A stretch of 41,752 bases of DNA, taken from the NCBI GenBank assembly GCA_017545905.1, contig JAFWXL010000063.1:1-41752 (forward strand), written 5' to 3'. This document shows, piece after piece, positions 1 to 41,752 of the stretch. This DNA is from Clostridia bacterium (GTDB lineage Bacteria; Bacillota; Clostridia; Christensenellales; Aristaeellaceae). The stretch's first letter is position 1. Each line of letters begins with the position of its first letter. The notes beneath the pieces were generated by a model. It saw only the letters and a list, made by a program, of their open reading frames with translations. It ran no database searches and was not told the origin of the DNA. Position numbers and translations under genes: made by a program.

Positions 1-219
1 ATCGACGATCATCATGCACTGACCATCGGCAACGGCAACCACGGAGCCCTGAGAAATCACGTTTTCATCCTCGACCTTGAAGCCAAAGGCGCTCTTCTTT
101 TTCTTCATCGCCTTGGTCGCCAGCACGCTCTCCGGCATCGCATCACAATAGAAATACTCTTTCCACTGGCTTTCCAGCGTTCCGGTTACAGCGTTAATCG
201 CAGCAGAAATCAGTCCCAT
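1..219 (-). CDS. SPFH-domain protein, YdjI-like (5' part only)
   Basis: Only the first 73 codons are in the window; the gene runs off the left edge. The protein opens MGLISAAINAVTG, followed by QWKEYFYCDAMP and, later, VAVADGQCMMIVD. This is the start typical of the YdjI/'virion core protein' group of SPFH-domain proteins. In B. subtilis, ydjI lies in an operon with the PspA-like gene and the zinc-ribbon gene ydjG, and is associated with membrane-stress functions (family knowledge). The ATG at 219 has a strong AGGAGG site about 7 nt upstream. It lies 42 nt downstream of the zinc-ribbon gene on the same strand, so the two probably form an operon. Function here is inferred from family resemblance and gene order. 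Confidence 0.8.
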   Translation of the reverse strand, partial: MGLISAAINAVTGTLESQWKEYFYCDAMPESVLATKAMKKKKSAFGFKVEDENVISQGSVVAVADGQCMMIVD

Positions 220-261
220 ATGCATTTCCTCCTGTAAGGTTATTCTCAATATTCGTCAGCA

Positions 262-1557
262 TCATTTGCCAGGCTGGCTGTCGGGCTTTTTCTCAATCTT
301 CCTGCGCGTGCGGGTCGTGTGAAGATAGTAGTCTTTGCGTCCGCTGAGCCGGAAGGAATCCTTGACGATGTAATCGCCCGCGCCGCCTGCATGCGCCGCC
401 TGCTTAAGCTGTCCGGTGAGCACGGAAACAGTGATCACGCCTGCAATCAGCGCGATAATCGCCGCGATGAGCAGCGTGCCGCCTGCCAGCATGCCAGCAG
501 CAGCCATCAGCGCACACAGCAGCGCAAACACGCCAGCAAACACGCCGCCGCCCCAGAGGAAGGATTTTTTCCCGTCGGCAGGCACGTCGCAGGTGAGCTT
601 TCCCGTCTGACCATTGATGGCAAAGGTATAGGTCGTGCCTTCCTTCACGGTGGTGATCAGCCACACGGGCATGAGCACCGGCGTCACCTTGCCGCCCTCC
701 GCATGGAAACTCTGCCTGCGCGTGTTCACGGTGCTGTAGCCGGTGACCGTGCTGCGCAGAGCCTGCTCCATACTGCTTTGCACGCGTTCGCGGGCGCGTG
801 CCTCACAGTCGGCGCTCTTGACGTCCGCATGATCTGCCAGCGCACCGGCAAGCACAGCCGGCGCAAACGCAACGGCAGCGCTCATGTCGTACGGCTCAAG
901 GGATTCGGTGATCTTGTTGTCCAGCTTCTCGCTGCCATCCACAGGGATCGCGCTGAAATCCATCGCGCCCGAACGGCTAACCAGATAGTGCTCCGTCTCC
1001 GTAATCTCCCAATCGCCCTCGCGGCGCACCCTGCGCTTCTGAGCGTCATAGGTGGCGCTGCCGCTCGCGCTGCAGTCAAAGAGCCAGTACGGCACATAGA
1101 GCCTGCGCATCTCGGCAATGCGGTTGCGGCTGTTGAGGAAGACATTGGGCAGCAGCTTCTTGCCCTTGAAATACGTTTCAAATTCCTGCTGCGCCGCCTC
1201 TTTGCTCACGGTAAAGGGGATCACCAGCTCCGGCTTCACACCGCCTTCAATCCGCTCAGGCAGGATCGTCGGGCTGCCGCAGTACGGGCACTGCGTCGCG
1301 GTGGTCGTCTCCTCGGTCATCAGTTCCGCGCCGCAGCCCTGACAGATATAGGCCTGCATCTGCGCCGCTTCCTGCGCGCCAAAGCTTTCCGTCGGCATAT
1401 CAAACTGAATGCCGCCTGTTTCCTCGGATGCATGCATCGCCTCGATGGCGTCCAGCTCGTAGCTGTTGGAGCAGGCTCTGCATTCCAGCTTGCCGCTCTG
1501 CGCGCCGTATTCAAGCGGCGCGCCGCAGCAGGGACACTGATAGGCAACGGTACTCAT
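262..1557 (-). CDS. zinc-ribbon membrane protein, YdjG-like
   Basis: 431 aa. Two Cys4 zinc ribbons lie at the N-terminus: CPCCG with a later CRAC pair (about residues 8-29), then CQGCG with CPYCG (about 70-95). A soluble central region follows, then a pair of hydrophobic helices near residues 330-385 and a basic tail. Such proteins are often mislabelled as helicase/primosome-like because of the zinc ribbons, but no helicase motif is visible. I chose the internal ATG at 1557, preceded by GAGGGG, because the ribbon starts right after it; the upstream in-frame extension to 1635 is unlike the family. It pairs with the SPFH gene downstream, as in the B. subtilis ydjFGHI cluster, which suggests a membrane-associated complex. 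The biochemical role is unknown. Confidence 0.75.
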   Translation of the reverse strand: MSTVAYQCPCCGAPLEYGAQSGKLECRACSNSYELDAIEAMHASEETGGIQFDMPTESFGAQEAAQMQAYICQGCGAELMTEETTTATQCPYCGSPTILPERIEGGVKPELVIPFTVSKEAAQQEFETYFKGKKLLPNVFLNSRNRIAEMRRLYVPYWLFDCSASGSATYDAQKRRVRREGDWEITETEHYLVSRSGAMDFSAIPVDGSEKLDNKITESLEPYDMSAAVAFAPAVLAGALADHADVKSADCEARARERVQSSMEQALRSTVTGYSTVNTRRQSFHAEGGKVTPVLMPVWLITTVKEGTTYTFAINGQTGKLTCDVPADGKKSFLWGGGVFAGVFALLCALMAAAGMLAGGTLLIAAIIALIAGVITVSVLTGQLKQAAHAGGAGDYIVKDSFRLSGRKDYYLHTTRTRRKIEKKPDSQPGK

Positions 1558-1663
1558 ACTCAGCCCCTCTTTCGTTGTGTGATTCAGCAGGCGGGCGCCG
1601 CCTGCCGGTTTTTTCGCTTTGCGGCCCGGCGTCACCGTGTTGCCAAACCGCCTTTATATGACT

Positions 1664-1692
1664 ATTATACTGTATCTTTGTTCAGATCACAA
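1664..1692 (-). promoter_or_regulatory. sigma-A promoter for the zinc-ribbon/SPFH pair
   Basis: Read on the minus strand: TTGTGA (1687-1692), 17-bp spacer, perfect TATAAT (1664-1669). It sits about 105 nt upstream of the ATG at 1557 and is divergent to the alpha-galactosidase promoter. Confidence 0.7.
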
Positions 1693-1763
1693 GAAAAACC
1701 TGAACCTGCTTATCCTCCCGGCCTTTCATGCCCCGTAATGCGCGCCGCAATCGCATTTATTCG

Positions 1764-1792
1764 TAGACATCTTCGCGGCGCATTGGTATAAT
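1764..1792 (+). promoter_or_regulatory. sigma-A promoter for the GH4 gene
   Basis: TAGACA (1764-1769), 17-bp spacer, TATAAT (1787-1792), about 60 nt before the GH4 start codon. An AAGGAG ribosome site follows near 1838. No clear operator palindrome was seen. Confidence 0.75.
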
Positions 1793-1853
1793 AAGGCATA
1801 CAAACAAAGCGACAAACCGCTCAAGCAATTGGTATAAAAGGAGTGCATCATCC

Positions 1854-3161
1854 ATGGTCAAAGTCACCTTTATGGGCGCCGGTTCGACAGTCTTTGCCAA
1901 GAACGTGCTGGGCGACTGCATGTGTACGCCCGCGCTGCACGGTCTGGATATCGCGCTGTACGATATCGATCCGCTCCGTCTGGAAGAATCCCAGAAGATG
2001 CTCGACGCCATCAACCGCAACTGCGGCGCTGAGGCGACCATCCGCAGCTATCTGGGTGTAGAAAACCGCCGGGAAGCGCTGCGCGGCGCCGATTTTGTGG
2101 TCAATGCCATTCAGGTCGGCTTGTATGATCCGTGCACGATCATTGATTTTGAAGTGCCCAAGAAATTCGGCCTGCGCCAGACTATCGCCGATACGCTGGG
2201 TATCGGCGGCATCTTCCGCGCGCTGCGCACGATTCCCGTCATGCTGGACTTCGCCGAGGACATGAAGGCCGTGTGCCCGAATGCATGGTTCCTCAATTAC
2301 ACCAATCCCATGGCGATGCTCACCGGCGCCATGCTGCGTCAGACCGATATCAAGACCGTCGGCCTGTGCCACAGCGTGCAGGTCTGCGCCGAGAGCCTGT
2401 TCAAATCCATCGGCATGGACAACGATCCTGATATCCAGACCAGGATTGCCGGCATCAACCACATGGCGTGGCTGCTGGAGATCACCAAGGACGGCAAGGA
2501 CCTGTATCCCGAGATCAAGGCCAAGGCCGCCGCGCTCACTGAAAAGCACGACAACATGGTCCGCCTTGAGATCATGAAGCGCTTTGGCTACTATGTCACC
2601 GAATCCAGCGAGCACAATGCGGAATACATGCCCTTCTTCATCAAGGACAAGTATCCTGAGCTGATCGAGCGCTTCAATATCCCGCTGGACGAGTATCCGC
2701 GCCGCTGCATCAGGCAGATTGAGGACTGGAAGACCCGCAGCAAGACGCTGACCGAGGACCCGACCCTCAGCCACGAGCGCACGCACGAATACGCCAGCTA
2801 CATCATCGAGGCCATGGTTACGGACAAGCCCTACAAGATCGGCGGCAACGTGCTCAATACCGGCCTGATCACCAATCTGCCGCGCAATGCCGTGGTTGAG
2901 GTGCCCTGTCTGGTGGACAGAAGCGGCGTCTGCCCGACCTATATCGGCGATCTGCCCGAGCAGCTCGCTGCGCTCAACCGCACCAACATCAACGTGCAGC
3001 TGCTGACCCTCGAAGCGGCGCGCACGCTGAAGAAGGATTACATCTATCAGGCCGCCATGATGGACCCGCACCTGCAGAGCGAGCTCTCCATCGACGATAT
3101 CGTCGCCCTGTGCGATGCGCTGATCGATGCGCATAAGGGCTGGCTGCCTGAATACCACTGA
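1854..3161 (+). CDS. melA: GH4 alpha-galactosidase (MelA type)
   Basis: 435 aa, the usual length for family GH4. These are NAD+- and Mn2+-dependent glycosidases that work by oxidation, elimination and re-reduction in the cytoplasm. Visible signatures are the Rossmann loop GAGSTVF (residues 8-14), DTLGIGGIFRALRTIP (113-128), NYTNPM (148-153), the metal ligand motif CHS (172-174) and NHMAW (202-206). The CHS and NHMAW pair and overall sequence fit the alpha-galactosidase branch (MelA) better than 6-phospho-glycosidases, though substrate is inferred. No signal peptide. AAGGAG precedes the ATG. The gene stands alone between its own promoter and a strong terminator, with no melibiose transporter or regulator adjacent. 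Confidence 0.88.
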   Translation: MVKVTFMGAGSTVFAKNVLGDCMCTPALHGLDIALYDIDPLRLEESQKMLDAINRNCGAEATIRSYLGVENRREALRGADFVVNAIQVGLYDPCTIIDFEVPKKFGLRQTIADTLGIGGIFRALRTIPVMLDFAEDMKAVCPNAWFLNYTNPMAMLTGAMLRQTDIKTVGLCHSVQVCAESLFKSIGMDNDPDIQTRIAGINHMAWLLEITKDGKDLYPEIKAKAAALTEKHDNMVRLEIMKRFGYYVTESSEHNAEYMPFFIKDKYPELIERFNIPLDEYPRRCIRQIEDWKTRSKTLTEDPTLSHERTHEYASYIIEAMVTDKPYKIGGNVLNTGLITNLPRNAVVEVPCLVDRSGVCPTYIGDLPEQLAALNRTNINVQLLTLEAARTLKKDYIYQAAMMDPHLQSELSIDDIVALCDALIDAHKGWLPEYH

Positions 3162-3182
3162 GCCCAGCATCTGCAAAACATC

Positions 3183-3214
3183 AATGCCCCGGCATTTGCC
3201 GGGGCATTTCTTAT
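3183..3214 (+). terminator. intrinsic terminator after melA
   Basis: A perfect 12-bp stem, AATGCCCCGGCA (3183-3194) with TGCCGGGGCATT (3197-3208), followed by a T-rich run. It is also near-symmetric for the minus strand. Confidence 0.85.
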
Positions 3215-3319
3215 TCCTTTTCACGCCTGCAATCAGGCGCCGCGAAGCGAAAGAAGATAGTCTGCGCAATGAAATCTCTCAGTCAGGGTCCGGGGCCTGC
3301 GGCCCCAGCGTCCTCCGCT

Positions 3320-4273
3320 TCACCCGATCGCCGCAAGCACGTCCTCGTACGCCGGCACGCTGGAGATGCCGCCGTGGCTCGTCGTGGACAGACCTGCCGC
3401 CGCGCAGGCAAAGCGCACGACGCCGCGCAGCTGCTGCCCGTCAAGCTCCTGCGGCTGCTTTCCGCTCTCAAGCAGGCCGTATACGGCGCTGCCGCCGAAG
3501 ATATCGCCTGCGCCGGTCGTATCCACAACCCGGACGCCGGAGAGGCTGGGCACATGACCGCAGGCTCTTTCATTCATGAAGAAGCAGCCGTCTGCGCCGC
3601 AGGTGACAAACACCAGCTTCACGCCAAAATGCGCAAGAATGTGCTTTGCGCCCGCCTGCACATCGAGCCCGAAGAGGAATTCGACTTCCTCATCGCTGAT
3701 TTTCACCACGTCTGCCTGTTCAAGACCCCAGAGCATCTGCGCCTTCGCCTCGTCCATGCTCTTCCACAGCGGCTTGCGCAGGTTCGGATCATAGGTGATC
3801 AGCTTGCCCTGCGCCTTTGCATAGGCGACCGCCTGCTGCGTTGCGCTGCGCGCCGGCTCATCCGTCAGCGACAGCGTGCCGAAATGGAAGACCTTTGCCT
3901 GATCAATCAAAGACAGATCCAGCTCTTCAAAGCGGATACAGGTATCCGCGCCCGGCTTGCGGGCAAAGGAGAATTCGCGGTCGCCGGTTGCATCCAGCGT
4001 CACAAAGGCCAGCGTGGTGAATACGTCGTCCGCCGCAATCAGGCCGCGCGTATCGATGCCTGCCTCCCTGAGCGTACCCTCAAGCAGCCTGCCGAACTTA
4101 TCTGTACCCACCTTGCCCAGAAGCGCGGTTTTCTTGCCGAATCTGGCCAGCGCCGCCAGAAAATTGGCCGGCGCGCCGCCCGGATGCGCGGTCATCGTGG
4201 GATAGCCGCTCTCATCTGCGCGTTCCATTGTAAAATCGATAAGCAGTTCGCCCAGAGCAACAACGTCGATCAT
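3320..4273 (-). CDS. PfkB-family sugar kinase (fructokinase-like)
   Basis: 317 aa, a full-length ribokinase/PfkB-fold kinase that phosphorylates a free sugar with ATP. The N-terminal sugar-binding signature GGAPANFLAALARFG is present, and the C-terminal PfkB signature DTTGAGDIFGG carries the catalytic Asp and anion-hole glycines. Overall similarity is to bacterial fructokinases (ScrK type), but 2-keto-3-deoxygluconate, ribulose or xylulose cannot be excluded from sequence alone. A GGGGAGG ribosome site precedes the ATG. It is the last gene of a tight four-gene operon and starts 15 nt after the D-lyxose isomerase gene. That suggests it phosphorylates the ketose made by the isomerase. Confidence 0.85.
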   Translation of the reverse strand: MIDVVALGELLIDFTMERADESGYPTMTAHPGGAPANFLAALARFGKKTALLGKVGTDKFGRLLEGTLREAGIDTRGLIAADDVFTTLAFVTLDATGDREFSFARKPGADTCIRFEELDLSLIDQAKVFHFGTLSLTDEPARSATQQAVAYAKAQGKLITYDPNLRKPLWKSMDEAKAQMLWGLEQADVVKISDEEVEFLFGLDVQAGAKHILAHFGVKLVFVTCGADGCFFMNERACGHVPSLSGVRVVDTTGAGDIFGGSAVYGLLESGKQPQELDGQQLRGVVRFACAAAGLSTTSHGGISSVPAYEDVLAAIG

Positions 4274-4288
4274 ATGGATTTCCTCCCC

Positions 4289-4975
4289 TTATCTGGCAGC
4301 AGGGTATTCGTTGCACAGCAGACGGTACGGCGGCTCATCCTCCTCGATCTTCGGGAAGCGGCCCACCGGCGGATTGAACCGGTTGTCCGTATTGTCATCG
4401 TTGCACTGGCTCACCTCGCCCAGCAGCACAGGACCCGTTCCCTCCTCCACGGCGAAATCGTGATAGAGGAACTGCTGCACGTGAATGCTCTCGCCCGGCG
4501 TGAGCCTTACCTGCGTGCCGGCCGGCACGGTATAGGTGCGTCCGTCGGTATGCACGGTCACATCGCTCTCGTAGTCGATCTCTTCGTTTTCCAGCGAATT
4601 ATACACGCGGATGAGCACATTGCCGCCGCCGCGGTTGATGATGTCCTCCGTCTTGTACCAGTGGAAGTGATTGGGCGCGTACTGCCCCTCCTTGAGATAG
4701 AGCAGCTTTTCGGCATACACCTTGGGATACTTGTCCGCCATCGCCCGGTTGCCGTTTCTGATGGTGATCAGCGAGAAGCCGAACTTGTCGAAATTGCCCA
4801 GACCGTAATCGGTGATATCCCAGCCGAGCATGCAGTCGCGCACCTCGTCGTACTCATGGCCGGTTTCCTGCCACTGCTCGGGCGTGAAATGGCAAAACGG
4901 CGGCAGATAGCAGTGGTATTTTTCGCACATGGCCTCCAGCTCGCGCAGGGCCGCATTGACCTCGGATCGCTTCAT
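4289..4975 (-). CDS. D-lyxose ketol-isomerase
   Basis: 228 aa, the normal length for the cupin-fold D-lyxose isomerase family (EC 5.3.1.15). These enzymes interconvert D-lyxose with D-xylulose and often D-mannose with D-fructose. The divalent-metal ligands are visible: His103 and His105 in NHFHWYKTED, Glu110, and His172 in FLYHDF. I chose the ATG at 4975; a longer in-frame extension to 5233 exists but overlaps the upstream esterase gene and lacks family similarity. The gene lies between an esterase and a PfkB kinase with gaps of 32 and 15 nt. Together, isomerase and kinase would bring an aldose into pentose- or hexose-phosphate metabolism. Confidence 0.88.
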   Translation of the reverse strand: MKRSEVNAALRELEAMCEKYHCYLPPFCHFTPEQWQETGHEYDEVRDCMLGWDITDYGLGNFDKFGFSLITIRNGNRAMADKYPKVYAEKLLYLKEGQYAPNHFHWYKTEDIINRGGGNVLIRVYNSLENEEIDYESDVTVHTDGRTYTVPAGTQVRLTPGESIHVQQFLYHDFAVEEGTGPVLLGEVSQCNDDNTDNRFNPPVGRFPKIEEDEPPYRLLCNEYPAAR

Positions 4976-5007
4976 TGAGAAAATCTCCTTTCGCTCATCG
5001 CAGTGTA

Positions 5008-5877
5008 TTACAGCTTCTTGAGAAAACGCGCCGCCAGCGCTGGCCACTGCGTGCATTCTTCCACCTGCAGCGACATATCCGCCGCGGAGCATGTCATGCT
5101 GTTGGCCAGGCTCAAGCCATGGCGTCCTCTGGGGAAGATATGCAGCTCGGTCAGCACGCCCGCATTCGCCAGCGCAAGGCCCATGCGCAGGCTGTTCTGC
5201 ACGGGCACGCTCTCGTCTGTGCACGTATGCCACAGGAATGTCGGCGGATAGTTTTCCGTGACCCAGCTTGTCACGTCATACTGCGCATGCTGCGCCGCAT
5301 CTTCCGTGCCGGAGAGATGGACGAACGAACCCCTGTGCGCATCCTGATCAGCAACGATCACCGGATAGCACAGCACCGCCGCATTGGGGCGCACATCCTG
5401 CGGCGAAAGCCCCAGCTCCTGCCAGATCTCCGCCCTGTGCCACAGGCCGCTCACGCTTGCCGCCAGATGGCCGCCCACCGAAAAACCCATGACCGCAATC
5501 CTGTCCGGATCGGTGTGCCACGCATCAGCATGCGCGCGCACATAGGCGATCGCCGCGGCAGCATCATGCTGGGGCAGCGGGAAGACATGGTCTCCGGATT
5601 TCTGATACCACTGCGCTGCATCGGCGTCGCGCGGCACATCGTCCGCCGCCTCGCCCACGCGATACCACAGGACAAACGCATTGAATCCCTCTGCCATAAA
5701 GCGCAGCGCAACCGGCTCCGCCTCACGCTCGCTGCAGAAAGCATATCCGCCGCCCGGGCAGATCACCACCGCAGGTCGACGCACAGCCGGCTCAATCTCG
5801 CGCGACACGCGCGGCACATATACATCCATGGGAATCTGCGCGCCGCGGGAGGACGGCACATATACGCGTTCAAACAT
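5008..5877 (-). CDS. alpha/beta-hydrolase esterase (acetyl-xylan esterase-like)
   Basis: 289 aa, cytoplasmic, with no signal peptide. The oxyanion motif is PGGGY (41-45), the nucleophile elbow is GFSVGG with Ser133, the acid is probably Asp221 in CTDESVPV, and the catalytic His is His253 in GRHGLSL. This arrangement matches the acetyl-esterase/xylanase-type branch of the alpha/beta hydrolases, which often remove acetyl groups from imported oligosaccharides. The link to sugar metabolism is supported by its place in the operon before the D-lyxose isomerase and sugar kinase. Exact substrate is unknown. Confidence 0.82.
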   Translation of the reverse strand: MFERVYVPSSRGAQIPMDVYVPRVSREIEPAVRRPAVVICPGGGYAFCSEREAEPVALRFMAEGFNAFVLWYRVGEAADDVPRDADAAQWYQKSGDHVFPLPQHDAAAAIAYVRAHADAWHTDPDRIAVMGFSVGGHLAASVSGLWHRAEIWQELGLSPQDVRPNAAVLCYPVIVADQDAHRGSFVHLSGTEDAAQHAQYDVTSWVTENYPPTFLWHTCTDESVPVQNSLRMGLALANAGVLTELHIFPRGRHGLSLANSMTCSAADMSLQVEECTQWPALAARFLKKL

Positions 5878-5899
5878 CCATCACGCCTCCGTTTCTTCG

Positions 5900-7246
5900 T
5901 CAATCCTTGTCCGTTTGCTCCAGCATCTTTTTATACGGGGCAAGCATGCCCTCGTTCATCGCATTGCCCATTTTCGCCTTGATCCTGGGCGAAGAGATCA
6001 GCGCGCCTACCAGATACATCTTGAGCATGGTCTTCCACTGCTTCTGCGGGAAGTCATACTGACCGTGCGCCTTGTAGAACTTGTGGTCCGCCTTCATCAT
6101 GCCCTGCATGATCCAGATCAGATCGCGGAATACCTTCATGCCGCCCACGCCGTAGAAATTCTGCGGCGGCACATAGCTATGCGCAATCGCATAGGCAAGC
6201 GTGCGGGCAAGGCGGTCGATCTGCGCATCGGGCTCGCGCTCATCCGTCGCCACGCCCGCCAGATAATTGCCGCCCACCTGTGCGCGCGCCTCAATGACCG
6301 CCTGCAGGTTCATCTCCGAAGAATAGCTGCCGCTGACCAGATAGCCCATCGGCATGCCCATCGTCACCGTGCGGTGACCATTGCAGAACTGGCGGTCATC
6401 GTATTTCTTGAATGCCGCGCCCATCGAGTGATCCCTGACTGTAAAGGCATAGACGATCGCCTGCGTCTTCTGGATATCGTTTCTCAGGAACTCGTCAAAC
6501 CCGTCCTTGTAGACGCACTTTCCGCTGACTGCGCAGTTGAAGCAGCCCAAACAGCCGCCGCGAAGCGGATATTCCCGGATATTCACCACGCGGGTTTTCA
6601 GCGGCAGCACAGCGCAGAACCGGTCGATCATCGCGCGCAGCTGCGTGTTGTCCTTCTCGCAGTCGGTGACGATCACCACGTCGCCCGTCTTCTCTTCTCC
6701 GGATGCATCCTTCCGGCTGACCGGCACACAGACCGGAGCCTGCTGCGCCGGCGCAGACGGCTCGTACACGTCGTTTTCCATGCCGAAAAGCACGAATTCA
6801 AAGAAATCCTTCGCCTGCCTGCGCCCCTTTTCGCTGAGCAGATCGTCCATATCGGCAGACAAGCCGCGGATGTATTTCAGACCCAGATCCTGGCAGTTGT
6901 CCTGCACGTAGCGATGCGCCGTCACATCGTAAAAATGCTTGGACGTGGTGATCTGCGTGGCAAATTTGCCCGCAAGATCCGCGCCGGAAGCCTTGAGCAG
7001 CTCGATAAACCTGTGCAGCTGGCTGGGCGCAAGGAACGTATACACCGGATAGGAAAACAGCAGCAGATCCGCTGACGCCGCAGCCGCAAGCGCAGGCGCA
7101 AAATCCTTTTCCAGAGAAGCAATGCGCTGACCGGCATGCAGCACCTCAAACGTATGCGCCGGGTAACGCTTCTGCAGATACAGAACAGTCTGCAGCGTGA
7201 CGGAGTATTCGCCCTTCGGGCTGCCGTTGATCACCAGAATATGCAT
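5900..7246 (-). CDS. tandem flavodoxin-fold NAD(P)H oxidoreductase / iron-sulfur-flavoprotein-like
   Basis: 448 aa. Two flavodoxin-like domains appear in series. The first (about residues 1-165) begins MHILVINGSPKGEYS, the NADPH-dependent FMN reductase phosphate loop. The second (about 185-330) begins VVIVTDCEKDNTQ and contains GGCLGCFNCAVSGKC, the Cys cluster of iron-sulfur flavoproteins, then KTQAIVYAFTVRDHSMGAAFKKYDDR. The C-terminal 100 residues are basic and probably helical. The second domain's phosphate loop is degenerate. A GGGAGG site precedes the ATG. It heads the operon with the esterase, isomerase and kinase (gap 22 nt). Its redox partner is not apparent. Confidence 0.75.
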   Translation of the reverse strand: MHILVINGSPKGEYSVTLQTVLYLQKRYPAHTFEVLHAGQRIASLEKDFAPALAAAASADLLLFSYPVYTFLAPSQLHRFIELLKASGADLAGKFATQITTSKHFYDVTAHRYVQDNCQDLGLKYIRGLSADMDDLLSEKGRRQAKDFFEFVLFGMENDVYEPSAPAQQAPVCVPVSRKDASGEEKTGDVVIVTDCEKDNTQLRAMIDRFCAVLPLKTRVVNIREYPLRGGCLGCFNCAVSGKCVYKDGFDEFLRNDIQKTQAIVYAFTVRDHSMGAAFKKYDDRQFCNGHRTVTMGMPMGYLVSGSYSSEMNLQAVIEARAQVGGNYLAGVATDEREPDAQIDRLARTLAYAIAHSYVPPQNFYGVGGMKVFRDLIWIMQGMMKADHKFYKAHGQYDFPQKQWKTMLKMYLVGALISSPRIKAKMGNAMNEGMLAPYKKMLEQTDKD

Positions 7247-7272
7247 CGCAATTCCTCCCTTACATGCGCAAA

Positions 7273-7302
7273 ATGCCCCGCGAAAAATACGCCGCGGGGC
7301 AT
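7273..7302 (-). terminator. terminator-like hairpin after the HAD phosphatase gene
   Basis: A 10-bp perfect stem, ATGCCCCGCG (7273-7282) with its complement (7293-7302), is followed on the minus strand by only TTTT. The next minus-strand ATG is 27 nt further and I see no promoter between. The hairpin may therefore be leaky, letting the upstream dehydratase/HAD transcript feed the sugar operon, or that operon's promoter lies inside the HAD gene. Confidence 0.65.
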
Positions 7303-7305
7303 GGA

Positions 7306-7770
7306 TTAAAGCTTGGCTATATATTCAATAAAATCGCGCACTGCCCCTCGTCCGCCTTCGCGCGGCGCAACAAAGCCGACGATCTCCCTGACCGCCTCTT
7401 CCGCATCCCGCGGGCAGCCGGTCAGACCGCAGTACTCAAGGCACTCCCAGTCATTGAGGTCATCGCCGATATAGGCGATTTCTTCGCGTGCAAAGCCGTA
7501 CTTCGCTGCGATCTGCCGCAGCAGGGGCAGCTTGTCCGCCACGCCCTGATACAGCTCCTCGATGTGCAGCTCACGGGCGCGGTTGGCCACGATCTTCGAG
7601 CTTCTGCCCGTGATGATCACCGGCACGATGCCCATGCGCGGCAGCATCTGGCCGATGCCGTGTCCATCCTTGCAGCTGAATGCCTTCATCGTCTCCCCGT
7701 CCGGTCCCATATAGATATGGCCGTCGGTCAGCGTTCCATCCACGTCCATAACCAGCATTTTGATTTTCAT
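7306..7770 (-). CDS. KdsC-family HAD phosphatase
   Basis: 154 aa, the compact cap-less HAD subclass IIIA size of KDO-8-phosphate phosphatase. Motif I is MDVDGTLTD with Asp9 and Asp11; motif II is the Thr in IITGR; then VADKLP and motif IV GDDLND. In Gram-negatives this family acts in KDO synthesis. In Gram-positive or glycan contexts relatives dephosphorylate nonulosonate phosphates or similar sugars. Here it follows a membrane NDP-sugar 4,6-dehydratase by 23 nt, which suggests a role in making an unusual surface sugar. Specific substrate is not deducible, so no gene name is given. Confidence 0.82.
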   Translation of the reverse strand: MKIKMLVMDVDGTLTDGHIYMGPDGETMKAFSCKDGHGIGQMLPRMGIVPVIITGRSSKIVANRARELHIEELYQGVADKLPLLRQIAAKYGFAREEIAYIGDDLNDWECLEYCGLTGCPRDAEEAVREIVGFVAPREGGRGAVRDFIEYIAKL

Positions 7771-7793
7771 GACGTCACTCCTGCTCCATTTCC

Positions 7794-9803
7794 TCAGACA
7801 GCGCAGTCTTCCCTGCTGTCTGCCAGCTGCATTTCATCCGCATCCACCGCGGAGGAATTGACCTCTTCCGGCGCATGATAGGTGTCCACGACACGTTTGA
7901 GCGCGCTGCGCACCTTTTCATCGTTCTGCGTGAGGATCGCCTTGCGAAGAATATCCAGCTTGGCGTTGATCTCCTCCCGGTCAAGCGGCTTGTCGCGCTC
8001 GATGAAGATCATGCTGTTGTCCGTGCGTGTGAGTTCCTCCGTCTTGATGAGCAGCTCTTCGTAGAGCTTCTCACCTGGTCGAAGACCTGTTTCGATGATG
8101 TTGATATCCCTGTAGGGCTCATAGCCGGAAAGCCGGATCATGCTCTCCGCCAGCTCCAGAATCCTGACCGGCTTGCCCATGTCCAGCACGTAGAGCTCGC
8201 CGTCACGGGCCATCGCGCCGGATTCCAGCACCAGCTGGCTTGCCTCCGGGATGGTCATGAAATAGCGGATGATGCGTCTGTCCGTCAGGGTGACCGGGCC
8301 GCCCGCGGCAATCTGGCGCTTGAACAGCGGAATCACAGATCCGTTGCTGCCCAGCACATTGCCAAAGCGCGTTGCGCTGAAGTTGGTCCTGCTGCCGGCG
8401 CGGCTGAGCACGATCATTTCACACAGGCGCTTGGTTGCGCCCATCACGTTGGTGGGGTTGACTGCCTTGTCTGTGGAGATCATCGTGAACTTCTTCACGC
8501 CGAAGCGTTCGCTGCTCGATACGATATTGAGCGTACCGAAGACATTGTTCTTGACCGCCTCGCAGCAGTTATGCTCCATCAGCGGCACATGCTTGTGCGC
8601 TGCAGCATGCAGCACGATATCCGGGCGGTAGCGCTCAAACACGCAGTCCAGCGCAGCGCCGTCACAGATGGAAACAATCTCCACGCGCACATCCAGCGTC
8701 ACGCCGTAGGCAATGCGCAGCTCCTGCTGAATATCGTAGGCGCCGTTTTCATACACATCCAGAATGATCAGCTGCTCGGGCTGCATCTTGGCGATCTGGC
8801 GGCAAAGCTCGCTGCCGATGGAACCGCCGCCGCCGGATATGAGCACGCGCTTGCCGCGGTAATAGGCATTCGTGCGTTCGTTGGTGAAATCCACCGGCTG
8901 GCGGAAGAGCAGCTCCTCGATGTCAAACTCGCGCATGCTGCGCTTTCCGTTTTCCACGGTCTGCGTCAGCGGATAGTCGTAAACCTTGAGCTTGCAGCCG
9001 GTCTGCTGGTAGAGATCGTAGAGCTCCTTCTTGCGCTCCGCCTGCATCTTGGGCAGAGCAAAGACGATCTCCTGAATCGGGAAGCTCATCAGGCGCTCCT
9101 GCGTCGCCTCATCCTCGGAGAGCACCGGTACGCCGTTGATGCTCCGGCCGATCTTCTCTTTATCGATATCGATAAAGCAGCACGGCCTGTACGCCGAGCG
9201 CGGATTGTTGGCCAGTTCCTCGGCGAACATGACGCCCACACGGCCCGCGCCGACCACGGCAATATTGATCTTGGGCGTGATGCTCTTTGCATCCGTCTCC
9301 TTGCGCAGCGGCCTGTCTTCAAAATCGGTCAGACGAATGCCTGCCGTCAGCCTGCGAAGCACGACAGCCGCCCTGCTTTCGCCGTATTCATACAGGTACT
9401 GATAGATCAGGCGGATCGTCATGGCAAAGAGCAGATTGAGCGCACAGATGCTCATCACGCGCACAAAGGATATCTTATACACATTGTAGAGTATGACGCT
9501 CTGCGCCGCATAATAGGTTACGCCCGCCAGAAAATCCATCAGGATCATCTGCATATAGGCCATCGTGCCGCCGTATCGCCAGATCTGGCGGTAAACGCCG
9601 CCGATGATGCGCCAGATGAACACGCACGCCGCGCCCAGCAGCACCTGAATGACCACCGCCTGATCCGCCAGATGCGCATCCTCGCTGGGATAGATCACCA
9701 GCATCAGTATATCCACAAACAAAAGCAGCAGCGCGTCGCACACCATCAGCTTGAGCTTGTGATGGCGGCTCTGTTCCGTCTGCCTGTTTTCACGCAAATT
9801 CAT
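7794..9803 (-). CDS. membrane-bound NDP-sugar 4,6-dehydratase/epimerase (CapD/PglF family)
   Basis: 669 aa, typical for this family. About four N-terminal membrane helices (residues 18-150) are followed by a first Rossmann domain (AVVGAGRVG) and a C-terminal extended-SDR catalytic domain (VLISGGGGSIGSELCRQ). The catalytic region STDKAVNPTNVMGATKRL has Met where soluble SDRs have Tyr, the known variation of PglF/WbpM/CapD-type dehydratases. The likely reaction is UDP-GlcNAc to the 4-keto-6-deoxy sugar for capsule, glycoprotein or cell-wall glycans. I chose the ATG at 9803, preceded by AGGAG, rather than the longer frame to 9986. A KdsC-like phosphatase follows 23 nt downstream; a lipid-linked sugar transferase lies 7 kb away. 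Confidence 0.88.
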   Translation of the reverse strand: MNLRENRQTEQSRHHKLKLMVCDALLLLFVDILMLVIYPSEDAHLADQAVVIQVLLGAACVFIWRIIGGVYRQIWRYGGTMAYMQMILMDFLAGVTYYAAQSVILYNVYKISFVRVMSICALNLLFAMTIRLIYQYLYEYGESRAAVVLRRLTAGIRLTDFEDRPLRKETDAKSITPKINIAVVGAGRVGVMFAEELANNPRSAYRPCCFIDIDKEKIGRSINGVPVLSEDEATQERLMSFPIQEIVFALPKMQAERKKELYDLYQQTGCKLKVYDYPLTQTVENGKRSMREFDIEELLFRQPVDFTNERTNAYYRGKRVLISGGGGSIGSELCRQIAKMQPEQLIILDVYENGAYDIQQELRIAYGVTLDVRVEIVSICDGAALDCVFERYRPDIVLHAAAHKHVPLMEHNCCEAVKNNVFGTLNIVSSSERFGVKKFTMISTDKAVNPTNVMGATKRLCEMIVLSRAGSRTNFSATRFGNVLGSNGSVIPLFKRQIAAGGPVTLTDRRIIRYFMTIPEASQLVLESGAMARDGELYVLDMGKPVRILELAESMIRLSGYEPYRDINIIETGLRPGEKLYEELLIKTEELTRTDNSMIFIERDKPLDREEINAKLDILRKAILTQNDEKVRSALKRVVDTYHAPEEVNSSAVDADEMQLADSREDCAV

Positions 9804-9867
9804 GATTTTCGCTCCTGTAACAGCGAATACATGCCAAACCGCATAATTTCGCATATTAAATAAAGAC

Positions 9868-9896
9868 AGGTTACCACGTTTTCCTGTCCGCGTCAA
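9868..9896 (-). promoter_or_regulatory. candidate promoter for the dehydratase/HAD operon
   Basis: On the minus strand, TTGACG (9891-9896), 17-bp spacer, then TAACCT (9868-9873). The -10 is weak, so this is a candidate only. Confidence 0.45.
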
Positions 9897-10018
9897 GATT
9901 TGCACACCAACAGAATGCAAAAGGCGCGGTTTTTGTCCCGTTTTTTCACACAAACCGGTAGGAAGGCGGCGCAATTCGTGATACAATGAAAACAGCTGTG
10001 AACATAAGGAGAGTACGC

Positions 10019-11302
10019 ATGAAGCTCAATTACAAACAGACATTTCTGGTCGGTCTGGCGTTTCTGTCCATCAGCGCTTTCTGGCAGATGTACGACAGCA
10101 TCGTTCCGCTGATTCTGCAAAACACATTCCATCTGAATGAATCGCTCATCGGCGGCATCATGGCACTTGACAATGTGCTGGCCGTATTCCTGCTGCCCAT
10201 CATCGGCACGCTCTCGGACAGGGTCAATACCCCGCTGGGCAAGCGTACGCCCTTTATTCTGGGCGGCACGGCGGCAGCCGTCGCATTCATGCTGCTGCTG
10301 CCCTATGCGGATGCAAGCAGGAATCTGGCGCTGTTTGTCATCGCCCTGTGCCTGACGCTTGTCTCCATGGCGATGTACCGCTCTCCCGCGGTTGCGCTGA
10401 TGCCCGATCTGACGCCCAAGCCGCTGCGCTCAAGCGCCAATGCGGTCATCAACCTGATGGGCGCTGTCGGCGGCGTGTGCGCGCTGGCGCTCATCCGCTT
10501 CGCCGTACCCCAGGGAGAACACCCGAGCTACGCCGGCGTATTCCTCGGCGTTGCCTTCATGATGGTTGCCGCAGTCGTGCTTCTGCTGATCACCATCCGC
10601 GAAAGGCCGCTCGCAGCACAGATTGCGCGTGAGTATCCGGATGACAATGAGGACACTGCGCCCGCTTCCGGCACAAAGACCGCGCCGCTGCCCAAGGACG
10701 TCGCGCGCAGCCTGCGCCTGATTCTCCTCTCTGTTGCGCTGTGGTTCACCGCATACAACGGCGTCACCACCGCCTTCTCCCGCTATGCGGTCACCGTCTG
10801 GAAGATGGAGGGCGGCGGCTTTGCCTCCTGCCTGATGGTCGCCACCGTTGCGGCAATCCTCAGCTATCTCCCCATCGGCATGATCGCCTCGCGCATTGGC
10901 CGCAAGAAGACGATCATGCTCGGTCTTTGCCTGATGCTCATCAGCTTCAGCGCCGTGTTTTTCTATCCGACCTACAACGTGACGGCCAACTTCTTCTTCG
11001 TGCTCATCGGCTGCGGCTGGGCTGCCGTAGGCGTGAACAGCCTGCCGATGGTCGTGGAGATGAGCCGCGGCAGCGAAATCGGCAAGTACACCGGCCTGTA
11101 CTACACGTTCTCAATGACCGCACAGATCATCACGCCGGTTCTCTCCGGCATGCTGCTGCAGTATGTTTCCTACAACACGCTCTTCCCGTATGCGATCTTC
11201 TTCACCTGCTGCGCGCTGGCAACCATGAGTCAGGTCAGACACGGCGACGCAAAGCCCGCGCCCAAAAAGCATGCCATTGAACACTACGACACGGACAACT
11301 GA
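10019..11302 (+). CDS. MFS transporter
   Basis: 427 aa with about 12 hydrophobic helices, split into two six-helix halves by a polar loop around residues 195-235. The loop between helices 2 and 3 reads GTLSDRVNTPLGKRTPF, a variant of the MFS motif A, as found in GPH/SLC45-like sugar carriers. The second half repeats it as IGMIASRIGRKKT. I chose the ATG at 10019 because AAGGAGA lies 7 nt upstream; the earlier in-frame ATG at 9986 has no ribosome site. A TACAAT near 9982 may be the -10. It is followed 11 nt later by a glycerophosphodiesterase gene, so the substrate might be a glycerophosphodiester or polyol, but this is only context. Confidence 0.8.
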   Translation: MKLNYKQTFLVGLAFLSISAFWQMYDSIVPLILQNTFHLNESLIGGIMALDNVLAVFLLPIIGTLSDRVNTPLGKRTPFILGGTAAAVAFMLLLPYADASRNLALFVIALCLTLVSMAMYRSPAVALMPDLTPKPLRSSANAVINLMGAVGGVCALALIRFAVPQGEHPSYAGVFLGVAFMMVAAVVLLLITIRERPLAAQIAREYPDDNEDTAPASGTKTAPLPKDVARSLRLILLSVALWFTAYNGVTTAFSRYAVTVWKMEGGGFASCLMVATVAAILSYLPIGMIASRIGRKKTIMLGLCLMLISFSAVFFYPTYNVTANFFFVLIGCGWAAVGVNSLPMVVEMSRGSEIGKYTGLYYTFSMTAQIITPVLSGMLLQYVSYNTLFPYAIFFTCCALATMSQVRHGDAKPAPKKHAIEHYDTDN

Positions 11303-11313
11303 GGTGACTGACC

Positions 11314-12126
11314 ATGATCATTCTTCTGATTCTGATTCTGCTTGCCATCGTCTTCCTTTTCCTCCTTGCGCCGCGCATGACGGGCAGGCCGGACGCCTCC
11401 GCCCTGATGGGCGTATACTATGCGCACCGCGGCCTGCATGACAACAAGGGCGACGCGCCGGAAAACTCTCTGGCGGCGATTAAAAACGCCGTTGCGCACG
11501 GCTACGGCATCGAATTTGACGTGCAGCTCACGCGCGACCGCTTTCCCGTGGTCTTCCACGACGAAAGCCTCCAGCGCGTATGCGGCGTGGAGGGCAATGT
11601 GCGCGATTACACCTATGAAGAGCTGCAGCAGTTTACGCTGCTCGCCTCTCAGGAGCGCATTCCGCTGTTTGCCGACGTGCTTGCCGCGGTGGACGGCAAG
11701 GTGCCGCTGATCATTGAGATCAAGATTCACGAAAATGCCGGAGAGGTCTGCGCAAAGGCCGACGAGCTGATTTCCGCCTACAAGGGCCCGTACTGCATCG
11801 AGTCGTTTGATCCGCGTGCCGTCGCATGGTACAGGAAGAATCGGCCGCAGGTCATCCGCGGTCAGCTCTCCACGTGTTTCAGCGCGCCGGACAAGCGCGA
11901 GGAATTCGTCCATATGCTTGTGCATTATCTTTTCACCAACGTGATGACCAGACCTGATTTCATCGCCTATGACCACAAGCATAAGGGAAATATCTCCCGC
12001 ACGCTGTGCAGAAAGCTCTTTGGCGCGCTGAGCGTGGCGTGGACGCTCGAGAGCCAGCAGGAGCTGGACGCGGCGAAGGACGATTTCGATCTGTTTATCT
12101 TTGAGCAGTTCATTCCCGGAAACTGA
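11314..12126 (+). CDS. glycerophosphodiester phosphodiesterase family protein
   Basis: 270 aa. One N-terminal hydrophobic segment (residues 1-19) looks like a membrane anchor or uncleaved signal, so the catalytic domain probably faces outward. The GDPD active-site pattern is complete: His38-Arg39 in AHRG, Glu50-Asn51 in PENS, Glu67 and Asp69 in IEFDVQ, and His82-Asp83 in FHDE, with a later IEIK strand. The enzyme class cleaves glycerophosphodiesters to sn-glycerol-3-phosphate and an alcohol, often in phospholipid or teichoic-acid turnover. It is translationally close to the MFS gene (11 nt) and ends at a strong hairpin. Confidence 0.87.
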   Translation: MIILLILILLAIVFLFLLAPRMTGRPDASALMGVYYAHRGLHDNKGDAPENSLAAIKNAVAHGYGIEFDVQLTRDRFPVVFHDESLQRVCGVEGNVRDYTYEELQQFTLLASQERIPLFADVLAAVDGKVPLIIEIKIHENAGEVCAKADELISAYKGPYCIESFDPRAVAWYRKNRPQVIRGQLSTCFSAPDKREEFVHMLVHYLFTNVMTRPDFIAYDHKHKGNISRTLCRKLFGALSVAWTLESQQELDAAKDDFDLFIFEQFIPGN

Positions 12127-12148
12127 AACGCCGGCACAAACCGGCGTA

Positions 12149-12190
12149 AAGGGAGTCTGAGGGATCATCCCCTCAGACTCCCTTCTTTAT
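12149..12190. terminator. bidirectional terminator between GDPD and hydF
   Basis: The arms AAGGGAGTCTGAGGG (12149-12163) and CCCTCAGACTCCCTT (12170-12184) pair, with a T-rich tail on the plus side and a shorter one on the minus side. A smaller CGCCGG/CCGGCG hairpin precedes it at about 12129-12146. It separates convergent genes and overlaps the last codons of hydF. Confidence 0.85.
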
Positions 12191-13398
12191 TTCGTACAGG
12201 CTTCAAGGAGCCGTTGATCTGCAAAGATCTCAAGACTCCTCTTCAGAATCCCATGCATATGCGCGATCGCCATGCCGTAATTGATCACCGGCACGCCCGC
12301 TTCCTTCGCCTGCAGCAACCTTGCCTTCATCATCTGCGCAGTCAGCGTGCAGCCGCCGCAATGCACAATCAGCGCATATGCTTTCAGATCCTGCGGAAAA
12401 TCGCCGCCGGAGCAGAACGCATACTCCAGCTTCCTGCCCGTATACTTCCCGATCCAGTCCGGCATCTTCACCGTGCCGATGTCGTTGCACTGCCTGTGAT
12501 GCGTGCATCCCTCGGCAATGAGCACGCGGTCGCCGTCCTTCAGCCCGGAAAGCGCCGCCGCACCGCCAAGGAGCATCTTCAGGCTTCCCTTGTAGCGCGC
12601 AAAGAGGATCGAAAACGACGTCAGCGCTATATCCGGCGGTACGTCTGCCGCCACGCGCTCAAATGCCTGCGAATCCGTGATCACCAGCTTCGGCTTCACC
12701 GAAAGCATCGCAAGCGTCTTTCTGACCTCCGTATCCTGGCAGACAACCGCCATCATGTGATGATCCAGCAGCTCGCGGATGGTCTGCTGCTGGGGCAGGA
12801 TCAGCCGTCCCTTGGGCGCAGACTCGTCCACAGGCACGACCAGAAGCGCCAGATCACCGGGCTCAAGCAGATCCGCCACGATTCTTCTTTCTTCTTTCTT
12901 CTTGCCGGCAAAGCTGCCCAGCCGCGCCTTCAGCGCCTCAATGCCCTCGCCTGTCACCGCGCTGACGTACAGCTCATTTTCCCCCGGCGCCGGACGTTGC
13001 GGGAGCAGATCGCATTTGTTCCAGCAGACCACATGGTCAAGGCCGCGCGCCTGAAATGCCGCCAGCAGCTCCCTGTCCTCCTGACGCATGCCCCATTCGC
13101 TGCCTACCACCAGCACGGCGATATTCACCTGATCGAGCATCGCCTTTGCGCGGGATACGCGCATGCTTCCCAGCTCGCCCACGTCGTCCAGACCCGGCGT
13201 ATCGATGATCACCACCGGGCCCAGCGGCAGAAGCTCCATCGCCTTTTTCACAGGATCCGTCGTCGTGCCCTTCACATCGCTGACCAGCGACAGCGCCTGA
13301 CCGGTCACAGCATTGACAAGGCTGGATTTACCTGCATTGCGCATGCCGAAAAAGCCGATATGCAGCCGTTCGGAAGACGGTGTATTGTGTAAACTCAT
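12187..13398 (-). CDS. hydF: [FeFe]-hydrogenase maturation GTPase HydF
   Basis: 403 aa. The N-terminal Era/TrmE-like GTPase has a P-loop GMRNAGKSS (18-26), switch threonines in GTTTDPV (44-50), DTPG (66-69) and NKCD. A linker and a C-terminal cluster domain follow, with CTHHRQCNDIG and HCGGC, the conserved Cys/His [4Fe-4S] ligands of HydF. HydF is the scaffold on which the 2Fe subcluster is assembled from HydE and HydG products before transfer to the hydrogenase. It is the last gene of the maturation operon, 44 nt after hydG. All key residues appear present. Confidence 0.95.
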   Translation of the reverse strand: MSLHNTPSSERLHIGFFGMRNAGKSSLVNAVTGQALSLVSDVKGTTTDPVKKAMELLPLGPVVIIDTPGLDDVGELGSMRVSRAKAMLDQVNIAVLVVGSEWGMRQEDRELLAAFQARGLDHVVCWNKCDLLPQRPAPGENELYVSAVTGEGIEALKARLGSFAGKKKEERRIVADLLEPGDLALLVVPVDESAPKGRLILPQQQTIRELLDHHMMAVVCQDTEVRKTLAMLSVKPKLVITDSQAFERVAADVPPDIALTSFSILFARYKGSLKMLLGGAAALSGLKDGDRVLIAEGCTHHRQCNDIGTVKMPDWIGKYTGRKLEYAFCSGGDFPQDLKAYALIVHCGGCTLTAQMMKARLLQAKEAGVPVINYGMAIAHMHGILKRSLEIFADQRLLEACTK

Positions 13399-13442
13399 CC
13401 CACGGTTCTCCTTTCAGACAGCCTTATCCTTCTGCACAAGGC

Positions 13443-14891
13443 TCAGAACCGGAAATCGCGCCGGTTGGAATGCATGATGGCCTCGATATTCTCCTTGGCG
13501 ATCACGCGGACCTTTTCCTTGGGAATGCGCTCCAGCTCACGCTCGATCATCGCAAAGCCGACCTTCTTCGTCTCCTCGCTTGCATAGTCGGTCAGAAACT
13601 CGGTCAGCGTCATCAGCGCATTGGGATGGCAGCAATTGAGAATCTGACCGTTCTTGCACAGGCTCATGAACCGGTCGCCCGTGCGGCCCAGGCGATAGCA
13701 TGCCGTGCAGAAGGATGGAATATGGTCGTTTTCCATCAGCCAGCGTACGACTTCATCCAGCGTGCGCTGATCCGAGACATCAAACTGTTCGGTGTCATGC
13801 GGCCGATCTGTTTCGGCATAGCCGCCCACGCTCGTACGCGATGCACCGGAAACCTGCGACACGCCGCAGCGCAGCAGCCTGCCGCGCACAGCCTCGCTCT
13901 CGCGGGTAGAAATGATGATGCCGGTATATGGCACGGCCAGACGGATGCATGCCGTGATCTTGGCAAACGTATCGTCATCAATGCCGTTGTCAAACTGATC
14001 CGGATCGATATCCGATGCACGCTTGAGGCGCGGCACAGAGATGGTATGCGGACCGACGCCATGCACCGCCTCCAGATGCTCGGCATGCATGATCAGACCG
14101 GCAAATTCATACTTATACAGCTCCAGCCCAAAGAGCACGCCGAGGCCCACGTCGTCGATGCCGCCCTCCATGGCGCGATCCATCGCCTCGGTGTGATAGC
14201 AGTAGTCGTGCTTGGGGCCGGTGGGATGCAGCTGCTCGTAGCTCTGCTTGTGATAGGTTTCCTGAAAGAGGATATAGGTGCCGATGCCGGCCTCCTTGAG
14301 CTTACGGTAATTCTCCACCGTCGTCGCAGCGATGTTCACATTCACGCGGCGGATATCGCCGTTCTTGTGGTGGACGGAGTAGATGGTTTTGATGCACTCG
14401 AGGATATACTCGATCGGATTGTTCTTCGGGTCCTCGCCCGCCTCGATCGCAAGGCGCTTATGGCCCATGTCCTGCAGAGCGATGACCTCGCTTCTGACCT
14501 CCTCCTGCGTGAGCTTCTTGCGGGGAATCGTCTTGTTCTTCAGGTGATAGGGGCAGTACACGCAGCCGTTCACGCAGTAATTGGACAGATACAGCGGCGC
14601 GAACATGACGATACGGTTGCCGTAGAACGCCAGCTTGATCTCCTCGGCGATCTCATAGATCCGCTCGATCTTCTCCGGGATCTCGCAGGCAAGCAGAACG
14701 CTTGCCTCTCTGTGCGTAAGCCCTGCGCATACGCAGCCGGTTTCCGTCTTTTTCGGGCGTGCTTTTTCCAGAATCGCATCGATCAGCCCGACATTGTTTT
14801 TGTTTGCCTCCGCATAGGCAAGCGTCTCACGGATTTCGCCGTCGTGAATGAATTCCTCGGCGTGCAGGGACTTGGGATTGTAGTTTGCCAT
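13443..14891 (-). CDS. hydG: [FeFe]-hydrogenase maturase HydG (radical SAM tyrosine lyase)
   Basis: 482 aa. The radical-SAM CX3CX2C motif is C106, C110 and C113 (NYCVNGCVYCPY). The HydG-specific C-terminal CX2CX22C motif binding the second, dangler-iron cluster starts at CTACYRLGRTGDRF and ends at NCCHPNAL. HydG cleaves L-tyrosine to p-cresol, CO and cyanide, delivering an Fe(CO)2(CN) synthon. The ATG at 14891 has AAAGGAAG upstream; the extended frame to 15032 would overlap hydE. It lies between hydE and hydF in one operon. Confidence 0.95.
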   Translation of the reverse strand: MANYNPKSLHAEEFIHDGEIRETLAYAEANKNNVGLIDAILEKARPKKTETGCVCAGLTHREASVLLACEIPEKIERIYEIAEEIKLAFYGNRIVMFAPLYLSNYCVNGCVYCPYHLKNKTIPRKKLTQEEVRSEVIALQDMGHKRLAIEAGEDPKNNPIEYILECIKTIYSVHHKNGDIRRVNVNIAATTVENYRKLKEAGIGTYILFQETYHKQSYEQLHPTGPKHDYCYHTEAMDRAMEGGIDDVGLGVLFGLELYKYEFAGLIMHAEHLEAVHGVGPHTISVPRLKRASDIDPDQFDNGIDDDTFAKITACIRLAVPYTGIIISTRESEAVRGRLLRCGVSQVSGASRTSVGGYAETDRPHDTEQFDVSDQRTLDEVVRWLMENDHIPSFCTACYRLGRTGDRFMSLCKNGQILNCCHPNALMTLTEFLTDYASEETKKVGFAMIERELERIPKEKVRVIAKENIEAIMHSNRRDFRF

Positions 14892-14950
14892 GGTTTTTCT
14901 TCCTTTCTTCGGGTCAGAAATCTCTTCCCCTTCAGATCGTTTTGGTTTGC

Positions 14951-16003
14951 TTATTCCATTTGATAATCGCCTCTGTCGGTCACAACCCTGTAACCGATAG
15001 ACGCAATTCGCATTTTGAGGCTCTGTACACACTGCGCGGATTCGTCGCCGTCGGAGAGCTTATTGTTGTAGAGCTCATATTTCTTCCTTACCGATGCCGG
15101 CGACAGATTGGGCATGACCACGTTTGCGCCGGCGAGAATGCCCTTCTCGCGGCCGTCTGGATCGAGCGTGCCCAGCGCCGTCGTTGCAGGCAGCAGCACG
15201 GACGGATGCATGAGCCGGATCACGGAGAGCAGAAAGCATGTCAGATCCACGCTGCCCGCCGCCTCGTGGGCAAAGACCGTTGCGGCATGCGGAATGAACG
15301 GGCCGATGCCCGCCATCTGCGGCTGGAATTCCTCGATAAACTTAAGATCCATCGCCAGATCCTGTGCCGTCTGATACGGAGAGCCGACCATGAAGCCGCA
15401 GCCCACCTGATAGCCCAGCTCCCTGAGGTCATGCAGGCAGCGCATGCGCGCATCAAAGGACATCTCCTTCGGATGCAGCCTGGCATAGTGCAGGGCATTG
15501 GCTGTCTCGTGGCGCAGCAGATATCTGTCTGCGCCGGCCTCGCGCAGCGCGGCATAGCTCGCGCGGCTGCGCTCGCCCACAGAAAGCGTCACCGCGCAGT
15601 CCGGATAACAGCTTTTGATCGCACGCACGATATCGCACAGCACATCGTCTGTGAAAAACGCATCCTCGCCGCCCTGCAGCACAAACGTGCGAAAGCCCAG
15701 CGCATAGCCCTCGGCGCAGGCGCTGAGGATATCCGCCTTGCCAAGCCGGTAGCGCTGGCAATTCCTGTTTCCCCGTCTGATGCCGCAGTAGAGACAGTCA
15801 TTTTTGCAGATATTGCTGATCTCGATCAGCCCGCGGATGTACACGGCTTTTCCGTATATCCGCTCGCGCGTCTCCCGCGCCCGCTGCGCAAGCAGCGCCG
15901 CGCTCTGCGGCGTTCTGCCCTCAATCAGCCGGACATACTGTGCATGCGACAGCGTATGTGTCTCGCTCAGCCGGTCGATCAGGCCTTTCATTTCGTCATT
16001 CAT
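14951..16003 (-). CDS. hydE: [FeFe]-hydrogenase maturase HydE (radical SAM)
   Basis: 350 aa. The radical-SAM cluster ligands are C66, C70 and C73 in NICKNDCLYCGIRRGN; then LQGGED and the long TIM-barrel/BATS region typical of HydE/BioB-like enzymes. HydE acts on the HydG-derived iron-cysteine complex on the way to the azadithiolate-bridged 2Fe unit. Its start overlaps the stop of the preceding small regulator by 8 nt (ATGAATGA), with no strong ribosome site of its own, so it is probably translationally coupled. Confidence 0.95.
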   Translation of the reverse strand: MNDEMKGLIDRLSETHTLSHAQYVRLIEGRTPQSAALLAQRARETRERIYGKAVYIRGLIEISNICKNDCLYCGIRRGNRNCQRYRLGKADILSACAEGYALGFRTFVLQGGEDAFFTDDVLCDIVRAIKSCYPDCAVTLSVGERSRASYAALREAGADRYLLRHETANALHYARLHPKEMSFDARMRCLHDLRELGYQVGCGFMVGSPYQTAQDLAMDLKFIEEFQPQMAGIGPFIPHAATVFAHEAAGSVDLTCFLLSVIRLMHPSVLLPATTALGTLDPDGREKGILAGANVVMPNLSPASVRKKYELYNNKLSDGDESAQCVQSLKMRIASIGYRVVTDRGDYQME

Positions 16004-16253
16004 GCGTGATCACGCTCGAATAGGACGTCTTCACGCTCACGCCGGTCATCCTGCCGATTTTGCCGGAAAGCGCAGCAATCGTATCCTGCGGCGCATCAAG
16101 CGCTACGGAAATGATGCTGATCTTTTTCTTTCGATAGGGAATACCCATCCTGCCGATGATGTGCTCGCCGTATTCGTGCAGCAGCGCGTTCACCTGCTCC
16201 ACAGCGTCCATATTCTCGATAATGATGCTCATCACAGCCACTCTTGTCTCCAT
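15996..16253 (-). CDS. TM1266-family iron-only hydrogenase system regulator
   Basis: 85 aa. The ACT/NikR-C-like small protein METRVAVMSIIIENMDAVEQ is the usual first gene of [FeFe]-hydrogenase maturation clusters (family called iron-only hydrogenase system regulator, TM1266 type). A conserved GRMGIP follows a His-Ile pair. The ATG at 16253 is preceded by AGGAGGG at good spacing; an upstream in-frame extension lies in the structured leader. It overlaps hydE by 8 nt. It has no obvious DNA-binding helix, so its mode of action (ligand sensing or protein contact) is open. Confidence 0.85.
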   Translation of the reverse strand: METRVAVMSIIIENMDAVEQVNALLHEYGEHIIGRMGIPYRKKKISIISVALDAPQDTIAALSGKIGRMTGVSVKTSYSSVITHE

Positions 16254-16276
16254 GCAATACCCTCCTGTGTATGGAT

Positions 16277-16357
16277 AAAAAAACGCCGCTGCCTGTAAAA
16301 AGGCGCGGCGCAAACAGCAGCCCCACGGGCTGCGGCTGTTCAGTTGCTCGCGCCTTT
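16277..16357 (-). promoter_or_regulatory. attenuator-like leader of the hyd maturation operon
   Basis: Read on the minus strand, the leader holds three mutually related arms. Arm 1 AAAGGCGCG (16349-16357) pairs with arm 2 CGCGCCTTT (16299-16307) around an inner hairpin (16317-16333), and this is followed by U's. Arm 2 can instead pair, as CGCCGCGCC (16302-16310), with arm 3 GGCAGCGGCG (16284-16293, one bulged A), followed directly by seven U's (16277-16283). Both forms look like intrinsic terminators, and both lie between the promoter and the ribosome site at about 16259-16265. No Rfam class was recognised by eye. Confidence 0.65.
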
Positions 16358-16392
16358 CACGCAGAAGCGCATCTTTGTGTCAGGCCATATCC

Positions 16393-16420
16393 ATTATAGC
16401 ATGAAAACTTGAAAAATCAA
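16393..16420 (-). promoter_or_regulatory. promoter of the hyd maturation operon
   Basis: On the minus strand, TTGATT (16415-16420), 16-bp spacer, perfect TATAAT (16393-16398). The -35 region includes a small inverted repeat CTTGA-TTTT-TCAAG. Predicted start near 16386 gives a leader of about 130 nt. The -35 box is 10 bp from the -35 of the divergent plus-strand promoter. Confidence 0.75.
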
Positions 16421-16430
16421 GAAAAAGGGG

Positions 16431-16459
16431 TTGACAGCGCTTTTCTCATCCGCTATAAT
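16431..16459 (+). promoter_or_regulatory. perfect consensus sigma-A promoter of a candidate sRNA
   Basis: TTGACA (16431-16436), 17-bp spacer, TATAAT (16454-16459): both hexamers match consensus exactly. No convincing protein gene lies downstream on this strand; the next gene (16707-18095) is on the opposite strand. Confidence 0.85.
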
Positions 16460-16469
16460 AAATTCACAA

Positions 16470-16485
16470 GTTAGATTTAACTAAC
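16470..16485. promoter_or_regulatory. DtxR/MntR-like palindrome at the sRNA start site
   Basis: GTTAG-N6-CTAAC overlaps the predicted transcription start of the sRNA. The outer arms resemble DtxR/IdeR and MntR boxes (TTAG...CTAA), an established metal-repressor pattern. Placement right after the -10 is ideal for repression by a metal-loaded repressor. The assignment is an inference. Confidence 0.5.
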
Positions 16486-16557
16486 AACAGAAATCAGCCG
16501 TGACGCAGCTGATTGACCCCTTTCCTCTCCATCCTCCCTATTTCGATGAAGAAAATT

Positions 16558-16605
16558 CCCCTGAAACGGCGAATGACGCAGCGCCGATTCAGGGGTTTTT
16601 CTTTT
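16558..16605 (+). terminator. intrinsic terminator of the candidate sRNA
   Basis: CCCCTGAA (16558-16565) and CGGCG (16567-16571) pair with CGCCG (16582-16586) and TTCAGGGG (16588-16595) with one A-A mismatch. TTTTTCTTTT (16596-16605) follows. The 85 nt from here to the sugar-transferase terminator show nothing else. Confidence 0.9.
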
Positions 16606-16690
16606 GCTGCCGCCTCCATTTCTGAAAACGCCGCAGGATTCATCTGCCCTGTGCCCACTGAACGCATTTTCGCGCAATTCTCTATAAGTC

Positions 16691-16723
16691 AAAAAAAGCG
16701 CCAGCCTTACAGCCTGACGCTTT
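16691..16723 (-). terminator. intrinsic terminator of the sugar-transferase gene
   Basis: On the minus strand, AAAGCGTCAG pairs with CTGGCGCTTT (one U-G pair) and is followed by TTTTTTT. The stem overlaps the last codons and stop of the gene. Confidence 0.8.
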
Positions 16724-18095
16724 CCTTATTGACCATGCCGCCGAAGGCCGTCATCAGCAGAATTCTGATATCCAGCCAGATGCTCCAGTTTTCGATATAC
16801 CATAGATCGTATTTCACGCGCTCCTCGATAGAGGTATCGCCGCGAAGGCCATTCACCTGCGCCCAGCCGGTGATGCCGGGGCGTACCTGCTGCCTGAGCA
16901 GATACAGCGGCACCTCCTCCTTAAAGTGGCGGACATGAAAGGGCACCTCCGGTCTGGGGCCAACGAGGCTCATATCGCCTTTGAGCACATTGAAAAACTG
17001 CGGCAGCTCGTCCAGGCTGAACTTGCGGATAAAGCTGCCAAAGCGCGTCTTGCGCGGATCGGCATTCGTGCTCCAGCCGGTGTTTTCGGTACCCGTGATG
17101 CGCATGCTGCGGAATTTGAGCATCCTGAACGGCTTTTTATTTTTGCCGATGCGCTCCTGACGAAACAGGATCGGACCCGGGCTGGAAAGCCTGACGCCGA
17201 TTGCCACCGCAAGCATGACCGGGCTGAAAACAAGAATGAGCGCCAGCGAACCGACGATATCCATCGCGCGCTTGACCATCGCCCAGCCCAGATCATCCAG
17301 CGGCGTCACGCGCATGTCGATCAGCTTGGTCTGGCCAAGGGACACAATCGACGGATTGCGCGGAATGTAATCGTTGAAAAAGGGAATCAGGCTCAGGCGT
17401 ACGCCCTCTTTATCTGCTGCCGCCATGATATCCGGCATGATGTGAATATCCTTGGGATCCAGCGCCACGACGACCTCATCCGGATTCTTTTCTTCCAGGA
17501 TCGTTTCGATCTGCGCAAAGCCGCCCAGATACTTCCCCAGCCCGCTCAGGCGCGCATCGCCGATATATCCGTCCGCCACATAACCCAGCTGCGGATGACG
17601 CGCAATATCCTGCGCATACTGATACGCCAGCTGTCCGCTGCCGATGATCACGACATGCTTGAGATTATAGCCCTTTTTGCGATAGTAAGCGAGTATACCC
17701 CTGAGCGTAAAGCGCTTGAAGAGCACCAGTCCGCTGGAAATCATCCAGAACAACGCCAGCGCCAGACGCGAGAAATCCACCATGCGCATGAGATAGCACA
17801 GCGCCATGAGCGACACGGTGGCGACAGCATTGACCGACAGGATGCGCAGGCCTTCCTCGCGCCTGCGCCTGAGGCGGTCATACCCGTACAGACCCAGCAC
17901 GTAGTAAGCCAGCACGATGGCGGCGCAGCAGCACAGCACCGCGCCCACCACATCGGGGCTGGCCATCTGTACGCTCCGGCGGCCCTTGAGCACATCGAAG
18001 CGCAGCCACAGCGCACAGAGATAGGACAGGAAAACCAATACGCCGTCCGTCACAAGATTGAATGCATTGAGCAGGCGCTGATTGCGTTTAATCAT
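16707..18095 (-). CDS. undecaprenyl-phosphate sugar phosphotransferase (WcaJ/polyprenyl glycosylphosphotransferase)
   Basis: 462 aa. Four N-terminal membrane helices (about 12-115), a Rossmann-like CoA-binding domain with [14 protein letters not shown], a further membrane helix near residue 280, and the catalytic C-terminal bacterial sugar transferase domain. The last has the conserved [30 protein letters not shown] and [12 protein letters not shown]. It transfers a sugar-1-phosphate (often glucose or galactose) from UDP-sugar to undecaprenyl phosphate, the first step of exopolysaccharide or capsule repeat synthesis. It is monocistronic with its own promoter and terminator; no glycosyltransferase cluster is adjacent. 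Confidence 0.9.
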
Positions 18096-18174
18096 GTGTA
18101 TCTCCTCCTTCCGCTGTGTATTTCAGATTCTGCATTTGAATCAGCATTTGTTGATGATATGTACACATACAGTA

Positions 18175-18203
18175 AGTATAGCATAAGCCATGTCATTTTT
18201 CAA
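18175..18203 (-). promoter_or_regulatory. sigma-A promoter of the sugar-transferase gene
   Basis: Minus strand: TTGAAA (18198-18203), 17-bp spacer, TATACT (18175-18180), about 80 nt before the ATG. An AGGAGG-like site (AAGGAGGAG) precedes the start codon. Confidence 0.75.
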
Positions 18204-18216
18204 CAGACTGGCCCCA

Positions 18217-18245
18217 AGAGAAAAGAGCGGGGATATTCCCGCTCT
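18217..18245 (-). terminator. terminator after the M20 peptidase gene
   Basis: The stem AGAGCGGGA with TCCCGCTCT (arms 18238-18244 and 18225-18231 at the core) is followed on the minus strand by TTTTCTCTT. Confidence 0.8.
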
Positions 18246-18292
18246 CAGGATATAAACAGATGGAATCAGCGCAACCGAAAACGCGCAGCCGC

Positions 18293-19828
18293 TTACAGCT
18301 TTCCCGCGCAGTAGCACTCGAGCACACGCTTGTAAAAATCCACCGCCGGCACAAGCGCCGAAGCATGCAGGTTCTCATTGACAGAGTGGATGCTGCCATA
18401 CTGCTGGCTGTTGATCTCAATGGGTGCAAAGCGCAGACAGTGATCGCACACATCGCCGTAATACTTGGCGTCCGTGCCGCCTGTCATCACATAGGGCACC
18501 ACGCCGTAGCCCGGATAGATTTCAGAGGCGACCTTTTCCAGCAGGCCAAACGGCTTTGCCGTGTAATCCACGATCGGGCAAGGATGATCCTGCGTGATCA
18601 CTTCCATCTCGCAGTCGTATTTTTCTGCGCGCGCCTTGAGCAGCGCCAGACTCTCCTCGTTTGCCTGATGATGGATGAAGCGCAGATTCGCCGTCACGCT
18701 CGCCTGCGTCGGCAGGACATTGAGCCCCTCAGAGCCCTTCGCCGTGGTGAACGCGCAGGTCGTCTGCATCATCGCCGCAGCAGCCGGGCTGATCATGGGC
18801 ATTGCACGCTTGAGCAGCGGACCGAACAGCCACAGATTGGCAAACACCAGCCGCAGCGCAAAACCGGAATTGGGCGCAAGACGCGTGAACATCTCCTTCA
18901 CCGTCGGCGTGATCTGCGCCTTGAACGGCGAATGTCTGTCGATATCGTGCATCAGTGCGCCAAGGCGCGGCAGCGGAGAATTCTTTTTGGGCGCGCTGGC
19001 ATGGCCGCCGCGGCTGCGCGCAATAAAGCGCACGTCGCCATAGCCCTTTTCCAGCACGCCAACCATCGCGTAGCGTCCCTTCACGCCGCCGACAGGCTCT
19101 TCAAGGATCATGCCGCCCTCGTCAAGCAGCATGCCCAGGCGAACGCCGCGCGCCTTGAGCCAGTCAACGATCGCCGGCGCGCACGGACCGGACCATTCCT
19201 CCGTGCAGGAGGAGGTGATATACACGTCCGTTTCCGGCTTCCAGCCCTGCTCAAGCAGTTCCTCCAGCGCCTGAAGCTCGCACATCAGGCTGCCCTTGGT
19301 ATCCACCGTTCCGCGGCCCCATACACGGCCCTCTTCGTCGATATCGCCGGAGAACGGCGCATGATCCCAGCCTTCCGGTTTGGCCTCCACTACGTCGTGA
19401 TGGCTCATCAGCAGGATTGGCTCGCCCTGCGGGTTTTCGCTTTTGAGGACCAGCACAAGTCCATCGCCCGGATGATGCACCTCGCATGCGCCAAAAACGC
19501 GCGGAAAGAGCTCCTTCAGTTGTTCCTGAAAAGCGCGGAATTTGGTCCTGTCCGGATCATAGCGGCTGGACACCGTCTCCATCCTGACCATTTCGACCAG
19601 CTTCTCGCCGTACACCTTCGCCCTTTCAGGATCGGATACGGGCGGCTGCGCCGTCTTCGCTGCTGTCGGCTTCATGCGCAGCGTGCGGATCAGCGCAACG
19701 ACGAGGCAAACAAGCAACGCCGGTAGCAGCACGTAAAGGCATACCGGGATCAGTACGCTCGCCATCAGAACCAAAGCAGACCATATCAGCGTCAGCACAT
19801 ATCCAAGTGCAACCATCAGCCACGTCAT
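18293..19828 (-). CDS. membrane-anchored M20-family metallopeptidase
   Basis: 511 aa. Two N-terminal hydrophobic segments (residues 3-48) precede a full M20 catalytic domain of the carboxypeptidase-S/PM20D1 branch. Metal and catalytic residues visible: His143 and Asp145 in SHHDVV, Asp176 in GRGTVDTKGS, Glu210-Glu211 in CTEEWSG, then DEGGMI. The dimerisation lid follows. The family hydrolyses N-acyl amino acids or small peptides. It overlaps the upstream membrane gene by 4 nt (ATGA), so it is translationally coupled to the two DUF-type membrane proteins and probably handles their cargo. Which side of the membrane the domain faces is uncertain. Confidence 0.87.
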   Translation of the reverse strand: MTWLMVALGYVLTLIWSALVLMASVLIPVCLYVLLPALLVCLVVALIRTLRMKPTAAKTAQPPVSDPERAKVYGEKLVEMVRMETVSSRYDPDRTKFRAFQEQLKELFPRVFGACEVHHPGDGLVLVLKSENPQGEPILLMSHHDVVEAKPEGWDHAPFSGDIDEEGRVWGRGTVDTKGSLMCELQALEELLEQGWKPETDVYITSSCTEEWSGPCAPAIVDWLKARGVRLGMLLDEGGMILEEPVGGVKGRYAMVGVLEKGYGDVRFIARSRGGHASAPKKNSPLPRLGALMHDIDRHSPFKAQITPTVKEMFTRLAPNSGFALRLVFANLWLFGPLLKRAMPMISPAAAAMMQTTCAFTTAKGSEGLNVLPTQASVTANLRFIHHQANEESLALLKARAEKYDCEMEVITQDHPCPIVDYTAKPFGLLEKVASEIYPGYGVVPYVMTGGTDAKYYGDVCDHCLRFAPIEINSQQYGSIHSVNENLHASALVPAVDFYKRVLECYCAGKL

Positions 19829-20529
19829 TCCTCCAGCGCTCCCTTCTTATAGAAGATAAAGGACACGCCGATCGTCAGCGCGCCGATGATGATCAGCAGC
19901 ACGCTCGTCTGGCGGATCATCGAGGGCATCAGGATGCATACCGCGCCGGAGAGTACCAGAGGAATCGCAGCGAATTTCTTTCCCTTGAGGAAATACTTAA
20001 GGCCCAGCGCGCCAAAGAGCGCCGGCACCACATTGTCAAACGCCGGCGTTAATACGGGATTAGACAGCACCGGCTGCAGCGGCACAAGCAGCAGCACGCC
20101 CAGCGCCAGCACCACCACTGTCACCAGCGAGCTGGTCGCCACCGACAGCGTGGAGATGATCTCATTTTCAGGCGTGCCCACGCGGGCGTCCGCCATTTCG
20201 CGCGCATTGATCGCGCAGGGAATCTTGAGATTGGAAAGATTGCCGGTGATGAAACTCAGATAGCTCGCGCCGGCGCCGAGCATCGGCACATAGATCAGGT
20301 ATTCGACCAGGCTGGTTGGATAGTAGATGATCGCCACATTGATAAAGCCGCGAAGGAACCTGTTCATATCCGGCATTGCGCCCAGCACAAGGCCCATCAG
20401 AAACGGCACAGCGAGCAAAAAGCCCAGACACACAACCGTCCAGATTCTTCCCTCGCGGTGCATGCTTTCGTTGTAGCGCGCAAACCACGACTGCTTCTCC
20501 TGCCCGGAGAGGATTTTTCCGTTATCCAT
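19825..20529 (-). CDS. uncharacterised polytopic membrane protein (partner of DUF5058)
   Basis: 234 aa with about six hydrophobic helices. A soluble N-terminus (DNGKILSGQEKQSWFARYN) precedes helix 1; a central loop holds KIPCAINAREMADARVGTPENE. I do not recognise a named transporter family. The gene starts 13 nt after the DUF5058 gene and overlaps the M20 peptidase by 4 nt. Similar pairing of two small membrane proteins with a hydrolase suggests a two-subunit transporter, but this is inference from gene order. Confidence 0.7.
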   Translation of the reverse strand: MDNGKILSGQEKQSWFARYNESMHREGRIWTVVCLGFLLAVPFLMGLVLGAMPDMNRFLRGFINVAIIYYPTSLVEYLIYVPMLGAGASYLSFITGNLSNLKIPCAINAREMADARVGTPENEIISTLSVATSSLVTVVVLALGVLLLVPLQPVLSNPVLTPAFDNVVPALFGALGLKYFLKGKKFAAIPLVLSGAVCILMPSMIRQTSVLLIIIGALTIGVSFIFYKKGALEE

Positions 20530-20542
20530 CTTCTTCCCCTCC

Positions 20543-21295
20543 TCACATCACGCGGCCCAGCAGCACGCTGGCCGCCATGGCGATCAGCATGCTCGCAGCC
20601 AGATCAAAGTTCTCCAGCCAGTGCATACGCTTCTTTCTCTCCAGAAACTCGCAAACGGCCATCGCCGACGCGGCAACGAGCGCCGTAAGGAGCGGCAGCA
20701 TGACGTTGTGCGCCACGGCCTGTCCGATATAGCTGCCGATGTATGCGGCGCACATGCCCACAAACATCGCCACCATCGCCCAGTCGCCGAATGTTTTCCT
20801 GCCCGACCCGGCTGCCTTCGGCTTGCCGGAGAGCTTCTTCGAATACGCCTTGAGCGTAAGCAGGCACAGCAGCGCGCCGCCCAGAATGCCCGCCGTCATC
20901 ACCAGCGCAATGGTGACAAACGCCTCGGGCGTCATCTCCGTGATCTTCAGGCCAGACAGACCCACGCCCTTGGCGGCAATCTCCGCAACATTGACCTCGT
21001 ATTGCAGATTGCCGATAACGGAAAGACGCAGCCACGGCAGTGGAATGCCCATGCTGCCCGAGAGCGCCACCACACCCAGCAGTACGCTGAATGCCGGCAG
21101 CAGCGTAAACGTCGCGCTGGAGACGATCGCCTTCCTGAGCACATTCTTATCCATGCCGATCTGAATGCCCGCGCGCCAGCTCTTCACCATGAAATACACG
21201 CACATCGCCGCCACCAACACAATCGCCAGCGCAACGATGCCGTACATTGCCGGTGAATTCAGCTTGTCCAGCAAGCTTGCTTCCATTATATCCAT
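20543..21295 (-). CDS. DUF5058-family integral membrane protein
   Basis: 250 aa, six or seven predicted helices. The opening LNSPAMYGIVALAIVLVAA and the internal GIPLPWLRLSVIGNLQYEV are characteristic of the DUF5058 family, which has no established function. I chose the ATG at 21295 (GAGGAAG upstream); a longer frame to 21535 overlaps the MATE gene. It is first of the membrane pair and 35 nt after the MATE gene on the same strand with no clear terminator between, so the four genes may share a transcript. Confidence 0.78.
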   Translation of the reverse strand: MDIMEASLLDKLNSPAMYGIVALAIVLVAAMCVYFMVKSWRAGIQIGMDKNVLRKAIVSSATFTLLPAFSVLLGVVALSGSMGIPLPWLRLSVIGNLQYEVNVAEIAAKGVGLSGLKITEMTPEAFVTIALVMTAGILGGALLCLLTLKAYSKKLSGKPKAAGSGRKTFGDWAMVAMFVGMCAAYIGSYIGQAVAHNVMLPLLTALVAASAMAVCEFLERKKRMHWLENFDLAASMLIAMAASVLLGRVM

Positions 21296-21330
21296 ATTCT
21301 TCCTCACTTGTATCGTCGATTGTGCTGCGC

Positions 21331-22716
21331 TTACAGCTTCGCTTTGGCGAGGCTGCGCCACCTGCCATGGCGATAACACAGCGCCGTGATCACAGCGCCC
21401 ATCACCCATGAAACGAGCAGGGAGACAAACAGACTGTCCGGACTGCCATTGGGCAGCGCTTCGCTGCGGGTGAGATAGGCCATACCGTAGGCCAGCGGCA
21501 TACGGATGATGATCGTCGTGATCAGGGAAATCCACATCGGCGTGAGGGTATCGCCTGCGCCGCGCATAACACCGGAAAGGCTCTGCGTGACCGCCATGGC
21601 GATATATCCTACAGCGAGAATATGCAGCATATGCACGCCGAGGCTGACCACTTCTTCGGTTTCCGTGAACATGCGCATCAGATTTTCGCCAAAGAGCAGG
21701 ATGCCCGCCACCAGCACGACCGCCACCAGCAGACCGGCCGCCATGCCCTTTTTAACGCCCTCCTGCACGCGGTCCATTCTGCCCGCGCCGACGTTCTGGC
21801 CGACGAATGTGGTCATCGCCATACCGAATGTGAAATTAGGCATCATGGCAAAGCCGTCCACACGCATCACCACGATGGAGCACGCGATGACGCTGGTACC
21901 AAAGGAATTGGTCAGCGCCTGCACGACGATGGCCGCCATGGAGAAGATCATCTGCGTCAGGCCCGAGGGCAGGCCCAAACGGATGGTTTTTGCGGTAATG
22001 AGCTTATCCGGGATCAGCGTTTTGCGCCTGATGACGAGCACCTTCTTCATGTGCGTCAGCCGCCACAGGCACAGCGCCGCAGACACCGCCTGCGCGATGA
22101 CCGTCGCCAGAGCCACGCCGTCCGCCGTCATGCCCATGTTTGCCACAAACACGATATCCAGAATGATATTAAGCACGCAGGCCACGATCAGGAAAATCAG
22201 CGGAGAAACAGAATCACCCAGACCGCGCAGAATACCGGAGACGATGTTGTAATACGCGGAGCCCATGATGCCCACGGTGACAATCATCAGGTAATCCACC
22301 GCCATGCCGTAGACATCCGGCGGCGTATCCAGCAGCGTCATCAGCGGCTCAATGATCAGCGGACCGGCGATCATGATGATCACGCTGGCGATGAACGTCA
22401 GCGTGAGGCAGGTGCCCACGCTGGTTTCCAGCTCCTTCTGACGGTGGGCGCCGAAATACTGCGAGACAAGAATGCCTGCGCCGGTGGAAATGCCCATAAA
22501 CAGCAGCAGCAGCAGATTGAGAATCGGGCCGCTGGTGCCGACAGCCGCCAGCGCGCTGTCGCCGACATACTGGCCGACAATGATGGAGTCGACCGTGTTG
22601 TACATCTGCTGGGCAAGATTGCCGATGAGCAGCGGTACGGAGAATGCGATCAGGTTGGTCAGCGGCTTGCCGACGGTCATGTCCTGCGCGCCAAAGTATT
22701 TTTTGATTCCGTTCAT
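21331..22716 (-). CDS. MATE-family multidrug/Na+ or H+-coupled exporter
   Basis: 461 aa with 12 predicted helices in two homologous halves. The start TVGKPLTNLIAFSVPLLIGNLAQQMYNTVDSIIVGQ is the canonical NorM/DinF-type first helix pair; the second half repeats it around SGLTQMIFSMAAIVVQALTNSFG. The class exports cationic toxins and drugs; substrate is not deducible. It has a near-perfect promoter, and the DUF5058/M20 genes lie just downstream. Confidence 0.9.
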   Translation of the reverse strand: MNGIKKYFGAQDMTVGKPLTNLIAFSVPLLIGNLAQQMYNTVDSIIVGQYVGDSALAAVGTSGPILNLLLLLFMGISTGAGILVSQYFGAHRQKELETSVGTCLTLTFIASVIIMIAGPLIIEPLMTLLDTPPDVYGMAVDYLMIVTVGIMGSAYYNIVSGILRGLGDSVSPLIFLIVACVLNIILDIVFVANMGMTADGVALATVIAQAVSAALCLWRLTHMKKVLVIRRKTLIPDKLITAKTIRLGLPSGLTQMIFSMAAIVVQALTNSFGTSVIACSIVVMRVDGFAMMPNFTFGMAMTTFVGQNVGAGRMDRVQEGVKKGMAAGLLVAVVLVAGILLFGENLMRMFTETEEVVSLGVHMLHILAVGYIAMAVTQSLSGVMRGAGDTLTPMWISLITTIIIRMPLAYGMAYLTRSEALPNGSPDSLFVSLLVSWVMGAVITALCYRHGRWRSLAKAKL

Positions 22717-22780
22717 ACGTATTTCCCTTTTCTTCGTCGATCAGGTCGTCTGTGCAGTGCATATGTCTCCATTGTCTTTC

Positions 22781-22809
22781 AGTATATACTCGCACTTTTT
22801 TTATGTCAA
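22781..22809 (-). promoter_or_regulatory. sigma-A promoter of the MATE gene
   Basis: Minus strand: consensus TTGACA (22804-22809), 17-bp spacer containing an A7 run, TATACT (22781-22786). Confidence 0.8.
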
Positions 22810-22816
22810 TAAGAAT

Positions 22817-22839
22817 ACGAGCCGCAATCCGCAGCCCGT
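22817..22839 (-). terminator. probable terminator after the GH3 gene
   Basis: Minus strand: a 9-bp stem ACGGGCTGC/GCGGCTCGT with two G-U pairs and loop GGATT, then ATTCTTATT. It lies just upstream of the MATE promoter. Confidence 0.55.
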
Positions 22840-22863
22840 ACAAATAGTTCAGTTTATTCAATC

Positions 22864-24999
22864 TTACAGCCTGAAGGACGTTTTGAGCAGGTCCTGCTCC
22901 CTGCTGGAATGGCCGATCATCAATTCAAACCCGCCCGGCTCAGTGACGCGCTCTTCCTTTCGGTTGATGAGCGAGAAATCCTCACGGGAGAGCGCAAACT
23001 CAACCACAGCGCTTTCGCCCGGCGCAAGTTCTACCTGCTTGAAGGCAATGAGCTGCTTGACCGGCGTAAGCACCGAGGATACTACATCGTTGAAGTAAAC
23101 CTGCACGGTCTCCGTGCCGGTTCTCTCGCCCATGTTGGTCACCTTCACGCCCGCCATCAGCGTCTCTCTGTCAAACGTCAGATCGCTGTAGGCAAATGCG
23201 CTGTAGCCCATGCCCTCGCCGAAGGCATAGAGTGGGCCCTCGGGCAGATCACAGTAACCCTTGCCCTGCTGGCAGTGCCATCCCGGCAGCTGATTGTAAT
23301 ATACCGGCACCTGACCGCTGGCGCGCGGGAAGGAGATCGCCAGTCTGCCGCAGGGATTAATCTCGCCGAATACCGCTTTCGCCACCGCCTCGCCGCCGAA
23401 CATGCCGCCGTTGAACGCGCAGATAAACGCATCGGCCTGTGCTGCTGCCCGACCCACAGCCAGCGGCTTGGAGGCAACCAGTACCGTGACCAGCGGCACG
23501 CCCAGCGCACGCATGGCGTCAAAGAGCGCCATCTGCCTGCCGGAGAGCTCCAGCACGGCTCGATCCTTCTCCTCGCCGACCTGCGCAATCACATCGCCCA
23601 CAACCAGCACGATCGCGTCTGCATCCCTCGCAGTCTCCACCGCGCCCGCGATATCCTCGTATTCGCCGTCAAGCACAGAGCAGCCGCGGTGATACGCGCA
23701 CGTCATGCCGCGCGCGGCGCAGGCAGCTTCCATGCCTTCCTTCACCGTCACATACGGGCGTACAGGCTCGTGCTCCAGATTCAGCTTCGGATGGGTAAAA
23801 TATGTCCAGTCGCCGTACTGCGCGCGGACGTCGTCCGCATTCGGACCGATAACGGCGATCTTCTTTGCCTCCCGCAGCGGCAGCACGCCGTTGTTGCCAA
23901 GCAGCACGAGGCTCTTGTCCGCCGCGTCTTTGGCATGCTGCAGATGCTCCTCGCAGCCAAAGCAGCCCGGACGACCGGTTTTCTCCGGCTTTTCAAAGAG
24001 ATTCATGCGCAGCTTGACCGTCAGGATGTGGCGCACGGCGTCATCGAGCGTTTCTTCCTTCACCTGTCCATCGCGAACAGCGCTGAGCACCGCCTGATAG
24101 AACTCCGTGGAGGTCATGATCATATCGTTGCCGGCATTCGCCGCCAGAACGCAGGCCTCCTCCGTCGTTTCACATACATGCTGGCGCCGCACAAGGGAAT
24201 TCACATTGTCCCAGTCGGTGACGACAAAGCCGTCAAACCCGAGCTCGCCGCGCAGAATATCCTTCATCGTCACAGGATCGATCGTAAACGGCGTGCCGTC
24301 GATGGAGCCGTAAGCTGTCATGATGCTGCCCACGCCAGCATCCACCGCCTTCTTGAACGGCGGCAGGAATATCTCGCGCAGCTTGCGGTAGGTCATCTCC
24401 GTGTCGCAGGAATCGCGCGCGCCTACCGCCTCACCGTAGCCAATGTAGTGTTTGGCGCAGGCCAGAATATGCTCGTCATCGGACATATCTTCGCCCTGAT
24501 AGCCGCGCACAATCGCCGCGCCCATTTCGCCCGCCAGATACGGGTCCTCGCCGAAGGTCTCGTTCACGCGGCCCCAGCGCGTATCGCGGCCCAGACACAG
24601 AACCGGCGAAAACGTCCAGTGCAGGCCGTCGGTCGCCACCTCGCGCGCCGTCACCTCGCCCATGATGCGCGCCACTTCCGTATTCCACGAGCAGGCAGCC
24701 GCCAGCTGCGTCGGGAAGATCGTCGCATGATCGTTAAGACCGTGACCATGGATCGCATCGATGCCGAAGATCACCGGGATGCCCAGCCGGGACTGCTCAA
24801 TCGCCGCCCTCTGAATCTCGCGCGCATCGTCGCCCAGCACATGCAGAAACGATCCGGCGCCCATTTTCGCCCAGCGCAGCGATTCCTCGCGGCCAGCAAA
24901 TGCATACGGTACCTGCACCATCTGTGCCGCTTTTTCCTCCAGCGTCATGCTGGCTAGGATTTCCTCCACACGCGTCATGATCTGCCTGTTGTCCATCAT
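22864..24999 (-). CDS. GH3 beta-glycosidase
   Basis: 711 aa. Standard GH3 architecture: a TIM-barrel with the FGIDAIHGHG substrate loop (78-87), KHYIGYGE (183-190) and the catalytic nucleophile Asp262 in VVTDWDNV; then an alpha/beta sandwich beginning SLVLLGNNGVLPL and IAVIGPNADD; then a C-terminal fibronectin-III-like domain. Retaining beta-glucosidase or beta-xylosidase are the likeliest activities. No signal peptide, so it acts on imported oligosaccharides. The ATG at 24999, after AAGGAAGAGGG, fits the family start. Confidence 0.9.
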   Translation of the reverse strand: MMDNRQIMTRVEEILASMTLEEKAAQMVQVPYAFAGREESLRWAKMGAGSFLHVLGDDAREIQRAAIEQSRLGIPVIFGIDAIHGHGLNDHATIFPTQLAAACSWNTEVARIMGEVTAREVATDGLHWTFSPVLCLGRDTRWGRVNETFGEDPYLAGEMGAAIVRGYQGEDMSDDEHILACAKHYIGYGEAVGARDSCDTEMTYRKLREIFLPPFKKAVDAGVGSIMTAYGSIDGTPFTIDPVTMKDILRGELGFDGFVVTDWDNVNSLVRRQHVCETTEEACVLAANAGNDMIMTSTEFYQAVLSAVRDGQVKEETLDDAVRHILTVKLRMNLFEKPEKTGRPGCFGCEEHLQHAKDAADKSLVLLGNNGVLPLREAKKIAVIGPNADDVRAQYGDWTYFTHPKLNLEHEPVRPYVTVKEGMEAACAARGMTCAYHRGCSVLDGEYEDIAGAVETARDADAIVLVVGDVIAQVGEEKDRAVLELSGRQMALFDAMRALGVPLVTVLVASKPLAVGRAAAQADAFICAFNGGMFGGEAVAKAVFGEINPCGRLAISFPRASGQVPVYYNQLPGWHCQQGKGYCDLPEGPLYAFGEGMGYSAFAYSDLTFDRETLMAGVKVTNMGERTGTETVQVYFNDVVSSVLTPVKQLIAFKQVELAPGESAVVEFALSREDFSLINRKEERVTEPGGFELMIGHSSREQDLLKTSFRL

Positions 25000-25090
25000 G
25001 ATTCCCTCTTCCTTTGCTTTCTCGGTTTCTGATTGCTGTCTTTCTGAAAACGCCTTCATCCGGCTTCGCGCAAAAGGTCTTTCTTCCAGA

Positions 25091-25119
25091 AGTATACGGG
25101 GCAAAAAGCCGTTTGTCAA
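25091..25119 (-). promoter_or_regulatory. sigma-A promoter of the GH3 gene
   Basis: Minus strand: TTGACA (25114-25119), 17-bp spacer, TATACT (25091-25096). The -35 is 20 bp from the -35 of the divergent symporter promoter. Confidence 0.8.
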
Positions 25120-25139
25120 CCAAGACGCACTTTCCGTGA

Positions 25140-25168
25140 TTTACAAAGCGTCAATCTTCGTGTATACT
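25140..25168 (+). promoter_or_regulatory. sigma-A promoter of the AGCS symporter gene
   Basis: TTTACA (25140-25145), 17-bp spacer, TATACT (25163-25168). AAGGAG (25208-25213) precedes the ATG. Confidence 0.75.
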
Positions 25169-25173
25169 GAATG

Positions 25174-25199
25174 AGCGTCCATACAAAAGACGCTTTTTA
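25174..25199 (+). promoter_or_regulatory. 5'-end hairpin in the symporter leader
   Basis: AGCGTC (25174-25179) pairs with GACGCT (25189-25194), followed by TTTTTAT. It lies at the predicted transcript start, so it may be a stabilising 5' hairpin, a weak attenuator, or part of a repeated GCGTC operator (other copies at 25124-25128 and 25148-25152). Confidence 0.4.
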
Positions 25200-25223
25200 T
25201 TACTTTCAAGGAGAATTTACACC

Positions 25224-26648
25224 ATGTCAACCCTTATCGATGCGGCTGTTTCCCTGTTTATCCGCACCGTGAATGCCATATATGCCCTGCTGTGGCATGA
25301 TCTGTTCGCCATTCCCCTGCCCGGCGGCACTTCACTTGGGCTTCCGCTTCTGGTCATTCTGCTGGTGCCTACCGGCGTCTATTTCACCATCCGCACGCGT
25401 GGCCTTCCTGTGCGTCTGCTGCCCGCCATGGCCCGCCTCTCTGTGGAAAAGCGCGGCACGGACAGCACGTCCCTCTCCGGCCTGCAGTCGCTCATCGTCT
25501 CCACCGCCACGCGCGTGGGTATGGGCAATCTGGTCGGCGTGGTCGCGGCGATCTCAGCCGGCGGCGCAGGCGCGGTGTTCTGGATGTGGGTGACTGCGCT
25601 CGTCGGCGCATCCACCGCATACATCGAGGCCGTGCTCGCCAGCATGTATAAGGAAAAGGATCCGCTCTACGGCGGCTACCGCGGCGGCCCTGCGCTCTAC
25701 ATTCATGCCCTTGCCGAAAAATGGCGCGGCAAAAAGCTGAAGAAATCCATTATGGCTGTCTGCTTTGCGGCTTCCGGCCTGATCTGCTGGTGCGGCATCA
25801 GCCAGGTCATCGGCAATTCCGTCTCTTCTGCCTTTGAAAATGCCTTCTCGATCCCGCCGCTGTATTCCACCATCTTCCTTGTCGCCGTCGCCGCGGTCAT
25901 CGTGCTGCGCAGGAATGCAACCGTCAAGGTGCTCGATGCGATCGTGCCGGTCATGGCGGGCGCATATTTCTTCATCACCATCTTCCTGATTGTGAAGAAC
26001 GCGGCACTGCTGCCGGGCGTCTTCGGGCGGATCTTCTCCGAGGCATTCGGCATCCGTCAGGCTGCCGCCGGCGGTTTTGGCGCTGTGCTCATGAACGGCG
26101 TCAAGCGCGGCCTGTTCTCCAATGAAGCCGGCTCCGGCTCCGCCCCCTGCTCAGCCGCCGCTGCCGAAACAGACCATCCGGCGAAGGTCGGCCTGCTTCA
26201 GGCCTTCGGCGTACTGATTGATACCATCATCATCTGCACCTGCACGGCGATGCTCATGCTGCTGGCGCCCGAGGAAGCGCTGGCAGGCCAGAGCGGCATG
26301 GGTCTGCTGCAGGCTGCCATGGTGCATCATCTGGGCGGCTTCGGTTCCATCTTCATCGCCGTCATCCTGTGGCTGTTCAGCTTCTCCACATTCATCGGCG
26401 TGCTGTTCTACGCCCGTTCCAATGTCGCCTATCTGTTCGGCGACCGCTGGAGCGCACAGACGGCCTACAAGGTTATCGCGCTGGTTATGCTCTTTATCGG
26501 CGGTCTGGCTGCGTACACGTTCGTGTGGGATCTGGGCGACGTGGGTATCGGCCTGATGACCATCTTCAATCTCATCGCGCTCTATCCGCTCGCCCCGCAG
26601 GCACTTACATGCCTCAGGGATTACGAAACGAACTGCAAAAACAGATAA
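25224..26648 (+). CDS. sodium:alanine/glycine symporter (AGCS family)
   Basis: 474 aa, about 11 helices. Family hallmarks visible: TRVGMGNLVGVVAAISAGGAGAV near residues 92-115, WMWVTALVGASTAYIEAVLA, YGGYRGGPALYI, and NEAGSGSAPCSAAAAETDHPAKVG near 294-317. These line the Na+ and amino-acid sites in AGCS carriers. The role is Na+-driven uptake of small amino acids. It is monocistronic and divergent from the GH3 gene. Confidence 0.93.
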   Translation: MSTLIDAAVSLFIRTVNAIYALLWHDLFAIPLPGGTSLGLPLLVILLVPTGVYFTIRTRGLPVRLLPAMARLSVEKRGTDSTSLSGLQSLIVSTATRVGMGNLVGVVAAISAGGAGAVFWMWVTALVGASTAYIEAVLASMYKEKDPLYGGYRGGPALYIHALAEKWRGKKLKKSIMAVCFAASGLICWCGISQVIGNSVSSAFENAFSIPPLYSTIFLVAVAAVIVLRRNATVKVLDAIVPVMAGAYFFITIFLIVKNAALLPGVFGRIFSEAFGIRQAAAGGFGAVLMNGVKRGLFSNEAGSGSAPCSAAAAETDHPAKVGLLQAFGVLIDTIIICTCTAMLMLLAPEEALAGQSGMGLLQAAMVHHLGGFGSIFIAVILWLFSFSTFIGVLFYARSNVAYLFGDRWSAQTAYKVIALVMLFIGGLAAYTFVWDLGDVGIGLMTIFNLIALYPLAPQALTCLRDYETNCKNR

Positions 26649-26669
26649 TCCCTGTATCCGCACAGCAGA

Positions 26670-26708
26670 GAAGGTCTTCCGGCACAGCGCCGGAAGACCT
26701 TCTTTTTT
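26670..26708. terminator. strong bidirectional terminator
   Basis: A perfect 14-bp stem, GAAGGTCTTCCGGC (26670-26683) with its complement (26689-26702), is followed by TTTTTT. It separates the convergent symporter gene and the small membrane protein gene. Confidence 0.9.
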
Positions 26709-26717
26709 CTTTCAGTA

Positions 26718-27284
26718 TTATTTCTTTTTCTTCTTCTCGCTGCCGCCCTTTGCCAGCTCAATGATTGTTCTGAGATTGAAAGTGGAGAGCTTATAGGGCT
26801 TCGTCCACTTGAGGCCGGTCGCCTTTTCCATAAACGGCATAAACTGCTTGAGTTCCTCGCCCAGCGACGCCTTTTCCAGCATATAGCCCGCCTGCTCATT
26901 CAGGCACAGATAGCAGAAACCCTCGTCTTCAATCAGGCGCGTCAGCTTGTTATAATTGACAACGTCCTGATTCTTGGCAAAGAGCACGAAATGCTTGTCA
27001 TAGAACTCATATTTGTTCTGCGGATACACGCCGCCCAGCGCCTTCTTGATATTGTCCGCCTGATTCTTCGCAGGCAGATTCAGACTCGCCAGCATCCAGC
27101 AGCCGATCATCATAAAGATAATGCCCACCATGCTCTCCATGTTCCACACGCCAAGAACCGTCAGCGTAATCGCTGTGAACGCCATGAGCACCTTGCGCCC
27201 GAAGAAGAACGTATCGTCCATCGTGCGGCACATGCGCAGGATCGTATCCTGGGTATGATGGATATGTGCAGTAAATCGCTTCAT
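26718..27284 (-). CDS. uncharacterised small membrane protein (YcxB-like)
   Basis: 188 aa. A polar N-terminus (MKRFTAHIHHTQDTILRMCR) leads to two hydrophobic helices (about residues 30-70), then a soluble domain with YEFYDKHFVLFAKNQDVVNYNKLTRLIED. This two-helix plus small beta-rich domain layout recalls YcxB-like proteins, but the match is by layout only. The C-terminus is a Lys run. ATG at 27284 after GAGGGG; the longer frame to 27542 overlaps the DMT transporter. It is 26 nt after the DMT gene, so it is probably co-transcribed. Confidence 0.6.
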   Translation of the reverse strand: MKRFTAHIHHTQDTILRMCRTMDDTFFFGRKVLMAFTAITLTVLGVWNMESMVGIIFMMIGCWMLASLNLPAKNQADNIKKALGGVYPQNKYEFYDKHFVLFAKNQDVVNYNKLTRLIEDEGFCYLCLNEQAGYMLEKASLGEELKQFMPFMEKATGLKWTKPYKLSTFNLRTIIELAKGGSEKKKKK

Positions 27285-27310
27285 GACTTGCCCCTCATCT
27301 TTCTGTGTTT

Positions 27311-28198
27311 TTATCGTTCGGAAAGCTCGCTGATGACCGTCGCCCCCAGCACAAGCGCCGCGCCGGCAGCGCCGGCCGGCGTCATACGCTCGCCAAGCAG
27401 CAGCGCGGACAGAAAAATCGCCACCACAGGGTCGATATAGCTGAGCAGCGCCACCGTCTGTGCGCGCAGCGCAGACATGCATCCAAAGTACAGCCAGTAT
27501 GCCATGCCCGTATGCACCACGCCCACCAACAGCAGCAGCCACGCGCCCGGCTGCATGCTCACCGCCGTAAGGTTTTCTGTGAGCAGCGTATAGGGCAGCA
27601 GCAGCACCGCAGACGTGCCCAGCTGCACGATGGTCTTGTCATAGGCGGAAATCCCGTGAATCCGCTTATTCGTCAGGATCACGCCAGCATACAGCGCCGC
27701 CGCGCCAAGCCCGAAGAGCACGCCCGCAATCTCCTGCACGCCCGCAAATCCAGTCTGCAGAATGCCCGAAACGAGCACCATGCCCGCAAGCGCACCCAGC
27801 ACACAGGCCAGCTTGACGCCGGTCAGCCGCTCGCCAAGCAGCACGGGCGACACAAGGATGACGATGATCGGCGCCATATAGTAGCACAGCGTCGCCGTCG
27901 CCACGGATGTATAGCGGTAAGCCTCAAACAGCGCAATCCAGTTGAATCCCAGCAGCGCGCCGGAAAGCAGCAGCATCGGCGCATTGGCGCGGATAGCGCC
28001 GCGATCCATGCGCTGCCCGCGAAGACGCAGCACGGCCAGCAGAAACAGCATGCCGATCAGGCCGCGCATCATCGCAATCAGGCTCGACGGCAGCGGAATG
28101 TGCCGCCTGAAAATGCCGATTGTACCAAAGATGACCATGGAGACAATCAGAGAAAACAGCGCGCCGTTTTCCGCCTTCTGCCCGATATTACGATTCAT
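27311..28198 (-). CDS. EamA/DMT-family transporter
   Basis: 295 aa, ten predicted helices in two EamA repeats. The first repeat contains IFGTIGIFRRHIPLPSSLIA and GFNWIALFEAYRYTSVATATL; the second has AALYAGVILTNKRI and ALLLGERMTPAGAAGAALVLG. The family exports metabolites such as amino acids or nucleosides; substrate unknown. ATG at 28198 with AGGAA about 12 nt upstream. It heads a two-gene transcript with the YcxB-like gene. Confidence 0.88.
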   Translation of the reverse strand: MNRNIGQKAENGALFSLIVSMVIFGTIGIFRRHIPLPSSLIAMMRGLIGMLFLLAVLRLRGQRMDRGAIRANAPMLLLSGALLGFNWIALFEAYRYTSVATATLCYYMAPIIVILVSPVLLGERLTGVKLACVLGALAGMVLVSGILQTGFAGVQEIAGVLFGLGAAALYAGVILTNKRIHGISAYDKTIVQLGTSAVLLLPYTLLTENLTAVSMQPGAWLLLLVGVVHTGMAYWLYFGCMSALRAQTVALLSYIDPVVAIFLSALLLGERMTPAGAAGAALVLGATVISELSER

Positions 28199-28260
28199 AC
28201 GCTCATGTTCCTCATTTCCCGATGCGCCCGTCCTGCCGGTCAAAGCATCGTAATCGTATT

Positions 28261-28289
28261 ATTTTAGCATATCCCGGCGTCGGCTTCAA
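28261..28289 (-). promoter_or_regulatory. promoter of the DMT transporter operon
   Basis: Minus strand: TTGAAG (28284-28289), 17-bp spacer, TAAAAT (28261-28266). Confidence 0.65.
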
Positions 28290-28318
28290 GGCAGCTGTGC
28301 GCATCTGTCCATGCAGTC

Positions 28319-28347
28319 AAAAATCCCCGTCCGGATTCCGTCGGGGA
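28319..28347 (-). terminator. terminator after the SDR gene
   Basis: Minus strand: TCCCCG with CGGGGA plus an inner CGG/CCG pairing (28324-28347), then TTTTT (28319-28323). Confidence 0.8.
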
Positions 28348-28354
28348 CTGCGCG

Positions 28355-29083
28355 TTATTCCTCCAGCGACCAGCCGTGGTCGCCGTGATAGATCATCATC
28401 TTTGTCATGCCGCCGTCAATGCAGATATTTTCGCCTGTGATGAACCCGGCTTTGTCCGAGCACAGAAACAGCACCATCTGCGCGATATCCTGCGGATTGC
28501 CGACACGCCCCGCCGGCTGCTGCACGGCGTCCGGCCCTTCGTAATGCGTATAGGCCGTATCGATCCAGCCGGGCGAAATCGAATTGACGCGTACCCTGCC
28601 CGCAAGGCTCACCGCCAGCGCATGCGTCAGCGCCGCAATGCCGCCCTTTGCCGCAGTGTAGCTCTCCGTCTGCTTCTGGCTCATCCTGTCGCGCGAAGAC
28701 GAGATATTGATGATCGAACCGTCCGGCGCAAAATGCGGTGCAAAGAGCTTGGCGAGATAAAACGGCGCTGTCACACCGACGGCAAGCGCATATTCAAATT
28801 CCTCATAGGAACAACTGTCAATGCCCTTCATCAGCGGCAGCGCATTATTGACCAGCATATCAACACGCCCGTGCGCGGCAAGCACCTCGCCGGCAAAGCG
28901 CTCCAGCGTCGCCTTGTCCGCCAGATCGCCAACAAAGTGCTCGCCGTCCGCCTTGTCAATCACATATACATGCGCACCCTGCTTTTTGAATTCTTCAGCG
29001 ATGCAGCGCCCAATGCCGTTGGCGCCGCCGGTCACCACAACCACCCTGCCGGTAAACACAGGCGTTTCCCTCCGTTTCGTCAT
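28355..29083 (-). CDS. SDR-family oxidoreductase
   Basis: 242 aa, a classical short-chain dehydrogenase. The nucleotide-binding TGGANGIG (18-25), NNA, the catalytic Ser in INISSSRD, and the YxxxK motif in SYTAAKGG are all present, with the SPGWIDT loop after. Asp in VIDKADG suggests NAD(H) preference. Substrate is unknown; close families include gluconate-5-dehydrogenase and 3-oxoacyl reductases. It follows the unknown 159-aa gene by 4 nt. Confidence 0.88.
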   Translation of the reverse strand: MTKRRETPVFTGRVVVVTGGANGIGRCIAEEFKKQGAHVYVIDKADGEHFVGDLADKATLERFAGEVLAAHGRVDMLVNNALPLMKGIDSCSYEEFEYALAVGVTAPFYLAKLFAPHFAPDGSIINISSSRDRMSQKQTESYTAAKGGIAALTHALAVSLAGRVRVNSISPGWIDTAYTHYEGPDAVQQPAGRVGNPQDIAQMVLFLCSDKAGFITGENICIDGGMTKMMIYHGDHGWSLEE

Positions 29084-29087
29084 GAGG

Positions 29088-29567
29088 TCATTTCACGCGC
29101 ACGCGCGTTTTTCCGTTGGTCAGGTAGACTTTTTCAGGATACGTATCCAGCGCGTTGAACTCAAAGAAGACCTCTTTAGCGCCCGCCTCGGTCATACCGC
29201 GCGCGCCGTCCATCGCCTTTTTGATGATATTGCCCTCCCCATCTGTGAGCACCGCGTCCTTTGCCCAGCTTTTATTAACCTCGGCCGCGCTCCATGTTCT
29301 GTCCACCTCAAACATGCCTGCCGCCATCTTCTTGTCCCTGTTCATCTGTGCCGCCAGCGCATCCGGCTTTGGCTCCATCGCCACGCACAAATACAGATGA
29401 GCGGACGCCTCGATGACATGCACGCTTGCCGCAATGCTCTCGCCCAGATCCGTCAGCGCGCGCATGGTGGTCGTCGTATTCGGCGAGACACGCTTGCGCT
29501 TGGGCTCCTGTGCGTCAGGCTCCCTGGCAAACAGCTTTTCCAGCAGTTTCGCAGCGCGGTTCATCAT
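29088..29567 (-). CDS. hypothetical soluble protein
   Basis: 159 aa, not recognised. It has a basic N-terminus (RAAKLLEKLFAREP), a central segment with TTTTMRALTDLGESIAAS, and no membrane helix or signal. I chose the ATG at 29567, which lies 7-8 nt after AAAGGGGG; a TTG two codons earlier is too close to the ribosome site. It precedes the SDR gene by 4 nt, so both share a transcript. A weak TTGTCA/TATAGA pair upstream (about 29610-29655) has a long spacer and is not annotated as a promoter. Confidence 0.6.
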   Translation of the reverse strand: MMNRAAKLLEKLFAREPDAQEPKRKRVSPNTTTTMRALTDLGESIAASVHVIEASAHLYLCVAMEPKPDALAAQMNRDKKMAAGMFEVDRTWSAAEVNKSWAKDAVLTDGEGNIIKKAMDGARGMTEAGAKEVFFEFNALDTYPEKVYLTNGKTRVRVK

Positions 29568-29740
29568 GGGCAAATCCCCCTTTTTCGGGCATTGATATCT
29601 TCAGAAGATGCTTTCTATATATTCTATACCATTTGACGATAAAAAACTGACAAAATATCCGGATTGCGTGAAAATTTGTAAAAAATACAAGGATTCATCC
29701 CCGATTCACACATTCATCCGTGCCAAATATGCCAAAACGA

Positions 29741-29766
29741 CAAAAGGATTGCCTGTGCGGCAATCC
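29741..29766 (-). terminator. terminator after the GH88 gene
   Basis: Minus strand: GGATTGCC with GGCAATCC (29746-29753 and 29759-29766), loop of five, then TTTTG. Confidence 0.8.
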
Positions 29767-29783
29767 CTTGATCGCATTCAGTG

Positions 29784-30893
29784 TCAGATCCAGAGCATCG
29801 GATCGGTTCCATTCAGCTTGGCAAGCGCCTCCACAAGGAAGTAATCGCCATAGGTGATGTTGTTGTGCCTGCCCACGCCGTCGTCGTGATAGCTGGCCGT
29901 GCAGTGCGTAAGGATGCCGCAGATGCTGTCCGTAAAGTCGCAGCAGCTGTCAATCATCGCATCAAGCATGCGCTCGGCTGCCTCGCGGTATGCCGGGCAC
30001 TCCGTTTCCCGCGCCAGTTCGATCAGGCCGCAGGCCGCAATCGCGCCGGCCATGTTGTCCACGCGCTCCTCCCCCGCCGGCTGGCAGAAATCAGAATCAG
30101 TGAGCCCATCCTCGCGGATATGGGCGACAAAGTAATCCGCAATGCGGCGCGCCGTGTTCAGATAGCGTTCGTCCTTCGTATTCATCCAGGCCAGCGTGAA
30201 GCCGTACAAGCCCCACGCCTGTCCGCGCGACCAGCTCGAGCCAAGGCAATAGCCCTGACCGGCCACCTCGCCCACGCGGGCGCCTGTTTCAGGATCGAAT
30301 TCCACGATATGCGCCACAGATCCGTTTTCGCGCAGGAACTCGCGCATCGTCATATCCGCATGCAGGCGGGCGACCTTTTCAAAGCGCGGGTCTTCCGTCA
30401 TCCTCGTCGCGCGCCAAAGCAGCGACAGGTTCATCATGCAGTCAATGATAGCGTAGCCCATCTTATGCTTTTCATTCCATGCGCGGATATAGCCCACCGG
30501 GCTGTAGCGGCCCATGAGCAGATTGGCCGCATGCAGCGTATCCAGCGCCGCCTGCTCATCGCCCTCGAGCTTGTCATGTGCGCCGCAGGAGAGCAGATAC
30601 ATGAAGCCCACATCGTGATTGAGATAACGGAAAGCGCGAAGCTCCGCCGTCAGCAGCGCCTCAGCGCGCAGCGCTTCGGTTTTGAATTGCTCATCCTTTG
30701 TTGCCGTGTACAGCTGCCACATCAGGCCCGGCCAGAAACCGCCCGTCCACCAGCTGTTTCCGTCATAGGGCGAAGTGATCCACTTGCCGCCTGCGCTCTT
30801 ATAGGGCAAAATGCCCTCCTGAGCGGCCAGCTTCGCGCTGCGGCGGAATTTTTCGGCGATCTTTTCTGCAATCGCGGCCGGATTGTTGCGCAT
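29784..30893 (-). CDS. GH88 unsaturated glucuronyl hydrolase
   Basis: 369 aa, the full GH88 (alpha/alpha)6-barrel length. Catalytic aspartates: Asp94 in NHDVGF and Asp151 in AIIDCMMN; the aromatic motif WWTGGFWPG and CLGSSWSRGQAWGLYG are typical. The enzyme hydrates the 4,5-double bond of unsaturated uronic acids at the non-reducing end of lyase products, releasing the uronate. No signal peptide, so it is cytoplasmic. It follows the heparinase II/III-like gene by 28 nt: lyase, then hydrolase, in one pathway. Confidence 0.92.
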   Translation of the reverse strand: MRNNPAAIAEKIAEKFRRSAKLAAQEGILPYKSAGGKWITSPYDGNSWWTGGFWPGLMWQLYTATKDEQFKTEALRAEALLTAELRAFRYLNHDVGFMYLLSCGAHDKLEGDEQAALDTLHAANLLMGRYSPVGYIRAWNEKHKMGYAIIDCMMNLSLLWRATRMTEDPRFEKVARLHADMTMREFLRENGSVAHIVEFDPETGARVGEVAGQGYCLGSSWSRGQAWGLYGFTLAWMNTKDERYLNTARRIADYFVAHIREDGLTDSDFCQPAGEERVDNMAGAIAACGLIELARETECPAYREAAERMLDAMIDSCCDFTDSICGILTHCTASYHDDGVGRHNNITYGDYFLVEALAKLNGTDPMLWI

Positions 30894-30921
30894 TATCGGT
30901 TTCCTCCTTTGCAGCGCGGCG

Positions 30922-32739
30922 TCAGCCGTCCGCTCGTCTGATCGTAAAGGTTACATCATGTGCCGTTTCTGCTCCGGCGGCAAGTATAAGCCGCCACAAG
31001 CTGCCCGGAAAGGACTTCGCCATGCGCGCGTCGCTCACGGGGATCTCCTCGACCCGTGCTGCCAGATTCGCATCATGCAGGATTTCAACTGTGCCGGCCT
31101 TTACAAAGCCATGCCCGGTTTCAGGCTGATGACGCAGCATGAACACCCATGCCGTTTCCCTCTCATCCTGCAATGCGATCACGTCATGCACGACAAGCGC
31201 TCCGTCCTGCAGCGACATGCTTCGCTCGCAGCGCACAAGCGCCGCCCCGTCCGGATATGCATCCGCAATATCCAGCGCAAGGCCTCCCTCCAGCCGGCGC
31301 ACATGCTTTGCGCGGAAAGCTTCGCCCGGCTGCTGCTCATATCCGCCGATGACGGGCAGATTGTGATAGGCCGACCGGGTATTGAAGAGCGTGTAGCGCT
31401 CTCCGGCAAATGTCTTGGCGGTATAGGTCATGTTGCCTGCATCCACAATCTCCGGTTCGCCGTCCACATAGAGCATGAACGAGCCCACATCATTATGATT
31501 GTGGCTCTCTGCGTTGTGTCCGCCCTTGGCGCACAGAATCATGCCGCCGCGCTCACATACGCGCAGCTGCAGATCGGGCAGCCATACATCGCGCTCCGCC
31601 TTCTGCTGCGGCACAGCCTTTGCCGCAGGATGGAACAGACGCATGAGCAGGCGTGAAAAATGCGGAATATCGCCGATCTGCTGCGAAGGCGTGCCGCGCA
31701 GGCTGACGCCCATCGCGGCAAGCGCGCTATCGCCCAGCTTTTCGCCTGCCGTCTGCAGCCGCTCGCCGCACAGGAACGGCTTTGCATCGCAGTCGGCAAA
31801 ATTGACAAACCATCCGTTTTTCAGCTGCGTCTTCAGCGGAAAATCCAGAATGCTGCGGATCTTGTCCACATGCCAGAAGGTCATCTGTCCGTCCGTCGCG
31901 CTTTCAAGCAGCTCAAGACAGTCCATCAGCGAGCCGCCTGCCATGTTGTAATACGCCGTACCCTCGTCGCAGCCCCCATCCTGCGGCAGGATGGCCAGCC
32001 AGCGATCCAGCATCCGGCAGGCGCGATCGCACATGGCGGCAAAGCGCAGCGGATCATGCCAGACAAGCGACGCTGTGATCAGGATATTGGAGATGATCCA
32101 CGGCGTCCAGTTGCACAGATCCCTGCGGATAAAGCCCATCCACCAGAAATCATCCCGGGTCATGAACGGCGTGAGCACGCGCTTTTCAATCTCGGACAGG
32201 ATGCGCCTCTTAATCACCGGCGCTTCTGCGTCGAGCGCATCGCCCACCAGATGGCAGGTATACGCCAGCACCATCGCCGTCTGCGCGGAAAACAGATCGA
32301 CATACCGGTCATCTACGTCCGGCAGGGGCTTTTGCGACGGCTTTACCGTACCCGGGAAGGGATTGACATTGTGCGCCGAGATCACCCAGCTGCTCTCCTC
32401 GCAGATCGTCCATACGCCGTCGATAACGTCCGCCAGCGCCTCATCCGTACCTGTCAGGCACATGTGCATCACGGCGGCAATCAGCTTTTTGCGCCGCAGG
32501 AAATACGGATCTTCATACGCTTTCCGGCTGCCGGTTTTGACAAACGCCATAAACTGCGTCGCCGTGAGCATGGGATAAGGCGTATCCTTCAGCCGGCCGT
32601 ACAGGGCAAGCAGATCCTCGCGGTCGCCGCCTTCCACCTTCTCCCACGCTGCGCGGTCACGCATGGGCGGAAACGGGCACACCGGCATCGCCTTGATCAG
32701 CGAGCGGATATCGTGCGCATCCAGATACGTGCCAAACAT
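30922..32739 (-). CDS. heparinase II/III-family polysaccharide lyase (cytoplasmic)
   Basis: 605 aa. An N-terminal (alpha/alpha) toroid holds CNWTPW (209-214) and DGGCDEGTAYYNMAGG (254-269); the C-terminal beta-sandwich holds GGHNAESHNHNDVGSF (406-421), the hallmark of the family. No signal peptide is visible at MFGTYLDAHD, so the substrate is an imported oligosaccharide. Glycosaminoglycan, alginate or related uronate glycans are possible. The ATG at 32739 is preceded by AAAGGGG. A structured repeat separates it from the ABC permease genes upstream, but gene order and the GH88 gene after it support one locus. Confidence 0.87.
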   Translation of the reverse strand: MFGTYLDAHDIRSLIKAMPVCPFPPMRDRAAWEKVEGGDREDLLALYGRLKDTPYPMLTATQFMAFVKTGSRKAYEDPYFLRRKKLIAAVMHMCLTGTDEALADVIDGVWTICEESSWVISAHNVNPFPGTVKPSQKPLPDVDDRYVDLFSAQTAMVLAYTCHLVGDALDAEAPVIKRRILSEIEKRVLTPFMTRDDFWWMGFIRRDLCNWTPWIISNILITASLVWHDPLRFAAMCDRACRMLDRWLAILPQDGGCDEGTAYYNMAGGSLMDCLELLESATDGQMTFWHVDKIRSILDFPLKTQLKNGWFVNFADCDAKPFLCGERLQTAGEKLGDSALAAMGVSLRGTPSQQIGDIPHFSRLLMRLFHPAAKAVPQQKAERDVWLPDLQLRVCERGGMILCAKGGHNAESHNHNDVGSFMLYVDGEPEIVDAGNMTYTAKTFAGERYTLFNTRSAYHNLPVIGGYEQQPGEAFRAKHVRRLEGGLALDIADAYPDGAALVRCERSMSLQDGALVVHDVIALQDERETAWVFMLRHQPETGHGFVKAGTVEILHDANLAARVEEIPVSDARMAKSFPGSLWRLILAAGAETAHDVTFTIRRADG

Positions 32740-32776
32740 ACGCTTCCCCTTTCCCGGGCTGCCGCCCAAACCCGCA

Positions 32777-33016
32777 TGAGGGATTTCATCCCTCAGACTT
32801 CCGGGAAACTCGCATAGTCGCGCAAGCGCTCCTTGCGATTCCCGACGCTTTGCCTGCCTGTTTCGCCCACTGGGCGCGGCAGGCTTTGGTCCCTTCTCCG
32901 CTTCGCGGCGGTCTCAAGCAATACAATCTTCATCCCTCCGCTGCGCGCATGCGCGCAGCGAAGAAGGGTCAAGGGATAAAACTCCCTGCAGGGGTATGGG
33001 GACGGCGTCCCCATAC
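32777..33016. repeat. hairpin-rich intergenic element, about 240 bp
   Basis: The 290-nt gap between permease and lyase genes holds five consecutive inverted repeats: 32777-32795 (TGAGGGAT arms), 32821-32837 (CGCAAG arms), 32852-32884 (GCCTGCC arms), 32939-32960 (a perfect 22-nt palindrome) and 32994-33016 (GTATGGGGAC arms). The motif AGTCTGAGGGAT recurs in the terminator at 12149-12184. An open frame across it (32793-33014) has no gene-like features. This looks like a dispersed structured intergenic repeat; copy number cannot be judged from one copy. Confidence 0.6.
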
Positions 33017-33029
33017 GTCTCCCGTAATC

Positions 33030-33908
33030 TTAGCCCTTCAGGCCGGAGGTGGCAATGCCCTCAATGAAGTACTTCTGCAGGCACAGGAACACGACGGAAA
33101 CCGGCAGCAGCGAGCACAGCGAAGCCGCCATGATCAGGTGATAATCGCTGGAATTCTCCTGAATGAAGCGGCGCAGACCGACCTGAATGGTCTTGTTCAC
33201 ATCGCGGGTCAGATAGATCATCGGGCCCATGTAGTCGTTCCACGTACCGACAAAGGTGAAGATAACCAGCGTTGCAATCGCCGCCTTGGACAGCGGCAGC
33301 ATGATGCGCGCCCAGATGCCGTATTCGGACAGGCCGTCGATGCGGGCCGCCTCGCACAGCTCTGTCGGCACGCCCTGATAGAACTGACGCATGAGGAACA
33401 CGCCGAACGCACTGAATGCCTGCAGCACTACCATCGCCCAGAGCGTATCATACAGACCCATGGAACGCATCATGATGAACTGCGGCAGCATATATGCCTG
33501 CCACGGCACGGCGATGGTCGCGATATACGCCAGAAAGAGCACATCGCGGCCCTTAAAATTAAGCTTGGCAAACGCATACGCTGCAAAGGAGGACGTGAGC
33601 GTCTGCAGGAAGGTGACGACGATGGCGATGAACGCCGTATTCTTGAAATAGGTCAGCAGCGGCACCTTCTGCCAGATGAGCATATAGTTTTCCCAGCGGA
33701 AGGTTTCCGGAATCCACTTCATCGGATAGGCGAAGACCTCGCGATCCAGCTTGAGCGAAGAGGAGATCATCCATACGAAGGGGATCAGCGTAAAGAGCGC
33801 CACGCCGGTGAGCACGATATACAGCGCGATCTTGCCGGCCAGCTGCAGCGCAGGGTTGTCCTTTTTGATCTGTCTGCCAGTCTGCTTGGAAGCAACAGCC
33901 TCACTCAT
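33030..33908 (-). CDS. carbohydrate ABC transporter permease (MalG type)
   Basis: 292 aa, six helices. The EAA loop that contacts the ATPase is EAARIDGLSEYGIWARIMLP. The N-terminus KKDNPALQLAGKIALYIVL and C-terminal QKYFIEGIATSGLKG are typical of CUT1-family MalG-like permeases. It starts 18 nt after the partner permease gene. No ATPase gene is in the locus, so a shared MsmK/UgpC-like ATPase encoded elsewhere is probably used. Confidence 0.92.
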   Translation of the reverse strand: MSEAVASKQTGRQIKKDNPALQLAGKIALYIVLTGVALFTLIPFVWMISSSLKLDREVFAYPMKWIPETFRWENYMLIWQKVPLLTYFKNTAFIAIVVTFLQTLTSSFAAYAFAKLNFKGRDVLFLAYIATIAVPWQAYMLPQFIMMRSMGLYDTLWAMVVLQAFSAFGVFLMRQFYQGVPTELCEAARIDGLSEYGIWARIMLPLSKAAIATLVIFTFVGTWNDYMGPMIYLTRDVNKTIQVGLRRFIQENSSDYHLIMAASLCSLLPVSVVFLCLQKYFIEGIATSGLKG

Positions 33909-33926
33909 GATGAATGTCCTCCTTTC

Positions 33927-34898
33927 TTAGTCGTTGGCGAATTTCTTCTCGCTGCGGAACTGGATGATCGTGATCACCAGAACGATCACCAGCAGCACCA
34001 TGGAGATAGCGCTGGCCGTGCCATACTTATTCTGCGCGAAGGCGACGTCATAAATATAGTAAACCAGCATCTTTGTCGCGCGGCCCGGACCGCCCTCGGT
34101 CATGATGGCCACCACGTCAAAGATCTTGAAGCAGGAGATGATCATCATGATGGAGGCAAAGAAGGTCGTGGGCTGCAGCTGCGGAATGGTGATATTGGTG
34201 AATTGCTGCCACTTGTTGGCGCCGTCCACCGTCGCCGCCTCGTAAAGCTCGCGCGGCACACCCTGCAGCGCGGCCAGATAGATGACCATGTAATAGCCCA
34301 TATTGCGCCAGACGGAAACCAGAACGATCGCCCAGATGGCCATCGTCGAATCCGCCGTCCAGCTCTTGTTGAACGGGATGCCCAGCAGCTGGATGAACTG
34401 ATTCACCGGGCCGTCCTTCATAAGCATGAAATTCCAGCAGACGCAGATGGCGACCATGGACGCGACATACGGGAAGAAGAAAATCGTGCGGAAAGCGACC
34501 GCACCCTTGACGGCCTTGTTGAGCGCCATCGCCAGTGCAATCGCGCAGATGAGGGTCAGCGGCACAGTGACAAGCGTATAGAAAATCGTATTCTTGAGCG
34601 CAATGCCCAGATCGACGCGCTCAAAGAAATAGAAGAACTCGCCCTCGGAGAACTTCTCGATGACCTTTTCAATCTTAAAGATGGACGCATAATTGTCCAG
34701 TCCGACCCATTCCATCTGCGAAATCGGGCCGCCATTCCATTTGACAAACGAGAGGAGAACGGAGAATACGACGGGAATCAGCGTGAAAATTGCGAAACCA
34801 AGGAAATTCGGCGCCAGGAAGGAATACGCAATCAGCGTGTTTTTCCTCTCCAGCCTGCTCATCGGCCGCCCGGCTTTCTTAGCGGCAGTCTGTGCCAT
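33927..34898 (-). CDS. carbohydrate ABC transporter permease (MalF type)
   Basis: 323 aa, six helices with a large periplasm-like loop of the CUT1 MalF/UgpA type. EAA motif: EAATVDGANKWQQFTNITIP. The ATG at 34898 lies 8-9 nt after AAAGGGGAG; a GTG three codons earlier would overlap that site. It pairs with the MalG-type permease to form the membrane channel for the binding protein encoded upstream. Confidence 0.92.
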   Translation of the reverse strand: MAQTAAKKAGRPMSRLERKNTLIAYSFLAPNFLGFAIFTLIPVVFSVLLSFVKWNGGPISQMEWVGLDNYASIFKIEKVIEKFSEGEFFYFFERVDLGIALKNTIFYTLVTVPLTLICAIALAMALNKAVKGAVAFRTIFFFPYVASMVAICVCWNFMLMKDGPVNQFIQLLGIPFNKSWTADSTMAIWAIVLVSVWRNMGYYMVIYLAALQGVPRELYEAATVDGANKWQQFTNITIPQLQPTTFFASIMMIISCFKIFDVVAIMTEGGPGRATKMLVYYIYDVAFAQNKYGTASAISMVLLVIVLVITIIQFRSEKKFAND

Positions 34899-34943
34899 GA
34901 TAGACACTCCCCTTTCGTGCGGATGCCAGTTTCATCAAAAGAA

Positions 34944-34980
34944 GGAGCGGGGCGAGCGAGATCTCGCCCATCCCCGCTCC
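34944..34980 (-). terminator. intercistronic hairpin between binding-protein and permease genes
   Basis: Minus strand: GGAGCGGGG with CCCCGCTCC (34972-34980 and 34944-34952), then TTCTTTTG. Such a partial terminator after the binding-protein gene commonly keeps binding protein in excess over permeases. Confidence 0.75.
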
Positions 34981-35020
34981 GTTTCAAATCAGCCTGATGG
35001 ATGATTCTTTGCGTTTGGGA

Positions 35021-36256
35021 TTACTCGAACAGCTCAGCAACGCGCTCGTTCATCTCTTCGATGCCGTCTTCCACATCGATCTCGCGGGTCATGATGAGGC
35101 TGTGCTCCTCGTTGACCACGGTCTGAATCTCAGAGAGCTTATCAACGACCGGCCACTCCATGCCCACATAGGACGGGATCAGCGCAGCCTTGGAAGCGTC
35201 GTCGGTCGGGAAGCCTTCGACAGCAGACATGGTAGAGGCGACGTTCTCAGAGACCCATGCCGGACGGGTGCCGGTCGCAGCGGTCGCAGCAGCGCCCTCT
35301 TCGCCGCACAGCCAGGAGACGTACTTCCAGGCCAGTTCCTTGTTCGCGCTCTTCTCGTTGATCATCGCGCCGGTCAGGTTGCCGAAGGAAGAGCCGGCAG
35401 CCACGCCGTCAGCGTGCGGCACAGCAGTGATGCCCCAGTTGAAATTGCAGGTGCCTTCCTTGTTGTAGCCGATGAGGGTGGAAACATACCAGTAGCCCAT
35501 GGGCATCATGGCGACGTTGCCGTTGGCAAACGCAGCGCTGTAGTGCAGGCCGGAGGCCTTCAGCTCGTTGTAAGCCATGCAGGCGCCCGCGTCTTCGAGG
35601 CCCTGATAGAGGTTGTAGAAGTACGCCAGATCGGAGTACTCGCGGTCGGCCAGCGTGTTCACGCCGTCGCACACGGCCCAGTTCGCCACGGCGGAGAGCC
35701 AGGTGTGATAGTGGGTGCCGTAGACGCCGTCCTTGGTCATGGTCTTGGCCAGCTCAGCGTACTGATCCCAGGTCATGTCGTTGGTCGGATAGGCAACGCC
35801 GGCAGCGTCGAACAGATCCTTGTTGTAGAACAGAACCCAGAAGTCAGAGCGGAACGGAAGCGCATACTGCACGCCGTCCACAGCGTAGTTGACCTCGGTG
35901 CCGACATAGCCGGAGACGTCGAAGCCGTCCGCAGCGATAAAGTCGGTCATCGGCGCGGCATAGCCGGCAGCCTGCCAATTGATGATGTCGCGGGCTTCCT
36001 TGATCATCACGACGTCGGAAGTATCGCCGCCGGAGAGCATGGTGCCAACCTTGATGGCATAGTCCTGAGAGGCAACGTCGATGTACTGCAGGTCAACGTC
36101 CGGATACTTGGCTTCGAAGGCAGCTTCCTGCGCAACCAGATACGGGGTGGTGGTAGCGTCCCAGGTGACGACGGTCAGAACCTGCTTTTCGGCGCAGGCG
36201 CCAACCACGGTCAGCGCCAGAATGAGCGCCAGAACCAGAGTGAGCATCTTTTTCAT
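35021..36256 (-). CDS. extracellular sugar-binding lipoprotein of the ABC transporter
   Basis: 411 aa. The N-terminus MKKMLTLVLALILALTVVGAC is a lipoprotein signal with Cys21 as the probable lipidated residue. The mature part is a family-1 extracellular solute-binding protein with WDATTTPYLVAQEAAFEAKYPDV and PMGYWYVSTLIGYNKEG. It captures oligosaccharides outside the cell for the two permeases downstream. With the heparinase-like lyase and GH88 genes, the cargo is probably a uronate-containing oligosaccharide. A strong promoter with direct repeats at the start site lies upstream. Confidence 0.9.
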   Translation of the reverse strand: MKKMLTLVLALILALTVVGACAEKQVLTVVTWDATTTPYLVAQEAAFEAKYPDVDLQYIDVASQDYAIKVGTMLSGGDTSDVVMIKEARDIINWQAAGYAAPMTDFIAADGFDVSGYVGTEVNYAVDGVQYALPFRSDFWVLFYNKDLFDAAGVAYPTNDMTWDQYAELAKTMTKDGVYGTHYHTWLSAVANWAVCDGVNTLADREYSDLAYFYNLYQGLEDAGACMAYNELKASGLHYSAAFANGNVAMMPMGYWYVSTLIGYNKEGTCNFNWGITAVPHADGVAAGSSFGNLTGAMINEKSANKELAWKYVSWLCGEEGAAATAATGTRPAWVSENVASTMSAVEGFPTDDASKAALIPSYVGMEWPVVDKLSEIQTVVNEEHSLIMTREIDVEDGIEEMNERVAELFE

Positions 36257-36330
36257 ACGGGATTTCCTCCTTTGATTTTGTTTATCTGAGCGGGGATATC
36301 CGATCGCCCGTTCGATACAAGGCAGAGATT

Positions 36331-36373
36331 GCTTACAATCCGCTTACAATTATCACACGCACTTATTTACAAT
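36331..36373. promoter_or_regulatory. tandem operator repeats at the ABC-operon start site
   Basis: GCTTACAAT occurs at 36331-36339 and 36342-36350 (11-bp period), with a degenerate ATTTACAAT at 36365-36373. They lie just after the -10 of the minus-strand promoter, around and downstream of the predicted start near 36370, the position of a repressor site. Confidence 0.6.
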
Positions 36374-36376
36374 CAC

Positions 36377-36406
36377 ATTATACATTTTAGCCCGTTAATC
36401 TGTCAA
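36377..36406 (-). promoter_or_regulatory. promoter of the glycan-uptake ABC operon
   Basis: Minus strand: TTGACA (36401-36406), 18-bp spacer, TATAAT (36377-36382). The leader to the ATG at 36256 is about 115 nt. Confidence 0.85.
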
Positions 36407-36469
36407 TACGACCACAAAACTTTTCTCATCTCACAGCAGTTCGACCATCTTTCCCGTTTTTTAACCATC

Positions 36470-36487
36470 TGTAAGCGAATGTAAGCG
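36470..36487. promoter_or_regulatory. second direct-repeat operator upstream of the LacI gene
   Basis: TGTAAGCG at 36470-36477 and again at 36480-36487 (10-bp period) is the same half-site as the repeats at 36331-36350 in opposite orientation. It lies about 25 bp upstream of the regulator's -35 box. The rest of the 320-nt intergenic region shows only the two promoters. Confidence 0.6.
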
Positions 36488-36511
36488 ATACGGCAAATCC
36501 ATGAAAGCGCA

Positions 36512-36540
36512 TTGTCTTTCAGTGCCCGATCTGATATAAT
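36512..36540 (+). promoter_or_regulatory. promoter of the LacI-family regulator gene
   Basis: TTGTCT (36512-36517), 17-bp spacer, TATAAT (36535-36540); GGAGG lies near 36561-36565 before the ATG at 36576. Confidence 0.8.
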
Positions 36541-36575
36541 GGGGCTAAGCAATCAAAAACCGGAGGGACAGAGCC

Positions 36576-37628
36576 ATGGCAGAAAAGAGCGCAACCATTT
36601 ACGACGTCGCCAAAGCGGCAGGCGTTTCCATCGCGACAGTGTCGCGCGTAATGTCCGGCGGATGCGTGAGCGCCGCCTCCCGCGCAAAGGTGGAAGAGGC
36701 CATGCAGGCGCTTCGCTACGTTCCCTCCCCTTCTGCGACGCACAAAACGCACAAGACCGGCACAATGCGCCTGTCCATGGTCATCTCCGAACTGACCAAT
36801 CCATATTTCGCCTCCATGGCCGCCGGCGCAGAAAAAGAGGCCCGCCGCAACGGTTATTCACTTCAGATCTACACGGTCAACCTCAAAAACGGCGACGCCA
36901 ACGCCGTCGTCGACCGGATCATCGAGCAGAAGCCCGAAGGCGCCGTGCTTGTCGGCGGCATCATCGACAATCGGGAGGCCTGCTCCAGAGAGAATCTGCT
37001 GCGCCTGCAGCGCGCCATGCCGCTTGTGACCATCGGCCCGCGCATCGACGACCTGCGCAGCATCAATATCACCTCGGATCTGTCCCTCTCCGTGCGCAAG
37101 AGCATCAGTCACCTGTATGCGCTCGGGCACAGGCGCATCGCCTTCATCGGCGGCACAAGCGACGTGCGGTCCAGCTCCATCCGTGAGCGCGCCTTTTACG
37201 AAGAAATGGAGCGGCTCGGCCTGCCCGCCGACCGCAGCCTGCACGCAGAAACTGGCTTCATTCCGCAGGACGGCGAAATCTGCGTCTCCAAGCTCTTTGC
37301 CCGTCTCGCCCCCGACGAGCGTCCCACGGCGCTCATCGCCATCAATGATCTGGTGGCGCTGGGCGCAATGCGCCAGCTGCAGCGCATGGGCCTGAGCATC
37401 CCCGGGGATATCGCAATCATCGGCTGCGACAATCAGTTCTTCACGCCCTATCTCAATCCCCCGCTGACCACGGTCGATCTGCACCCTGAGGAGCACGGAC
37501 GCAACGCCGTCTCCGAGCTGATTGCAGCCGGCGGCGGAAGCATCGTGCCCTACAGCCAGATCAGCGAATGCTCGCTGATTGTGCGCGAGAGCTGCGGTGC
37601 GGCGCTGGGCTACCGCCGCCTCGGCTGA
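36576..37628 (+). CDS. LacI/GalR-family transcriptional regulator
   Basis: 350 aa. The N-terminal helix-turn-helix with hinge (TIYDVAKAAGVSIATVSRVM, residues 7-26) is followed by a periplasmic-binding-protein-like effector domain with LSMVISELTNPYF, YALGHRRIAFIGG and ALIAINDLVALGAMRQL. It is divergent from the ABC/lyase operon, so it is the likely local repressor responding to an oligosaccharide or uronate. Repeated TGTAAGCG half-sites occur on both sides of the intergenic region. Confidence 0.92.
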   Translation: MAEKSATIYDVAKAAGVSIATVSRVMSGGCVSAASRAKVEEAMQALRYVPSPSATHKTHKTGTMRLSMVISELTNPYFASMAAGAEKEARRNGYSLQIYTVNLKNGDANAVVDRIIEQKPEGAVLVGGIIDNREACSRENLLRLQRAMPLVTIGPRIDDLRSINITSDLSLSVRKSISHLYALGHRRIAFIGGTSDVRSSSIRERAFYEEMERLGLPADRSLHAETGFIPQDGEICVSKLFARLAPDERPTALIAINDLVALGAMRQLQRMGLSIPGDIAIIGCDNQFFTPYLNPPLTTVDLHPEEHGRNAVSELIAAGGGSIVPYSQISECSLIVRESCGAALGYRRLG

Positions 37629-37653
37629 ACCGCGCCGGAAAGGAGCATGCTCC

Positions 37654-38409
37654 ATGAAGCACCGACTGATCATCACGGAAGGCCTGCCCTGCAGCGGAAA
37701 AAGCACGTTTTCAGCATATATCGCCGGCGTTCTGCGCGCAAGGGAGCCTGTCATCTTTGTAGACGAGGGTACCGGCGATCACCCGGCGGATTACGAATTG
37801 CACGCGCTCGCCCCGGCGGGCATGCTCGGCAGCGAAAGCCGGATCGTGCCGCTGTCTCAGTATTCCGGTGAGATGCTGGAGCAGCTGCTGCCCTATAAAA
37901 TCTACGATACGCTCCCATGGGAGACGGAAAAGCCGCTGATGCTTTGCAAGTGGCGGCAGTTCGCCGATAAAGCCGATGCGCAGACAGTCTATGTATTCAA
38001 CTGCGTGCTGCTGCAGAATCCCATGTGCGAAACGATGATGCGCTTTGATTTCCCGCAAAGCACATCGCTGGATTATATCGCGCAGATTGCCGGGATCATC
38101 AAACCCATGAATCCTCTGGTTGTCTATCTGAAAAACGACGACATTGCCGCCAGTATACGCAGCGCCGCAGCCCAGCGTCCCGGCTGGCTGAACGCTGTGA
38201 TCGGCTATCATGTAAATGGCGCTTACGGCAGGCGCATCGGTGCAAGCGGCTTTGACGGCTGCATCCGCTGCCTGCAGGAGCGGCAGCAGCGCGAGCTGGA
38301 TATTCTTGCCCGGCTGCCTCTGGACAGCATTGTGCTGGATAATCCGCAGCGCAGCTGGGCCGCTGCGCAGGCGCAGATACGTGCCATTCTGGCATGCGAA
38401 GCAGTATAA
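37654..38409 (+). CDS. P-loop NTPase/kinase-like protein
   Basis: 251 aa. A Walker A motif GLPCSGKST (residues 10-18) follows a short first strand (RLIITE). The rest has an acidic strand VIFVDEGTG and DDIAAS. This resembles small-molecule kinases or AAA-like single-domain NTPases, but I cannot assign a substrate. It starts 25 nt after the LacI gene with AAAGGAG upstream, so it is co-transcribed with the regulator; a role in phosphorylating a sugar or cofactor is only a guess. Confidence 0.7.
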   Translation: MKHRLIITEGLPCSGKSTFSAYIAGVLRAREPVIFVDEGTGDHPADYELHALAPAGMLGSESRIVPLSQYSGEMLEQLLPYKIYDTLPWETEKPLMLCKWRQFADKADAQTVYVFNCVLLQNPMCETMMRFDFPQSTSLDYIAQIAGIIKPMNPLVVYLKNDDIAASIRSAAAQRPGWLNAVIGYHVNGAYGRRIGASGFDGCIRCLQERQQRELDILARLPLDSIVLDNPQRSWAAAQAQIRAILACEAV

Positions 38410-38445
38410 AAGGGGATGTCAGGCCAGGCGGCCTGACATCCCCTT
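38410..38445. terminator. bidirectional terminator
   Basis: A perfect 16-bp stem, AAGGGGATGTCAGGCC (38410-38425) with its complement (38430-38445). The better T-tail (TTTT then AT) is on the minus side, so it serves chiefly the DUF4298-fusion gene. Confidence 0.85.
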
Positions 38446-38456
38446 GATGCTTTCTG

Positions 38457-39518
38457 TCAGACGTCGCGTCCGTACACCTCGATCTGGCGAAGCGACGGGA
38501 ACGCGGACGGGTTGTCGCACTTGACGAGCTTGTGCAGCTTCAGGCTGCGGATGCGGTGCCAGCCGCCCAGCGCAATCTCCTGCGGACCGTCGATTCCCTC
38601 CAGCGGGAATGTGATCTGTGCGCCGTCGCTGAGCGATACTGTTCCTTCAATCCAGTAGGCGTCATGCGGGAAATCTGCGCGAAGATAGAGCACCATTCTG
38701 TCTGTCTCCACCTCGCGGCCGAAGTCGAGCGTCAGCTCCGCATCCGTACGCGCGCCAATGCCCCAGCTGCCAAAGGGCCACGAGCCATGTCCGCAGGCAA
38801 TATGCTCGCCGTCAATGGTGTTGCGCGCGCAGAATACGCTCTCATTGCGTGTCTCCACATTGGCCGTCGCATGCGGATAGCAGGTCACATCCCCGCGCTG
38901 ATCTGCGGGATTGCGCGCCAGATTGCGGTAGCTGTTGTCCGCATCCGGCCTGATTGAACACAGATGCTTTTCACCCGAAAACGCGCCCGGGATATACACC
39001 CGCAGGTCGTCCGCCTCCAGCGGCAGCCGGAATGTGAATGCCCTTTCCGGCAGATACACGCGCGCCGGCTTCACCGCCTGATCGACCTGCACAACCGCAT
39101 ATTCGTAATCCGTTTCAAACCGGATTTCATCGCCGGGCAGGTATTCGCCGCGATAGAGCAGCTGCGCCTCTTTTTCCGCCTGCGCACAGGCGATCGCTTC
39201 GCCATGGCGGATGATCTGAATCCTCGTCATCGTCCGTGACCCCTTTCGTACATTCCCTTTTATCCTGTCGTCCATACCGGACAGCAGGTCATACAGCGCA
39301 TCCTGCGAAAGCACACCCCGCTTGAGATCTGCAGGCAGTTCGCCCCGCTCATCGCGCTCATAGTCGCACAGCCACTGTCCGCTCCGGATATAATCAGCAA
39401 GCACGCGCGCCGCATCCATCATCGCCGCATCCACCTGCCTGCCATCTCGCAGCGCGGCACAAAGAGCATCAAAATGCCGCTCCATCTCCCGGATTCTATC
39501 ATCCGCCGCCATATCCAT
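38457..39518 (-). CDS. DUF4298 protein fused to a carbohydrate-binding-like domain
   Basis: 353 aa. Residues 1-96 match DUF4298: RIREMERHFDALCAAL, then IRSGQWLCDYERDERGELP and LKRGVLSQDALYDLL. From about residue 97 (MTRIQIIRHGEAIACAQAE, Met codon at 39230) the sequence changes to a beta-rich region with GSWPFGSWGIGARTDAEL and a jelly-roll-like end, usually labelled carbohydrate-binding. An AAAGGGG ribosome site lies inside the frame just before that Met, so two proteins may be made, or a stop codon has been lost. The preferred start is 39518 after GGGGGAC. Functions of both parts are unknown. Confidence 0.65.
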   Translation of the reverse strand: MDMAADDRIREMERHFDALCAALRDGRQVDAAMMDAARVLADYIRSGQWLCDYERDERGELPADLKRGVLSQDALYDLLSGMDDRIKGNVRKGSRTMTRIQIIRHGEAIACAQAEKEAQLLYRGEYLPGDEIRFETDYEYAVVQVDQAVKPARVYLPERAFTFRLPLEADDLRVYIPGAFSGEKHLCSIRPDADNSYRNLARNPADQRGDVTCYPHATANVETRNESVFCARNTIDGEHIACGHGSWPFGSWGIGARTDAELTLDFGREVETDRMVLYLRADFPHDAYWIEGTVSLSDGAQITFPLEGIDGPQEIALGGWHRIRSLKLHKLVKCDNPSAFPSLRQIEVYGRDV

Positions 39519-39555
39519 CACGTCCCCCGGTTTGCGAAACCATTTCTCTTTTTCC

Positions 39556-39584
39556 AGTATAACACAGAAAAGGATTGCTGCAAA
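39556..39584 (-). promoter_or_regulatory. promoter of the DUF4298-fusion gene
   Basis: Minus strand: TTTGCA (39579-39584), 17-bp spacer, TATACT (39556-39561). The -35 lies inside the terminator stem of the preceding gene. Confidence 0.6.
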
Positions 39585-39597
39585 CAAACAGCAATCC
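39572..39597 (-). terminator. terminator after the recombinase/SpoVT frame
   Basis: Minus strand: GGATTGCTG with CAGCAATCC (39589-39597 and 39572-39580), loop of eight, then TTTT. It is probably the native spoVT terminator. Confidence 0.8.
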
Positions 39598-39673
39598 CTT
39601 TTATCATGCAGTTTTTTCGCAGCCGCATTCTCCATCGCAGCGTACCTGCACAGCGTTTGCGCCAGTACGCCGG

Positions 39674-40138
39674 TCACTGCTCCATCTGCCTGCCCACGAT
39701 ACTGGCCGTCGTCTCGGCGACCTTGAGTTCGGTATCGCCCATCCGCGCCGCAGGCTCGCGCGAGAGCAGCACGACCGCGCCGATCGACTCGCCGTCCGCG
39801 ATGATCGGGCAGATCACCTGCGCGGTATATGTCTGTGCGTCCTCCTCATTGGTCACCGGCACAAGGCGCGTGCCGCTGCCGCGATTGGCCGTCACCACCT
39901 GTCGCGACTGAATTGCCTGCTCCAGATCCCGGCTGATCGGCTTTTCCCAGAGCTCTTTACGGGAAACACCGCTGGCCGAGACGATCATGTCCTTATCCGT
40001 GATGCAGGCAATATGCCCCAGCGACCGGAAAAGCGATTCGGTGTAATCCTTTGCAAAGTTTGAAATTTCCCCGATCGGCGAATACTTCTTGAGGATGACT
40101 TCGCCGTCTTTGTCCGTGTAAATTTCAAGCGGGTCGCC
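39674..40138 (-). pseudogene. spoVT: 3' fragment of spoVT (stage V sporulation protein T)
   Basis: 154 codons equal to SpoVT from GDPLEI to the C-terminal RQMEQ. The first ~30 codons, which form most of the AbrB-like DNA-binding hairpin (normally ending in RRTLRIREGD-like sequence), are missing and replaced by recombinase coding sequence. All of the GAF-like domain (NFAKDYTESLFRSLGHIACI, VICPIIADGESIGAVV) is intact, with a native terminator after it, so the fragment is not decaying. Call it an interrupted gene if the 5' part lies beyond the recombinase element. Confidence 0.85.
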
Positions 40139-41752
40139 GCTGCTGACACTGTGGATAGAGCGTTCGTCTGCTCTATGATTCCGGACTTTTCGCACAAGAG
40201 CCGTCTCGCCGCAGGCGGCTCTTTCTATTTCTTCACTCTGCGATACATGCAATAGGGCATCAATGTCGCTTCGCAGCCGGATGTCGATGTGATCGTCATA
40301 GACGTCGATACGCTCGACGATGAACTCGATATCCTGCTTCTTGAGCTTAGGCTTGTTCAGGATGTCATCGAAGATGTCCAGCGCCGTCTTGGCAATCCGG
40401 TTCATCCTGATCACGTTGTTCCTGTGATCCTCCATCAGCTCAAGCTGACTTTCCAGTCCCCGGATCTTCGCATAGCACTCCGCTTCCAGCGCGTCATACG
40501 TTTCGTTGATCATCTCCTCCTGCTCCGGTTTTCGCATCAGTTCAGCAATCTTCTGCCTCGTCAGCGTCTTGAGCTGATTCTTCGCCGCTTCGATCTGTCT
40601 GCGCAGCATGTCCCGCGTCTGTTCGCCCTCGCTGATCCTCTCCTTCTCGTCACGGATGGACGCCTCCAGCGCCTTGATCATGTGTGCGCTGTTCTGTTTC
40701 ACTTTTCGGATATACATCTTGAGGATGCTGTCCAGAAAGTCCACGCGCGTGTGATGCGACGTACATCCCTTGCGCCCGCGTTTATGGTAAGTACCGCAGG
40801 TGTATGCAGGATCGAGGTCTTTACGGCTCATGGAGAACATCGGGCTGCCGCAGTCACCGCAAAACAGCAAGCCCGTGTACGGCGTTTCATACTTACGGAT
40901 GCCATTGTAATTGTTTCGCATTCGCCGCTTCATCTGCTCCTGCACATAGGCAAACGTCGGGTAGTCAATGATCGGCTCATGATGGTTTTCAAAGACAAGC
41001 TGCTTCGATTCGTCGATCCGCTCATCCTTGCCGTTGATGCCCTTGCGCCTGTATTTACCCTGACGCAGCGTGCCGATATAGAAGTCGTTGCTCAGAATGC
41101 CTTGGATCGTCACATTCGACCAGGCATCCTTACCCCGCCTTATAATCGGTTCGCCCATTGCCTCTTTTCTTTCGGCCTCTGCGCGGCGGGGCGTCGGGAT
41201 GTTGTTCTCGGTCAGGTAATTGGCGATTCGCTTGTATCCCCAGCCATCCATATACAGCTGATAAATCTTTCGGACAACTTCAGCCGCCACAGGATCAATC
41301 TCATACGTCATCATCTTGTAGCTCTTCATGACATAACCGTATGGCACAGCGCAAATCCACCGTCCGTCCTGCTGCCGCCTTGAGATGACGCTCTTAACCT
41401 TCTGCGAGGAATCCGTGACCGGCATCTCGTTGAGCAGAAAGCGCAGACGGATGTTTGTCCAATCATCGTGCGTCGGATAGTCGATGCTGTCCCCAATCGC
41501 CACGATGCGCACGCCCGCATCCCGCAGATCCTCCAGCTCCACCAAACCGCGAGAATTGCGGCGTGAGAATCGGCTCAAGTCCTTGATGATCAGGATATCG
41601 TACTGACCCGTCATCAGATAGGGCCGCATGCGCTGGTAGTCCTCGCGCTGCTCAAACGTGTAGCCCGAACGGTCACGATCCACGAAGAACGTCAGCTCGC
41701 TGTCCGGGAAGTTCCGCTGCACATAGTCTGAAATGATGTCCTTCTGATTCTC
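39674..41752 (-). CDS. large serine recombinase fused in frame to the SpoVT C-terminal region (5' end outside window)
   Basis: The open frame enters from the right edge (reads ENQKDIISDYV before 41722), so the catalytic Ser region is outside. Visible are the resolvase core DLSRFSRRNSRGLVEL, the recombinase domain PYGYVMKS to NVTIQGILSNDFYIGTLRQG, a zinc ribbon FCGDCGSPMF with CGTYHKRGRKGC, and a long coiled coil (EKERISEGEQTRDML onward). The frame then runs with no stop into GDPLEIYTDKDGEVILKKYS, which matches SpoVT from about residue 31. The last 154 codons are SpoVT C-terminal region (part of the AbrB-like domain and the GAF-like domain). Large serine recombinases integrate and excise elements at short att sites; a junction here would put the element to the right. 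Confidence 0.88.
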   Translation of the reverse strand, partial: ENQKDIISDYVQRNFPDSELTFFVDRDRSGYTFEQREDYQRMRPYLMTGQYDILIIKDLSRFSRRNSRGLVELEDLRDAGVRIVAIGDSIDYPTHDDWTNIRLRFLLNEMPVTDSSQKVKSVISRRQQDGRWICAVPYGYVMKSYKMMTYEIDPVAAEVVRKIYQLYMDGWGYKRIANYLTENNIPTPRRAEAERKEAMGEPIIRRGKDAWSNVTIQGILSNDFYIGTLRQGKYRRKGINGKDERIDESKQLVFENHHEPIIDYPTFAYVQEQMKRRMRNNYNGIRKYETPYTGLLFCGDCGSPMFSMSRKDLDPAYTCGTYHKRGRKGCTSHHTRVDFLDSILKMYIRKVKQNSAHMIKALEASIRDEKERISEGEQTRDMLRRQIEAAKNQLKTLTRQKIAELMRKPEQEEMINETYDALEAECYAKIRGLESQLELMEDHRNNVIRMNRIAKTALDIFDDILNKPKLKKQDIEFIVERIDVYDDHIDIRLRSDIDALLHVSQSEEIERAACGETALVRKVRNHRADERSIHSVSSGDPLEIYTDKDGEVILKKYSPIGEISNFAKDYTESLFRSLGHIACITDKDMIVSASGVSRKELWEKPISRDLEQAIQSRQVVTANRGSGTRLVPVTNEEDAQTYTAQVICPIIADGESIGAVVLLSREPAARMGDTELKVAETTASIVGRQMEQ
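40136..40223. other. candidate recombination junction (att site) in spoVT
   Basis: SpoVT homology begins at the GGC codon at 40136-40138. On the recombinase side lie two perfect inverted repeats: ATAGAGC/GCTCTAT (40155-40161, 40170-40176) and AAGAGCCG/CGGCTCTT (40196-40203, 40216-40223). Serine-integrase att half-sites are inverted around a short core; which repeat, if any, is the binding arm cannot be decided here. Confidence 0.5.

What the first reader, a model, noticed from the sequence alone, without database searches (positions are those of the whole stretch)
39674..41752. Serine recombinase fused in frame with the 3' part of spoVT: likely sporulation-gene-interrupting element
Seen: one uninterrupted minus-strand frame goes from recombinase to a SpoVT sequence starting at GDPLEIY and ending RQMEQ, with only the N-terminal ~30 codons of SpoVT missing and a terminator after it. 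Known: in several spore formers, skin-like elements split sporulation genes (sigK, and SPbeta in spsM) and a serine recombinase excises them in the mother cell. Inference: this is the end of such an element in spoVT, with the recombinase reading frame crossing the att site. Excision would restore spoVT and change the recombinase's own tail. I know of no described spoVT-splitting element.
Basis: partly seen in the sequence, partly recalled or inferred. Interest (0 to 1): 0.9.

Follow-up and report, generated by a model that had tools for sequence, protein, structure and literature searches.

The report
Removable element splits forespore gene spoVT
In this bacterium and in many other Clostridia, a mobile DNA element sits inside the sporulation gene spoVT and cuts it in two; it likely cuts itself out during sporulation to make the gene whole, and would be unusual in doing so in the cell that becomes the spore rather than in the cell that dies.

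Summary
The window is contig C75 of a draft genome; its minus-strand frame is a large serine recombinase running in frame into the last 154 codons of spoVT. The missing 5' piece (30 codons plus GDP) is on contig C20 of the same genome, ending at the same 10-bp core GGCGACCCGC. Joined, the halves give a complete SpoVT; a same-genus genome has the intact gene with both flanks contiguous. It is no one-off: 76 of 80 recombinase relatives kept from a genome scan run into SpoVT at the same place, and in 19 of 40 genomes searched the 5' piece is on the same contig, 7-78 kb away. Recombinase and SpoVT parts assort independently: mobile elements, varied cargo. New here: (1) the recombinase frame crosses the att site, so integration swaps a native tail for SpoVT's C-terminal domain, and natural proteins with the native (circle) tail exist; (2) an unannotated small gene lies upstream of the recombinase in 68 of 80 loci; (3) sigma-F-type promoter motifs are enriched before it. 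Likely mechanism: forespore-programmed excision restoring spoVT. Excision during sporulation is untested.

The parts
40139..41752 (-). Large serine recombinase, element-encoded; its first ~30 residues, with the expected catalytic serine, lie beyond the contig end. P0002, a 99% identical database protein, is complete at 722 aa.
40139..40153 (-). Element-side arm of attR; in the joined circle junction it forms an inverted repeat with the arm on contig C20.
40129..40138 (-). Shared core GGCGACCCGC (also at C20:19392-19383); predicted crossover dinucleotide GA at 40135-40134.
39674..40138 (-). 3' part of spoVT: 154 codons and stop, in frame with the recombinase (SpoVT_C, GAF-like domain).
39568..39602 (-). 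Hairpin with T run downstream of spoVT (terminator-like, by inspection).
37001..39673 (-). Chromosomal flank downstream of spoVT; parts of it match same-genus genome G019 (L031) next to an intact spoVT and the C20 upstream flank.

Best explanation
A mobile element that carries its own serine recombinase is inserted in spoVT at the core GGC-GA-CCC and is predicted to be excised in the forespore, where a likely sigma-F-driven unit of a small companion protein plus the recombinase would rejoin the two halves so that sigma-G can express whole SpoVT. Shown: the split, the shared core, the complete gene on joining, the empty site in a relative, the mobility of the family, and the existence in databases of circle-junction forms. 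Inferred: that excision is timed by sporulation, that it happens in the forespore, and that the companion is the directionality factor. Because attP lies inside the recombinase gene, in phase with spoVT, integration replaces a native C-terminal tail (roughly 25-60 aa) by SpoVT's C-terminal domain; I infer that this tail swap helps set direction (native tail for integration from the circle, SpoVT_C-tailed enzyme for excision). Since forespore DNA is inherited, lasting carriage would need re-integration after germination, for which the maintained native tail is the expected tool (inferred).
For: Split gene in the own genome: TIGR02851 finds only C75 (profile 26-180) and C20 (1-34); joined it reads stop-free over 184 aa. 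Empty site: of the 11 same-genus intact loci fetched, G019 carries C20 upstream flank, intact spoVT and C75 downstream flank in one contig; neither element side hits any of the 11. Family: 76 of 80 loci fused at the same site; 5' piece on the same contig and strand in 19 of 40 genomes; restored SpoVT open in 23 of 23 elements analysed, circle-form recombinase open in 23 of 23. attP symmetry peaks at one centre, GGcG|Acc (76.5% of positions; at most 38% at the other 19 centres tried), agreeing with the GA that all differing attL/attR cores share. Circle forms: end of contig G180:C12 and natural proteins P0143 and P0145. Assembly fork: in G041 the intact-spoVT contig C6 and the element contig C115 start at the same base, share exactly 141 bases and part inside the core. 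Promoters: sigma-F pattern in 22 of 56 non-redundant companion upstreams against 1 of 407 upstreams of other ORFs and 0.22 per shuffle; outside the set used for it a weight matrix gave p<0.05 in 6 of 18 against 1 of 66 controls. SigG-like sites upstream of 12 of 38 spoVT 5' pieces, 0.2 expected. Host: a sigG-like match in 20 of 20 genomes tested (over the curated cut-off in 5) and spoIVA in 17 of 20, own genome included. spoVT is sigF/sigG-dependent and needed for heat-resistant spores in C. difficile (PMC3789822, passages).
Against: No sporulating culture or read data: timing and cell type are not shown. The fixed promoter pattern was relaxed after I had looked at the sequences and found 0 of 15 non-redundant (0 of 23) further loci; only the matrix test held up, and 3 of its 18 loci (L246, L251, L252; 3 of the 6 positives) had been in the set counted, though not in the matrix. 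A sigE-like (mother-cell) pattern was enriched too: 5 of 55 against 0.9 expected. The companion is not always beside the recombinase: 57 of 80 within 250 bp, and among 28 later loci the recombinase motif lay within the ~3 kb fetched in 12. The companion was not found in the own genome, whose contig stops inside the recombinase. The attP pattern found nothing in 391 class genomes or in viral contigs, though it matches only 10 of 23 reconstructed attPs. G041 could be a strain mixture; the G180 circle junction differs by one base from its own attL tail, so it could be a tandem or variant copy. The own genome's sigG match is below the curated cut-off (411 against 457 bits). Several hosts (Ruminococcus) are not known to me as ready spore formers.
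Confidence: 0.67

Rival explanations
1. An ordinary integrative island that uses spoVT as a conserved attB. It inactivates spoVT while resident, excises rarely and without developmental timing, and the in-frame fusion is a by-product of attP overlapping the recombinase gene.
For: Strong horizontal movement: 190 of 1970 protein pairs with recombinases at least 90% identical have SpoVT parts under 60% identical. Varied cargo such as type I restriction-modification and CRISPR-Cas. Many close relatives have an intact gene.
Against: Sigma-F-type promoter enrichment before the companion gene, with sigma-A-type sites scarce (1 of 56 against 61 of 407 controls); 5' fragments keep sigG-like promoters and show few non-synonymous changes (not datable); sporulation genes persist in carriers.
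Confidence: 0.2
2. Mother-cell excision as in sigK/skin: spoVT would be rejoined in the mother cell only and the spore would keep the element.
For: The developmentally excised elements listed in PMC10747680 (sigK, spsM, spoVFB, gerE, yabG; passages) sit in genes that I recall as mother-cell genes; a sigE-like pattern was also enriched before the companion, 5 of 55 against 0.9 expected.
Against: spoVT is a forespore regulator in C. difficile; the forespore-type pattern was commoner (13 of 55 against 3.1; 22 of 56 against 0.22) and sigK-like sites were not enriched (1 of 55 against 1.4).
Confidence: 0.09
3. A domesticated fusion gene: recombinase-SpoVT_C is itself the functional, fixed regulator and no removable element remains.
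For: The fusion is very common in databases.
Against: The 5' half with its start and conserved sequence persists beyond the element; intact and split species alternate within one genus; recombinase and SpoVT parts are exchanged.
Confidence: 0.02
4. Assembly chimera of the metagenome bin.
For: The window is a draft contig and the two halves lie on different contigs.
Against: Same structure in a 3-contig genome (G053), in named isolate records (L065, L070, L072, L080, L083, L131, L136) and in many independent database proteins.
Confidence: 0.01

Closest known systems
skin element in sigK (Bacillus subtilis; Clostridioides difficile CD1231 recombinase with CD1234 RDF)
   Same: A serine-recombinase element splits a sporulation regulator gene and its removal restores the gene; in C. 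difficile an RDF gene under sporulation sigma control gives direction and keeps excision in the mother cell (PMC5025042, passages).
   Different: Different gene, a forespore gene in C. difficile; recombinase frame fused to the target's 3' part; small companion gene of no Pfam or NCBIfam family; sigF-type motifs rather than sigE/SpoIIID control (motif only). The companion was not compared with CD1234.
gin in gerE (B. cereus ATCC10987)
   Same: Non-phage island splitting a small sporulation regulator gene with a 9-bp overlap (PMC5595907, abstract and passages).
   Different: Three recombinases and no tail swap in the passages seen; here one recombinase in the fused role and a family seen across Clostridia.
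yin in yabG (Clostridium botulinum V73)
   Same: Prophage-like element splitting a sporulation gene, integrated and circular forms coexisting (PMC10747680, abstract and passages).
   Different: Described by its authors as unique; yabG is sigK-controlled.
SPbeta in spsM (SprA integrase, SprB RDF)
   Same: Precise excision restores a sporulation gene (PMC4191935, search listing); the recombinase shows remote similarity to the solved integrase YokA.
   Different: SPbeta is an active phage; the top-25 PHROG list for 85 cargo ORFs names no structural genes.

Membership tests
Sporulation-gene-intervening elements (skin/gin/yin/vfbin type) | Element splits a sporulation gene at a short shared core | tested here: met
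Sporulation-gene-intervening elements (skin/gin/yin/vfbin type) | Joining the flanks restores a complete reading frame | tested here: met
   23 of 23 elements analysed; own genome
Sporulation-gene-intervening elements (skin/gin/yin/vfbin type) | Element-encoded serine recombinase at one end | tested here: met
Sporulation-gene-intervening elements (skin/gin/yin/vfbin type) | Excision shown to occur during sporulation | not testable with these tools
   No reads or cultures; only circle-form sequences were seen
Sporulation-gene-intervening elements (skin/gin/yin/vfbin type) | Recombinase or directionality factor under a sporulation sigma factor | tested here: inconclusive
   sigF-type motif enriched, a sigE-like one too, but 0 of 15 by fixed pattern in further loci; motif only, no mapped start
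Sporulation-gene-intervening elements (skin/gin/yin/vfbin type) | Acts in the terminal mother cell | tested here: inconclusive
   Target gene is a forespore gene in C. difficile (PMC3789822); not measured in these hosts
Large serine recombinases | Resolvase, Recombinase and zinc-ribbon domains with palindromic att arms | tested here: met
   the N-terminus is off the window but present in P0002
Recombination directionality factor (the companion gene) | Binds the integrase and reverses its direction | not testable with these tools
   Only position and conservation; fold search gave no match at E 0.001 or better
Prophage | Phage structural genes in the element | tested here: inconclusive
   Pfam and PHROG scans of 85 ORFs from 12 elements name none among the 25 commonest families; rarer families and other elements are not shown

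The most novel reading that the evidence does not exclude
A reversible germline DNA switch: in each sporulation cycle sigma-F turns on companion and recombinase in the forespore, the element leaves the chromosome that the spore inherits, sigma-G expresses the rejoined spoVT, the spore carries the circle, and after germination the circle-form recombinase with its native tail puts the element back. The enzyme reads its own state of integration through its swapped C-terminus, borrowing the host's SpoVT sensor domain as an excision-specific part.
Probability: 0.32. Interest if true: 0.95.

Novelty: new variant of a known kind. Interest (0 to 1): 0.88.

Why it matters
The sporulation switches of this kind that I know of act in the mother cell, where losing DNA costs nothing. 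A switch in a forespore gene would act on inherited DNA and must either be lost or be reversed in every spore; I found no such case in the papers that I could search. The family spans several groups of Clostridia and some members carry defence systems, so it may tie island carriage to sporulation in uncultured lineages, and it explains database proteins named 'stage V sporulation T C-terminal domain-containing protein' that are recombinases. It also offers a natural case of an integrase whose C-terminus would change with its integration state, and a large set of matched recombinase, att-site and companion triples.

Tried and rejected
Looking for excised junctions by an attP DNA pattern: 0 in viral contigs and 0 of 391 class genomes; the pattern fits only 10 of 23 reconstructed attPs, so this says little. 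A test of selection after insertion by Ka/Ks: most comparisons are saturated and the elements move between hosts, so conservation of the 5' fragment cannot be dated; only the native tail in four close pairs (Ka/Ks about 0.06-0.16) is informative. Contig breaks at the core as evidence of mixed forms: G175 was set aside because it has repeated 5' fragments; G008 only starts at the core; G041 is the clean case, but a search of its bin found no close recombinase of this family. Structure of the companion: model pLDDT 84, no PDB match at E 0.001 or better. G076 looked split but its junction is of another kind and was left out of the 23. G179 failed my 5' pattern and was left out of the att counts. 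G041 has only its 5' side, and G058 and G008 only their 3' side, so none is among the 23. Cargo scan: of 184 ORFs listed (flanks and likely spurious frames included) I gave 85 from 12 elements to and left out G053, G176, G178 and G181, whose cargo by eye is not defence, so the defence share is overstated for the family; the control used 60 of 66 listed flank ORFs. Papers: no spoVT-splitting element in eight searches of the held library; most subscription papers are not held. The sigma-factor consensus strings and the serine-recombinase catalytic motif are recalled; the text of PMC3789822 supports only the extra G (sigF) and extra A (sigG) beside the -10.
Full report
What is in the window. The window is the whole of contig C75 of a draft genome (G000, 2.53 Mb, 115 contigs, 77.8% complete). 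The minus-strand frame 41752-39674 is open over 692 codons, runs off the contig end, and reads Resolvase, Recombinase, zinc ribbon, SpoVT_C. A 99% identical complete database protein, P0002, is 722 aa, so about 30 residues are missing here, including the region where the catalytic serine is expected (recalled motif; YCRIS in P0002).

The other half. The SpoVT family model finds exactly two places in the genome: C75 (profile 26-180) and C20:19378-19479 (profile 1-34). The C20 frame starts at 19482, reads VRATGIVRRIDELGRVVIPKEIRRTLRIREGDP and continues with 29 element-encoded residues to a stop. Both ends share GGCGACCCGC (C75:40138-40129; C20:19392-19383). Joined at the core they give a stop-free 184-residue SpoVT. 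A sigma-G-like promoter (GCATA, 17 bases, CATACTA; consensus recalled) lies upstream of the 5' piece at C20:19637-19609, read by eye.

Empty site. Of the 11 same-genus loci with intact spoVT that were fetched, G019 has the C20 upstream flank, intact spoVT and the C75 downstream flank on one contig; three others (G009, G011, G027) show part of the upstream flank only and seven show neither flank; neither element side matches any of the 11. In 150 relatives, 113 have a SpoVT match and 46 are over the cut-off; 8 have the 3' part in a frame longer than 600 codons, and 7 of these 8 also have a separate 1-34/35 piece (G058 is the exception). Intact and split species occur in the same genus.

A wide family. 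A scan of one genome per species with recombinase-only sequences gave 373 relatives, of which the best 80 loci were kept. 76 of 80 run in frame into SpoVT at the same place; the other four are L073, L085, L126 and L140. Hosts by record title include Ruminococcus flavefaciens, R. bicirculans, Anaerotruncus massiliensis, Pseudoflavonifractor, Eubacterium, Lachnospiraceae and Candidatus Borkfalkia. In 40 of those genomes (40 of the 80 loci were given to the call) SpoVT was found in 40, over the cut-off in 0; only G157 (locus L073, not fused) has a full-length profile match. In 19 of the 40 the 5' piece is on the same contig and strand; in G159 it is on the same contig, opposite strand. Sixteen of the 23 elements analysed have both ends on one contig, 6.8 to 77.8 kb apart. 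Of the 240 proteins listed in two database searches (120 each, from 8000 scored each) plus the window's own, 232 carry a long SpoVT part at one position, 3 are fused but truncated, 2 have a native tail, 2 are inverted and 2 have other tails. An evenly drawn sample of the class has the companion gene (below) in 7 of 391 genomes, and the window's family in 21 of 308.

Mobility and cargo. Recombinase and SpoVT parts assort independently: of 1970 protein pairs with recombinases at least 90% identical, 190 have SpoVT parts under 60% identical; 433 of 17272 pairs with recombinases at most 65% identical have SpoVT parts at least 95% identical (overall rank correlation 0.43). Cargo differs between elements. 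85 ORFs that I picked from 12 elements matched 440 PADLOC models at 1e-10, with type I specificity subunits in 6 of 85; Pfam lists HsdM and HsdR N-terminal domains, MobA/VirD2-like relaxase and tyrosine integrase in 3 each. 60 ORFs from the downstream flanks of 11 loci matched 11 models. Four further elements (G053, G176, G178, G181) carry other genes by inspection and were not scanned, so defence genes are frequent, not universal. Element G164 holds type I-C-like cas genes and a repeat array, by inspection. PHROGs name integrases, helicases and methyltransferases but no structural genes among the 25 commonest families.

The att site. For 23 elements (16 with both ends on one contig, 7 over two contigs) the joined circle junction is an inverted repeat about one centre, GGcG|Acc: 76.5% of positions symmetric against at most 38% at the other 19 centres tried; attB is 36% there, hardly above its own background. 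Where attL and attR cores differ (G150, G156, G160, G178, G181), the stretch common to all is GA. Two independent lines thus give the same predicted crossover dinucleotide.

The tail swap. The core is read in the same phase in the recombinase and in spoVT. In the circle the recombinase continues into a native tail, open in 23 of 23, with a recurring pattern of the type LLITLT..WE.YCFAML.LAKR.G. Beyond the att arm, four close pairs show Ka/Ks of about 0.06-0.16; more distant pairs are saturated and less constrained (pooled ratio 0.43). The predicted circle form is found in nature: the end of contig G180:C12 reads recombinase, circle core and native tail, with one base different from the tail at its own attL, and two database proteins of 607 aa, P0143 and P0145, have the recombinase followed by GDP and such a tail in place of SpoVT_C. 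A third arrangement, the recombinase facing the reverse complement of the spoVT 5' piece (inverted element), is seen in L085/G164 and in P0176 and P0179. In G041 the intact-spoVT contig C6 and the element contig C115 start at the same base, are identical over exactly 141 bases and part inside the core, as expected of an assembly fork when both forms are in one sample (a strain mixture is possible).

Companion gene. All-against-all comparison of ORFs from 43 element sequences found one recurrent small gene (39 of 43; 59-109 aa). A profile built from those 39 hits 70 of 80 loci, many of which supplied it; in 68 it lies upstream of the recombinase on the same strand, in 57 within 250 bp. Of the ten misses four start within 235 bases of the locus end. 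In 28 further loci fetched by this gene the recombinase motif lies within the roughly 3 kb held in 12, so it is often further away. It has no Pfam or NCBIfam family. By position and size it is a candidate directionality factor (inferred). It is present in G003, same genus as the window, but was not found in the window's genome, where the contig ends inside the recombinase.

Promoters. Upstream of companion starts a sigma-F-type pattern (G[ACT][AT]TA, 14-16 bases, GGNNANANT) is in 22 of 56 non-redundant regions (26 of 72 in all), against 1 of 407 upstreams of other ORFs and 0.22 per shuffle. The stricter recalled form is in 9 of 56 against 1 of 407. Sigma-A-like sites are in 1 of 56 against 61 of 407. 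I widened the pattern after viewing the sequences, so I tried further loci: the fixed pattern found 0 of 15 non-redundant, but a weight matrix from the first set gave p<0.05 in 6 of 18, against 1 of 66 control upstreams (rank test p 1.1e-5); three of those 18, all positive, had been among the regions counted though not in the matrix. First-set loci without the fixed pattern gave 16 of 34. An earlier scan with other recalled patterns gave, for 55 companion upstreams, a joint sigF/G type 13 (3.1 expected), sigE type 5 (0.9), sigK type 1 (1.4) and sigA type 1 (0.3); the gap just before the recombinase had none in 66. SigG-like sites stand upstream of 12 of 38 spoVT 5' pieces with 0.2 expected. 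In C. difficile spoVT depends on sigF and sigG, and its mutant makes no heat-resistant spores (PMC3789822, passages); sigF promoters there carry an extra G before the -10, which fits the motif found.

Host. The own genome has a sigG-like best match (411 bits, below the 457 cut-off) and spoIVA over its cut-off; in 20 genomes chosen from split and intact ones, sigG-like matches are in 20 (5 over the cut-off) and spoIVA in 17.

Reading. The split, the mobility and the att geometry are shown by sequence. Forespore-timed excision is the best account of a sigF-type unit that would rejoin a sigF/sigG-controlled gene, but it is inferred. The nearest relatives in kind are skin, gin, yin and SPbeta (PMC5025042, PMC5595907, PMC10747680, abstracts or passages; PMC4191935, search listing); in C. 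difficile skin the sigE/SpoIIID-controlled RDF keeps excision in the mother cell, the opposite arrangement to the one proposed here. No paper on a spoVT-splitting element was found; the large recombinase survey PMC10083194 does not mention spoVT in its main text (term search only).

Noticed in passing
L191 (G164) and proteins P0176, P0179: Elements lying inverted between the two spoVT halves: the recombinase reads into the antisense of the spoVT 5' piece.
   Followed up: partly
L188 (G161), L194 (G168), L199 (G177), L210/L211 (G166): Two or more spoVT 5' fragments in one genome, some in tandem a few kb apart, some diverged (RIRMGDP), suggesting stacked elements or captured copies.
   Followed up: no
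L191 (G164), about 1700-12350: Type I-C-like CRISPR-Cas genes and repeat array carried inside a spoVT element (by eye).
   Followed up: partly
L010 (C20:1-19380): Element-side cargo of the window's genome includes LuxR-type regulators, a histidine-kinase-like gene, a leucine-rich-repeat-like protein and zinc-ribbon proteins; names by eye only.
   Followed up: no
L144, L145, L146: Three IMG/VR 'viral' contigs carry this recombinase-SpoVT fusion and may be islands rather than viruses.
   Followed up: no
L073 / L217 (G157): A related recombinase with companion gene and a different tail, in a genome whose spoVT is intact: possibly another target or a decayed copy.
   Followed up: partly
L061/L052 (G076): spoVT split with a different junction and no recombinase fused to the 3' part.
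   Followed up: no
   Followed up: no
P0002 (kin of the window's recombinase): Sub-threshold NCBIfam similarity of the recombinase to XisF (fdxN element excision) and CcrB.
   Followed up: no
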